Assembly: GCA_018883125.1 (NCBI GenBank)
Contig: VEQR01000019.1
Coordinates: 1 to 47,482, forward strand
Source: Candidatus Kapaibacterium sp.
GTDB lineage: Bacteria; Bacteroidota; Ignavibacteria; Kapaibacteriales; Kapaibacteriaceae
Reading direction: 5' to 3'
DNA: 47,482 nucleotides
The position numbers and the translations under genes were made by a program. The notes beneath the pieces are model-generated. The model was not told the DNA's origin and did no database searches. It saw only the letters and a list, made by a program, of their open reading frames with translations. Shown here piece after piece: positions 1 to 47,482 of the stretch. How positions within the stretch are numbered: position 1 is the first letter of the stretch; every line of letters begins with the position of its first letter.

Positions 1-2
1 AG

Positions 3-947
3 ATCTGGCCGGTGGAGTTCAACACCTACGGCCCCAACAACACGCGCATCATCACGCGTGCCGACGGCACCTCGGAAGTGGTCATCAGCGACTACCTCGG
101 CTCGGCCCGCGTAACACTCAGCAGCAGTGGGGAGCCCCTTCAAAGCTCATCGTACCACCCCTATGGCACCGAGCGCACGAGCACCGGCTCCGGAGCGCGT
201 ACCTCGTACATCGGACGGGAACATGATAACGAAAGTGACTTGGGGTTCTATGGGGTAAGACTCTACGAGCCCGAGTACGGGAGGTTCCTGAGTACGGATG
301 TGCTGTGGGGGAAATACCTGCCGCTGCAGCCGTATCAGTATGCGGGGAATGAGCCGGTGGGGCAGTTGGATAGGAATGGGAAGGACTACGATCTAATCAT
401 CGATGAAAAAACGAAGACCGCGAACGTGAAGGCAACGTTTTACGTCGATCGGAAATCGGAAGTTGCATCAAAGGCGGCCGCGGGTAAACTCAACGCTCTG
501 AATGGTACTGAAGTATCACTGAAGGGCGTCACTTACATATTGACATTCGAAGTAAAGGTGGCGCTATCGGAATCACCCAAGGAAGCAGTATTGAGCGCAA
601 AGCAGGGGCAGTATAACGAAGCTACTGGCGAACTGATAAAGGAGGGGGAGTTTGCTTCGAATAGCATCTCGACTATCGACGACGCTAGCACATCAATCAA
701 TGGCACCGCAGCTGCATCAACTGGTTCGGATGGCCGCACTATAAGTGTTCGGGAAAGTCACGCGTCAGACACGGACGTGATATTGCATGAGATACTGCAC
801 ACTTTCGGAGTCGAGCACACGAATACTGGAGTCATGACTTCGAGCATGAAAGATCCTTTCTGGTCACAGCAGATTGATCCGAAAGTGTTCAAACAGATGA
901 TCGACAAACCCCTCCACCCCAATATCAGACAAGTGATTAGAAAGTAA
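3..947 (+). CDS. Rhs-family protein, C-terminal part with metzincin-like tip (5' end outside window)
   Basis: The frame is open to the left edge of the window, so only the C-terminal part of a larger Rhs protein is present; GTG at 12 is not a real start. The first ~120 residues are the Rhs-associated core (DYLGSARVT, YIGREHDNESDLGFYG, YEPEYGRFLSTD, YQYAGNEP). After LDRNGKDY the sequence becomes unique and visibly AT-richer, as is usual for Rhs tips. Near the C-terminus the tip carries HEILHTFGVEH, a complete HExxHxxGxxH zinc motif, at about residues 259-269 counted from position 12. GVMTSSM follows and could supply the Met-turn of a metzincin. Rhs proteins are known to deliver toxic tips to competitors, so I infer a zinc-peptidase effector. 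A gene for an exported protein begins 4 nt downstream and is the candidate immunity gene. Confidence 0.85.
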   Translation: MWPVEFNTYGPNNTRIITRADGTSEVVISDYLGSARVTLSSSGEPLQSSSYHPYGTERTSTGSGARTSYIGREHDNESDLGFYGVRLYEPEYGRFLSTDVLWGKYLPLQPYQYAGNEPVGQLDRNGKDYDLIIDEKTKTANVKATFYVDRKSEVASKAAAGKLNALNGTEVSLKGVTYILTFEVKVALSESPKEAVLSAKQGQYNEATGELIKEGEFASNSISTIDDASTSINGTAAASTGSDGRTISVRESHASDTDVILHEILHTFGVEHTNTGVMTSSMKDPFWSQQIDPKVFKQMIDKPLHPNIRQVIRK

Positions 948-951
948 TGGG

Positions 952-2139
952 GTGTCGAACCTACTAACGATATTTCCGTGGCTAATGCCATTTTTAGCAC
1001 TTGCTGCATTAAATGGAAATGCGCAGCAAGGCCCAACATTTTCATCTGACCCATATTTCGGTACAGCTGTGTTGAGCACTTCGAAGGCTGTGCTCAATGA
1101 ACACGCTGATTCGGCAATGATAATCATCGAGGTATTCAATCATGATGATACAAGATTGAACTACTATCGTCTGAATGTGCGTTCCGATAGTTATCGTCCA
1201 TCTAAAGTACGGGATACTATTTCAAGACCATATCCATGGCGCACGGAGAAGCGCATCGTTCCACCGGGGGTGTATTCCGTTTCTGTAAATCAAGGTGAGT
1301 TGAGAGACTGCTATGACTGGGTTGTGTGTAAGAACATTCATGTTGAACCAGGCTCAGTTGTGAAGGTGCGATTCCAACTTCCTCCGATTCGGACATTCGA
1401 AGAAGGGTTGCCTTTGCCCAAGAGCACTATAATTCAGAGTAAGCTGCACCTGCAGAGCCTTATCCCAAAATCTGCAACTGGACAAACACGGTCATCTTTG
1501 ACTCTGCGAGTTAGAGACTCGCTTCGCGCGCCCTATCCATTTGGAGCTGTGCTCAAAACGTCCCAGGGTTCGGGGTCGAGTCTTGTTGGAAAAGTATATT
1601 TGATTGACGACACGGTAACGACTCTCAAGCTTGATCCTGGAGAGGTCAGGTTGATGATGGACTCTCGATTCCGGGCTTCGGCAGAGTTGCAGTTACCACA
1701 GGAATTTGACCTAAGTCCTGGGGATTCTGCGGTAGTTGACGTGACTCTCGGTGGCGCGTTTGTGATTGATTCTACCGTATTGTACGATGGATATCAGCGA
1801 CGTCGACAATTCTATGGCACTACTTCAGTACGTCATGAGCCAGCTGAAATCGCGTCAACTCGTGACTCAGGTGTTCTGGATCTCGAGGTTGTTGACGCGG
1901 CGACACAGTTACCCATCACGAGTGCTTATGCAAGGATATCTGAGACATCCCTTTATCGAGAGTGGATAGTGAGCAGAGGAATATCGTCGTTCCCTATTCC
2001 TACGGGTGTATACGATGTTACCTGCGATCCAACTGGCAGTGAGGGCTGCTGGTTTGTGACTCGAGAAGACGTGCTTGTGCTCCCAGGTAAGCGAACTGTT
2101 GTCCGATTTGAGATGAATATGAAACAAAGTAGTCCGTGA
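952..2139 (+). CDS. Secreted repeat protein, candidate immunity partner of Rhs tip 1
   Basis: This 395-residue protein has an N-terminal signal peptide (hydrophobic LTIFPWLMPFLALAAL, likely cleavage after NGNA). The GTG start lies 4 nt after the Rhs stop codon, and the ATG at 947 is in a frame that closes at once. Two ~40-residue segments look like copies of each other: residues ~104-144 (PPGVYSV...CYDW...VEPGSVVKVRF) and ~350-388 (PTGVYDV...CWF...VLPGKRTVVRF). This resembles PEGA or carboxypeptidase-regulatory-like beta-sandwich repeats. No enzyme motif is visible. Position and export suggest protection of the periplasm against the metzincin-like tip, but no immunity family is recognised. 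It could instead be an unrelated surface protein. Confidence 0.7.
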   Translation: MSNLLTIFPWLMPFLALAALNGNAQQGPTFSSDPYFGTAVLSTSKAVLNEHADSAMIIIEVFNHDDTRLNYYRLNVRSDSYRPSKVRDTISRPYPWRTEKRIVPPGVYSVSVNQGELRDCYDWVVCKNIHVEPGSVVKVRFQLPPIRTFEEGLPLPKSTIIQSKLHLQSLIPKSATGQTRSSLTLRVRDSLRAPYPFGAVLKTSQGSGSSLVGKVYLIDDTVTTLKLDPGEVRLMMDSRFRASAELQLPQEFDLSPGDSAVVDVTLGGAFVIDSTVLYDGYQRRRQFYGTTSVRHEPAEIASTRDSGVLDLEVVDAATQLPITSAYARISETSLYREWIVSRGISSFPIPTGVYDVTCDPTGSEGCWFVTREDVLVLPGKRTVVRFEMNMKQSSP

Positions 2140-2315
2140 ATGCTGGTTGAAGGAGTTTGGTTGATTTGCCCGTCAAGGCCGAGTCAAAGACTCGCGGCAT
2201 AGGTGGCATCTCGTGAATCAGGAATCCACGTCACGTATCGTTCTCATGCACAGGTCACGCCATGCTGCGACCCAGCATTCGGCCGTAGAGCGTGAATGTA
2301 TCGGGAATTCGCCAC
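2140..2315. other. Non-coding gap between Rhs cassettes 1 and 2
   Basis: No credible gene was found. There is a short imperfect inverted repeat (GCCGAGTC AAA GACTCGCGGC, about 2180-2200) that could form a hairpin, but no T-tract follows, so I do not call it a terminator. The stretch leads into the IS-end-like repeats at 2316. Confidence 0.5.
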
Positions 2316-2380
2316 GGTTCATTGGGCGACCACGCTGGTTAATCGGTCGACCACGCTTGGTCATTGGGCGACCACTTAGA
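2316..2380. repeat. Three 21-22 bp direct repeats resembling an IS21-family end
   Basis: Three consecutive units begin at 2316, 2337 and 2359. Their shared pattern is GGTnAATnGGnCGACCAC, for example GGTTCATTGGGCGACCAC in unit 1. On the minus strand they read GTGGTCGCCCAATGAACC, which resembles the multiple transposase-binding repeats at the ends of IS21-family elements. No transposase (istA) or helper (istB) frame is nearby. The repeats stop just before the point where Rhs-like coding sequence resumes (after the stop at 2396-2398). This fits a leftover of an insertion that cut off the 5' end of cassette 2. The IS21 assignment is by pattern only. Confidence 0.4.
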
Positions 2381-2479
2381 ATCGCCCCTGCTGGATGAAT
2401 TCCTGCATTCGCGGAAGAGACGATACCATCTGCAACCCAAAACCTGCGCATAGCGCCCAATGTTCTCAATCAAGTAAGT

Positions 2480-4333
2480 TTGGTCACGTACCCAAAGATC
2501 AACGTGACGACCACCAACACCTATAACGCCGCCGGAGCCCTGCTGCGCAGCAGAACGCAGACAGATCCTCTGTCGCTTGTGCCTCAGCCCCAGATGCGGC
2601 AGTACTACGACGAGGCGTTCAGCTACAGCCGCGGTGGTCTGATCAAGGAGAAGTACTACACGCAGGATGGTGAGTCGAGGCGCGAGACATACGGATATGA
2701 CAAAGCTGCCAGACTTACGAGCAGTTTCGAGCGGGCATGGCCTGGGAGTCCCATGTTTGGTGTCGCGTCGGATCAGACAGTGTATGAATATGATGCTGCC
2801 GGCAACCGAACCCGTGCTTTCAGAGAGACTCGAGTCAATAATGTCTACTTGCCGACGCAGCAACAACAATACTCCCACACCCCGGGCACGAACCAGCTCG
2901 AGCGTGTGTCGGATGCCACGATCATCAATGGCGCAGTGGCCGGACGTGCCACCTTTGATGACCAGCTTACCTACGACCCCGACGGTTCGATGATATCGCG
3001 TACAAAGAATCGCGCCGAAGATGGAATGCGTCAGCAAAAGATCGAGACCTTTGGGTACGATGCGTTCAATCTAATCCACGTGTACACTGTGCAGACGGCT
3101 ACCACCACGGGTGCCGAGGCCAGCTGCGCCCCCGATGCCTCGCTGGCCCCGGTGGAGCAATGGCGCTACCGCTTCGGCCCCCTTCAAGAGCGCGAGCAGA
3201 AGCGACAGCTTTTCAGCAGCGCCGATACCACCCTCGCATGGGTGTACACGCTCGTTGGTGCCGACGGCAAGCAGCTGGCCACGTACAATGGACTGCAGGG
3301 GGCTCTCTGCGGCCGCGACGGTGTGCGCCTCTGGCCGGTGGAGTTCAACACCTACGGCCCCAACAACACGCGCATCATCACGCGCGCCGATGGCACCTCG
3401 GAAGTGGTCATCAGCGACTACCTCGGCTCGGCCCGCGTAACACTCAGCAGCAGCGGAGAGCCCCTTCAAAGCTCATCGTATCACCCCTTCGGCACCGAGC
3501 GCACGAGCACCGGCTCCGGAGCCCGCACGTCCTACATCGGACGGGAACATGATAACGAAAGTGACTTGGGGTTCTATGGGGTCAGGTTGTACGAGCCTGA
3601 GTACGGGAGGTTCTTGAGCACGGATGTGTTGTGGTCGAAATACCTGCCGCTGCAGCCGTATCAGTATGCGGGGAATAGTCCGGTGATGGCGGTGGATTAT
3701 GATGGTAGGGAAGTCAGCTTCGCGTCGCTTTTAAGCACCGCGAGCTTCGATGATGACACAAGGGCGCAGGAGATTGTTGATCGTACGGTCGAAGATCTGC
3801 GATGGTTAACAGGCCTATCCTCACTAAGCGTCGGAGGAGACGGCGTGCTAACATTTGATGCGAACGAGACTGCACAGGGTGGCAGCATCGCTGCACGAAC
3901 TCTTGTAACTGGTCTCATTGCCTCGCCGGAGATACTTGATGTTGTGAGTTCAGGTGTCAATGAAGCCGATCCAGCTAAGAACACAGTGGGTCTGAACTAT
4001 GACCAGACTGCATCGTTCATCGCAGGAACGAGTTCCAATCTGGACAATCGTACTATGGGGTTCGGAACAACGTTCCTTCATGAGGCACTGCATACACCTA
4101 TGGGCGGAGGACTGGACGATGGTGGCGCAGGTACGCCCGGACCTGTTGAGAACACCGTCAATGTTATCCGTTCGCAGATGTGTGAACCCTTAGGTCAGCG
4201 ACTGTTATATGGCGCAATTCGAGTGCACGGCGTGCCCACGATCCCCTTCAGCGCGGCAAGTCTGACGACGATTCAAGAGGGAAAGCAACCTGTCAGTTCC
4301 TATGTCCGACTGCCGAGTGAGGAGGATAAGTGA
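2480..4333 (+). CDS. Rhs protein fragment, cassette 2, with HExxH tip
   Basis: This is a 617-residue Rhs piece. YD repeats (YGYDKAARLTS, YEYDAAGNRT, LTYDPDGSM) occupy the first ~200 residues, followed by the Rhs core (DYLGSARVT to YQYAGNSP). Its tip starts after VDYDGREVS. The tip contains LHEALHTPMGGG, with H534, E535 and H538 forming an HExxH zinc-binding pattern. A metzincin third ligand is not obvious. There is no signal peptide. The frame is open back to a stop at 2396-2398, and the TTG at 2480 is a poor start, so the 5' end looks lost, probably at the IS-like repeats. About 345 bp of its core (3331-3676) are nearly identical to 5-350. The end overlaps the next gene by 4 nt. Confidence 0.85.
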   Translation: MVTYPKINVTTTNTYNAAGALLRSRTQTDPLSLVPQPQMRQYYDEAFSYSRGGLIKEKYYTQDGESRRETYGYDKAARLTSSFERAWPGSPMFGVASDQTVYEYDAAGNRTRAFRETRVNNVYLPTQQQQYSHTPGTNQLERVSDATIINGAVAGRATFDDQLTYDPDGSMISRTKNRAEDGMRQQKIETFGYDAFNLIHVYTVQTATTTGAEASCAPDASLAPVEQWRYRFGPLQEREQKRQLFSSADTTLAWVYTLVGADGKQLATYNGLQGALCGRDGVRLWPVEFNTYGPNNTRIITRADGTSEVVISDYLGSARVTLSSSGEPLQSSSYHPFGTERTSTGSGARTSYIGREHDNESDLGFYGVRLYEPEYGRFLSTDVLWSKYLPLQPYQYAGNSPVMAVDYDGREVSFASLLSTASFDDDTRAQEIVDRTVEDLRWLTGLSSLSVGGDGVLTFDANETAQGGSIAARTLVTGLIASPEILDVVSSGVNEADPAKNTVGLNYDQTASFIAGTSSNLDNRTMGFGTTFLHEALHTPMGGGLDDGGAGTPGPVENTVNVIRSQMCEPLGQRLLYGAIRVHGVPTIPFSAASLTTIQEGKQPVSSYVRLPSEEDK

Positions 4334-4923
4334 GATACGGATTGGAGTGCCAAGCTGTCCCCATTAGCCGTTGGCGAGCCGGAGACGTGTTTTTGCTGGT
4401 ACTGCTCGCAGCAGCGGTAGTAACTGGATGTGCAAGTTCGAATAGCGGAGGAGAACGGCGGCGGTTTACGTTGTCACATGTCTTGAGTGACACCGCCCTT
4501 CAGCGTCGTTGTTTCGGGACCGTCGTTGCCATCGATAGCCTGTACGTATGCGAGACAGAATCCAATGCAGCATTGTGTGGATTGTTTCAGCTGCCGTCCG
4601 GCGTTAGATTGTCCAAGCATGTGTCGTCGGATGACACGACCGGAGGTGGTGGATTGCGAGAGCTGGCACTGAGAGAATACGTGCGCCGTACGTTTAGAAA
4701 AGGTGATGGTTATTGCCGGGACAGTATCTCTGCTGGTAGATACTCGTATGTGGCTGTGTTTGACACTTACTTTGACAGACAGATCGTCAGGGCAGCAGTG
4801 TACCGAATTGTGCAAGATGACGGTGCGTTGACGATCGACCGTCAGTCGATGCTGGTAGCCGTCGTCGTTTGGGATGCGGTCGATGGGAGTCCTCATAAGA
4901 TCGTTGGTCGGCTTGTCAGGTAG
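4330..4923 (+). CDS. Predicted lipoprotein, candidate immunity partner of Rhs tip 2
   Basis: This 197-residue protein has an N-terminal hydrophobic stretch and a lipobox (AVVTGC, Cys about residue 36), so it should be a lipoprotein in the envelope. The GTG start overlaps the Rhs stop by 4 nt (GTGA) and has a strong GGAGG 4 nt upstream. The mature part has four Cys residues (CFG, CETE, CGLF, YCRD) and no family I recognise. Tight coupling to the toxin-like tip is the only evidence for an immunity role. The DNA is AT-richer than the Rhs core. Confidence 0.7.
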   Translation: MRYGLECQAVPISRWRAGDVFLLVLLAAAVVTGCASSNSGGERRRFTLSHVLSDTALQRRCFGTVVAIDSLYVCETESNAALCGLFQLPSGVRLSKHVSSDDTTGGGGLRELALREYVRRTFRKGDGYCRDSISAGRYSYVAVFDTYFDRQIVRAAVYRIVQDDGALTIDRQSMLVAVVVWDAVDGSPHKIVGRLVR

Positions 4924-5192
4924 GCATCACCCTCGATAACGTAGCACGCGTGATCGAATCGCGCTCCTGCACGGCCTATGGCACCGAGCGCACGAGCACC
5001 GGCTCCGGCGCGCGTACCTCGTACATCGGACGGGAACATGATAACGAAAGTGACTTGGGGTTCTATGGGGTCAGGTTGTACGAGCCCGAGTATGGGAGGT
5101 TCTTGAGTACGGATGTGCTGTGGGGGGAATACCTGCCGCTGCAGCCGTATCAGTATGCGGGGAATGAGCCGGTGATGGCGCTGGATAGGAAT
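4923..5192 (+). repeat. Rhs core homology segment of cassette 3 (mosaic)
   Basis: The segment begins directly at the stop codon of the preceding gene. Its first ~50 nt (4926-4975, encoding ITLDNVARVIESRS) closely match the start of cassette 4 (6292-6341). From 4976 on it follows cassette 1 (161 onward) almost base for base up to about 5192. The change of affinity inside one short segment points to recombination between core copies. Confidence 0.8.
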
Positions 5193-5732
5193 GGAGACTC
5201 GATCATCGTGTTGCAGGACTGGGAGGGGGCACATGGCGCTGGTCATTCGGCGGTGCTCATTGGCGGGGATGACAAAGGATGGAAGCTGTACTCGAAGAAT
5301 GGGGGAGAGTATGTGGCGTTTGGGGCGTCGAAGGATCCACAAGCGGGTGGTGATCTGGAGAGCTTTAAGACTCTGTCCGACTTTCAGATGTCTGCGAGAG
5401 ATCCGGGACAGCTTCAAGGCAGATACGATAATGCTCTTCTGATTCCAACGTCCGCGGAAGATGACAAGAAGGCCGGAGCGGCCGCTGAGAAGCAAGTAAA
5501 GAGCAACTATCTACTTGCGGGAGCGAGTTGCATCACCGTTGTGCATGATGCGCTCGAGGCTGCGGGTAAACTACCGGTGTTAGGCAGTCTGTTTGGGAGC
5601 CCTGTCAGAGGTCTGTCGCCAGTCCCCAATGTGGCGTTTAAGCAGATTAACGCTATGCCCGAGTCGCAGAATGTTGATTCGCGAGTCATCTCGCCTGAAC
5701 GCAACGATCCAGAAAGGAAGGAGGATAAGTGA
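4950..5732 (+). CDS. Rhs orphan tip, cassette 3, with H/C peptidase-like signature
   Basis: A short Rhs core piece (TAYGTERTS to YQYAGNEP, about residues 8-78) leads into a unique tip. The tip has GAGHSAVLIGGDDKGW (His99) and later AGASCITVVHDALEAAG (Cys194). His before Cys is the order found in circularly permuted papain-fold enzymes of the NlpC/P60-LRAT group, and GHSAVLIG...YSKNG is a form I associate with Rhs tips in Bacteroidota. I infer a cysteine peptidase or amidase. No signal peptide or proper gene start is present. GTG at 4950 is the first candidate start, but the frame is open through the core remnant from 4923. This looks like a silent orphan cassette. The end overlaps the next gene by 4 nt. 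Confidence 0.75.
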   Translation: MIESRSCTAYGTERTSTGSGARTSYIGREHDNESDLGFYGVRLYEPEYGRFLSTDVLWGEYLPLQPYQYAGNEPVMALDRNGDSIIVLQDWEGAHGAGHSAVLIGGDDKGWKLYSKNGGEYVAFGASKDPQAGGDLESFKTLSDFQMSARDPGQLQGRYDNALLIPTSAEDDKKAGAAAEKQVKSNYLLAGASCITVVHDALEAAGKLPVLGSLFGSPVRGLSPVPNVAFKQINAMPESQNVDSRVISPERNDPERKEDK

Positions 5733-6268
5733 GGTCGCTATTAATTGCGGGTGCAATCCTGGTCGCATGTGCCGGCCTGATTTACCTTCTTTTCATGTCT
5801 CCGTATGCGTTCACGATTCTGGACAAGTACGGTCCGAGCGAGTCGATACGTGAATCAAGGGAACGTGGTGTCTACCTTTTTCGGTACAAGGTATTGAATC
5901 CAGATCACTACATCAACGACTCTACGGAACTTCACATAAAGGAAGCGTGGATTGAGCGTCCATGGCGCGTTGGGACATTCTATCATCAGACGCTGCAGAA
6001 CTATGATGGAACATTTCTTCTCTGTGTCATCGATTCAACAACAAGAGATAGTAAGTCCATAAAGCTTGCACCGAAGCTGCACGTCAATGGTCGTTACTTC
6101 GGAGGATTTGGGTACACTGAGTACCAAAAGTTGTTTGTCAGTTCTTACCAGTATGGCTACGGCACGCCACCGGACCGCTACGATTTCCCCATCGTCATCG
6201 GTGATTTTACAAGACCAGACACCGTCGGAATTCTGCACCTCGTGTTTGAAGATGGCCGTCCACGGTAA
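5729..6268 (+). CDS. Membrane-anchored protein, candidate immunity partner of Rhs tip 3
   Basis: This 179-residue protein has one N-terminal hydrophobic segment (about residues 3-25, LLIAGAILVACAGLIYLLF), then a soluble domain rich in Tyr and Phe. It is predicted to be anchored in the inner membrane with the rest in the periplasm. The GTG start overlaps the tip's stop codon by 4 nt and follows GGAGG, the same 14-bp junction as in cassette 2. I do not recognise the family. Confidence 0.7.
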   Translation: MRSLLIAGAILVACAGLIYLLFMSPYAFTILDKYGPSESIRESRERGVYLFRYKVLNPDHYINDSTELHIKEAWIERPWRVGTFYHQTLQNYDGTFLLCVIDSTTRDSKSIKLAPKLHVNGRYFGGFGYTEYQKLFVSSYQYGYGTPPDRYDFPIVIGDFTRPDTVGILHLVFEDGRPR

Positions 6269-6535
6269 TCAACGTAGCCACCTCGGCTCTGCGCTCATCA
6301 CACTCGATAACGCAGCACGCGTGATCGAATCACGCTCCTAGACGGCCTTCGGTGACGAACTCACCTCCAGCGGCGCAGATGCGCGCACTAGCTATATTGG
6401 ACGTGAGACAGATAATGAGAGTGACTTGGGGTATTATGGAGTAAGGATGTACGAACCGCTCTACGGCCGCTTCCTGAGTACCGATCCGCTGTGGTCAAAG
6501 TACCTGCCCCTGCAGCCGTATCAGTATGCGGGGAA
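6269..6535 (+). repeat. Rhs core homology segment of cassette 4, with in-frame TAG
   Basis: The segment starts right after the preceding stop codon. It encodes HLGSALITLDNAARVIESRS, then TAG at 6339-6341, then TAFGDELTSSGADARTSYIGRE. Cassette 3 has TGC at the matching codon, and Rhs cores usually have Tyr (TAC/TAT), so the TAG looks like a point mutation. It is more diverged from copies 1-3 than they are from each other. Confidence 0.75.
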
Positions 6536-7124
6536 TCAGCCGATCAGTCTACTAGACGACGGCGGCAAGTGGGTTCAGGCTGTCGATGCCAAGGCTCAGG
6601 AAGCCGTAAGGAACTCTGTACCGGAGAAGTTCAGAGATTTCGTCGTCTTCAATGATGGTATCCTTGATGTCGGCCGGATCAAAGAGGGGGCTCAGGGCCA
6701 AGACGTCAACAGCAACATATCCGTCCTTAGTAGGCTCGCTGAGAATGACAATACTATCGACGTAGCAGTGTCGGACGAGGTCACGGCATTAGACAAGTCG
6801 GGAGACCGCATCAGTGCTCATTTCTCCGACTTCGATCGACCCGGTGAGCGTATCAACGGACTGACGTTGGCGCCCCGATCAGATCAGAAGTCATCGGGAC
6901 TATCCGACGGAGTACCGTTCTCAACGACTGGAAACATTCAGGTTGTGATCCGTGCATCAGGTGAGTCGAAGCAGTCAAAGGGAGTAACGGCTGCGCACGA
7001 GTTGTTTGCACATGCACGATTCATTCTGCTATGCAGAGTAGGCAAGGCGGCAAGTGCTCGGGAGAGTGACCCTGCCGTCCAGAAGGCTATCAAACGTGCG
7101 GAACGCGAGGCCCAATCACCATGA
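6342..7124 (+). CDS. Rhs orphan tip, cassette 4, with HExxxH signature
   Basis: The frame is open from just after the in-frame TAG (6339-6341) but has no good start; the TTG at 6426 lies inside the core. Core residues (TSYIGRETDNESDLGYYG, YGRFLSTDPLW, YQYAGNQP) precede a tip beginning LDDGGKWVQ. The tip contains TAAHELFAHARF at 6990-7025. HELFAH has the HExxxH spacing and resembles HELYGH-type motifs in Rhs tips, so a metal-dependent hydrolase is possible. The lack of a start and the nonsense codon argue that it is not expressed as it stands. The end overlaps the next gene by 4 nt (ATGA). Confidence 0.65.
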   Translation, partial: TAFGDELTSSGADARTSYIGRETDNESDLGYYGVRMYEPLYGRFLSTDPLWSKYLPLQPYQYAGNQPISLLDDGGKWVQAVDAKAQEAVRNSVPEKFRDFVVFNDGILDVGRIKEGAQGQDVNSNISVLSRLAENDNTIDVAVSDEVTALDKSGDRISAHFSDFDRPGERINGLTLAPRSDQKSSGLSDGVPFSTTGNIQVVIRASGESKQSKGVTAAHELFAHARFILLCRVGKAASARESDPAVQKAIKRAEREAQSP

Positions 7125-7891
7125 GATCCATGATACAAGGTGCTCTGCTGCTCACGTGCGGAGTATGCGCGATCCTCGGCGCGCAAGGGTGTAGCAAAAG
7201 AAGTGACCGACCGTACAGCGGCGAATACAACACTGCTGGCGAGAGTGTCGATAGCGCGGCAGTCGCCACACAAGCGTTCGAGAGCATCGATTCGGTTGAT
7301 CTGGATGCTCGGTTTCTTTGGCGTGATGGAGCTCTTTACGCAGAACTGGTTGTGCGCAATCAATCAAACCAAGAGTATGCTATGCTCCCGAGTTTTATGC
7401 GACGGGGTGCGAACGCCGCAGGTAAATATCGACTGGTGTCAGACCCTGGTTCGCTGGGTATCGACCTGACGTGGAGCAAAGCAATCCCAATTCCCGAGAT
7501 ACTCGAACTAAACCGTGTATGGCCTCAGTACGAAGAAAGTATGGTCGCTCAGTTCGTTCTTGTTCCCGCTCGGACATCGATTCTGATTGTAACGGAAATG
7601 GGTGATATGAAGCGCTCCAGAAATAGCCGGAACGACACGCAAGCAGTATTGATTACCTCGATCCCCTTGTGGCGAAGAGGTGATGTGCAATTGGAACGTC
7701 TCTTCTCCAATGGTCTCGCTACGGGTAATAGTCTGTATCGGGTTGTTGCGGACACGGCCAAGCCCTTTCAATCGCACATCGTCGGTTACGCCAGGAATAC
7801 TCCCCTTACCTATGACGATTACCTACTTCTGCAAAGCGAGAATCTTGGAAGTCGTATGAAGAAAAGACGTTGGTTCTATCTTCCTCATTAG
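7121..7891 (+). CDS. Predicted lipoprotein, candidate immunity partner of Rhs tip 4
   Basis: This 256-residue protein has a signal sequence ending in a lipobox (LGAQGC, Cys about residue 24), so a lipid-anchored envelope protein is predicted. ATG overlaps the tip stop as ATGA. The mature domain is predicted beta-rich (LDARFLWRDGALYAELVVRN) and no known family is recognised. As in the other cassettes, the immunity role is inferred from position and from matching localisation. Confidence 0.7.
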   Translation: MRSMIQGALLLTCGVCAILGAQGCSKRSDRPYSGEYNTAGESVDSAAVATQAFESIDSVDLDARFLWRDGALYAELVVRNQSNQEYAMLPSFMRRGANAAGKYRLVSDPGSLGIDLTWSKAIPIPEILELNRVWPQYEESMVAQFVLVPARTSILIVTEMGDMKRSRNSRNDTQAVLITSIPLWRRGDVQLERLFSNGLATGNSLYRVVADTAKPFQSHIVGYARNTPLTYDDYLLLQSENLGSRMKKRRWFYLPH

Positions 7892-8058
7892 TCGGAATGG
7901 CCCCGCCCACGCGCATGCACACGCTTGCCAACGACCCCGATGGGGCGTTGCAGACACGCACGCAGGACGAGCTTGCCGATGGTATGGAGCCTGCACCGTA
8001 TCCGCCCGAGCAACTACATGTTGCCTGTTAGGCCTGCGTGCTGAGGTCGATCTTGTAC
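7892..8058. other. GC-rich gap after the Rhs array
   Basis: The GC content rises sharply here. A 44-codon frame at 7897-8031 (ATG, ending TAG) is the only sizeable one. Its sequence (DPDGALQTRTQDELADG) resembles nothing I know, and it may be a remnant. No terminator is visible between the array and the oppositely oriented ABC-F gene. Confidence 0.4.
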
Positions 8059-9843
8059 TCACACCCGTTCGCTCAGCTCCAACCAGCGGAGCGTGAGACT
8101 GTCAAGTTCCTCTGTTAGCGCTGCATGCTCGGCGGCCCATGTGTGGTGATCCGAGTATGAGCCCTCACCTGAGGCCATGCGAACTTCGATCGCTGAGATT
8201 TTGGCTTCTGTTTGGGGAATCGAGCGTTCCAGAGCCTGGAGTTCCTTCTGCTCCTTGAAGGTAAGCTTCTGCTTGGCAGGGGGCTTTGCATCGGCCTTTG
8301 CATCGGCTGCTTTGGACTTTGCCTCCCGTTCGGCGGAGGCGGACTTTGCCTCGAGCTTTTCGAGATAGGCCGAGTAATTGCCGGGATACTCCTTAATGCG
8401 CCCGCCCTCTTCAAAAGCCCAGATGGTGGTCACGGTCTTGTCGAGAAATGCCCGGTCGTGCGAGACGATGAGCAGCACACCTTTGAAGTACGCGAGATAT
8501 TCCTCGAGGGCCGACAGCGTAACGAGATCGAAGTCGTTCGTTGGCTCGTCCAGAAACAGCACATTGGGGTTGCGCATCAGAATGCGCAGCAGGCCAAGAC
8601 GGCGGCGCTCGCCCCCTGACAACGTATGGACGAAGGCATGCTGCTGCTTGGGCGAAAAGCCGAACCGGTCGCACAGTTCCTTGGCGGTGATGTACCGCTC
8701 GCGGCCAACGCCAACGTCGATGTACTCGGCGATGGCGCGCACGTTGGACAGCACCGTTTCGTTCTCACTGAGGTCGCGGATCTCTTGCTCAAAGAAACCG
8801 AGGTTCACCGTGTCGCCAATGGTCACGTGACCCTTTGTAGTGCTGCGACGTCCGGCAAGAGCATTCAGGAGTGTTGTCTTGCCAGCCCCATTCGGACCAA
8901 TGATTCCAATCCGGTCAAGGGGCGCCGCACGATACGTAAAGTTCGTTACGAGCGATTCAACGGATACGTCAATCGCATCGATGATCTTGCCGCCGAGGAA
9001 CTTCCCGCCAACCTCGATGTCGATATCGCGGAACTCGGTGCTTTCGGTGCGCTGCTCCTGCTGCATCTTCTCGATCCAGTCGATGCGGCTCTGCTGCTTT
9101 GTGCGACGTGCCTTTGCCCCCTTCTGCAACCATGCAAGCTCGGTGCGGAGCTTGTTGCGCTGATGGGCGGCAGTGGCATCGGCCACGGCGATCATTGACT
9201 CTTTGCGCTCGAGGTACTTCTCGTACGAGCCTTCGTAGGAGAAGAGTCGATGCTCGTCGATCTCCACGATGCGGTTGCACACGGCGTCGAGAAAGTACCG
9301 GTCGTGCGTCACCAGCAGCAGGGCGCGAGGGGAGTTCTGCAACGTGTCCTGCAGCCACTGCACGCTTGCCGCGTCGAGGTGGTTCGTTGGTTCGTCAAGG
9401 ATCAGCAGGTCCGGCTCGGCGATCAAGGCTCGGGCGATCGCCACGCGCTTGCGTTGTCCGCCGGACATCGCATGAACGCTGCGAAGGGGCTCATGGATAC
9501 CCAGCCTTCCGAGCGTCTGACGTGCCCGTGTTTCGAGTTGCCAGTCTTCGAGATGACCATGCTGCTGGTCATAGGCGTTCATCACGGTGGTTAGCGCCAG
9601 ATCATCAACCTCGAAGGTGGGCAGCTGGGCGAGATACTCAAAGCGTGCTTCGCGATTGAAGGCGATCTCTCCGGCATCCGGTTCGTCAATGCCGGCAATG
9701 ATGCGCAGGAGCGACGTCTTACCGGCCCCATTGCGACCGATGATGCCGACGCGTTCTCCGTCCTGCATGCCGAAGGAAATGTTCTCGAAGAGGGTCTTTT
9801 CGAAGTACGACTTCGAAAGCTGAGAGGCCGAGAATAGTGTCAC
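8059..9843 (-). CDS. uup: ABC-F family ATPase, Uup-like
   Basis: This 594-residue protein has two ABC domains and no membrane segments, the ABC-F layout. Domain 1 has Walker A GRNGAGKTS, signature SGGQRKRVAIARAL and Walker B LLILDEPTNHLD. Domain 2 has GPNGAGKTT, SGGERRRLGLL and VLFLDEPTND. The inter-domain linker is Lys/Arg-rich. The last ~85 residues, after an Ala/Lys-rich stretch, form a charged coiled coil (LTFKEQKELQALERSI...), which is the Uup hallmark. ABC-F proteins act on ribosomes, and Uup is also linked to DNA transposition precision and ribosome assembly in E. coli. The start overlaps the desaturase stop by 4 nt, so the two are co-transcribed. Confidence 0.9.
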   Translation of the reverse strand: MTLFSASQLSKSYFEKTLFENISFGMQDGERVGIIGRNGAGKTSLLRIIAGIDEPDAGEIAFNREARFEYLAQLPTFEVDDLALTTVMNAYDQQHGHLEDWQLETRARQTLGRLGIHEPLRSVHAMSGGQRKRVAIARALIAEPDLLILDEPTNHLDAASVQWLQDTLQNSPRALLLVTHDRYFLDAVCNRIVEIDEHRLFSYEGSYEKYLERKESMIAVADATAAHQRNKLRTELAWLQKGAKARRTKQQSRIDWIEKMQQEQRTESTEFRDIDIEVGGKFLGGKIIDAIDVSVESLVTNFTYRAAPLDRIGIIGPNGAGKTTLLNALAGRRSTTKGHVTIGDTVNLGFFEQEIRDLSENETVLSNVRAIAEYIDVGVGRERYITAKELCDRFGFSPKQQHAFVHTLSGGERRRLGLLRILMRNPNVLFLDEPTNDFDLVTLSALEEYLAYFKGVLLIVSHDRAFLDKTVTTIWAFEEGGRIKEYPGNYSAYLEKLEAKSASAEREAKSKAADAKADAKPPAKQKLTFKEQKELQALERSIPQTEAKISAIEVRMASGEGSYSDHHTWAAEHAALTEELDSLTLRWLELSERV

Positions 9844-10760
9844 GCTTCTTCGAGAACCTCTTCCTCTTCCGTCAGGGCAAGCGTCTGAACGTTCAAGGCC
9901 GTGTGCTGACTGTCGATGCGACGCTTCTGCATAAGCGATTCAGGAATACGGGTCACCTTACTCACAAGGCCAATGCGCTCAAACAGGCGGATCATAAAGC
10001 CCGTTGGGTCGATCTGCCACCAGGCCAGACCATGAACGGCCGACGATGGGAAGGCATGGTGGTTGTTGTGCCAGCCTTCGCCGAGAGCAAGGAGTCCAAC
10101 AATGGGATTGTTCCGACTCATGTCCGTGGTAGTGTAGGTGCGGCTACCGAAGAAGTGGCACACGGAGTTCACACTCCATGTGACGTGCGATGAGATGAAG
10201 ATGCGCACAAGGCCGCCCCAGAGGAAACCTGTCCATGCGCCGTGCCAGCCCCCTACCATGTATCCGAGGACCGCCGGAATGATGAGACTCAGCAGTGCCC
10301 AGAACAGAAACGTCGAGGTGAACCACACCAGCATAGGGTCTTTCTTGTAGCGTGTGCCCCATTTCTCAACAACGGTATCAAGCTCTTTGCTGTTCATCTC
10401 CAGAAGCCACTCGAAGTGAGCATGGATGAACCCGCCGATCGTGGGCGAATGCGGGTCCCCTTCCTGGTCGCTGTGGGCGTGGTGCTTGGTGTGGACGCTT
10501 GCCCAGTGCAGTACCGGACCCTGGAACGCCATCGAACCGAAGGCCAGCGTGATGGCCTTGATCACCGGATGGGCTTCAAAGGCCTTGTGCACCACCATGC
10601 GATGGTAGGCGAACGTGATGCCGAACTCGGTCAGCACCACGCCAACAAGACACATGATCACATTGAACATCGAAACGTCGCCGGTGGCTGCCTGATAGGC
10701 AACAAGGATGACAGCGGCAAGGGGCAGGCCAACAAGGCCGTAGATGGGAAGGGAAGACAT
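9840..10760 (-). CDS. Acyl-CoA/acyl-lipid delta-9-type fatty acid desaturase
   Basis: This 306-residue integral-membrane di-iron desaturase has the three histidine boxes: HRMVVH (53-58), HTKHH (90-94) and HNNHH (231-235). Four hydrophobic segments surround them. Members of this family put a cis double bond into saturated acyl chains using O2 and an electron donor, and so tune membrane fluidity. The gene is first in a two-gene unit with the ABC-F gene. A TAnnTTTG promoter ends 4 nt before the ATG, and a 7-bp tandem array reaches into the promoter. Confidence 0.9.
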   Translation of the reverse strand: MSSLPIYGLVGLPLAAVILVAYQAATGDVSMFNVIMCLVGVVLTEFGITFAYHRMVVHKAFEAHPVIKAITLAFGSMAFQGPVLHWASVHTKHHAHSDQEGDPHSPTIGGFIHAHFEWLLEMNSKELDTVVEKWGTRYKKDPMLVWFTSTFLFWALLSLIIPAVLGYMVGGWHGAWTGFLWGGLVRIFISSHVTWSVNSVCHFFGSRTYTTTDMSRNNPIVGLLALGEGWHNNHHAFPSSAVHGLAWWQIDPTGFMIRLFERIGLVSKVTRIPESLMQKRRIDSQHTALNVQTLALTEEEEVLEEA

Positions 10761-10764
10761 AGGG

Positions 10765-10772
10765 CAAAGTTA
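10765..10772 (-). promoter_or_regulatory. -7 promoter element of the desaturase gene
   Basis: On the minus strand the sequence is TAACTTTG, an exact TAnnTTTG match, followed by CCCT and the ATG at 10760. The spacing puts the transcript start at or next to the A of ATG. The TA comes from the last copy of the 7-bp tandem repeat. Confidence 0.7.
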
Positions 10773-10853
10773 CGGAGGACGGATTACGGATTACGGATTA
10801 CGGAGGACGGATTACGGATTACGGATTACGGAGGACGGATTACGGATTACGGA
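10770..10853. repeat. 7-bp tandem repeat, 12 units (TTACGGA / GGACGGA)
   Basis: Twelve consecutive 7-bp units run without a break. TTACGGA appears nine times and GGACGGA at units 2, 6 and 10, a higher-order spacing of four. On the minus strand the unit reads TCCGTAA and runs directly into the desaturase -7 element, so the -33 region lies entirely inside the array. Confidence 0.95.
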
Positions 10854-10860
10854 GGCACCC

Positions 10861-10992
10861 GTCATCCCGGCGGAGGCCGGGATCCAGCTTTGCATATCGT
10901 CTTTTGGCATGGGCCCCGCTTTCGCAGGGATGACGCATGGATCCCCGCTTTCGCGGGGATGACGCATGGGCCCCGGCCTTCGCCGGGGCGAC
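10861..10992. repeat. Cluster of four REP-like palindromes
   Basis: Four hairpin-forming units of ~25 bp occur at 10861-10885, 10911-10934, 10939-10963 and 10968-10992. All are variants of GTCATCCCCGCnnnnGCGGGGATCC, in alternating orientation. The same motif recurs at 44606-44630. This is a dispersed palindromic repeat family in a spacer, with no coding function. Confidence 0.85.
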
Positions 10993-11001
10993 GACGGAAA
11001 C

Positions 11002-11038
11002 AAAAAAGCGTCGGCCCACGCATGGTGTGCCGACGCTT
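11002..11038 (-). terminator. Rho-independent terminator of the FKBP operon
   Basis: Read on the minus strand, AAGCGTCGGC and GCCGACGCTT form a perfect 10-bp stem with a 13-nt loop, followed by TTTT. It begins ~20 nt after the stop codon of the upstream FKBP gene. Confidence 0.9.
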
Positions 11039-11059
11039 GAGATGCTATGCTGGGCAGTG

Positions 11060-11806
11060 TTACTTGACGATCTCGAGGAGTTCCACTTCGAAGATCAGCG
11101 TGGAATTTGGACCGATCGTCTGGCCGGCCCCGTTGGCGCCATAGGCGAGGTTCGATGGGATGTACAGCATGTACTTTGAGCCGACGGGCATGAGCTGGAC
11201 GCCTTCGGTCCAACCGGCGACCACGTTTGCCAGAGGGAATTCCACTGGTTCGCCCCTTTCAACCGAGCTGTCGAATACCGTACCGTCGATGAGCTTGCCC
11301 GTGTAGTGGACCTTTACAGTGTTGGCCTTCGTTGGCTTGTTGCCGGTGCCTTCTTTGACGACCTTGTACTGCAGGCCGCTTGCGGTGACCTTGACGGCTG
11401 GATCCTTCTTGTTTTCGGCAAGGAAGGCTTCGCCCTTCTTGCCGTTCTCTTCACCGGCCTTGGCTTGCTCTGCCTGGAAGCGCTTCATGTTCGCCTCTTG
11501 CAGGGCCATCAGAATCGATTGGATCTGCTCGGGTGTGAACTTTGGCGTACCGGCCTTGAAGTCACGAATGCCGGCTGAAAGATCGTCGATGTTGAAGTCG
11601 ATGCCTTGCTCAACCAAGGACTTGCCCATTTGAAGTCCGATGGCATAGCTGGTCGAATCGATCTTTGAATTCATGGTCTTTTGTTCCGATGATGAAGTGA
11701 TGGCAAGGGGGCTTGGTGCAGAACCGCTCGACACAGGAGCTGCCGTGGCGGCCGTCATGGCAAGCACTGCGCCGAAGGCCAGTGCCGTAAAAGTGCGTGT
11801 CTTCAT
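11060..11806 (-). CDS. Exported FKBP-type peptidyl-prolyl isomerase, FkpA/Mip-like
   Basis: This 248-residue protein folds periplasmic proteins by cis-trans isomerisation of prolyl bonds. The ATG at 11806 gives a clear signal peptide (MKTRTFTALAFGAVLAMTAATAAP). Residues ~45-140 form the helical FKBP N-terminal dimerisation domain (DSTSYAIGLQMGKSL). The C-terminal FKBP domain has VKVHYTGKLIDGTVFDSS, FPLANVVAGWTEG and YGANGAGQTIGPNSTLIFEVEL. It lies 43 nt downstream of a second FKBP gene and is followed by a strong terminator, so the two form an operon. Longer frames upstream run back into that neighbour and are not used. Confidence 0.9.
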   Translation of the reverse strand: MKTRTFTALAFGAVLAMTAATAAPVSSGSAPSPLAITSSSEQKTMNSKIDSTSYAIGLQMGKSLVEQGIDFNIDDLSAGIRDFKAGTPKFTPEQIQSILMALQEANMKRFQAEQAKAGEENGKKGEAFLAENKKDPAVKVTASGLQYKVVKEGTGNKPTKANTVKVHYTGKLIDGTVFDSSVERGEPVEFPLANVVAGWTEGVQLMPVGSKYMLYIPSNLAYGANGAGQTIGPNSTLIFEVELLEIVK

Positions 11807-11849
11807 GATGGTGTTGTGTGAATACTGGGGGAAATGATTGGGTTCAGAC

Positions 11850-12536
11850 TTACTTGATCGCCAGCAGCTCGATCTCAAAGACCAGAACTGAGCCCGCAGG
11901 GATCGTTCCGGCCTGTTGCAGACCGTAGCCGATCTCATGCGGGATATAGACCATGTGCTTTGATCCGACGGTCATAAGCGAAAGTGCTTCGGCAAAACCG
12001 GGGATCACGCCGCCAACGGGAAACTCAGCCGGCTGACCACGCTTGATGCTGCTATCGAACTCCGTTCCGTCGATGAGTGTGCCCGTGTAATGAATACGAA
12101 CCGTTGACGAGGACTGAGGCTTCGGACCGCTGCCGGCCTTCAGCACCTTGTACTGCAAACCGCTGGCTGTAGTGATGACGCCCGGCTTCGATTTGTTGGC
12201 CTCAAGGAAGTCCTTGCCTGCCTTGATCGTCCCCTTCGCCTTTGCCTCGTCTTCTACGAGCTGCTGCTCGCGACGTTGCTGTTGGAGCTTGAACATCAGC
12301 TGGGAGATCACCGAATCCGGCATGGCGGATGAGCCGTTCAGTGCATCAACGACGGCCTTGGCGATGATCTCGGGGTCGACGTCGAACTTGCTTTCGCCGA
12401 TCGACTTACCGACCTGTGCACCCATGGCGTAACTCGTTGAGTCCTTCATGGTGCTGAGTTTGACCTCGCCCGAGTCACAGGCCGTCATCATCAGGCCGAT
12501 GGCAATGGCAAATACGAGGGTTGCCGCGATTCGCAT
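11850..12536 (-). CDS. FKBP-type peptidyl-prolyl isomerase lipoprotein
   Basis: This 228-residue paralogue of the next gene has a lipobox (LMMTAC, Cys about residue 19) in place of a cleaved signal peptide, so it is membrane-anchored in the envelope. The dimerisation segment (DSTSYAMGAQVGKSI) and FKBP domain (VRIHYTGTLIDGTEFDSS, FPVGGVIPGFAEAL, YGLQQAG...FEIELL) are complete. The ATG at 12536 is preferred because it starts the lipoprotein signal. A TAnnTTTG promoter lies 33 nt upstream. The pair may act as chaperones for outer-membrane or secreted proteins. Confidence 0.9.
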   Translation of the reverse strand: MRIAATLVFAIAIGLMMTACDSGEVKLSTMKDSTSYAMGAQVGKSIGESKFDVDPEIIAKAVVDALNGSSAMPDSVISQLMFKLQQQRREQQLVEDEAKAKGTIKAGKDFLEANKSKPGVITTASGLQYKVLKAGSGPKPQSSSTVRIHYTGTLIDGTEFDSSIKRGQPAEFPVGGVIPGFAEALSLMTVGSKHMVYIPHEIGYGLQQAGTIPAGSVLVFEIELLAIK

Positions 12537-12568
12537 GGATACTTTTCGGATGGTTGGAGAAAGGACCG

Positions 12569-12576
12569 CAAAGATA
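12569..12576 (-). promoter_or_regulatory. -7 promoter element of the FKBP operon
   Basis: TATCTTTG on the minus strand is an exact TAnnTTTG match, 32 nt before the ATG at 12536. It lies in the short gap after the alkyltransferase-like gene, so the FKBP pair has its own promoter. Confidence 0.65.
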
Positions 12577-12579
12577 CGG

Positions 12580-12900
12580 TCAGCCAGCCATCGGTGGTAT
12601 CCATAAATGCCGTGAAAGGTCCACCGCTTCGCCACGAAAGCCGACGTTTTCGGCCTCCAGACGCTCGCGCATCACAAATGGTGTCTCGAAATGCATCCTG
12701 CCGGAGAGTTCTCCCAGGCGGTTAACGACGCGGTGACAGGGAATGTCGACCCGGTCCGACAGGGCAACGGCATTAAGTGCCCATCCCACCAGGCGGGCAC
12801 CGCCACGCGAGCCGATCGCCTCGGCAATGTGTCCGTACGTGGTGACCTTGCCGGCAGGTATCGCACGCACGATGTCGTAGATGCGTTCGTAGAGATCCAT
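12580..12900 (-). CDS. MGMT-family alkyltransferase-like DNA repair protein
   Basis: This 106-residue protein is the DNA-binding/active-site domain of O6-alkylguanine-DNA alkyltransferase without the usual N-terminal domain. Helix-turn-helix-like residues (IPAGKVTTYGHIAEAIG) are followed by the IPCHRVV active-site motif with the acceptor Cys, then the usual GR. Alkyltransferase-like proteins of this size typically lack the Cys. Here it is kept, so it may still accept alkyl groups or act as a damage sensor feeding nucleotide excision repair. A weaker promoter-like TAACTTG (minus strand, 12906-12912) precedes the ATG. Confidence 0.85.
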   Translation of the reverse strand: MDLYERIYDIVRAIPAGKVTTYGHIAEAIGSRGGARLVGWALNAVALSDRVDIPCHRVVNRLGELSGRMHFETPFVMRERLEAENVGFRGEAVDLSRHLWIPPMAG

Positions 12901-12918
12901 GGCTGCAAGTTACGGCCG

Positions 12919-12926
12919 TACTTTTG
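12919..12926 (+). promoter_or_regulatory. -7 promoter element of the FAD-dehydrogenase gene
   Basis: TACTTTTG matches TAnnTTTG exactly and is followed by CTGC and GTG at 12931. The 4-nt gap is the same as for other genes here and supports GTG 12931 as a leaderless start. A divergent element for the alkyltransferase-like gene lies back-to-back with it. Confidence 0.6.
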
Positions 12927-12930
12927 CTGC

Positions 12931-14511
12931 GTGACGCAACGAATTGACATGGTCCTTACCCCCGCCGAGGCGGCCGATGCGGCAGAGCTGCGTCGCCACG
13001 CCATGGGTCAGGCCGGAATCTCACCTGCCCGTGCCGACGTCAACGTCAAGGTGGTACGTCGTTCGATCGACGCCCGTTCGCGGCAGCCACGGATTCGGAT
13101 CGTGGCCGACGTTTTTGTGGGCCATGAGCCCCCTGCCGAACGCCGCGTATCCGATATGCTGCGTCAGGCCAACCCGGCGCGCCGCGTCATCATCGTCGGC
13201 GCCGGCCCGGCCGGCTACTTTGCCGCCCTGGAGCTGCTGCTTCACGGCATCACGCCGGTGGTGCTCGATCGCGGAAAGGACGTGCGGGCCCGGCGACGTG
13301 ATCTGCGGGCCATTCAGCAGGATGGGGTGGTGGATCCGCATTCGAACTACTGCTTTGGTGAAGGGGGCGCCGGAACGTACTCGGACGGCAAGCTCTATAC
13401 CCGTTCACACAAACGTGGAAGCATCGAAACGGTGCTGCAGCTGCTGGTCGAGCATGGGGCTACGTCTGACATCTTGATCGACGCTCATCCGCACATCGGA
13501 TCGAACAAGCTCTGGCAGGTGGTGCAGAACATCCGACATACGATCGAGAATCACGGTGGAGAGGTGCACTTCGGTGCGCACGTAACGGACCTCGTCATCA
13601 CGGCCAATGGCAACGGTCGTAGGGCAAGAGGTGTTGTAACATCCGATGGCATGGAGTTTGTCGGTGATGCGGTGATTCTGGCAACAGGTCACAGCGCCCG
13701 AGATGTATTCGCGCTCTGCGCCCGCCGGGGCGTGGAGATCGAGGCTAAACCGTTTGCGCTCGGTGTGCGCATTGAGCACCCGCAGGAACTCATCGACGGA
13801 ATCAGATATCATCAGACACCGCGCGATCCCAATCTGCCGGCCTCTTCATACTCGCTTGTGTGCCAGTCCGACCAGCGGGGCGTCTTCTCGTTCTGCATGT
13901 GTCCGGGCGGACTGATCGTGCCGGCAGCAACGGCGCCCGGCGAGATCGTCGTCAACGGCATGTCTATGTCACGCCGTGACTCGCCATTTGCCAACTCCGG
14001 GACCGTTGTGGCCGTAGAGCCCGATGACTGGAAGCAGAGTGGCTATGACGGTATCTTCGGCGCCCTTGAGTTCCAAGCACACACCGAGCGAAGTGCATTT
14101 GCCGCCAACGGCACAGGGTCACAGAAGGCGCCCGCACAGAGGCTCATGGACTATCTCGATGGACGAGTCTCGACGCAGATCCCAAAGACATCCTATATCC
14201 CCGGACACGTCTCGGCCGACATGTCCGATGTTCTGCCGGCGGCTATCGATGCACGGTTGCGCAACGGTATCCGGCAGTTCGGCAGCATGATGCCGGGCTA
14301 CCTCACAAACGAGGCCGTCATGGTTGCCGTTGAATCACGCACGTCCTCGCCGGTGCGGATTCCACGCCACCGCGAAACGTACGAGCACGTTGGAGTGAGC
14401 CGACTCTATCCGTGCGGCGAAGGGGCAGGGTATGCAGGGGGCATTGTGAGCGCCGCACTGGATGGGCAAAATGTTGCCCGTGCCATCGCGCTCACTTACG
14501 CAGGATCTTAA
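12931..14511 (+). CDS. FAD-dependent dehydrogenase (COG2509-like)
   Basis: This ~526-residue flavoprotein has the Rossmann motif VIIVGAGPAGYFAALELL at about residue 88, preceded by a small N-terminal domain. It also has the CFGEGGAGTYSDGKLYTR segment typical of COG2509 uncharacterised FAD dehydrogenases, an internal AVILATGHSARDV, and a C-terminal LYPCGEGAGYAGGIVSAALDG that closes the FAD site. It is cytoplasmic and its substrate is unknown. The GTG at 12931 fits the promoter spacing; ATG at 12949 is the alternative. Its stop overlaps the stop of the convergent lipoprotein gene by 20 nt. Confidence 0.85.
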   Translation: MTQRIDMVLTPAEAADAAELRRHAMGQAGISPARADVNVKVVRRSIDARSRQPRIRIVADVFVGHEPPAERRVSDMLRQANPARRVIIVGAGPAGYFAALELLLHGITPVVLDRGKDVRARRRDLRAIQQDGVVDPHSNYCFGEGGAGTYSDGKLYTRSHKRGSIETVLQLLVEHGATSDILIDAHPHIGSNKLWQVVQNIRHTIENHGGEVHFGAHVTDLVITANGNGRRARGVVTSDGMEFVGDAVILATGHSARDVFALCARRGVEIEAKPFALGVRIEHPQELIDGIRYHQTPRDPNLPASSYSLVCQSDQRGVFSFCMCPGGLIVPAATAPGEIVVNGMSMSRRDSPFANSGTVVAVEPDDWKQSGYDGIFGALEFQAHTERSAFAANGTGSQKAPAQRLMDYLDGRVSTQIPKTSYIPGHVSADMSDVLPAAIDARLRNGIRQFGSMMPGYLTNEAVMVAVESRTSSPVRIPRHRETYEHVGVSRLYPCGEGAGYAGGIVSAALDGQNVARAIALTYAGS

Positions 14512-15931
14512 ATACCGTTCGGCGGTTCAGTGCCTGATTTATCGGTGTATCGTTAGGAACCAGTGGCATAAGGAAACCGAAGCCCCGAGTACGAAGTCTC
14601 GTGGCATCGATGCCGCGAGTCACCAGTGCGTCTTTGACGGACTCGGCCCGCCGCTCCGACAGTTTCTGATTGTACTCTGCGCGGTTATCGTCGACGCCGT
14701 TGCGGGAGGCGTGACCCTGGATCTCGAGAACTACGTTGTCGAACCGCTGCAAGGCATCGGCCAGCTCGTCGAGGATCGGATACGATGATGTGTCGATGAT
14801 GCTCTCGTCGAACGCAAACAGAATACGCTTCGAAAACTCCGACGAGTCGATCATAGGATTGAGCGGCGTCTTGTCGTACACGCCCCTTGCAATGAGCGTG
14901 TCGCGTCCGGGAATGCGCACTGTCAGATCTGCCGTGTGCAGGCCTTCGAACTGCGGTGGCCGATAGGTGACGAGGTAGTAGTTGCGCAGGCTGTTCCAGA
15001 TGTCCTGAAAGATCGCCAGCAGATCGCGCTTGGTATAGGCCCGGTAGTACTTGCCGCCGGTGTAAAGTGATAGGTCCTGAAGGGGCTCATCCTTTGCAAA
15101 GCCAAACCCCACGCAGTAGATGGAGATGTTGTGTTTGGTGGCGTATTCATAGATCTCGGCCACCTTGGTGTTGGACGTGTTCTCGTCACCATCGGCAAAG
15201 ACAACACACACCTTCGGCTGATCAACGGGAACATCATTGAGCGTCTTAAGCGATGTCATGATCCCGTCATAGGTCGATGTGAAGAGTCCGATCGGACGCT
15301 TGACGTATTCGGAGAGCTCGCGCATCATCAATGCCGAGTCCGCCGTGAGCGGAAACACCGTCGTGATCACCTTGTGATACGCCGTAAGTGAGATCTTATC
15401 TACCTCGCGCTTCATTCCGATGAACAACCCCGTGCCCATATCCAGCGTTGGCTTGGCCCCCTTCATCGAACCCGAATTGTCGATGGCCAATGCAATGTTG
15501 GCCGGGATCGAGTCAAGCTCGCCGATCTCACGGACGGTGTAGTTTCTGACGGCCGAGTCTTTGACGCGCCGACGTGAGCCGAGGTGTTCGACCAGGGAAG
15601 GAAAGTAATCGGGAGCGCCTTCCTTCTTGTATGGGGCGGCCATGTGGGTGACAACGAAGCCCGTTGTGTCGATCACGCGAACGAACATGCGGATCGAGTC
15701 CGGGTAGGCATAGTGCTCAAGCTTCCAGACATCCGCACGGATGGTCTTGACGTCTGCGATCGAATCAATATGCCGTGTTGCGGTAAATCGAAGCTCCGTC
15801 GTGCGCTCACCATCATCCCGCAGATCGAAGTCCTGATTGAGGTACTTCGGCCCCTTACAGCTTGTCAGCAGCAGACAAGCAAGCAGCAGGGGGCTGAACC
15901 GGCGAAATGGCGATCTGGCATGTTCACTCAT
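14492..15931 (-). CDS. Lipoprotein with VWA and OmpA-like domains
   Basis: This 479-residue protein has a lipobox (LLLTSC), then a von Willebrand factor A domain with the metal-site motif DNSGSMKG and later FADGDENTSN. A C-terminal OmpA-like peptidoglycan-binding domain follows (LFAFDESIID, LEIQGHASRNGVDDNRAEYNQKLSERRAESVK given in part, RTVFKI). It probably tethers the outer membrane to peptidoglycan while presenting a protein-binding VWA domain. The ATG at 15931 is chosen because it begins the lipoprotein signal. It overlaps the MCE gene end by 8 nt, indicating co-translation. Confidence 0.85.
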   Translation of the reverse strand: MSEHARSPFRRFSPLLLACLLLTSCKGPKYLNQDFDLRDDGERTTELRFTATRHIDSIADVKTIRADVWKLEHYAYPDSIRMFVRVIDTTGFVVTHMAAPYKKEGAPDYFPSLVEHLGSRRRVKDSAVRNYTVREIGELDSIPANIALAIDNSGSMKGAKPTLDMGTGLFIGMKREVDKISLTAYHKVITTVFPLTADSALMMRELSEYVKRPIGLFTSTYDGIMTSLKTLNDVPVDQPKVCVVFADGDENTSNTKVAEIYEYATKHNISIYCVGFGFAKDEPLQDLSLYTGGKYYRAYTKRDLLAIFQDIWNSLRNYYLVTYRPPQFEGLHTADLTVRIPGRDTLIARGVYDKTPLNPMIDSSEFSKRILFAFDESIIDTSSYPILDELADALQRFDNVVLEIQGHASRNGVDDNRAEYNQKLSERRAESVKDALVTRGIDATRLRTRGFGFLMPLVPNDTPINQALNRRTVFKILRK

Positions 15932-16868
15932 GTCCGAGGCCGACGTTGACGTTGACACCTTTATTGCGGGCGTCCTGCAGAATGGCGCGGATCCAGTAGA
16001 GCGTGCTGTCGAATCTTTCTGCGAACTGCACATCATAGATCATGGAGTTGATGAGCCCCTTGCTGGCCCGAAACTCAACGATGACCGAATCAAGGCGGCG
16101 AACGAGCGTGTCAGCTCCGCCCAGAGCCTTGTCTGCACGGACCAGGGTGCCGTCGATCGATGTCAGCGTCGCATCCAAACGGTCGATGAGTCGAGACACC
16201 TTGGGCTCGTTTCGGTCGATGCTCGTGCGAAGCTGCGAGGCGATCGCCCGAAGGTCGCGGATAGACTGCCCGAGCGGATCCTTGTTGGCGGCGAACCATG
16301 AGCGCAGATCTTTGACAAAGACCGCCCCTTCCGAAGAGATGGTCTTGACGTCACTAACGAGCTGTCCGTCGCGGGTCAACTCAGTGAGCGTTCCGCTGAG
16401 CGAATCGAGTCGACGAACAATACTCACCGCATTGCCGCTGACATCTCCGAGCGTGGCAACCAGCTGACTGAGATCGGCCGAGATGGTACCGGGAATTTCC
16501 TTGCTCGCATCGAACGACGTACCGGGCGTACCTGGAATGATCTCGATCTTCTTTCCGCCGGTGATCTCGAGGATCATCACGCGCGCCTTGGCATCGGCGT
16601 GCAGATCCGAGACGTCGTCGATTTCGGCTGAGATCAGCACGGTACCGTTCTGGTTCACTACTGCGGTGACCTGGCCACGCTTGACGCCGTTGACCACGAT
16701 AGGGCTGCCGCTTTCGACGCCGCCGGAGGACTCGGCGCGAATGGTGATCTGCTTTCTGCTTGGGTCGAAGCTGACCCCTTTGCCAAGCATGATGCCGCCG
16801 ATCAGAAGGGCGATCGACAGAATGCTTACGATCCCGACACGAATCTCCGTGCTACGCGCAACGTCCAA
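15924..16868 (-). CDS. MCE/MlaD-family lipid-transport protein
   Basis: This 314-residue protein has one N-terminal membrane helix (about residues 10-30) followed by an MCE domain (GGVESGSPIVVNGVKRGQVTAV, then VMILEITGGKKIEIIPG). The tail is helical and may form a coiled coil. MCE proteins form hexameric rings or tubes that shuttle phospholipids across the periplasm. The partner ATPase and permease (MlaF/MlaE) are not in this window, which is common in this phylum. It is coupled to the downstream VWA-OmpA lipoprotein and lies 18 nt after ssb. Confidence 0.85.
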   Translation of the reverse strand: MDVARSTEIRVGIVSILSIALLIGGIMLGKGVSFDPSRKQITIRAESSGGVESGSPIVVNGVKRGQVTAVVNQNGTVLISAEIDDVSDLHADAKARVMILEITGGKKIEIIPGTPGTSFDASKEIPGTISADLSQLVATLGDVSGNAVSIVRRLDSLSGTLTELTRDGQLVSDVKTISSEGAVFVKDLRSWFAANKDPLGQSIRDLRAIASQLRTSIDRNEPKVSRLIDRLDATLTSIDGTLVRADKALGGADTLVRRLDSVIVEFRASKGLINSMIYDVQFAERFDSTLYWIRAILQDARNKGVNVNVGLGHE

Positions 16869-16886
16869 ACCGAATTCTCCAAGCTG

Positions 16887-17303
16887 TTAAAAGGGGATCT
16901 CGTCACCGCCGGCCGTTGACGTACCATTGTTGTTTTCAGTCTCGGAGTGGCTCGCAGATTGTTCAGGGCGCTTGGCATCAAGCAGCAACAGATTCTCGGC
17001 AACGATCTCCGTCACATACCTTTTGTTGCCGTCCCGATCATCGAACGAACGCGACTGGATCTTGCCCTCAACATAAAGTCGTGTGCCCCGCCGCACGAGG
17101 CGTTCCACAACATCAGCCAGACCCCTCCATGCGATCACAGTGTGCCAGTCCGTGTGTTCCTGAACGGCCCCGTCCTTGTCCTTCCAGGTTTCGGATGTTG
17201 CCATGCGGAACTGCGCGACTTTGACGCCGCTGGGCGTGAAGTTGACATCGGGATCCTTTCCTACGTTCCCGATGAGCATCACTTTATTGAGGGTGCGAGA
17301 CAT
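16887..17303 (-). CDS. ssb: Single-stranded DNA-binding protein
   Basis: This 138-residue SSB has a canonical OB fold (LNKVMLIGNVGKDPDV, QFRMATSE, DWHTVIAWRGLADVVERLVRRGTRLYVEGK partly quoted) and the acidic C-terminal tip DEIPF that recruits replication and repair partners. The ATG at 17303 gives the standard MSRTLNKV start; the longer upstream frame is not used. It coats single-stranded DNA in replication, recombination and repair. Confidence 0.93.
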   Translation of the reverse strand: MSRTLNKVMLIGNVGKDPDVNFTPSGVKVAQFRMATSETWKDKDGAVQEHTDWHTVIAWRGLADVVERLVRRGTRLYVEGKIQSRSFDDRDGNKRYVTEIVAENLLLLDAKRPEQSASHSETENNNGTSTAGGDEIPF

Positions 17304-17448
17304 ATGGTACCTCTTCCGTATACACGTGGGTTGAATACTGCGCCCAAGTGATTGTCGAAGTTCAAGTAAACTACGCAATATCTTGGCTTTACAGTCCATG
17401 ATGCACGGGGCCGTCGAAACGTGACATTCACCCGCGTAATTTGTCGGA

Positions 17449-18207
17449 ATGTTATCGCAAACATCAACACGTCACCTCGTGATCGATGGTCGGACATATG
17501 ATCTCGATCACGCTATCGACATATCCTTGCCGATCACTCCGGATGATTCGCTGAATGCCTTTTCTCTACCCCGCGCACGCTTCGAGCCCTTTCGCGTCGG
17601 GGCTTTCGTGGGTAGCATTGAAGAAGGCGGACCTGTTCGATGCGATGTCGTGACGCTTGCTCCTCACGGCAACGGAACACACACCGAATGCGTCGGTCAC
17701 ATTGCCGGACGTGGCTACACCGTTGACGAGTGCATGCGCGATCTGGTCGACTCTGCGACTCTCGTCAGCGTGGAACTTGCCCTGTCAGGGGGCGATCTTG
17801 TCGTATCCCGAACCGCTCTCGAAAGAGCATGGCAGCACGCATCGACAACGACCTTGATCCTTCGCACGCTCCCGAACGACCCGTCGAAGCGCACCCGTCA
17901 ATGGTCGGCCAACAACCCTCCCTACATCCACATCGATGCGATGGATCTGATCGTTGAGCGCGGCATCCGACATCTGATGGTAGACCTACCATCGGTTGAC
18001 CGCGAAGAAGATGCCGGCGCACTCGTTGCCCATCACCGCTTCTGGCAGTGGCCGCATGATCCGCGTCCGGACTGCACCATAACAGAGTTGATCTTTGTTC
18101 CCGATGCCGTCCCGGATGGCATCTATGGCGTGATGTTCAACGTCGCCCCTTTTCATGGCGACGCCGCTCCGTCAAGGCCGGTGTTGGTAGGGACGCTTCG
18201 CGTGTGA
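17449..18207 (+). CDS. Cyclase/kynurenine formamidase-like metal hydrolase
   Basis: This 252-residue protein belongs to the cyclase family. It carries HGNGTHTECVGH, the family's HxGTHxDxxxH metal-binding motif with Glu in place of Asp. A later DLPSVDREEDAGALVAHHRFW contributes the second conserved region. Characterised members hydrolyse N-formylkynurenine or related amides and lactones, but no tryptophan-degradation genes are nearby, so the substrate is open. A promoter-like TAATTTG lies 5 nt upstream. The last codons (GTLRV) are the apparent source of the 16-bp tandem repeats that follow. Confidence 0.8.
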   Translation: MLSQTSTRHLVIDGRTYDLDHAIDISLPITPDDSLNAFSLPRARFEPFRVGAFVGSIEEGGPVRCDVVTLAPHGNGTHTECVGHIAGRGYTVDECMRDLVDSATLVSVELALSGGDLVVSRTALERAWQHASTTTLILRTLPNDPSKRTRQWSANNPPYIHIDAMDLIVERGIRHLMVDLPSVDREEDAGALVAHHRFWQWPHDPRPDCTITELIFVPDAVPDGIYGVMFNVAPFHGDAAPSRPVLVGTLRV

Positions 18208-18265
18208 TACGCCTTCGGCGTGGGGGACGCTTCGCGTGGGGGACGCTTCGCGTGGGGGACGCTTC
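18191..18265. repeat. 16-bp repeats derived from the cyclase 3' end
   Basis: GGACGCTTCGCGTG occurs at 18191-18204 as the final codons of the cyclase gene. It then recurs in 16-bp tandem units starting at 18225, 18241 and 18257 (the last one incomplete). The copies appear to have arisen from the coding end by slippage or duplication. Confidence 0.85.
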
Positions 18266-18405
18266 GTCACTTGTCACTTGTCACTCGTCACTTGTCACTT
18301 GTCACTCGTCACTCGTCACTCGTCACTCGTCACTCGTCACTTGTCACTCGTCACTTGTCACTCGTCACTCGTCACTCGTCACTTGTCACTTGTCACTTGT
18401 CACTC
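18266..18405. repeat. 7-bp tandem repeat, 20 units (GTCACTY)
   Basis: Twenty perfect 7-bp units of GTCACTT or GTCACTC fill the space between two convergent genes without interruption. The array overlaps the last codons of the glycosyltransferase gene, whose stop at 18386-18388 lies inside it. All frames through it are open, which creates several spurious reading frames. Confidence 0.97.
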
Positions 18406-19423
18406 GCTGATACAGATTCACGATCTTCTGCACGGCGTCGGAATTGATTTGGCGGACAGGGGGCATGAGGCCCTTGCGCACATCGCCGATACATTGGCCG
18501 AGCGCGCGGGCAAGATCTGCAGGATCCTCGTTGCGAAAGAGGACGGTTCCATCGGGGCGTGGGACGGAGTCTGAGCCGATGGACCAGCGGCCGAGTTCGA
18601 GAGACTCGGAAAGTGTTAGGGAAGGGCCGCCCTCGGTTCGTGTTGGGCGGATAATGACGTGGGCGTGTGCTACCATCGGAGCAAGGGGGCCATTGAGATT
18701 CCGAATGACAGTGATCCTCTGATCGGCCATTATTCGTTGCTCGATCGGTGCCCAGCGCGAACGGTCGACAACATCGCCGATCGCAATGCAAAGGCGCACG
18801 TCGGTTTCGGTGATCAGCGACATTGCGTCTACAAGCACGTCGATTCCGTACAGGTCCTTCCCTTCGTACGTTACGATACGTCCGGCATTTGCGAGGAGGC
18901 GAACAGGAGCCCCCTTCCACTCATCCGGTACGAGGGTGCTCATTGGTGAGCGATGTTCCCATTGGCTAACAGGAAGTGTTGACGGGATGGTGCGCGTGAG
19001 CTTGTGCCGCACGCCGATGCGGGCATCGAGGTCCCGCACCACGGCATCGCTGATGCAGATGACGGCCTTTGCGCGTCGGTAGGCCCGAGCCAGTGACCTG
19101 CGGACACGTGCGCTGGTGAATTCCGGACGGTCGCGAAAGGAATGCACCGTCACCACGTACGGCGTTCGTGTCAGCCACCAGTAGAAGGAGAGCAATCGCA
19201 TCCAGCGATGGTTTCCTTCATCGGTATGGTAGTGAACAAGCGTTCGGCTGAAGAAGAATCCGAGTCCCAATCGTCCAACTCCATCCACACCAGCAGGTAC
19301 ACCGCCCTGCGAGATACCGGTGGCCTGCATGCCGAGTTGGCGCAGACCTTCGAGAAGCCGGATACCGTGCAGCGCAACGCCGCCAAAGGGCGGTGGGAAG
19401 GGGGCAAGCAGACGCACCTTCAT
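18386..19423 (-). CDS. GT4-family glycosyltransferase
   Basis: This 345-residue GT-B protein starts MKVRLLAPFPPPFGGVALHG, the N-terminal Gly-rich loop of GT4 enzymes. It has a C-terminal nucleotide-sugar site (RPTRTEGGPSLTLSESLELG, similar to the EGxxxxxxEA motif). It likely adds a sugar during surface glycan assembly. It follows the FkbM gene by 6 nt in the same operon. Its last residues (VTSDK) are encoded by the 7-bp repeat array, so unit gain or loss would alter the C-terminus. Confidence 0.85.
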   Translation of the reverse strand: MKVRLLAPFPPPFGGVALHGIRLLEGLRQLGMQATGISQGGVPAGVDGVGRLGLGFFFSRTLVHYHTDEGNHRWMRLLSFYWWLTRTPYVVTVHSFRDRPEFTSARVRRSLARAYRRAKAVICISDAVVRDLDARIGVRHKLTRTIPSTLPVSQWEHRSPMSTLVPDEWKGAPVRLLANAGRIVTYEGKDLYGIDVLVDAMSLITETDVRLCIAIGDVVDRSRWAPIEQRIMADQRITVIRNLNGPLAPMVAHAHVIIRPTRTEGGPSLTLSESLELGRWSIGSDSVPRPDGTVLFRNEDPADLARALGQCIGDVRKGLMPPVRQINSDAVQKIVNLYQRVTSDK

Positions 19424-19429
19424 GGTGAC

Positions 19430-20293
19430 TTATTCGCCTTCGGTCGGGATGAAGACAACATTGTCGTTCACATGTGGGGCATCCAATGCCGATGGAACGG
19501 CCGCCCCATCATCGGCGATGGTGAATGGTGCATACCCGCGCTCGACCATGAACTCTTTGATCTGACGGCTACTCATACCACGGTCGGCCTGAAGAACGTC
19601 GGACAGCTCCAGGATAACACGTGGACGAAACGTCCGGAGAACGTGGTCAGCCCCTTGCAGAACCTCGAACTCGGCACCCTCAACATCGACCTTGATAAGG
19701 TCAACTCGCTCAATGGACCACGTGCGCACAAACGCGTCGAGTGTTGTGGCAGGGATCTGTATGGATTCCTCCGTCACATTGCGCTCGTTGTACACGGTGC
19801 TGTGTGTTCCTGCATTCGCAGTCTTGGAAAGAAACAGATGCAATGTTCCTTCGATGTTGGAGACCGCTTCGCGATGAAGCGTAACGTTCGAGATACTGTT
19901 CAGCGCCATGTTCTCCTGAAAGCGGGCAGCATTCATGTCTTCCGGTTCAAAGGCGTGCACGGCTGTAGTTCGTCCTGCACTGGTGGCCATTGCCAGGGAG
20001 AGATATCCCATCTGCGCACCAACATCGACGCATACAGCACCCGGGGTGAGAAACGATCGGATATGTCGGATCGTAGGCAGCTCGTATGAACCGAACAGGT
20101 ACAGGTGCGCCTGAAGGTATTCGCTTGGGTCGATCTTCATGCGCAGTCCATGCCGCAGCGTGGTAACCGTAGCCTTGCCGGCCTTTGGAGCAAGCAGGGG
20201 AAGGTAGATGTTGACGAGGATCCAGTACTTCCCCCGTTCCATGGGGTACAGTCTGAGTATCATCCGCAGGAGGGAACCAAGTAGAGAGCGCAT
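19430..20293 (-). CDS. FkbM-family methyltransferase
   Basis: This is a 287-residue SAM-dependent methyltransferase. The SAM motif is AVCVDVGAQMGYLSLAMA, and IERVDLIKVDVEGAEFEVLQGA is the FkbM signature. Family members methylate hydroxyl groups of sugars or polyketides; next to a GT4 gene, a glycan sugar is the likely target. The ATG at 20293 is chosen because a TAnnTTTG promoter ends 3 nt before it. Longer in-frame versions would extend over the promoter. Confidence 0.85.
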   Translation of the reverse strand: MRSLLGSLLRMILRLYPMERGKYWILVNIYLPLLAPKAGKATVTTLRHGLRMKIDPSEYLQAHLYLFGSYELPTIRHIRSFLTPGAVCVDVGAQMGYLSLAMATSAGRTTAVHAFEPEDMNAARFQENMALNSISNVTLHREAVSNIEGTLHLFLSKTANAGTHSTVYNERNVTEESIQIPATTLDAFVRTWSIERVDLIKVDVEGAEFEVLQGADHVLRTFRPRVILELSDVLQADRGMSSRQIKEFMVERGYAPFTIADDGAAVPSALDAPHVNDNVVFIPTEGE

Positions 20294-20296
20294 TCG

Positions 20297-20304
20297 CAAA
20301 GTTA
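20297..20304 (-). promoter_or_regulatory. -7 promoter element of the fkbM-GT4 operon
   Basis: TAACTTTG on the minus strand, then CGA and the ATG at 20293. The spacing implies a leaderless transcript. It lies in the gap after the DUF1835-like gene. Confidence 0.7.
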
Positions 20305-20322
20305 TCACCTGTCCTAACCACA

Positions 20323-21117
20323 TCATGATGAACCGTCTACGCCGATGATGATCCGACGTGAGGGATCCCATTGCCAGACTGGGTTCTGCGATCGCACGGT
20401 GCATCCACCTACGTCGCGGGTAATGCTCAGGCCCTCCCGCTGACGTCGGGTCCATTCGATCTCCCGACGGATCTGCATATCGCCCCATCCATAGCGGTTT
20501 TCATCGATCGCCATAAATGCGGATATCAACGCGCTATCGTCGTCGATCCCCCGATCAAGCAGCTCATCGATGATCTCCTGCGGTCGGCCCATGCCGGAAA
20601 TGGTGCTCGGAAATCGTTCAAGGTGGGTCTGCATAGCCGGCAGAAAGGCACGCATCGACGGCGGGGCTTGCTCGACAAGGCCCTCGAGGATGCGTGGGTC
20701 ATCCTGCGTGTAAGCATGCCAGCATGAATGGAGAAACACGCGGTCAAGAAGCGATAGGGGGCTCGACTCTTTCGATGTGGTCCAGACGAGCTCCGGTACT
20801 TTCCGCAGGTGCGTGACGAGAAACATGAGATTCACGCAGCAGAAGAGGTCCGTGTCGAAGTGAAGATGAGCCCGTTGTGGTGGCAAGGAGGTGAGCTCCA
20901 CGAACGGATCCACAACCATCGCTTGATATGATCCTTGGGCAGCCCCATAGGCTGTTGCAACAAATCGGCTGCGGAGAGCAAACAGATCGTCAACAAATGG
21001 CCGCACGGGGCCGTCAGCCAGTGCTTCTCTCCATGCAACAACTCCCGTGCGTCCGGTTCGAATAAGGCGTTCGGCCTCAACGTCGCCACTGGCGATATGA
21101 ATCTCTACGGTATCCAT
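20323..21117 (-). CDS. DUF1835-like protein
   Basis: This 264-residue soluble protein starts MDTVEIHIASGDVEAERLIRTG. The HI-x-SGD opening followed by VVAWREALADGP fits the DUF1835 pattern. The C-terminal part has helices and an Arg-rich segment (RREIEWTRRQREG). The function of the family is unknown. It overlaps the AEC transporter gene end by 13 nt, so they are co-transcribed. Confidence 0.6.
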   Translation of the reverse strand: MDTVEIHIASGDVEAERLIRTGRTGVVAWREALADGPVRPFVDDLFALRSRFVATAYGAAQGSYQAMVVDPFVELTSLPPQRAHLHFDTDLFCCVNLMFLVTHLRKVPELVWTTSKESSPLSLLDRVFLHSCWHAYTQDDPRILEGLVEQAPPSMRAFLPAMQTHLERFPSTISGMGRPQEIIDELLDRGIDDDSALISAFMAIDENRYGWGDMQIRREIEWTRRQREGLSITRDVGGCTVRSQNPVWQWDPSRRIIIGVDGSS

Positions 21118-22028
21118 GCGAGAACCTGCGGTAACGTGAAGACAGAGAGCAGCGTCGAAACAAGTATCGCCTGCGCAAGCACCGATTCGTCGAGTCCGAA
21201 TCGTTCGGCAAACACCATCGTCAGCATCATCGTTGGCATGGCAGTTTCGAGCATTGTCGCCTGCAGCACATCGCGATCCATGATGATCGCTCCGGCCAGC
21301 GGCATCACAATGAGTGGCACCAGTACCGTGCGGATCAGCGCCGACGGTATCAGCAGCAGGATCGATTGTCCGGTTGGCAGGCGCAGTGCCAGACCAATGC
21401 TGAAGAGCATCAATGGTGCAACTACCTTGCCTGCCCCCTCGCAGGCCGACAGAAGCCAGCTCGGGGGCGTTACATCGAGGATGTTCACGACGATTCCCAG
21501 AGCGATCGCTATGATCGGCGGCAGGCGCAGGACTTCCACGATACCCTTCCCAAGAGATGCCGTGGTCTGACGCGTTCCGTAGTGCGAACTCATCACTGCT
21601 CCAACAGTGAAGAGCAAAGGCGTCATACCGAGGTAGTCGAAGAGGATCGGTACTCTACCAACATGTTCACCAACCACGGCTGTCGTGATGGGAAGTCCCA
21701 TGTACATCGCATTACACCATGCCGAGGCAAGGATCAGCGAGCCAATGGCGGGTGCCGTCAGACGTCGAGCCAGAAGCTTGGCATACACAAGCCAGCCGAC
21801 GCCGAAGCCCAGAAGTGCAGATGCAACAGAAACGATCGGCACGGTGATCAGATCAGAACTCACCGGGGCAGTACTGATGAAGGCAAACGTAAGAAACGGG
21901 ATAAAGACGTTCAGCACAATGGAGGAGATGATCCTTCGAATATCCGCCGGTGGAAGTGCACCCGGCAGATATCGGTAGGCAATTCCGGCTGCGGTGATCA
22001 CTGCAAGTCGAAGAAATACATCGGTCAT
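21105..22028 (-). CDS. AEC-family (auxin efflux carrier-like) transporter
   Basis: This 307-residue protein has about ten hydrophobic helices split into two halves, with the conserved NAMYMGLPI in helix 4 and a C-terminal ETAMPTMMLTMVFAERFGLD. Bacterial AEC carriers export or exchange organic acids such as malate. A near-match promoter (TAGTTTTC, minus strand, 22033-22040) precedes the ATG by 4 nt. It is divergent from the LytTR gene. Confidence 0.85.
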   Translation of the reverse strand: MTDVFLRLAVITAAGIAYRYLPGALPPADIRRIISSIVLNVFIPFLTFAFISTAPVSSDLITVPIVSVASALLGFGVGWLVYAKLLARRLTAPAIGSLILASAWCNAMYMGLPITTAVVGEHVGRVPILFDYLGMTPLLFTVGAVMSSHYGTRQTTASLGKGIVEVLRLPPIIAIALGIVVNILDVTPPSWLLSACEGAGKVVAPLMLFSIGLALRLPTGQSILLLIPSALIRTVLVPLIVMPLAGAIIMDRDVLQATMLETAMPTMMLTMVFAERFGLDESVLAQAILVSTLLSVFTLPQVLAWIP

Positions 22029-22075
22029 TCAGGAAAACTACGATGTAAAGAGGTGGACAACGAAGTATTTGGCAC

Positions 22076-22092
22076 TATGACAGAATATGACA
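22076..22092. promoter_or_regulatory. Direct repeat TATGACA-N3-TATGACA upstream of the LytTR gene
   Basis: Two TATGACA heptamers are spaced exactly 10 bp apart (22076 and 22086), one helical turn, in the AT-rich divergent region. This looks like a protein-binding site. LytTR proteins often bind paired direct repeats, so autoregulation is possible. The same heptamer recurs as an inverted repeat at 44778-44796. Confidence 0.35.
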
Positions 22093-22136
22093 TAGTTTCG
22101 ACATGTACGATCTGAGGTTTTGACTAGAGGTATGGT

Positions 22137-22898
22137 ATGTTTTTGCGACTCGCAATTGTTGTGCTGAAAGAGCATAGTCAGCAGCTCGAACATGGTATCA
22201 TGGAAGCGGCTGGTGCTGCCGTACAGTTCACGAGCTGGCATCACGATGCCAATGAGGCACGAATTCGCCTTGCACTTGCCGGACCAGATGTAATGATCAT
22301 CGCTTCTGGCTTAGAAGCGGCTGCAACGGAGGCTCTGATACGAGCCTGCGGGATAGCGGCGACTCCGGTGATCCTGTGGCAGTCCGAGCCAAACCACCCA
22401 GAACTTCCTGTAAGCGACTCGGTTGTTGGGATAGTGACGAGCTCCACCCCGACGAACGTTGTTGTTGATCTGCTTGAACGGTCAGCCCAACTGGCTTCAC
22501 ATCGTGCGGAAGCGATGGTGCAAAAACTACGGCAGCCGGGCGCTTCCTATCGCCCGGACATGATTGCCTTTCCGCACATCGGTGGTCTTGAAGTCCGAAG
22601 TATCGAATCGATCTGCCATGTGCGGGGTGACGGCAACTACACGGTGGTATCGTTCGACACCGGCAGCAACATTGTGATGTCGCGGACGATCGGCGATTAT
22701 GACGAGGTACTGCCGCCGAGCATGTTCCTGAGGATCCACCGATCACACTACATCAATATCCAGCAGGTCAGAAAGGTAGTTCGTGGCAAGATCATGCGTG
22801 TTGTCTTGAGCAACGAGGAAGTGGTGGACGTTGCGGACAGCAAGCGCGAGCAGCTTCTTCAATGTCTGAATATTCTCAGGCGCCGGAGAACCCCCTAA
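22137..22898 (+). CDS. LytTR-domain transcription regulator with degenerate receiver-like N-terminus
   Basis: This is a 253-residue protein. The C-terminal ~95 residues form a LytTR DNA-binding domain (IESICHVRGDGNYTVV, MSRTIGDYDEVLPPSMFLRIHRSHYIN in part). The N-terminal ~125 residues look like a CheY fold (LRLAIVVLKEHSQQLEHGI, PDVMIIASG), but the acidic pocket and a clear phospho-Asp context are not evident. It may respond to something other than phosphorylation. No histidine kinase is adjacent. A weak AGAGG lies ~9 nt before the ATG. Confidence 0.8.
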   Translation: MFLRLAIVVLKEHSQQLEHGIMEAAGAAVQFTSWHHDANEARIRLALAGPDVMIIASGLEAAATEALIRACGIAATPVILWQSEPNHPELPVSDSVVGIVTSSTPTNVVVDLLERSAQLASHRAEAMVQKLRQPGASYRPDMIAFPHIGGLEVRSIESICHVRGDGNYTVVSFDTGSNIVMSRTIGDYDEVLPPSMFLRIHRSHYINIQQVRKVVRGKIMRVVLSNEEVVDVADSKREQLLQCLNILRRRRTP

Positions 22899-22913
22899 GG
22901 GACGGCGGAATTT

Positions 22914-24749
22914 CTAGGCATTCCGCATGAACATGCGAAGCATAGCCAGACGCCAAATCAGCAAAGCGTTCGAATCATCGCCGCGACGATAGGCATCGAG
23001 AAGCGCGTCCAGCCGGCGCAGATCAATGTATGGCTCAAGGTCCTTCCAGGATCCCTCAAGCGTATACGACAGCGCCCCTCGTAGCCACTTGATATGCCCT
23101 GGCGTGATGAAGCCGGTCTTGTCCTTTCGGTCGAGGATCTGGTCCGGGACGATCCCACGCATCGCGGCGCGCAGAACGCGTTTTGTCTCACCGCGATAGA
23201 CCTTGTGTTGCGTTGGCATCCTGAAGGAAAGATCAACAAGCCGATGGTCCAGAAAAGGCACGCGAGACTCGATACTGAAGGCCATGGAGTTGATGTCCTC
23301 CGTATGCAGCAGAGTTGGCAGCAGGGTAACGCGAAGCAGGTTATGCAGGAATCCGTTCAGCCGAGATCCGCTGACCGATGAAAGCGTCAACGGAATGGAA
23401 CGGGGCTCCTGTCGCATCAACCACGGATAGGTATGGGCGAGCTCAATCTCGTAGAGCGACTGTTCGGACCGCGCTGCCGTGAGCAATGCCTTGGCCAGCA
23501 CGTTCAAACGACGCTTCAAAGGATAGGACTGGCGTTGTGCGTGTGCATGGAGTTCGGCATGCGCCTCGAGAATGCGTCCGCTCGAGAGCTTTTCTGCGAT
23601 GACGCGATAGAGCGAGTGCATATATCCGCCGAGCATCTCATCGGAGCCCTGCCCATCGAGGACAACCTTCACTCCGTGGCTGGCTGCAAGCCCCATGACA
23701 AAGTACTGGGAGACGTACGACGACGATGGCATCGGTGCATCCATGAGGTGCACGATACGCTGCAGCGCCTCGGACACATCCTCATCGGTGGGCGATATCT
23801 CGCTGGAGATGATCTGCGGGTAGCGCTCGAGAAGGTGTCGGATGTACGGCCGCTCGTCCACCGTTCCGGGGCCGGTGTAGTAGGCAGTAAAAGCTCGGAC
23901 CTCGTGCTCAGCGGTCGAAGAGGCCAACACGCCCGCGATCGATGTTGAATCAAGTCCGCCGCTAAGGCACACGCCCATCGGCACGTCTCTGCGTGATGTG
24001 AGCTTGACGGAATCGATAAACGTTTCTCGAAATCGGTGCACGTTATCCTGAAAGCTCAGTGAGGTATCAACCGATGTGTCAACCTCGGCGTACTGCCAGA
24101 TGCGCAGTTCGCCATTACTCAGAAGCGCGTTGTGCGCCGCTGGTAGGGCTTTTATGTCGGTGAAGTAGGTTTCATCCCAATGGTGCATCCAGCCGAGATA
24201 GAGTCCACGTGTTACCTGCGCCTCATTCATGCCCCCTCGGTCAAGGGGCATCCCACGCAGCGCTTTGATCTCCGAGGCAAAGTAAAAGCTGCCGTTACGG
24301 TAGCTGTAATGATAGGGCTTGATACCAAAGCGGTCTCGCGAACAGAATAGGGACTGCTCAGCCCCATTCCAGATGGCAAAGGCCCACATGCCGATAAAGC
24401 GTTCAACCGCATCGGCACCCCAGTAGTGGTAGGCCTTGAGCACCACCTCCGTGTCTCCGGTGGTGTCGAAATGATATCCTGCGGCCGACAATTCACTGCG
24501 GAGCTCAACGTAGTTATAGACTTCGCCGTTGAAGGTGATCGTTAACTCACCAAACGACATTGGCTGGTGGGAAGCAGCGGAAAGGTCGATGATGCTGAGG
24601 CGATTATGGCCAAGCCACACAGGCGCCGAACAGAATGTTCCGCTGTTGTCCGGACCTCGGTGCGACGTGGAGCGCAGCATGCGCGAACCCAGATCGGCCA
24701 AGGTGTCGGACGTCAGAGTTGAATCAATGATTCCTGCTATACCGCACAT
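22914..24749 (-). CDS. asnB: Asparagine synthase (glutamine-hydrolysing)
   Basis: This 611-residue enzyme has the N-terminal class II glutaminase (MCGIAGIID, catalytic Cys2) and the C-terminal synthetase with the PP-loop LSGGLDSTS. The usual reaction is aspartate + glutamine + ATP to asparagine. In polysaccharide loci such as this one, AsnB-type proteins can instead amidate uronic-acid sugars. It is convergent with the LytTR gene and divergent from the heparinase-fold gene. A TAnnTTTG element sits 4 nt before the ATG. Confidence 0.92.
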   Translation of the reverse strand: MCGIAGIIDSTLTSDTLADLGSRMLRSTSHRGPDNSGTFCSAPVWLGHNRLSIIDLSAASHQPMSFGELTITFNGEVYNYVELRSELSAAGYHFDTTGDTEVVLKAYHYWGADAVERFIGMWAFAIWNGAEQSLFCSRDRFGIKPYHYSYRNGSFYFASEIKALRGMPLDRGGMNEAQVTRGLYLGWMHHWDETYFTDIKALPAAHNALLSNGELRIWQYAEVDTSVDTSLSFQDNVHRFRETFIDSVKLTSRRDVPMGVCLSGGLDSTSIAGVLASSTAEHEVRAFTAYYTGPGTVDERPYIRHLLERYPQIISSEISPTDEDVSEALQRIVHLMDAPMPSSSYVSQYFVMGLAASHGVKVVLDGQGSDEMLGGYMHSLYRVIAEKLSSGRILEAHAELHAHAQRQSYPLKRRLNVLAKALLTAARSEQSLYEIELAHTYPWLMRQEPRSIPLTLSSVSGSRLNGFLHNLLRVTLLPTLLHTEDINSMAFSIESRVPFLDHRLVDLSFRMPTQHKVYRGETKRVLRAAMRGIVPDQILDRKDKTGFITPGHIKWLRGALSYTLEGSWKDLEPYIDLRRLDALLDAYRRGDDSNALLIWRLAMLRMFMRNA

Positions 24750-24753
24750 GGCT

Positions 24754-24761
24754 CAAATCTA
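24754..24761 (-). promoter_or_regulatory. -7 promoter element of asnB
   Basis: TAGATTTG on the minus strand, then AGCC and ATG at 24749, a leaderless arrangement. On the other strand TAAATTG (24768-24774) precedes the heparinase-fold gene and may be a weaker divergent element. Confidence 0.65.
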
Positions 24762-24779
24762 CGGTGGTAAATTGCCACA

Positions 24780-26516
24780 ATGAATCTTTCGTGGACGCTT
24801 AGAATCCTGCGCGGACCGATGCGCCCCTTTCTCGTTGGGAAGGTGCTTCATCGTCTTCGGGAGATCGTTGAAACACGACGCGCTCTCAACCGAATGCCGA
24901 CAGCGCTGTCGGAAGGCCGTTCTGTGCGCTCGAATATTGTGCCCCTTCCATCGGCACAATGGTTCGCCGTGAACGGTAATGCGGTGCTTTCCTTTGCACG
25001 ACGCATGCGCTCCGGACGCGTGGAGGCATATAACGTAGGGCGTTGGGTGGTTGGCGCCGATGACCCCGCCGAGGTCGATGTGCGATCCGTGCATGAGCTC
25101 AGCCGCATGCATCACTGGTGTGCCTATGCGCTGGCGGCGCATCTCGACCGTGAGAACCGCGATGCATGGTGTGAGCTGCTCGAGCGGGAGATCCGGACGT
25201 TCACAACTTCGTACCCGATATCGTCCAGTGTGCATTGGCAGTTTCCCATGGGCACGGGCATACGACTTCACTCAATGCTGGTTGCATGGGACTGGGCGCG
25301 GCGTAGCGGATGGGAAAGTCCGGACGGAGACCGTCTTGTTGCTGCGGCGGCAATCGATCATGCTCTACTCACAGCAGCACAGAGAGAATCGCGTGGCGGT
25401 CTTTCAACGTCCCACTACGCTGCAAATCTGCTCGGCATACTTGCCGCAGGATGCTACATCACCGGTCACCCAAAGGTTGAGCGGTGGAAGAAGTTGGCAA
25501 CACATGAGCTTTGCCGCGAGATCATGCGTCAGATCCTGCCCGATGGAATGGCCAACGAAGGCAGCACGGGCTATCATCGTCAGGTTACCGACACCTTTGT
25601 TCATGCTATGATGATCTGCAAGGGGGCTAATGGAAAGCTGCCTCTTTCGTCAGAGCAGCATCGGCGTCTGGCGCTGGCCGTTGAGCGGTGCCGTCAGCTC
25701 ATTGATCTTGGAATGCCATTGATCGGTGATAATGATGACGGGTTGTCGATGAAGCTCGCCGGCTTCGCTCCGGATATGTCGTACCTCTTTGATGTGTCGT
25801 CCCGACTCGGACTCACCACTTCCGGTGACACTCTCGATCCATCAATGCCGGATTTTGGACTCTACACCATTGGTGATGGCCGCATACAATGTGCGCTGCG
25901 GAATGGTCCGGTGGGCCAGTTCGGCAAGGGTGGGCATGCCCACAACGACCAGAACTCGGTTGTTGTACGCGTGGACGGTGAACCACTCATTGTTGACCCC
26001 GGCTCGGCCGTGTATACGTCGAATCTGTCAACGCGAAATGCTCAGCGATCTGTTTCGTGCCATTCAACAATGTGGTGGGCGGGCCGTGAGCAGGCTGAGT
26101 ATCCCGCGGGAGAGCAAGGCCTGTTTTGGCTCCTTGATGATATGCTGGAGCGGCATGTTGCAAAAACAGAAACATCCATTTCGGCGCGGGTAACGCACCG
26201 TTTATTGGGGTTGCACGAAAGGACACTCCTGCTCGATGAGGGCATGCTCAAAGGCCATGACCGGTGCACCACAGCAAGCAACATCCCGGTTGAGACAGTC
26301 TTTGTCTTCGACCATCGCGCCAGGGTGCGCATGATCAGTTCACGTGCCGTGGAGCTTGCCACATCGGGCACTACTGTTATCCTTGAGTGGTCAGGGGGCG
26401 AAGGCCGCATCGAGCCCGTTGAGGTATCTCAACGCTTCGCCGAAACACTTCTCGCGCAGTGTCTGCGGATTGACGGGTCCGAACTCTCGTGGACCATTCG
26501 CCACAGTGGCACGTAA
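24780..26516 (+). CDS. Heparinase II/III-family protein
   Basis: This 578-residue protein has a helical (alpha/alpha toroid) N-terminal half and a C-terminal heparinase II/III domain with FGKGGHAHNDQNSVVV at about residue 380 and PLIVDPGSAVYTSN. No signal peptide is visible, which differs from secreted lyases. Such cytoplasmic or periplasmic members are frequent in exopolysaccharide clusters, where they may trim or modify uronic-acid-containing glycans. It is followed by the flippase gene with its own promoter. Confidence 0.85.
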   Translation: MNLSWTLRILRGPMRPFLVGKVLHRLREIVETRRALNRMPTALSEGRSVRSNIVPLPSAQWFAVNGNAVLSFARRMRSGRVEAYNVGRWVVGADDPAEVDVRSVHELSRMHHWCAYALAAHLDRENRDAWCELLEREIRTFTTSYPISSSVHWQFPMGTGIRLHSMLVAWDWARRSGWESPDGDRLVAAAAIDHALLTAAQRESRGGLSTSHYAANLLGILAAGCYITGHPKVERWKKLATHELCREIMRQILPDGMANEGSTGYHRQVTDTFVHAMMICKGANGKLPLSSEQHRRLALAVERCRQLIDLGMPLIGDNDDGLSMKLAGFAPDMSYLFDVSSRLGLTTSGDTLDPSMPDFGLYTIGDGRIQCALRNGPVGQFGKGGHAHNDQNSVVVRVDGEPLIVDPGSAVYTSNLSTRNAQRSVSCHSTMWWAGREQAEYPAGEQGLFWLLDDMLERHVAKTETSISARVTHRLLGLHERTLLLDEGMLKGHDRCTTASNIPVETVFVFDHRARVRMISSRAVELATSGTTVILEWSGGEGRIEPVEVSQRFAETLLAQCLRIDGSELSWTIRHSGT

Positions 26517-26534
26517 CCGAGCGGAGCGCCGCGC

Positions 26535-26542
26535 TATCTTTG
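26535..26542 (+). promoter_or_regulatory. -7 promoter element of the flippase operon
   Basis: TATCTTTG, then CCGC and ATG at 26547. It is an exact consensus match with leaderless spacing, and it probably drives the five overlapping genes that follow. Confidence 0.7.
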
Positions 26543-26546
26543 CCGC

Positions 26547-27851
26547 ATGAAGGTTACGGCCCATTTGGGAGCCATATCGTGGTCAATGGCGGACAAGCTG
26601 ATGTACGTCGGCTATGGCTTCGTCCAGTTTCTGCAGATCGCTGCGCTCCCCAAGGAAGTGTACGGCGTTTTTACTCTGCTTGTGGCTCTGAACACGTGGA
26701 TCATGATGGTTTCTGACGGTTCGGCGCTGGCGGGCGTGATCCAATTTGGCGTTGATGTCGAGGATCGGCCGCGCACCAACATGCTGGCGATGATCATCCA
26801 CACGCTCGTCGTCATGGGGTCCTCCGGGCTGATGTTTCTCCTTAGTGAGCCCCTTACCGACCTGTTTCGCGTCCGCGAGTTTACTCTGGTTGCACAGTGG
26901 TTGCCGCTGTATTGTTTGCTGACCCTGCCGAGGATGTTCTGTCTGAAGATTCTGTACCGTGATATGCGGATGCGTGATCTGTTCATTGCCGATGCAGTGT
27001 GGTTTGGCGTGCGAACATCAATGACCATCCTAGCAATCTCCAACGGGCAGCTGAAAACGTTCGAGGATATTCTGTTGATCGACCTGGCGGGTATGGCGGC
27101 AAGTTCGCTCGTGGCTGTGCTGATGACGCGCAAGGACCTGGTGTTTTCGCGTCTGGGAAAGATGAATCTGCGGACCTATCTCGGGTATGGACTGCCGCTC
27201 GCGGCTGCCACGGCCCTCAATGCGGCGCCGCGTCTGCTAGATGTGTATGTGATCGCTGCATTCTTTGATGTGGGCGTTGTGGGCGTTTACAATCCGGCAA
27301 AGAACTTGTATCGGATCTTCGAACAGGGCTTTGATGCGGTCACCACACTCATGTATCCGGCTGCAGTCCGCATGCATGCGCAGCATCGGACGCAGGACCT
27401 GCAGACACTGGTAACCAAGGCCGTGAGCTTTACGCTTGTGCCCATCATTGTGATCGTTGCGATACTGGAGTTGGGGGCAAGTAACCTCATCATCACGTTC
27501 CTGAAGCCTGAGTATGCGGCAGCGGTGGGACATTTTGATGTGTTGACACTTTCGGCGCTTATCATGCCATTTGGACTTCTTGGCTCGATCATCCTTGCCA
27601 CCGGACAAAGCGCCTCCATACTCAAGTACAGTGCTGCAGGAGTTATCTCCTCATTTGCCGTCCTATTCCTGGTTGGATATTCCGGGCAGGCTCATCTGAT
27701 TGGTCTGGGCCTTGTTGCAAACACACTAGTGGTCAGTATCCTCTACACGGCGCACGTGCAACGAGATCTGCATCTCCCTCTTAGCGCCTTCTCGCGCGTA
27801 TTGCCCGATGCACGCAACATGCTGCGTCGATTTCGTGGAGGAGCATCCTAA
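26547..27851 (+). CDS. Polysaccharide flippase (Wzx/MOP superfamily)
   Basis: This 434-residue integral-membrane protein has about twelve hydrophobic segments in the pattern of Wzx-type lipid-linked oligosaccharide flippases. Characteristic stretches are YGLPLAAATALNAAPRLLDVYVI and VGVYNPAKNLYR. It would move undecaprenyl-linked repeat units to the periplasm. It is the first gene of an operon with 1-4 nt overlaps (TAATG with the next gene). Confidence 0.85.
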   Translation: MKVTAHLGAISWSMADKLMYVGYGFVQFLQIAALPKEVYGVFTLLVALNTWIMMVSDGSALAGVIQFGVDVEDRPRTNMLAMIIHTLVVMGSSGLMFLLSEPLTDLFRVREFTLVAQWLPLYCLLTLPRMFCLKILYRDMRMRDLFIADAVWFGVRTSMTILAISNGQLKTFEDILLIDLAGMAASSLVAVLMTRKDLVFSRLGKMNLRTYLGYGLPLAAATALNAAPRLLDVYVIAAFFDVGVVGVYNPAKNLYRIFEQGFDAVTTLMYPAAVRMHAQHRTQDLQTLVTKAVSFTLVPIIVIVAILELGASNLIITFLKPEYAAAVGHFDVLTLSALIMPFGLLGSIILATGQSASILKYSAAGVISSFAVLFLVGYSGQAHLIGLGLVANTLVVSILYTAHVQRDLHLPLSAFSRVLPDARNMLRRFRGGAS

Positions 27852-28705
27852 TGTGGGTTCACCTGATCATGGCACGGGGCTTTGTACGACGTCGCCTGCC
27901 TTTGTGGACGCTCCACGTGATTCTTGTTGCGGCAATTGCATCCACTTGCTGCCTAGGTGCTCTTCTGCTCTGGGATGCTGATTTCAAGATTGGCGAAAAG
28001 TCCGAGGGTTTTTCTATCGACATTGTTCTCCGTGAACGTGTATCTGGGGAGCAGACATTCGATCTCGTGTCGATGCTCAACCGCAGGCCCGACGTCCACA
28101 GCTGCAACCACCTCGATCGGCAGAACGTATGGCGCATCTTCCAGTCCGAGATTGGCGTTGAGTCCGAGGGCATGGCCGAGATCGCCGCTCTTCCGGAAGT
28201 CATCCGCATTCACTTCCGTCGTGAGTTCGTCACCAACCAGCACATCCATGATGTTGCGAGATCACTCAAGCGCCGAATGCCAGACCGAATCGAATCGGTC
28301 ATGGTCCCAACTTTGGCGATCAATGACGTGGAGCGGGAACGCAGACAACTCGAAAACAACCTCTTTTTTGTTGCCATTAGTGGAGTTCTGTTCGTCATCA
28401 TCCTTGCCCTTGTGACTGGCAGGAGCATCCGCATCCACGGTCAGGCCGCTATTGCCTCGCGAGCAGGACGTGCTGCGCGATGGATGCGCCTCGGACCGTT
28501 TCTTGGTATGACCGCCGGGACTGTGATAGGCCTATTTCTCACGTGTGTCGGTGTTTTGCTTATTGCCCCTTGGCTTTTCCTTGACCTGTTAGAACCGTAC
28601 GCAATGGTTGCCATTGCCGGGACGTTTGCTCCAGTGCTGCTGGTGACTCTTGTGCATGCATTCATGGTCATCGTGCCATCGACTCGACAACGGGGCTGGC
28701 AGTGA
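27851..28705 (+). CDS. FtsX-like membrane protein
   Basis: This 284-residue protein has one N-terminal helix, an extracytoplasmic domain of ~130 residues and three C-terminal helices, the FtsX layout. The domain has VWRIFQSEIGVESEGMAEIAALPEVIRIHF, partly like the F...G...LP pattern of FtsX. FtsX works with the ATPase FtsE to activate peptidoglycan hydrolases such as EnvC-AmiA/B during division. No ftsE lies next to it, but an EnvC-like gene is at 38057-39253. The start is TAATG-coupled to the flippase. Confidence 0.55.
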   Translation: MWVHLIMARGFVRRRLPLWTLHVILVAAIASTCCLGALLLWDADFKIGEKSEGFSIDIVLRERVSGEQTFDLVSMLNRRPDVHSCNHLDRQNVWRIFQSEIGVESEGMAEIAALPEVIRIHFRREFVTNQHIHDVARSLKRRMPDRIESVMVPTLAINDVERERRQLENNLFFVAISGVLFVIILALVTGRSIRIHGQAAIASRAGRAARWMRLGPFLGMTAGTVIGLFLTCVGVLLIAPWLFLDLLEPYAMVAIAGTFAPVLLVTLVHAFMVIVPSTRQRGWQ

Positions 28706-29784
28706 GAACTCTTGACCGATATGTAGTCCGGCAGTTTGTGCTGACATTCATGTTCTCACTACTGGCGCTGACGATGATCTTTGTGATCGTTGACCTGATC
28801 GATGGTCTCGACGAGTTTCTGGACAACAAGGCAACGACCGAGGTTGTTGTTCGATACTACATTGCCTTTATCCCTGAGATCCTTGAACTCATCACGCCCA
28901 TAGCGCTCATGCTGAGTGGTCTGTTTTCAGTGGGACGCTTGAGCACGCTGAATGAGATCACAGCGATGAAGTCGGGTGGCATAAGCGCGGCACGGATTCT
29001 GCTGCCGATCCTTGCCGTGAGCCTTTTCATTAGTGGCGGCCAGCTCTACTTCAACGGATGGATCGTTCCCAAGGCAGCAGCGCAGAAGCGCGATCTTGAG
29101 CGTCGCTATCTCGGATCAAGTCTCGGCGTCAGCATTATGAGTGATTTGGCGTTTCGTCAAACGCCCACAATGAACATTGGTATCGAACGATACGATGCAG
29201 ATGCACGCATCGGCTCAGGAGTGACGGTTGAGGAGTTCGGTTCGGTGACGTCTCCACGGCTGCGATGGAGAATGGACATTGACCGGATGTCGTGGGATTC
29301 ATCTCGCTCGAGATGGGTCGGGCGCGACGCTGTGCAGCGAACCTTTACCGACGATACGGTTCGCATTGTCGAGCTTGACACGGTTGATGTGCCCTTTACG
29401 ATCGGCCACGATCAGATCATGCGTCTGCAGCAAAGCACCGATGAGATGACCTTTCCAGAGCAGGCGGAGTATCTGGACATGCTGAAGAAAGGGGGCAAGC
29501 AGACCCGCGCAGCGGAGATCGATCTCGCCGGACAATGGGCCTTTCCCTTTGTGAATATCATCGTGGTGATGATCACTGTGCCATTTGCCTCAGTGCGACG
29601 TCGAGGCGGTTTGGCGGCCAATATCACAGCAGCTCTGGTGATCGCCGTAAGCTACATTGCCTTTACGAAGATCAGTCAGGCAATCGGCGTTAATTCCGAC
29701 TTCTCTCCCGCGCTCGTTGCTTGGAGTGCGAACGCGGTGTTCTCGATCATAGCCGTCATCATCTTCATCCGGTATCACTCGTGA
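28702..29784 (+). CDS. lptG: LptF/LptG-family lipopolysaccharide export permease
   Basis: This 360-residue permease begins LDRYVVRQFVLTFMFSLLAL. It has three N-terminal helices, a periplasmic beta-jellyroll-like domain (~150 residues) and three C-terminal helices, the standard YjgP/YjgQ layout. The segment NEITAMKSGGISAARIL is a family hallmark. With LptB and LptC it extracts lipopolysaccharide from the inner membrane. It is fused translationally to its neighbours (GTGA and TGATG overlaps). The choice of G over F is tentative. Confidence 0.85.
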   Translation: MRTLDRYVVRQFVLTFMFSLLALTMIFVIVDLIDGLDEFLDNKATTEVVVRYYIAFIPEILELITPIALMLSGLFSVGRLSTLNEITAMKSGGISAARILLPILAVSLFISGGQLYFNGWIVPKAAAQKRDLERRYLGSSLGVSIMSDLAFRQTPTMNIGIERYDADARIGSGVTVEEFGSVTSPRLRWRMDIDRMSWDSSRSRWVGRDAVQRTFTDDTVRIVELDTVDVPFTIGHDQIMRLQQSTDEMTFPEQAEYLDMLKKGGKQTRAAEIDLAGQWAFPFVNIIVVMITVPFASVRRRGGLAANITAALVIAVSYIAFTKISQAIGVNSDFSPALVAWSANAVFSIIAVIIFIRYHS

Positions 29785-32700
29785 TGCAACGCGGAAGATT
29801 GATAGCGATCGGCGCATTGCTGCTGCTGTCAGCTGCCAATGGTCTACAGGCACAATTGTTCAAGGCCTTGCCGTCGTCCAACTCGGGGGTGACCTTTCGC
29901 AACGACATCACCGAGACCGAGTCAATGAATATCCTTGCCGACTTCAATCTCTTCAATGGAGGGGGCGTTGGCATCGGTGATCTGGATGGCGATGGTCGGC
30001 AGGACATCGTGTTCACGAGCACCAATCGCGGCATTGCGATGTACGGCAATCTCGGACGCTTGCAGTTCGAAGATCGCACGCAAGCAAGTGGCCTGGTCGT
30101 TGATGACACGCTCATCAATACAGGAGTTCTTGTTGCCGATATCACAGGTGACGGGTTGCTAGATGTGCTGATCAGTCGACGATACAATCCCAACATCCTG
30201 TTTGTGAATAACGGTTCCGGAAGGTTTCATCGGGATACTGCCTCGCCCCTTGCCATCAGCATGTACACAACACATGCGGCCCAGATCGATTACGACCGTG
30301 ATGGCGATCTCGATCTGTTCTTCGTCAATAGTGGCGAACCCCGACGCAGCGGCTATCTCAATCCTGGTAGGGCCGACCGTTTGTTCCGCAATGATGGTGG
30401 CGGCGCATACGCTGATGTTACGTCTTTGTGTGGACTGTCCGACAAAGGCTATGGACTTTCCGCTGCGATCGGTGATGTGAATGACGATGGCTGGCCGGAC
30501 ATCTTTGTCAGCAATGATTTTGAGGAGCGAGACATCCTTTGGATCAACCAGAAGAACGGCACATTCACCAACAAGGCGCAACAACAGCTGCCGTATATGT
30601 CGTGGGCTTCCATGGGAAGCGACATCGCCGATGTCAACGGTGACGGGATGCTGGATGTGGTCACCCTCGACATGCTCCCGCGCTCGAATTACCGACGTCA
30701 GACCCAGATTGGGGGCATGTCGATCTATGGACCATTCTTCGACAGTCTTCAGCGCGTGCAGAACTGCTTTTTCCTCAATCGGGGCAACGGCAACTTCGTT
30801 GAGATCGGACATCTGGCCGGCATATCAGCTACCGACTGGAGCTGGTGCGTATTGGCGGCCGATTTCGACCTCGACGGTGGGCTAGACCTGTTCGTCACCA
30901 ATGGCACCAAGAGGGATATCGGAGATCAGGATTATGCCTACAACCTGCGGTCCACCGGTATCACAAGCTTGAAAGAGGCATCAATGAAGATGCCGTCATC
31001 GAAGCTCCCAAATTTTCTCTTCATGAGTACAGGGGGCCTGCGGTTCCGTCTTGCATCGGAAGAGACGGACGTGAACAGACCACACGTTTCCAATGGTGCT
31101 GCCTATGCAGATCTTGATGATGACGGCGATCTAGATCTCGTTGTGAACAATACCGATGATGAGGCATCGCTGCTGATCAATACCACATGTGACGGTGGAG
31201 CCGATGATAAGAGCAGTCGCTGGGTCGGACTTCAACTGTCAACCGGCGGCAATCGGCAGGGTATCGGAGCTCGAGCCCAGGTCCATGTGTCCGGACGAAC
31301 GGTGGTGCGCGAGATCTATGGTTCTCGAGGTTTTCAATCAACCTCGGATACGCGAATTCTCCTAGCCTTGGGCGTCGGTGAATCTGCTGACAGTGTTGTC
31401 ATTGACTGGCCGGATGGCCGGCGCACGTGGCATGGAGCAATGGTGCCGGGCAGATATCACCGCATTGAGCAGCAGCCAATGGGTACGCCAACGATAGATT
31501 TCTTTGAGCGCGCACAGTCCTCACCGGACACGTCGGTATCGCGCAGTGTGCGCCCCCTTTTCAACGAGGTCGGCGATTCGGTGTTCCCATTCGTTCATCG
31601 AGAGAATGCCTTTGACGATTTCAAGAGGGAACGCCTGCTCCCGTATCGATATTCCAAGGATGGTCCGCGCATGACGATAGGCGATGTGAATCGCGATGGT
31701 CTGGAGGACGTGATCATCGGTGGTGCCAAGTATCAACCGACGCAGTGTTTCCTTCAGCAACGTGGTGGGACGTTCCAAGCTGCGTCCTGCGGACTCGATG
31801 ACATGACCTCTGCCGAGGACGTTGATGTGCTGCTCTTTGACGTTGATAACGACCGCGACCTTGATCTATATGTGGTTACAGGCGGTGCCGAGTTTGCTGA
31901 TGGAGACGAGGAGCTTGCAGATAGACTCTACCTCAACAATGGCAAGGGGCAGTTCATGCGCTCGGCGGCACTTCCCGATGCCCGCGATGCCGGCTCCTGT
32001 GTAGTGGCTGCGGACTTTGATAACGATAACGATGTTGATCTCTTCGTTGGAGGCCGAATCGTACCCGGCAAGTTCCCGTCCGGCGCCCGTAGTGTGCTGT
32101 ACCGCAATGACAAAGGAGTCCTTCGCGACGTAACAGATCAGATTGCCAAAGGTCTATCCACTATCGGTATGACGAGTTCCGCTGTGTGGGCGGATATCGA
32201 CGGAGACAAGGATCCTGACCTCGTTGTGGTTGGTGAGTGGATGACGCCATCGGTCTGGAGGAACACCAAGGGAACATTCGAGAATGTCACATCATCGGTC
32301 ATCCCGGCTGCGCTGCGCGGATGGTGGCAATGCGTGCGTGCTGCGGACATCGACCGCGATGGTGATCAGGATCTGCTTCTCGGTAATCTCGGGTTGAACT
32401 GTCGGTTCGTGCCCGAACCCGGACGGCCCATTCGGTGTCGCACTGCCGACGTTGATGACAACGGGTCGCTCGACCAGTTCATCACAAAGGATATTGAGGG
32501 AGTGGAAGTCCCCCTGCGCGGACGTCAGGTGATGATCCAGCACATGCCAACCATGACGCGAACCTTCACAACCTTTGATTCCTACGCAAAGGCCAGCATC
32601 GACGATGTTCTTGCCGGGCGAGACACAACGTCGATGTCCTCGATGCTGGTTGAGACCTTTGCCTCGGGTGTGCTCAAGAACTCCAATGGTTCGTTCGCTT

Positions 32701-33029
32701 TCCAGCCCTTTAACGACCTCGCCCAAGTTGCACCGATCACGGAAATGCTGGTTGATGACCTCGATGGTGATGGCAACGGCGATGTGATCATTGCCGGCAA
32801 CCTGCGTACCGCAGATGGTGAGGTCATCGGATACGATGGCGGCATGGGGCTTGTGTTGCGCAATCAGGGTAGGGGAGTGCTCAAACCAATGACGTCAAAA
32901 GAAAGCGGGTTCGTGCTGTTCGGCGAGGGACGAGACCTTGGGATTATTCGATCCGGACCAAGACGCCTGCTTATTGCTACACGGAACTCTGCGGCAGCTC
33001 GTCTGTTTGCCCTGCCAGACGGCAAGTGA
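29784..33029 (+). CDS. Secreted VCBS/FG-GAP repeat protein with ASPIC/UnbV domain
   Basis: This ~1081-residue protein has a signal peptide (LIAIGALLLLSAANGLQAQ). It contains many FG-GAP/VCBS calcium-binding blades (GIGDLDGDGRQDIVF, YDRDGDLDLFFV, DFDNDNDVDLFVGG). One ASPIC/UnbV domain is present around residues 480-570 (GIGARAQVHVSGRTVVREI, DSVVIDWPDGR). These proteins form beta-propellers on the cell surface. The ATG at 29784 overlaps the LptG stop as TGATG. The next gene encodes a haloperoxidase-like protein, a pairing I associate with Bacteroidota genomes. Confidence 0.9.
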   Translation: MQRGRLIAIGALLLLSAANGLQAQLFKALPSSNSGVTFRNDITETESMNILADFNLFNGGGVGIGDLDGDGRQDIVFTSTNRGIAMYGNLGRLQFEDRTQASGLVVDDTLINTGVLVADITGDGLLDVLISRRYNPNILFVNNGSGRFHRDTASPLAISMYTTHAAQIDYDRDGDLDLFFVNSGEPRRSGYLNPGRADRLFRNDGGGAYADVTSLCGLSDKGYGLSAAIGDVNDDGWPDIFVSNDFEERDILWINQKNGTFTNKAQQQLPYMSWASMGSDIADVNGDGMLDVVTLDMLPRSNYRRQTQIGGMSIYGPFFDSLQRVQNCFFLNRGNGNFVEIGHLAGISATDWSWCVLAADFDLDGGLDLFVTNGTKRDIGDQDYAYNLRSTGITSLKEASMKMPSSKLPNFLFMSTGGLRFRLASEETDVNRPHVSNGAAYADLDDDGDLDLVVNNTDDEASLLINTTCDGGADDKSSRWVGLQLSTGGNRQGIGARAQVHVSGRTVVREIYGSRGFQSTSDTRILLALGVGESADSVVIDWPDGRRTWHGAMVPGRYHRIEQQPMGTPTIDFFERAQSSPDTSVSRSVRPLFNEVGDSVFPFVHRENAFDDFKRERLLPYRYSKDGPRMTIGDVNRDGLEDVIIGGAKYQPTQCFLQQRGGTFQAASCGLDDMTSAEDVDVLLFDVDNDRDLDLYVVTGGAEFADGDEELADRLYLNNGKGQFMRSAALPDARDAGSCVVAADFDNDNDVDLFVGGRIVPGKFPSGARSVLYRNDKGVLRDVTDQIAKGLSTIGMTSSAVWADIDGDKDPDLVVVGEWMTPSVWRNTKGTFENVTSSVIPAALRGWWQCVRAADIDRDGDQDLLLGNLGLNCRFVPEPGRPIRCRTADVDDNGSLDQFITKDIEGVEVPLRGRQVMIQHMPTMTRTFTTFDSYAKASIDDVLAGRDTTSMSSMLVETFASGVLKNSNGSFAFQPFNDLAQVAPITEMLVDDLDGDGNGDVIIAGNLRTADGEVIGYDGGMGLVLRNQGRGVLKPMTSKESGFVLFGEGRDLGIIRSGPRRLLIATRNSAAARLFALPDGK

Positions 33030-33038
33030 TAATTCCCG

Positions 33039-33046
33039 TATTTTTG
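33039..33046 (+). promoter_or_regulatory. -7 element inside the operon, before the haloperoxidase-like gene
   Basis: TATTTTTG, then TTC and ATG at 33050. It could allow separate leaderless transcription of the last gene. It also argues for ATG 33050 over GTG 33026 as the start. Confidence 0.45.
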
Positions 33047-33049
33047 TTC

Positions 33050-34357
33050 ATGTCCCTGCTCCGCCCCTACATCATCGCGGCAGTTCTGTTTGCCGCTCCG
33101 CTAGCACATGCACGCGCTCTCGACGGTGCGGAGATTGTGCATACCTGGAACAGACTGATCATCGACGTCATCATGGAGGACGGTTTTGGTCCACCGGTAG
33201 CGGCACGCATTCATTCCTACTCGAACCTTGCCGGGTATGAGGCCGGACGTCACCAGACGAAGGGCTATCGGTCCATGTCCGGAATGTTGAACGGATTTTC
33301 CGGCGTGCCACAGCCATCTGCCGATTCGACGTACGACTGGCGTGTATCGATGGTTGCCGCCTATCAGGTGGCATGCAGCAAGCTTCTGTACCGCATTCAT
33401 TTCTCTGACAGTCTGGCCAAGGTTCAGCTAGCGCAGCTTTCCGCTGAGATTGCTCCCGACGTCTTTGAGCGTTCGAAACGCTACGGAGTTAGCGTGGGTA
33501 CTGCCATCAACGCCTACGCCCGGGCCGACGGTTATAACCGGACGCAAGGACTTCCCGATTATGAATGGCCGCGGTGTGACTCCTGTTGGATCCCCACGCC
33601 GCCGAACTATGCCCGCCCCCTCTCGCCGTACTGTGGTCGCGTTCGTACAATCGTGTTAAAGCAGGCATCGGAGTTTCCTGTTCCCCCAAGTGTGCGGTTT
33701 AGCACCGACCCGCGTTCGAAGTTCTTCCAGGCCGCTCAGGAAGTAGTTGATATTTCGAGGAACCTCACACCGGAACAGCGCGAGATCGCCAACTTCTGGA
33801 ACGACAATCCGGTGGTCACCAACTACCACGGTCACTTTGTCTTCAATTCCCGGCAGATCTCCCCCGGCGGACATTGGATGAATATCGCGCAGCAGGTCAT
33901 GGTTGACCGGCAACTGCCGATGGTTGCGTGCATGGAAGTGTACTGCAATCTCGCATTTGGACTCTTCGACGGGTTTACGGCATGCTGGCAGGAGAAGTTT
34001 CGGGGGAATCTGATTCGCCCCATTACCTACATCAATCAGCATATTGACCGGACGTGGGAACCTTTGCTCCAGACTCCACCGTTTCCCGAGCACGCAAGCG
34101 GTCATTCGACGATTACAGCTGCCGCTGCGGAGATTCTCACGTCGTACTTCGGAGACCTGCCGTTCACTGACAGCACAGAGGCACGATTTGGGTACGGCGT
34201 GCGAAAATTCGCCAGTTTCCGAGCTGCTGCAAGCGAGGCATCGATCAGCCGGTTGTATGGTGGTATCCACTACCGTCGCGGCTGTGACGCCGGTGCTGAG
34301 CATGGAGCAATGATCGGCAAGGCTGTTCTGGATCGTGTGCGCGTTAAACCCGAATAA
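33050..34357 (+). CDS. Vanadium-dependent haloperoxidase-like / PAP2-superfamily protein
   Basis: This is a ~435-residue exported protein (signal peptide LLRPYIIAAVLFAAPLAHA). Three motifs match the vanadate/phosphate site: KFRGNLIRP, PFPEHASGHST and SRLYGGIHYRRGCD. Known family members either oxidise halides with H2O2 or act as acid phosphatases; sequence alone does not decide which. It is coupled to the VCBS/ASPIC gene, and an alternative GTG start at 33026 overlaps that gene's stop by 4 nt. Six Cys residues in the mature part would suit the oxidising envelope. Confidence 0.85.
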   Translation: MSLLRPYIIAAVLFAAPLAHARALDGAEIVHTWNRLIIDVIMEDGFGPPVAARIHSYSNLAGYEAGRHQTKGYRSMSGMLNGFSGVPQPSADSTYDWRVSMVAAYQVACSKLLYRIHFSDSLAKVQLAQLSAEIAPDVFERSKRYGVSVGTAINAYARADGYNRTQGLPDYEWPRCDSCWIPTPPNYARPLSPYCGRVRTIVLKQASEFPVPPSVRFSTDPRSKFFQAAQEVVDISRNLTPEQREIANFWNDNPVVTNYHGHFVFNSRQISPGGHWMNIAQQVMVDRQLPMVACMEVYCNLAFGLFDGFTACWQEKFRGNLIRPITYINQHIDRTWEPLLQTPPFPEHASGHSTITAAAAEILTSYFGDLPFTDSTEARFGYGVRKFASFRAAASEASISRLYGGIHYRRGCDAGAEHGAMIGKAVLDRVRVKPE

Positions 34358-34400
34358 GAAATCTCGTCATGTACCACCATTTCACCGCCTCACGAACTCA

Positions 34401-35015
34401 ATGAAAATCACCACCACACTTTTTGTTGCCGCCCTGTTTGCGAGTCTCGTCGTTTTGCCATCGTGTTCGGATAGCACAACGGAGCCCCCTCCCGACCCAA
34501 CGGACACGACCACGTTCGCGTTCTCCAATGTCCAGACGGACAGCGTGGTAAAATGGCTGTACATTTCGCTCGATAGCATGAAGGTTGCCGACTTGGGCAG
34601 TTCTAATTGGGATGTTCGCATGCCGTACATCTATCCGGACGGTCGCACCCGCTCGATTCCGGTGCAGCTCAATTCGGGAACAAATGGTCCGGGAACCACC
34701 ACCGGTGCGGTTGTTTCCAGTCGATTTGAGAGTCTTGCGGCCATGCCTGCCGGCACAGTCCTTCGCTCAGATGATACGGCTAATCCTGTTGTGTCAACGG
34801 CATTGTCCGGCGGACCAACCAACACCATGTTCGTGTACGATGCCCCAACGCGCACTATTCGATGCAGCCCGGATCGGACGCTCATCGTCAAGACCGGCTC
34901 TGGAAAGCTCTTCAAGTTTGCGGTTACCAGCCTGTACAAGGATGCCGTATCGAACCCAACGATGATGACTCCGCTGGGTTTTTACCATTTTCGCATTGCC
35001 AGACTACCACAATAG
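34401..35015 (+). CDS. HmuY-like lipoprotein
   Basis: This 204-residue protein has a lipobox (VVLPSC, Cys about residue 23). The pattern [44 protein letters not shown] and [19 protein letters not shown] follows the HmuY family. HmuY proteins bind haem at the cell surface and pass it to a TonB receptor. No haem receptor is adjacent, so the ligand is uncertain. The ATG at 34401 starts the lipoprotein signal. Confidence 0.7.
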
Positions 35016-35025
35016 GACACGATCC

Positions 35026-36012
35026 ATGTACGGAAACATCACCATCGTTGATGCGCCGGCCGCCGGCGAACAGGTTCAAGATGACCCGCAGAAGCTTGCT
35101 GAGTTTGAGGCACGCATTTCACGGGGCGAAAAGATCGAGCCCCATGACTGGATGCCGACCGAGTACCGTCGTCAGCTGATCCGGATGATCGAACAGCACG
35201 CACATTCGGAGATCATCGGTGCGCTTCCGGAAGGAACATGGATCACGCGAGCTCCGGGCTTCAAGCGCAAGCTTGCATTGATGGCGAAGGTTCAGGACGA
35301 GGTGGGCCACGCGCAGCTTCTCTACAGCGCTGCGGAGACTCTTGGTAAGCCCCGTGAAAAGATGATCGACGATCTGCTTACCGGTAAGTCGAAATACTCG
35401 AACGTCTTCAATTATCCGGCGATGACGTGGGCCGATACTGCCGTTATCGCATGGCTCATCGATGCCTCGGCGATCATCAACCAAGTTGCGAATTCGAAGG
35501 GATCCTACGCGCCGTATTGCCGCGCGCTCGAGCGCATCTGTCAGGAGGAATCATTCCACCTTAAGTACGGCTACGACAATGTAGTTGCTCTGGCCACCGG
35601 TACGCCGAAGCAGCGTGAGATGCTGCAGGAGGCCCTTAACCGTTGGTGGCGTCCGATTATGCACTTCTTCGGACCTCCGGATGTTGCCAGCCAGCATACA
35701 GAAAAGCTTATGCGCTGGAAGGTCAAGATGGCCACCAACGATGACATGCGTCAGCAGTTCTTTAACCAGTACGTTCCGAAGATCTGGGAGCTTGGTTTAA
35801 CGATCCCTGATCCTGAACTGAAGAAGGACGCAGAAACGGGCAAGTGGACGTATGGTGATCCTGATTGGGACGAGTTCAAGCGGGTCATCAATGGTCACGG
35901 ACCGTGCAACGCAGAACGTCTGGCTGTGCGGCGCAAGGCCGAAGAGAACGGTCGATGGGTGAGGCAGGCTCTGTCAAAAGGAAATGAGGAGTACGTTACT
36001 CCGCTGGCCTGA
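35026..36012 (+). CDS. paaA: 1,2-phenylacetyl-CoA epoxidase subunit A-like protein
   Basis: This 328-residue ferritin-like di-iron protein matches PaaA. Conserved parts are [37 protein letters not shown] and [16 protein letters not shown], where Glu/His residues bind iron. PaaA with PaaB, C and E opens phenylacetyl-CoA degradation by epoxidation. Here it stands without paaB-E: the neighbours are an HmuY-like gene and mazG. The ATG at 35026 gives a normal N-terminus. Confidence 0.85.
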
Positions 36013-36025
36013 CGCTCTAGACCCG

Positions 36026-36033
36026 TAAGTTTG
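36026..36033 (+). promoter_or_regulatory. -7 promoter element of mazG
   Basis: TAAGTTTG matches the consensus, 34 nt before the GTG at 36068. It would drive mazG and the coupled LCP-like gene. Confidence 0.5.
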
Positions 36034-36067
36034 CCGTCCGATTCTTTCACCACCGGCAGGATGCACC

Positions 36068-36874
36068 GTGCCGCCACTACGGCCAGTTCCACTCCCAACT
36101 GATCCGAGCGATACGCTTTCGCAGCTCGAATCCTTCATTCGGTTGGTGAGGATCCTGCGTGCGGATTGTCCATGGGATCGAGAACAGACGCATGAGAGTA
36201 TCTCTCATCTTCTGATCGAAGAAGCCTACGAGACCCTTGATGCCATCCAGCAGGGAAGCGATACCGAATTGCGCAAAGAGCTCGGCGACCTGCTTCTGCA
36301 TGTTGTCATGCATGCCGTCATCGCTGAAGGGCGAGGTGCGTTCAACCTCCGTGATGTTGTCGAGGGTGAGTTTGCGAAACTTGTGAACAGGCATCCTCAC
36401 ATCTTCGGCGACGAACAGACCGATGACACGGCCACCGTGCTGCAGAACTGGGAGCGACTAAAGATGAAGGAGGGTCGCACATCGATCCTTGATGGTGTGC
36501 CCAAGATGCTTCCCGCTGCCCTGCGCGCACAGCGTGTGCAGGAAAAGGCTGCCAATGTGGGGTTCGACTGGCACGACCGACGCGACGTATGGGCAAAGGT
36601 GCATGAAGAAATCGCGGAGATGCAGCAGGAGATCGACGCCGGCAATAGGCCGGGTGCAGCACGCGAGTTTGGCGACGTGCTCTTCGCACTCGTGAACGCT
36701 GCCCGACACGAGGGGATCATTGCCGAAGAGTCTCTTCAGGGAACAACGAATACCTTCATCAGCCGCTTTCAGTACATCGAACGTCGGGCACAGCAGGAGG
36801 GTCGCGAACTGCGCGACATGACTCTTGAGGAGATGGATGCGTTTTGGAATGAGGCAAAGGGGCTGGAAAAGTGA
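36068..36874 (+). CDS. mazG: Nucleoside triphosphate pyrophosphohydrolase MazG
   Basis: This 268-residue two-domain MazG hydrolyses NTPs to NMP and PPi, cleaning non-canonical nucleotides. Domain 1 has CPWDREQTHESISHLLIEEAYE with the metal-binding EExxE pattern and LGDLLLHVVMHA. Domain 2 repeats it as VHEEIAEMQQEI and EFGDVLFALVNAARH. GTG is the only suitable start, since the ATG at 36061 is in another frame. It is coupled to the next gene by GTGATG. Confidence 0.92.
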   Translation: MPPLRPVPLPTDPSDTLSQLESFIRLVRILRADCPWDREQTHESISHLLIEEAYETLDAIQQGSDTELRKELGDLLLHVVMHAVIAEGRGAFNLRDVVEGEFAKLVNRHPHIFGDEQTDDTATVLQNWERLKMKEGRTSILDGVPKMLPAALRAQRVQEKAANVGFDWHDRRDVWAKVHEEIAEMQQEIDAGNRPGAAREFGDVLFALVNAARHEGIIAEESLQGTTNTFISRFQYIERRAQQEGRELRDMTLEEMDAFWNEAKGLEK

Positions 36875-38082
36875 TGCACGTGCCTCGCCTGCTGATCGCT
36901 CTGGGGATATCGTGCGCTGTTCTCGTGAGCTGCTCATCTTCGGACTCAGAACCGACCGAACAGCACACTGCCGATTCAGGTGCTGCAAAGCCCCCTGCGA
37001 AGGTTAGCTCTGAGGGAATCGACACCTCGCGGATGAGCTTCATCGACAGTACCGTGAAGGTGCACGCCGATTCCTTCCCGAGCCCCGGCGGACGTGTGGT
37101 GAACATGCTTGTGACGGGCGTAGATGCCCGCATGGGTGAAGGGGGCGGCCGTGCTGACGCGAACCATCTCGTGCGATTCTTTCTTGATTCCGGTTACGTG
37201 GAGATCATCTCCATTCCGCGTGGAACCCCTGCTGATGCTGGGTTCCCCGACACGTCGACCTTTAACATGATTGCCAATGTCCGCACAGCGAAAGGTCAGT
37301 CCGGCTATTTCAAAGCCATTGCCGAGATCGCCGGTGTGCCAAAGGTTGACTATTGGGTGGAGTTTGGATTCTCCCAAGCTTTGGGACTTTTAGAGTTGAT
37401 GGGATATCGCGATAACGCCTCGTCAACGCTGCGTGTGCTGCGCTCCCGCAAGGCCTATGCTACAGGAGATTATCAACGATCATACAATCAGGGCCAGTTC
37501 ATCCGTCAGGCAATGCTTCGCACGTTCGATCGTACTGATGATATGCTTGCACAGCTGGCGATGAGAGCGGCCCTCGCCATCGTCGAGACGAATCTTAGCT
37601 TTGACGTTACGAAGGGTATACTGGACGATCTGCGCCGCCATGGCTTCTCTTCACAGACCAAGGACCGTATCTGGGTTCGCGTCAAGCCCCAGGACATCTC
37701 GCAGTTTCAGGTGTTCGACTTTGACAGTTCAAAAGTTGCGGCACTGGACCAGCAGATCTCCAAGCGTGTGGATCACACCATCCCCGACTCAGCCCGCGTG
37801 ACGTCACAGTCCGTTGAGCAACGCCTTGCACGCCTGATCAGCAAGGCTGCGTTGGACAGTGCGCGCAGCGCCGCATCGGTGATACGACTTCTCCAGCGTC
37901 CATACCAGCAACGAGCCTGGATGCAGGTTGCGGACCGCAGAACACGATATGCCTATCGCGACCGCATCTGTGGGTTGCTTGTTGCATCCTATTATCGCGT
38001 TGGTCGTGGCGATGCTGCAAAAAACGTCGAAGGATTTCTGGCGCTCGACCGATCGGTTAACGCAGGTAGGAAAGTGGATTAA
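36874..38082 (+). CDS. LytR-CpsA-Psr (LCP)-like lipoprotein
   Basis: This ~402-residue protein has a lipobox (AVLVSC). The region VVNMLVTGVDARMGEGGGRADANHLVRFF followed by VEIISIPRGT (quoted in part) fits the LCP core, including the GxDxR and RxD-type Arg/Asp residues and the SIPRGT loop. LCP enzymes transfer lipid-linked glycans onto peptidoglycan or other acceptors. A lipoprotein form is not typical. The start is ATG 36874 (TGATG with mazG); GTG 36871 is an alternative. It converges with the EnvC-like gene, overlapping by 26 nt. Confidence 0.65.
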   Translation: MHVPRLLIALGISCAVLVSCSSSDSEPTEQHTADSGAAKPPAKVSSEGIDTSRMSFIDSTVKVHADSFPSPGGRVVNMLVTGVDARMGEGGGRADANHLVRFFLDSGYVEIISIPRGTPADAGFPDTSTFNMIANVRTAKGQSGYFKAIAEIAGVPKVDYWVEFGFSQALGLLELMGYRDNASSTLRVLRSRKAYATGDYQRSYNQGQFIRQAMLRTFDRTDDMLAQLAMRAALAIVETNLSFDVTKGILDDLRRHGFSSQTKDRIWVRVKPQDISQFQVFDFDSSKVAALDQQISKRVDHTIPDSARVTSQSVEQRLARLISKAALDSARSAASVIRLLQRPYQQRAWMQVADRRTRYAYRDRICGLLVASYYRVGRGDAAKNVEGFLALDRSVNAGRKVD

Positions 38083-39253
38083 GCCGCGAGCTGCCGTTCC
38101 ACACTTCAAAGTGGACCACGTCGCCATCCATGCTTGTTCCGCTAGTACCGATTCGCGATCCTGCCTGAACAGACGATCCGTTTGCCACGCGCACACTGGC
38201 AAGGTTGGCGTACACTGTCCGGAAGCCATTCTGATGATCAACGATCACCAGAGATCCGTATCCTGGTAGCCACGTCACCGTGCTGACGCGTCCCTGAGCT
38301 ACAGCACCAACTCCTGATCCCTGTGTGGACCGGATGTCGATCCCGGGATTTTCAAGGGTCGTACCCGTCTGCGGATTTCGATACATGCCATAGCCCTGCG
38401 CCACGGTGCGGGACGATGTTGGCCACGGGAGCGAGTTGCGAGAGAATGCCCCACGCTGCGGAAGGGGGCCAGCATCAACCGACGTGCGGTCCGGCACTGC
38501 TCTTCCACCCGTACTCGGAGCACGCGAGCGAGCTTCGTTGCGTCGCCTCTGCTGCTCTTTCCTGACGAGACTCTGAATCAGCCCGGCAATTCGTCGAGCG
38601 CTGGCCTGCTTTGCTCGAAGCTCCTCCATGAGCTTGGACTTTGATTGCACCACCTGCGCGAGATCCTGCTGATTCGAACGGATCGTCTTGTCGACCTGGA
38701 CTCTACGCGACTGGTTCGCAATAAGCAGATTCTGTTGTTGCTGCGCGAGCGATCCAACTTCGGCTGCACGATTCTGCAGGGAGTCGGCAACCATCGTCAT
38801 ACGGTTACGAAAGCTACTCACGGCTTCCGTGGTTCGCTGATACACCAGTGCTGGAAGTCGTGAATCCTCGGCACGTCCCTGGTGATGACGCTGATAGTGG
38901 AACATGGAACGGGTGAGTTCCTGCCATCGCTGTTCTGATCGGCGGATTGAGCTCTGGGTCTGTTGCACAAGCGCTTGAAGAGAGGCCACTGAGTCCTGCA
39001 GACTCCGTAACGATAACTCCAGCTGAAGGATCTGATTGCGCAGCGTCTGACGCTGCCGTTGAGACATCGACAGAGAGCGCCGGGTCTGACGTTCCTTCGT
39101 GGTAAGCTGGCGTATCTGCGCTCGCGTCTGCTCGATGGACGACCGCAGTCTGCGGAGCTCCTCGTTCGAGGAGTTAACCGACGGTTGTGCCGTGATGGCA
39201 ATCAGCATCAGGGGAAACAGAACGCCGATGCAGACTCCCGCACGCCGCACCAT
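38057..39253 (-). CDS. EnvC-like murein hydrolase activator (M23/LytM fold, degenerate site)
   Basis: This ~398-residue exported protein has a signal peptide, then ~220 residues of coiled coil (RRLRSSIEQTRAQIRQL, LRNQILQLELSLRSLQDS), a linker and a C-terminal LytM domain. Active M23 enzymes have HxxxD, HxH and related His residues. Here the first His is Asn (ENPGIDI), and the Y-A-H-L position is YANL; only VVHFEVW keeps its His. Loss of zinc ligands is typical of EnvC, which activates amidases rather than cutting murein. The ATG at 39253 is coupled to the murA stop (TGATG). Confidence 0.85.
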   Translation of the reverse strand: MVRRAGVCIGVLFPLMLIAITAQPSVNSSNEELRRLRSSIEQTRAQIRQLTTKERQTRRSLSMSQRQRQTLRNQILQLELSLRSLQDSVASLQALVQQTQSSIRRSEQRWQELTRSMFHYQRHHQGRAEDSRLPALVYQRTTEAVSSFRNRMTMVADSLQNRAAEVGSLAQQQQNLLIANQSRRVQVDKTIRSNQQDLAQVVQSKSKLMEELRAKQASARRIAGLIQSLVRKEQQRRRNEARSRAPSTGGRAVPDRTSVDAGPLPQRGAFSRNSLPWPTSSRTVAQGYGMYRNPQTGTTLENPGIDIRSTQGSGVGAVAQGRVSTVTWLPGYGSLVIVDHQNGFRTVYANLASVRVANGSSVQAGSRIGTSGTSMDGDVVHFEVWNGSSRLNPLSYLR

Positions 39254-40515
39254 CAATAAACCTCCGTTGCCCGACGTTCGATATGCGCACCGAGGGCGCC
39301 GAGCTTGTGCTCGAGCGCTTCGTATCCCCGGTCGAGATGATACACGCGCAGGATCTCGGTCTGCCCGTCGGCAACAAGGCCCGCCATCACAAGGCTAACG
39401 CTTGCACGCAGATCGCTTGACATTACCGTTGCACCAGTCAGGTGAGCACCGCCCTTGACCACGCAGTAGCCCTCGCCGGTTTCGATGTTTGCACCAAGGC
39501 GATGAAGCTCCGGCACGTATCCGAAACGAGTCGGATAGATCGTGTCCTTGATCCGAGAAGCCCCTTTCGCCGTGAGCATATAGGCAGCCCACTGCGCTTG
39601 AGTATCGGTAGGGAAACCAGGATAGATCGCGGCGGTGATGTCTACAGCTTCCGGCACGTCATCAAGGCGCACACGCATGGTGCTTCCGTCAACCTTTACC
39701 AGGCAGCCGGTTTCTTCCATACTCTGCGTAACAGCTGAAAGATGGGCAGGTTCGACGTTGGTAAGCGTCACATCGCCCCGCGTCATTGCAGCAGCAAGCA
39801 TGAATGTGGCTGCTTCGATGCGGTCGGGAATCGTTGCCTCGGTCACCGGGTGCAGCTCATCAACCCCATCGATCTCGAGTGTTGTGGTTCCGATGCCATC
39901 GATCTTTGCGCCCATCTTCACAAGCATGTGGGCAACGGCGGTGACCTCGGGTTCGATAGCCACATTCGTGAGCGTCGTGTGCCCCTTGGCAAGAACCGCA
40001 GCGGTAAGGATGTTTACAGAAGCACCCACGCTGGAAATGTCGAAATGAAAGTGCGTGCCCTGAAGACGTGGGCAGGAGGCATTGATATACCCACCGCTGA
40101 GATCTATCGTTGCTCCGAGTTTCTCAAGACCTTTCAGATGCAGGTCCACCGGACGTGGGCCAAAGTTGCAACCACCCGGGAGAGATACGCGTGCCTGACC
40201 ATACCGCGCAATAAGCGGCCCGAGAACGTAGATCGATGCACGCATCTGCTTGACGTGTTCGTAGGGGGCTTCATGGCTCGTGATGTTTGACGCATCGAGC
40301 GCAAGCACATCACCCTCCAGATGCATGCCAACGCCCATGCTGCTGAGCAGGCGACTCATCGTCCCAAGATCGCGGTTGTTCGGGGTGTTGGTAAGGGTAA
40401 GTGTGCCGCTGGTCAGCAGGCAGGCCGGCATCAGGGCCAGTGAGGCGTTCTTTGCCCCGGAGATCTTTACCGTCCCTTGCAGTCGGGTGTTGCCATGCAC
40501 GATGAACTTGTCCAT
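39253..40515 (-). CDS. murA: UDP-N-acetylglucosamine 1-carboxyvinyltransferase
   Basis: This 420-residue enzyme makes the first committed step of peptidoglycan synthesis, adding enolpyruvate to UDP-GlcNAc. SGAKNASLALMPACLL and LPGGCNFGPRPVDLHLKG are diagnostic. The active-site Cys is at residue ~116, so fosfomycin sensitivity would be expected from this residue. The ATG at 40515 follows a promoter by 3 nt. The upstream TTG is part of that promoter and not a start. Confidence 0.95.
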   Translation of the reverse strand: MDKFIVHGNTRLQGTVKISGAKNASLALMPACLLTSGTLTLTNTPNNRDLGTMSRLLSSMGVGMHLEGDVLALDASNITSHEAPYEHVKQMRASIYVLGPLIARYGQARVSLPGGCNFGPRPVDLHLKGLEKLGATIDLSGGYINASCPRLQGTHFHFDISSVGASVNILTAAVLAKGHTTLTNVAIEPEVTAVAHMLVKMGAKIDGIGTTTLEIDGVDELHPVTEATIPDRIEAATFMLAAAMTRGDVTLTNVEPAHLSAVTQSMEETGCLVKVDGSTMRVRLDDVPEAVDITAAIYPGFPTDTQAQWAAYMLTAKGASRIKDTIYPTRFGYVPELHRLGANIETGEGYCVVKGGAHLTGATVMSSDLRASVSLVMAGLVADGQTEILRVYHLDRGYEALEHKLGALGAHIERRATEVY

Positions 40516-40518
40516 GTG

Positions 40519-40526
40519 CAAAGATA
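40519..40526 (-). promoter_or_regulatory. -7 promoter element of murA
   Basis: TATCTTTG on the minus strand, then CAC and ATG at 40515. It is leaderless, and lies back-to-back with the promoter of the riboswitch-controlled receptor gene. Confidence 0.7.
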
Positions 40527-40542
40527 GAATCTATCCACACCG

Positions 40543-40550
40543 TATCTTCG
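40543..40550 (+). promoter_or_regulatory. Promoter element of the TPP-riboswitch transcript
   Basis: TATCTTCG differs from TAnnTTTG at one base. It ends 4 nt before the first riboswitch base (40555), exactly where transcription should begin. Confidence 0.55.
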
Positions 40551-40554
40551 AACT

Positions 40555-40640
40555 CCCGTTAGAGGTGCTGCACGCTATTGTGCGGCTGAGATCACACTCT
40601 TGGTACCTGATCCGGATAATGCCGGCGAAGGAAAACGGCG
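40555..40640 (+). promoter_or_regulatory. TPP (thiamine pyrophosphate) riboswitch
   Basis: The THI-box core is clear: AGAGGTGCT, then GCGGCTGAGATCAC, then ACCTGATCCGGATAATGCC and GGCGAAGGAAAAC. CCGTT (40556-40560) pairs with AACGG (40634-40638) to close P1. The CTGAGA and CTGATCCGGATAATGCC segments are the TPP-binding consensus. It lies 55 nt before the TonB-receptor ATG. No U-tract terminator is visible, so control is probably at translation. High TPP should switch the gene off. Confidence 0.92.
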
Positions 40641-40694
40641 ATCACCCTCGTAACGGACGTTTCTTCTGTGTTTCATCACTGATGAGGTTCGTCC

Positions 40695-42794
40695 ATGTCC
40701 ACACTGTTCGTATTGTTCTGCCTTGCAGGTTCAGGTGCAATCACAGCCGCTGCCCAGGCTGACTCGGCGGCTAGCCACGATACTGTTCTTATAGCCCGGG
40801 CTCGCGCAATTGAAGTCTCGAGTTATCGGATTGGTGCTGATGCCCCGGTGACGCATACGTCGATATCGACTCGAGATATCCGACGTTGGCATCAGGGGCA
40901 GGATCCTCAATTCCTCCTTGAGAAGACCGTACCGTCCGTGCTGGCATTCTCCGAGTCGGGCACGGGCGTTACCAATTATGGGTCTTTCCGACTTCGCGGA
41001 ATCGACCAGACACGCGTCAATGTGACGATCGACGGGGTGCCGCTGAACGACATGATCGATCAGGGTGTGTTCTTCTCCAACATCGGCGATCTGGTCAACG
41101 GTGCGTCGTCGATCCAAGTTCAGCGAGGAGTTGGCATGAGCAGTAACGGGACTGCTGCGTTTGCCGGTAGCGTGAACATCGAAACCCCTACTGTTCAGCC
41201 TAAGCGCCCCTTTGCCGACCTTTCGCTACAAAACGGATCGTTCAACCTGCTGCGTGGCAGTGCATCGATCAGTACAGGTCAGCTCGACAACGGCGTGAGC
41301 ATTATGGCTCGCATGACGACGCTATCGTCAGACGGGTATCGGCGTAACACCGGTACAGAGGCAACATCGCTGATGGTTGGAGGTTCATGGGTGCGTGGTA
41401 CAGATATGGTCCGTGTTCTTATGCTGTTGGGACGAACAGACAATCAACTTGGATACTATCCGGTGCCCAAGCCCCTTGCTGAGGCAGACCCGAGAACAAA
41501 TCTCAACGACTCGACAGATCATGATGACTTTGGTCAGCGACTTCTGAAGCTCACCTATGGGAGGATCCTCGGTGATGGTTTGACCTGGGAAACATCGATT
41601 TACTCGGGATGGGCAGGGGGCGACTATTTCTCAGGATATCGCGATACCGCAGGAGTGCTGACGCAGATCAACTATCCGCTTACGAACATTCATCGTGGCG
41701 TACTCTCTACGCTTGCCTGGAACGGAATCGCGCCGGGCGTCAACGCCACGATAGGCCTGCACGGATATAGGTTTGATCGCCGAAACTGGGAGACGATCTC
41801 ACCTGCTAGTGATGCGCCGTATTATGATGACCGCACACGGAAGGATGAGCTCAGTGGATTTGTCCGTGTCGATTACACAACAGGAGCTCTCGGCATGCGG
41901 GCAGATCTGCAGCTTCGCAATGTAGACCTACGATTTTTCCAGGATCCACGAACGGGGATCAGTGAGCCCCTTCCCATTCACTCGTGGTTATTCGTCAATC
42001 CGCGGCTTGGTGTTATCTACCGGGCCGGTTCGGAGACGGAGCTCTATGCATCCTATGGAAGGACCAGTCGCGAGCCGACGCGATTCGATCTACTCGGTTC
42101 GACGCAGATCTCATTGGCCAATGCAAGTGTCCTTCTCAACCCCAATACCGTTCGTCCGGAGGTCGTTGACAATATCGAACTCGGATATCGATGGAACACC
42201 GAGAGCACTCGGCTGTCGGCTAATCTGTTCGGAATGTTCATCACCGATGAGATCGCTCCCATCGGGGCGTACATCGAGCAGCAGTTTGTTCAGCTTCGGA
42301 AGAATGTTCCGTCCAGCCGCCGAATGGGAATTGAACTTGAGGCATCTACCAGCCCCATGTCATCGCTGGATGTCTCTGCGACGGCAACCATCATGTCTGC
42401 CACGATCTCTCGCTATGAGCCCGAGAACATCGGGCTTGATACAGTGTACACGAACGTCACACCCATCTTGACTCCTCGTCTGATGGCAGGAGTGACGGCC
42501 ACCTATCGATTTGACCGCAGGATGTCTGTTACAGCCAATGGCCGGTATGTCGGTCAGTCGTTCGTTGACCTGAATAATGATCCCACGATGGTCCTGCCCA
42601 GCTTCTTTCGGGTTGACGTGCAGGTCGCCTATGCGATCAGCGAAAATTCCGAGTTGATGGCGTCCTTCAACAACATCACGGATGCCTTCATCGTGACCAA
42701 TGGTGGGTCTGGCGTGTACGGAGGATCTGCTGTGCCGACGTATTTCATGCAGGCCGGGAGAAACTCATTCATGCACTTCCGGTGGAAGTTTTGA
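40695..42794 (+). CDS. TonB-dependent receptor, predicted thiamine-compound importer
   Basis: This 699-residue outer-membrane receptor has a signal peptide, a plug domain (VPSVLAFSESGTGVTNYGSFRLRGIDQ partly quoted, TIDGVPLNDM, IQVQRGVG) and a 22-strand-type barrel ending in HFRWKF with a C-terminal Phe. A TPP riboswitch directly upstream predicts uptake of thiamine or a precursor; TPP-regulated TonB receptors were predicted earlier in Bacteroides by comparative genomics. No N-terminal carboxypeptidase-like domain is present. No thiamine biosynthesis genes are in the window. Confidence 0.9.
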   Translation: MSTLFVLFCLAGSGAITAAAQADSAASHDTVLIARARAIEVSSYRIGADAPVTHTSISTRDIRRWHQGQDPQFLLEKTVPSVLAFSESGTGVTNYGSFRLRGIDQTRVNVTIDGVPLNDMIDQGVFFSNIGDLVNGASSIQVQRGVGMSSNGTAAFAGSVNIETPTVQPKRPFADLSLQNGSFNLLRGSASISTGQLDNGVSIMARMTTLSSDGYRRNTGTEATSLMVGGSWVRGTDMVRVLMLLGRTDNQLGYYPVPKPLAEADPRTNLNDSTDHDDFGQRLLKLTYGRILGDGLTWETSIYSGWAGGDYFSGYRDTAGVLTQINYPLTNIHRGVLSTLAWNGIAPGVNATIGLHGYRFDRRNWETISPASDAPYYDDRTRKDELSGFVRVDYTTGALGMRADLQLRNVDLRFFQDPRTGISEPLPIHSWLFVNPRLGVIYRAGSETELYASYGRTSREPTRFDLLGSTQISLANASVLLNPNTVRPEVVDNIELGYRWNTESTRLSANLFGMFITDEIAPIGAYIEQQFVQLRKNVPSSRRMGIELEASTSPMSSLDVSATATIMSATISRYEPENIGLDTVYTNVTPILTPRLMAGVTATYRFDRRMSVTANGRYVGQSFVDLNNDPTMVLPSFFRVDVQVAYAISENSELMASFNNITDAFIVTNGGSGVYGGSAVPTYFMQAGRNSFMHFRWKF

Positions 42795-42823
42795 CGTAGT
42801 ATCAAATCGGTTGCATCGTCCCA

Positions 42824-42831
42824 TATATTCG
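42824..42831 (+). promoter_or_regulatory. Promoter-like element of the SET-domain gene
   Basis: TATATTCG, one base off the consensus in the same way as the riboswitch promoter, ends 5 nt before the ATG at 42837. Confidence 0.4.
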
Positions 42832-42836
42832 CAGCC

Positions 42837-43334
42837 ATGCAACGTCACGTGGTGAAGGTCACAAAACGATGTGCGCACGTCGGTGACCGAGGTCGATGTA
42901 AACGGCTGACAACAACAACACATCCTTTCTGCGGACAGCACACGCGGCAGGTTCTTGGTGTGTCAGTCCGAAAGAGTTCCATTCCGCAAGCTGGCAAGGG
43001 GCTCTTTGCCGAACGCGTCTTCGAGGTTGATCAGCGCATCGTCGAGTACACCGGCGAGAAGCTCACAACCGAACAGTATGAGCGTCGGTACAAGACCGAT
43101 GATCTCGGATCATATGGTCTTGCACTATCTGAGAAGCATGTTCTTGACGCGCGCCGCACCGATGCGAGCGTTGCGAGGTATGCCTGCGACTACCATGGTT
43201 CGGGCAAGAAGCCAAATGCAGAATACGTGAACATTGGGGGTCGCGTTTGGATCGTCGCGCTGCGGCGTATCAAGCCAGGGGAGGAGATCTTCACCGATTA
43301 CGGTGAGGAAATGCATCGAGCACTCGGCCTTTGA
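42837..43334 (+). CDS. SET-domain protein with N-terminal Cys/His cluster
   Basis: This 165-residue protein has an N-terminal Cys/His cluster (CAHVGDRGRC, then FCGQH) that could bind zinc. The SET fold follows: SIPQAGKGLFAERVFEVDQRIVEYTGE, VWIVALRRIKPGEEIFTDYGEE (quoted in part). The usual RFxNHSC pseudoknot motif is replaced by ARYACDYHGSGKKPNAEYV. PNAEY and DYGEE remain. Bacterial SET proteins methylate lysines on protein targets. The target here is unknown. Confidence 0.85.
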   Translation: MQRHVVKVTKRCAHVGDRGRCKRLTTTTHPFCGQHTRQVLGVSVRKSSIPQAGKGLFAERVFEVDQRIVEYTGEKLTTEQYERRYKTDDLGSYGLALSEKHVLDARRTDASVARYACDYHGSGKKPNAEYVNIGGRVWIVALRRIKPGEEIFTDYGEEMHRALGL

Positions 43335-43388
43335 CGCAGTCGGGTGAGTGCCTCGGCATTCATCCACTATAGCGTTAAAGGAAGCCCC

Positions 43389-44021
43389 ATGAGTGTTGAG
43401 ATCATCTCCAAGCGTGATGAGACAACTCGTCTCTTTTCCAATCCCGTGCTCGAGTTCTTCTCGCACGTTCATCCGATTACCCCGGTCCTTGTCTTCGCAC
43501 CAGTGATCGGCGTCACTGCGGTACTGTCGGCACTGGTTCTGCCGCTCACAACGGTCGGACTGGCTATCTGGCTCGGCATTGTGGTGTGGACGTTCACCGA
43601 GTACACCTTGCACCGATGGGTGTTTCACTACGAGCCCGCCTCGGAACTGGGCAAACGGCTACACTTTCTTATCCACGGCATTCATCACGCCTATCCTCGA
43701 GACTCCACCCGACTGGTGATGCCCGTGCTGGTGAGCGTGCCCTTGGCAGCGGTCTTCTGGGTTCTCTTCGAACCGGTCTTCGGCACCTGGCGATCGGGGG
43801 TCTACTCGGGATTCCTTTTCGGTTACGTCTGCTACGACGTCATCCACTATGCCACGCACCATTTGCCGATGCGGAGTCGTCTCGGACGCTTCCTTCGGCG
43901 GTATCATATGAACCACCACTTCGTGGATGGTGACACGGCATTCGGCGTGAGTAATCCGCTGTGGGACGTTATCTTTGCGACCACGCCGAAGGACCGCGGC
44001 AGTGGACACGAGCTCTCGTGA
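43389..44021 (+). CDS. Fatty acid hydroxylase/sterol desaturase-family membrane protein
   Basis: This 210-residue di-iron membrane enzyme has four histidine clusters: EYTLHRWVFH, FLIHGIHHAYPRD, HYATHH and RYHMNHHF. The arrangement matches fatty acid 2-hydroxylase-like members, and DNPLWD-type SNPLWDVIF near the end is typical. It may hydroxylate acyl chains of membrane or sphingolipid-type lipids. The ATG at 43389 is preferred over an upstream in-frame start because the protein then starts normally. Confidence 0.85.
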   Translation: MSVEIISKRDETTRLFSNPVLEFFSHVHPITPVLVFAPVIGVTAVLSALVLPLTTVGLAIWLGIVVWTFTEYTLHRWVFHYEPASELGKRLHFLIHGIHHAYPRDSTRLVMPVLVSVPLAAVFWVLFEPVFGTWRSGVYSGFLFGYVCYDVIHYATHHLPMRSRLGRFLRRYHMNHHFVDGDTAFGVSNPLWDVIFATTPKDRGSGHELS

Positions 44022-44082
44022 TAGGGGGCTTGCTGCAGAAACTCGGTCAGCCCCTTTGCAGGAATCGTCAAGGATCATTCGA

Positions 44083-44589
44083 ATGGCACTCTCCATCACC
44101 GACATTCTCACCGTTGCCAAGGCTGTGGCACCAGGATGCACGTCGACGGAACATCACGGAGATCATACGCTGCACGTCAGCTCAAGCGAACTCATCGAGG
44201 TTCTATCGGAGCTGAAGGAGAATCCTTCGACGCTGTTCAATCAGCTTGTTGACGTCACGGCAATCGATTGGGCTAAGCCGGGCGATCGGTTTGAGGTTGT
44301 GTACTTCCTCTACTCGATCCCCAACGCCACACACCTGCGCGTTAAAGTAGCCGTTCGTGAAGATCGCCCGCATGTTCCAACAGCCGTGAACGTGTTTGAG
44401 AGCGCAAACTGGTACGAACGGGAAGCCTACGACATGTACGGCATCATCTTTGACGGTCACCCAGACCTGCGTCGCTTCTTCATGCCAGAAGACTTCATGG
44501 ATGAAGACGGTACGCCACTCTACCCGCTACGCAAGGACTTCCCGCTGATGGGAATCCCAGGCTCGCTTCCGCTGCCACCGAAAGAGTGA
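44083..44589 (+). CDS. nuoC: NADH-quinone oxidoreductase subunit C
   Basis: This 168-residue NuoC (30 kDa subunit) belongs to the peripheral arm of complex I. The diagnostic segment is ESANWYEREAYDMYGIIFDGHPDLRRFFMPEDF (quoted in part), ending YPLRKDFPLMG. nuoA, B and D are not adjacent, so the gene is detached from a typical nuo operon or its neighbours are elsewhere. The ATG at 44083 gives the expected length. Confidence 0.9.
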   Translation: MALSITDILTVAKAVAPGCTSTEHHGDHTLHVSSSELIEVLSELKENPSTLFNQLVDVTAIDWAKPGDRFEVVYFLYSIPNATHLRVKVAVREDRPHVPTAVNVFESANWYEREAYDMYGIIFDGHPDLRRFFMPEDFMDEDGTPLYPLRKDFPLMGIPGSLPLPPKE

Positions 44590-44638
44590 CGGCGCAGCCA
44601 TGAACGTCATCCCCGCGAAAGCGGGGATCCATGCGCCG
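44590..44638. repeat. REP-like palindrome after nuoC
   Basis: A core hairpin GTCATCCCCGC GAAA GCGGGGATCC (44606-44630) is flanked by an outer pairing (CGGCGCA / TGCGCCG). It belongs to the same family as the cluster at 10861-10992. It may also help terminate nuoC transcripts, but there is no T-run. Confidence 0.8.
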
Positions 44639-44777
44639 TGCGAGACCTACGGTGCGAGACGCCTACGCATTGAATCAACGGGACCTGAGTTCTTTTCGAG
44701 CTGTCATGCCGTGTGCATGGCGGCTGGAGATTCGCCGCAGCAACAACATCTGACAGTTGTTTGCAACCATTGATCAC

Positions 44778-44812
44778 TATGACATATGCTGTCATAATGA
44801 TAAATATGTTTG
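44778..44812 (+). promoter_or_regulatory. Promoter region with a TATGACA dyad, upstream of the Cys-repeat protein
   Basis: The inverted repeat TATGACATATGCTGTCATA (44778-44796, 7-bp arms) lies 8 nt upstream of TATGTTTG (44805-44812), an exact -7 match. The region is AT-rich, unlike the rest of the spacer. The dyad is placed where a regulator would touch the promoter. Confidence 0.5.
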
Positions 44813-44869
44813 TGTAGTGTAACGAAGCGAGACTATATTGGCTCCTCGATCATTACGTAGAGAATTGTC

Positions 44870-47449
44870 ATGGTAGTTGTTACCCCCCCCCCTTCCCCCC
44901 CGCAAATCGCGGACACGTCTTTTCCCTTCGCAGCTCAGGTGCGCCGAGGTATATCTTATCGGAGGCCCAGACGATCAGCGCTGCTGATTCTGTTCGTTCA
45001 GCTGATAATCTGTGCACGAATGACAGCGCAGCCAACGCAGGGCATTCGTGACTTTGTGCCGAATGGCTCCTTTGAGCAGATCTCGATCGATCACCAGAAA
45101 GTTCTCGCACCGGGATCTCCGCAGCCGGTCTGGCCGGCCTGGGACGTACGATATCTATTTGTTAGCCAGTGGTGGAGACAGTTCCATCGATATATGCTTG
45201 ATAACAGTACCGCTCCGCCGAATATTATTTCGTACGAGCAGGATCGTGTTCCCTATATCACTCCAGGGACATTTTATGACCCTGTCTCCTGCTCAAGTTC
45301 GGACCTATTTACTAGCGAACAGGAATTGTGCAATCCTGCGATAGGGGGTGGCTCGTATGCCGGCATTCCCGAAAACTGGTTTGGATACGAGCCGGCACGT
45401 GATCGCACCGATGGCACAAATAAACGGTATGCCGGCATCTACTATCGGCTCAATGGTGTAGAGGAACTACCCACAGGGCAGCTCCAAGTAGTTCCGCTAG
45501 CGGAAGTCAACAATCCTGCTACTGACCTGTGGCGTGAATATCTCGAGGTTGAGCTCCTTGACCCCTTGGAACAGGGAAAGAAATACACACTAAGCTACCA
45601 TGCCTCGCTGGCTGAGGTCAGCACGCACGCCATCAGGCTTGAGGCACGGGTTTCACCAAACCCGTACCTGACCGTACAGCAGAACCAGTGGCTGGACGCT
45701 TGCAACGACATTTACGATAACGATGGTCCGACGGCCAAAGTTGGCATCCCATACACAACCGGTGACCCCGGAATCAGCCTTGTCTCGGGAGCTAACATAG
45801 TGCAAAAGGTCGGTTGGAAGGAGATCACGCACGAGTTCGTGGCCAAGGGTGGGGAGCGATACCTGACGATTGGAAACTTTGAGCTTCAACCATCTGTAAA
45901 GAGCTCGCCGCCTGTAGCGCCGGTCTGCCAGAACTATTACAGCACGCCAACGGCAACAGAAATCGCATATTATTACATCGATGATGTCCGACTTACGCGG
46001 GTGATCGATTGCTTCTGCAAGGAGAATGATCAGGCATTCGACATGCAGCTTGTGCCCGTCGCATCAAGTGATCCCACAAAATGCTGTTTCAATGTGCGGA
46101 TGGTCAATGGTGGTCGCGGAAAAGAGGGCGTGGATCGATTAACAAACGCCTGTACAATCTTCGGTGTTGATATCAGCCGAACGGAAGGTCAGAACATTCT
46201 CAATAACGTCTTCAGCTGGGAATCTCGAGATTCAGGTGCTGGCAATCCGACACAAGAGCCGCTTGTGGGCGACAATCAGTGGCGCGATCTGGGAACCGTC
46301 TGTCTCCCTGCGTTTGATGTGCAGACTACCAAGGAATTCGTCTACCAGGTGAAAGGTCAGGATGGAAGCGTATTCTGCGAGCAACGTATTCTGCTGTCGG
46401 GGTGCAAGGACGAATGCGATTGTAAAGCCTTCACAGCTGCCGTGCGGGTTGAGCCGAACAGAGATAGCACGGCGGGCTGTTGTTTCGACGTTTTCGTTGA
46501 TGCTTCAAAGCTCAGGTCCGGTTGCGTGATTGGGTCGGTAGACGTATACACCGATGCGACGAACCAGTCTAAGCTAACCGACACCTACAAGCCCGCTAAA
46601 GCTGTTGCGCCGTCATTCTCTGGTTTGCTCTACTCGTTCTGTATTGATCCGACCGCAATTCTCACCCAGAATGTTGAATTCGTGTTCCGGGATACGGTGG
46701 GTAACATCATTTGTCGCAAGTCGGCCAAGTTAACATGTACATGCAATTGCAGAACGCTTCCGCCCAAGCTCGAGTTGCAGTTTACGAATGTTGGGCGCTG
46801 TTGTTTTGACCTCCAACTCTCGTCCAAAACGTCCTGTGATTTCCAGCTCAACGATCTGAAGATTCAGATCGGTGATGCGGTGACCTTTAATCCAGTGAGT
46901 AAATGGTTGATGAGCAAAGGGAGCTCATCAGTCAGTATAGCGCCCGTATCTGGCAGCGTCAGCGGTAATACGACAATAAGGCTTGGCGAGCTGTGTGTTC
47001 CAGCCTGCTTTGCATTTGATCCGAGGGCGCTGGTCGTCTCGGCGGCTGTTAACGTTGGAGGAGTAGCCTGTTCGGTTGATGTTGACGTTGCGGCTGATGC
47101 GAAAGCTGTATGCCGCAGCTCACTACCCTGTAGCGACGTCATCGTGACGCTTGTCAAGCCCGTCGGTTCATCTTCTCCTGCCGTCGATGCCTGCTGCTAC
47201 CGCGCACGGATTCAGATTCGCAACTGCCCGTCGAGAAATGATGGCCTGATAATGGATGTGACCGGACCAGGTGGAGTGTCCCTTCGGACGATGAACCTCG
47301 GCGGAGGGATATTCGAATCCGCTCCATTGTGCAGATCTTACCACAACGGGGAAATCTTCACGGTGAAGATTCGGAACTTCGACGGCACGATCTACTGCGA
47401 AAAGAAGATTCCCGTACCAACATGTTCGACAAGGGAGACCAACGAATGA
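44870..47449 (+). CDS. Large secreted protein with four Cys-pair repeats
   Basis: This 859-residue exported protein has its signal sequence at RRSALLILFVQLIICARMTAQ, then an N-terminal ~360-residue domain opening with DFVPNGSFEQ, similar to galactose-binding/carbohydrate-binding modules. Four repeats follow. Each has a Cys-rich entry (CFC at 381, CDC at 516, CTCNC at 623, C at 754) and then CC-F/Y (405, 537, 644, 775), the spacing being 24, 21, 21 and 21 residues. No known family fits. The ATG at 44870 precedes a poly-C tract; GTG at 44939 would give a more typical signal peptide. The stop overlaps the next start by 4 nt. Confidence 0.75.
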   Translation: MVVVTPPPSPPQIADTSFPFAAQVRRGISYRRPRRSALLILFVQLIICARMTAQPTQGIRDFVPNGSFEQISIDHQKVLAPGSPQPVWPAWDVRYLFVSQWWRQFHRYMLDNSTAPPNIISYEQDRVPYITPGTFYDPVSCSSSDLFTSEQELCNPAIGGGSYAGIPENWFGYEPARDRTDGTNKRYAGIYYRLNGVEELPTGQLQVVPLAEVNNPATDLWREYLEVELLDPLEQGKKYTLSYHASLAEVSTHAIRLEARVSPNPYLTVQQNQWLDACNDIYDNDGPTAKVGIPYTTGDPGISLVSGANIVQKVGWKEITHEFVAKGGERYLTIGNFELQPSVKSSPPVAPVCQNYYSTPTATEIAYYYIDDVRLTRVIDCFCKENDQAFDMQLVPVASSDPTKCCFNVRMVNGGRGKEGVDRLTNACTIFGVDISRTEGQNILNNVFSWESRDSGAGNPTQEPLVGDNQWRDLGTVCLPAFDVQTTKEFVYQVKGQDGSVFCEQRILLSGCKDECDCKAFTAAVRVEPNRDSTAGCCFDVFVDASKLRSGCVIGSVDVYTDATNQSKLTDTYKPAKAVAPSFSGLLYSFCIDPTAILTQNVEFVFRDTVGNIICRKSAKLTCTCNCRTLPPKLELQFTNVGRCCFDLQLSSKTSCDFQLNDLKIQIGDAVTFNPVSKWLMSKGSSSVSIAPVSGSVSGNTTIRLGELCVPACFAFDPRALVVSAAVNVGGVACSVDVDVAADAKAVCRSSLPCSDVIVTLVKPVGSSSPAVDACCYRARIQIRNCPSRNDGLIMDVTGPGGVSLRTMNLGGGIFESAPLCRSYHNGEIFTVKIRNFDGTIYCEKKIPVPTCSTRETNE
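44883..44901. repeat. Poly-C tract (C10-TT-C7)
   Basis: Ten C residues (44883-44892), TT, then seven C (44895-44901) lie within the first codons after ATG 44870. Tracts this long are prone to slippage. Confidence 0.9.
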
Positions 47450-47482
47450 ACACGTCAATCGTTCGAGTGCTTGCCATGATCG
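47446..47482 (+). CDS. Start of a downstream gene (cut by window end)
   Basis: ATG overlaps the preceding stop as ATGA. Only the first 12 codons are present (MNTSIVRVLAMI), and they look like the start of a signal peptide. The coupling suggests that it acts with the Cys-repeat protein. Confidence 0.5.
   Translation, partial: MNTSIVRVLAMI

What the first reader, a model, noticed from the sequence alone, without database searches (positions are those of the whole stretch)
1..7891. Four-cassette Rhs array in which every tip looks like a peptidase and every partner is exported
Seen: four units in a row, each of Rhs core, unique tip and a tightly coupled small gene, with almost no intergenic DNA (the core of cassettes 3 and 4 starts at the preceding stop codon). 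The tips carry HExxHxxGxxH, HExxH, H...C and HExxxH signatures. Known: Rhs tips are polymorphic toxins with adjacent immunity genes. Inferred: a one-target arsenal aimed at the periplasm or cell wall, with no nuclease tip among the four.
Basis: partly seen in the sequence, partly recalled or inferred. Interest (0 to 1): 0.82.

Follow-up and report, generated by a model that had tools for sequence, protein, structure and literature searches.

The report
Reserve rack of swappable Rhs toxins
The start of this DNA piece holds four spare toxin-plus-antidote modules of a well-known bacterial weapon (Rhs); most of the toxin ends look like protein- or envelope-cutting enzymes with antidotes sent outside the cell membrane, so the layout is ordinary but several of the toxin ends are undescribed.

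Summary
In detail: four units of Rhs core fragment, unrelated tip and downstream small gene lie in 3-7891. They are best read as orphan Rhs-CT/RhsI modules, a known arrangement. Units 3 and 4 start inside core fragments after the previous stop; unit 4 has an in-frame TAG (6339-6341); unit 1 is cut off by the contig end; no full-length Rhs is in the assembly. A complete relative (G014) shows the full layout: one 2479-aa Rhs, then seven such modules. 'Every tip a peptidase' is only partly supported. Tip 1 is metzincin-like. Tip 4 belongs to a conserved HExxxH family. Tip 2 has only the string HEALH and no homologues. Tip 3 conserves H and C; only a distant relative weakly matches Lnb_N. Exported partners are real but usual here (60 of 73). 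'One target' fails: this genome's second array has a non-exported partner, and relatives mix envelope-type and cytosol-type tips. Possible news: undescribed zinc-peptidase tip families paired with lipoprotein partners in an Ignavibacteria-type lineage.

The parts
3..380 (+). Rhs core fragment of cassette 1, cut by the contig start
   Evidence: TIGR03696 E 4.8e-15; core repeat
381..947 (+). Tip 1, metzincin-like zinc peptidase (HEILHTFGVEH, GVMTSSM)
   Evidence: family of Rhs tips L084, L086, L089 and fragment L088; Pfam/PDB matches almost all metzincins though each is weak
952..2139 (+). Partner 1, 395 aa, Sec signal peptide, C-terminal CarboxypepD_reg-like region
   Evidence: partner of a tip-1 homologue (L086) is a CarbopepD_reg_2 lipoprotein, E 7e-9
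2399..3706 (+). Rhs core fragment of cassette 2 (longest, about 430 codons; possible TTG start 2480)
   Evidence: matches residues 1869-2279 of the G014 Rhs
3707..4333 (+). Tip 2 (HEALH), no homologues found
4330..4923 (+). Partner 2, lipoprotein (VVTGC lipobox), GTGA overlap with tip 2
4923..5195 (+). Rhs core fragment of cassette 3, begins at the stop of partner 2
5196..5732 (+). Tip 3, conserved GHxAVLIG ... SC; putative cysteine hydrolase, fold unproven
   Evidence: alignment A2: H17 and C112 invariant; homologues only behind Rhs cores
5729..6268 (+). Partner 3, N-terminal membrane anchor
   Evidence: co-occurs with tip 3
6276..6566 (+). Rhs core fragment of cassette 4 with in-frame TAG at 6339-6341
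6567..7124 (+). Tip 4, HExxxH (HELFAH) zinc-peptidase-like family with an invariant downstream Glu
   Evidence: 13 loci in 11 genomes; alignment A1
7121..7891 (+). Partner 4, lipoprotein (LGAQGC lipobox)
   Evidence: profile of partners of homologous tips finds it, E 1.6e-5

Best explanation
This is an array of orphan Rhs C-terminal toxin / immunity modules. A full-length Rhs protein (not in this assembly) would be exported with its current tip. The headless modules keep a short stretch of core homologous to the main gene, so recombination in the core can swap a new tip together with its immunity gene onto the main gene. Until then the orphan tips are probably silent, while their immunity genes can be translated from their own starts. 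Tips 1 and 4 (probably also 2) act as zinc peptidases, and tip 3 as a cysteine hydrolase or acyl-transfer enzyme, in the periplasm or envelope of target cells. The lipoprotein, membrane-anchored or secreted partners neutralise them there. Shown here: anatomy, core homology, conservation of candidate catalytic residues (tips 1, 3, 4), co-variation of tips and partners (units 3 and 4), export signals. Inferred: catalysis, substrate, toxicity, immunity, swapping, delivery.
For: Core repeats with unrelated tips and partners. Complete genome G014 has a 2479-aa Rhs followed by seven core-fragment/tip/partner units. The tip-4 family is the tip of a full-length 2568-aa Rhs in G019 but an orphan in G000 and G014, so modules move between main gene and array. 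Unit 4 has a stop inside its core frame; units 3 and 4 begin after the preceding stop. Tip homologues are almost always behind Rhs cores. Zinc motifs in 20 of 77 tips against 0.94 expected. 18 of 20 partners of zinc-motif tips score as exported, whereas several tips in G017 have non-exported partners, an internal contrast. Published precedents: orphan cdiA-CT/cdiI and rhs modules without initiation signals (PMC3150448); orphan Rhs toxin activated by recombination with the main gene (PMC3967940); toxin cassettes and Tox-MPTase1-5 on RHS proteins (PMC3482391).
Against: No full-length Rhs in this MAG (the assembly breaks at the repeat). No peptidase profile passes its cut-off for any window tip. 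Structure models were unusable (mean pLDDT 43 and 36). Tip 2 has no family. The export caller is crude: it also flags 15 of 31 control genes.
Confidence: 0.75

Rival explanations
1. Immunity bank: the tips are baggage and the selected function is the set of exported partners that protect against neighbours' toxins.
For: Partners have their own starts overlapping the tip stops; orphan immunity is expressed in E. coli EC93 (PMC3150448); one tip-4 relative carries a frame break (G013:C23, 1 TGA).
Against: Tips 1, 3 and 4 keep their candidate catalytic residues across relatives, which baggage would lose.
Confidence: 0.15
2. Independent expressed effectors: each unit is translated from internal starts and is secreted or acts without a main Rhs.
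For: Unit 2 keeps a long core and a possible TTG start at 2480; candidate GTG 4950 and TTG 6426.
Against: No export signal on units 2-4; TAG in the unit 4 core; promoter-like sites no more than chance (6 against 5.8).
Confidence: 0.06
3. Enzyme tips aimed at other targets (eukaryotic or extracellular proteins), with partners as self-protection during Sec export.
For: Metzincin-type enzymes often act on extracellular proteins (general knowledge); Sec-type Rhs heads in relatives.
Against: Tip-specific co-varying partners and cassette swapping fit competition between related bacteria (PMC3482391).
Confidence: 0.08

Closest known systems
Orphan rhs-CT/rhsI modules (Salmonella, Dickeya; PMC3967940, PMC3150448)
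   Same: core fragment + variable C-terminus + linked small gene in tandem, lacking start signals, downstream of a main rhs in a complete relative
   Different: tips mostly zinc-peptidase/envelope types with lipoprotein partners; heads in relatives have Sec signals, and the two scanned full-length proteins show no PAAR match
Tox-MPTase1-5 and other peptidase toxins of Zhang et al. 2012 (PMC3482391)
   Same: HExxH tips on RHS proteins, Bacteroidetes/Chlorobi included
   Different: no models of those families were available to test identity; tip 4 has HExxxH rather than HExxH
Tox-JAB-1 with Imm65 lipoprotein (PMC3482391)
   Same: RHS tip in Bacteroidetes paired with a lipobox immunity protein; JAMM-like tips occur in relatives here (L038, L040-L042)
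   Different: none of the four window tips is JAB-like; that paper called Imm65 the only lipoprotein immunity in its collection, whereas lipobox partners are common here
Metzincins (M10/M12 group)
   Same: HExxHxxGxxH and a Met-turn-like GVMTSSM in tip 1
   Different: very low sequence similarity, on an Rhs tip

Membership tests
Orphan Rhs-CT/RhsI module array | fragment of Rhs core homologous to a main rhs gene before each tip | tested here: met
Orphan Rhs-CT/RhsI module array | small partner gene directly downstream, co-varying with the tip | tested here: met
   for tip 3; for tip 4; tips 1 and 2 untested for lack of close relatives
Orphan Rhs-CT/RhsI module array | toxin fragment lacks its own start and export signal | tested here: met
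   units 3 and 4; unit 2 ambiguous (TTG 2480); unit 1 cut by contig end
Orphan Rhs-CT/RhsI module array | full-length main rhs upstream in the same locus | tested here: inconclusive
   absent from the assembly, contig ends in the repeat; present in complete relative G014
Orphan Rhs-CT/RhsI module array | same tip found on a full-length Rhs elsewhere | tested here: met
   tip-4 family on the 2568-aa Rhs of G019 (L051)
Orphan Rhs-CT/RhsI module array | toxicity neutralised by the partner | not testable with these tools
   needs expression assays
Metzincin peptidase (tip 1) | HExxHxxGxxH zinc motif conserved in the family | tested here: met
   H136, E137, H140, G143 invariant, last H in 4 of 5 (D in the fifth)
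Metzincin peptidase (tip 1) | fold / significant profile match | tested here: inconclusive
   best Pfam E 0.001, best PDB E 0.02, nearly all hits metzincins; model pLDDT 43
Zinc peptidase (tip 4) | HExxH or HExxxH plus downstream acidic ligand conserved | tested here: met
   H144, E145, E179 invariant; HExxxH in six of eight and HExxH in two
Lnb_N / permuted NlpC-P60-like hydrolase (tip 3) | profile match | tested here: not met
   no Pfam hit for tip 3; only a distant look-alike tip (L054) hits Lnb_N, E 0.0019, below cut-off, and tip 3's profile finds that tip at E 0.32 only
Peptidase (tip 2) | conserved catalytic residues in a family | tested here: inconclusive
   no homologues in 123 order and 395 phylum genomes

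The most novel reading that the evidence does not exclude
An Ignavibacteria-type lineage has built its Rhs armoury mainly around envelope-acting hydrolases: several undescribed zinc-peptidase tip families (including HExxxH with a downstream Glu, and a metzincin type) are each matched by a dedicated lipoprotein or anchored inhibitor. This would be an uncatalogued class of periplasmic protease toxin and protease-inhibitor pairs delivered by Sec-exported Rhs.
Probability: 0.4. Interest if true: 0.55.

Novelty: new member of a known kind. Interest (0 to 1): 0.36.

Why it matters
The layout is textbook Rhs orphan modules, but in a poorly studied, mostly uncultured group. If the tips are active they are new periplasmic protease toxins with natural lipoprotein inhibitors, and the tip-partner pairs sort by compartment. 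That makes the question of how Sec-exported Rhs proteins deliver toxins to the periplasm of another diderm cell testable.

Tried and rejected
RHS_repeat family search of the own genome found nothing; the Rhs_assc_core profile and the core protein did. PDB sequence searches with tips 1-4 gave no useful hit, except that a profile of the tip-1 family ranks metzincins. Viral contigs have no tip-3 relative; plasmids no tip-1 relative. Weak tip-2 hits in the phylum are spurious: ordinary proteins without Rhs core. The tip-1 hit L087 is an unrelated iron-sulfur protein and the L088 tip fragment lies apart from its core. The sub-threshold reprolysin matches of tip 1 are not taken as membership. Recoding of the TAG in unit 4 was not pursued: orphan decay explains it.

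Full report
WHAT IS THERE. The window is the whole of contig C141 of a 2.9-Mb, 199-contig genome, so position 1 is a contig end. The nearest named relative is Ignavibacteria bacterium UBA2333 (L036); its contig has the same length (6583 bases) and the same cassettes as G013:C23, a same-family genome. Four matches to the Rhs-associated core (TIGR03696) are each followed by a different tip and a small gene: core 3-380, tip 381-947, partner 952-2139; core 2399-3706, tip 3707-4333, partner 4330-4923; core 4923-5195, tip 5196-5732, partner 5729-6268; core 6276-6566, tip 6567-7124, partner 7121-7891. The cores are 220-nt repeats at 70-94% identity. In units 2-4 the stop of the tip and the start of the partner overlap by four bases. 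Units 2 and 3 share an identical 14-base junction GGAGGATAAGTGAG at 4321-4334 and 5720-5733, expected 0.02 times by chance.

HEADLESS MODULES. Core homology of units 3 and 4 begins at 4923 and 6276, next to the stops of the preceding partners, and the same 42-base core sequence (four variable positions) opens both. Unit 4 has an in-frame TAG at 6339-6341. Unit 2 keeps about 430 codons of core. The own genome has no full-length Rhs: a 2479-aa relative finds only the C-terminal core fragments here and a few on contig C66. In the complete relative G014 a 2479-aa Rhs is followed by seven core/tip/partner units. In G019 the tip-4 family sits on a full-length 2568-aa Rhs (L051), while it is an orphan in G000 and G014. 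This is the published anatomy of orphan CDI/Rhs modules: fragments without initiation signals, each with its immunity gene (PMC3150448), activated by recombination with the main gene in Salmonella (PMC3967940).

THE TIPS. Tip 1: HEILHTFGVEH with GVMTSSM after it. Homologues in the phylum (L084, L086, L089; fragment L088) lie behind or near Rhs cores; H, E, H, G are invariant. No Pfam match passes its cut-off, but three of five members hit metzincin families, and nearly all PDB hits of the family profile are metzincins, best E 0.023. Tip 2: only the string HEALH; no homologue in 123 genomes of the order or 395 of the phylum. Tip 3: four-member alignment with invariant His in GHxAVLIG and Cys in SCxxVV; homologues only behind Rhs. 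A distant look-alike (L054) hits Lnb_N at E 0.0019; the tip itself hits nothing. A cysteine hydrolase of permuted NlpC/P60 type is my inference, and it need not be a peptidase. Tip 4: HELFAH; 13 matches in 11 of 123 genomes of the order, the ones read being behind Rhs cores. H, E and a later Glu are invariant, with HExxxH in six and HExxH in two of eight aligned members. Two AlphaFold runs without alignments were unusable.

THE PARTNERS. Partner 1 has a Sec signal and a C-terminal region like the CarboxypepD_reg domain of TonB receptors. The partner of the tip-1 homologue in L086 is a lipoprotein with that domain (PF13715, E 7e-9), though direct similarity between the two partners is not significant. 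Partners 2 and 4 have lipoboxes, partner 3 a membrane anchor. Tip 3 and partner 3 occur side by side in G000, G014 (twice) and G052; the only other partner match is a weak one in G116 and the only other tip match is divergent (G037). A profile of partners of other tip-4 members finds partner 4 at E 1.6e-5.

CENSUS AND CONTROLS. In 77 core-tip units from 20 genomes of the order, 20 tips carry HExxH/HExxxH against 0.94 in shuffles. 60 of 73 partners score as exported, against 15 of 31 control genes by the same crude caller (Fisher p = 0.0008); 18 of 20 for zinc-motif tips. Relatives also carry YkuD-like tips (E 5e-5), JAMM-like VHSHPN tips, C..C..HxLLDH tips, hydrophobic pore-like tips and, mostly in G017, tips with non-exported partners. 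The own genome's second array (C66, L039) has a HELVH tip and a CGTC..HALLDH tip with exported partners, and one tip with a non-exported partner. So the window's four are a mild over-representation of a clade-wide bias (P of about 0.04-0.06 for three zinc motifs in four; about 0.45 for four exported partners), not a one-target arsenal.

MECHANISM. Full-length Rhs in G019 and G017 begin with Sec signal peptides, and the two full-length proteins scanned (G014, G019) show no PAAR match. A Sec-exported toxin crosses its own periplasm, so exported partners are needed there as well as in sister cells under attack. How such proteins leave the producer and enter a neighbour was not tested. Zhang et al. 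(PMC3482391) describe Tox-MPTase1-5 on RHS proteins, L,D-peptidase tips with secreted immunity and Tox-JAB-1 with the lipoprotein Imm65, which they called the only lipoprotein immunity in their collection; the lineage here has many lipobox partners.

VERDICT. Real, correctly seen, and of a known kind. Layout and logic are standard orphan Rhs modules. What may be new is the set of zinc-peptidase tip families and their lipoprotein partners.

Noticed in passing
window 4321-4334 and 5720-5733: Identical 14-base sequence GGAGGATAAGTGAG at the tip-partner junctions of units 2 and 3, whose tips and partners are otherwise unrelated; possibly a second recombination joint or a shared ribosome-binding site.
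   Followed up: partly
window 2322-2375: Three copies of TYGGBCGACCAC spaced 21 bases between partner 1 and core 2; role unknown.
   Followed up: no
L039 (G000:C66:1-4992): Second Rhs module array of the same genome with HELVH, CGTC..HALLDH and one tip with a non-exported partner; one core broken by a stop.
   Followed up: partly
L037/L038 (G014:C1:2488000-2520000): Complete array: 2479-aa Rhs and seven modules, with two tips of the HELxGH family and two of the H..C family in the same array. The main Rhs frame has no evident in-frame signal peptide, unlike G019 and G017.
   Followed up: partly
window 10770-10867: Tandem TTACGGA-type heptamer repeat followed at 10851-11000 by inverted copies of a CGTCATCCC..TTCGCGGGGATGACG element.
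   Followed up: no
window 22914-34357: Gene run with asparagine synthase, heparinase II/III-like protein, polysaccharide flippase, LptF/LptG, FG-GAP/UnbV and PAP2 proteins; looks like surface polysaccharide export, not part of the Rhs array.
   Followed up: no
L052:2820-3779 and L040:5460-6476: Within the tip-4 family most members have HExxxH but these two have HExxH, a spacing change inside one family.
   Followed up: no
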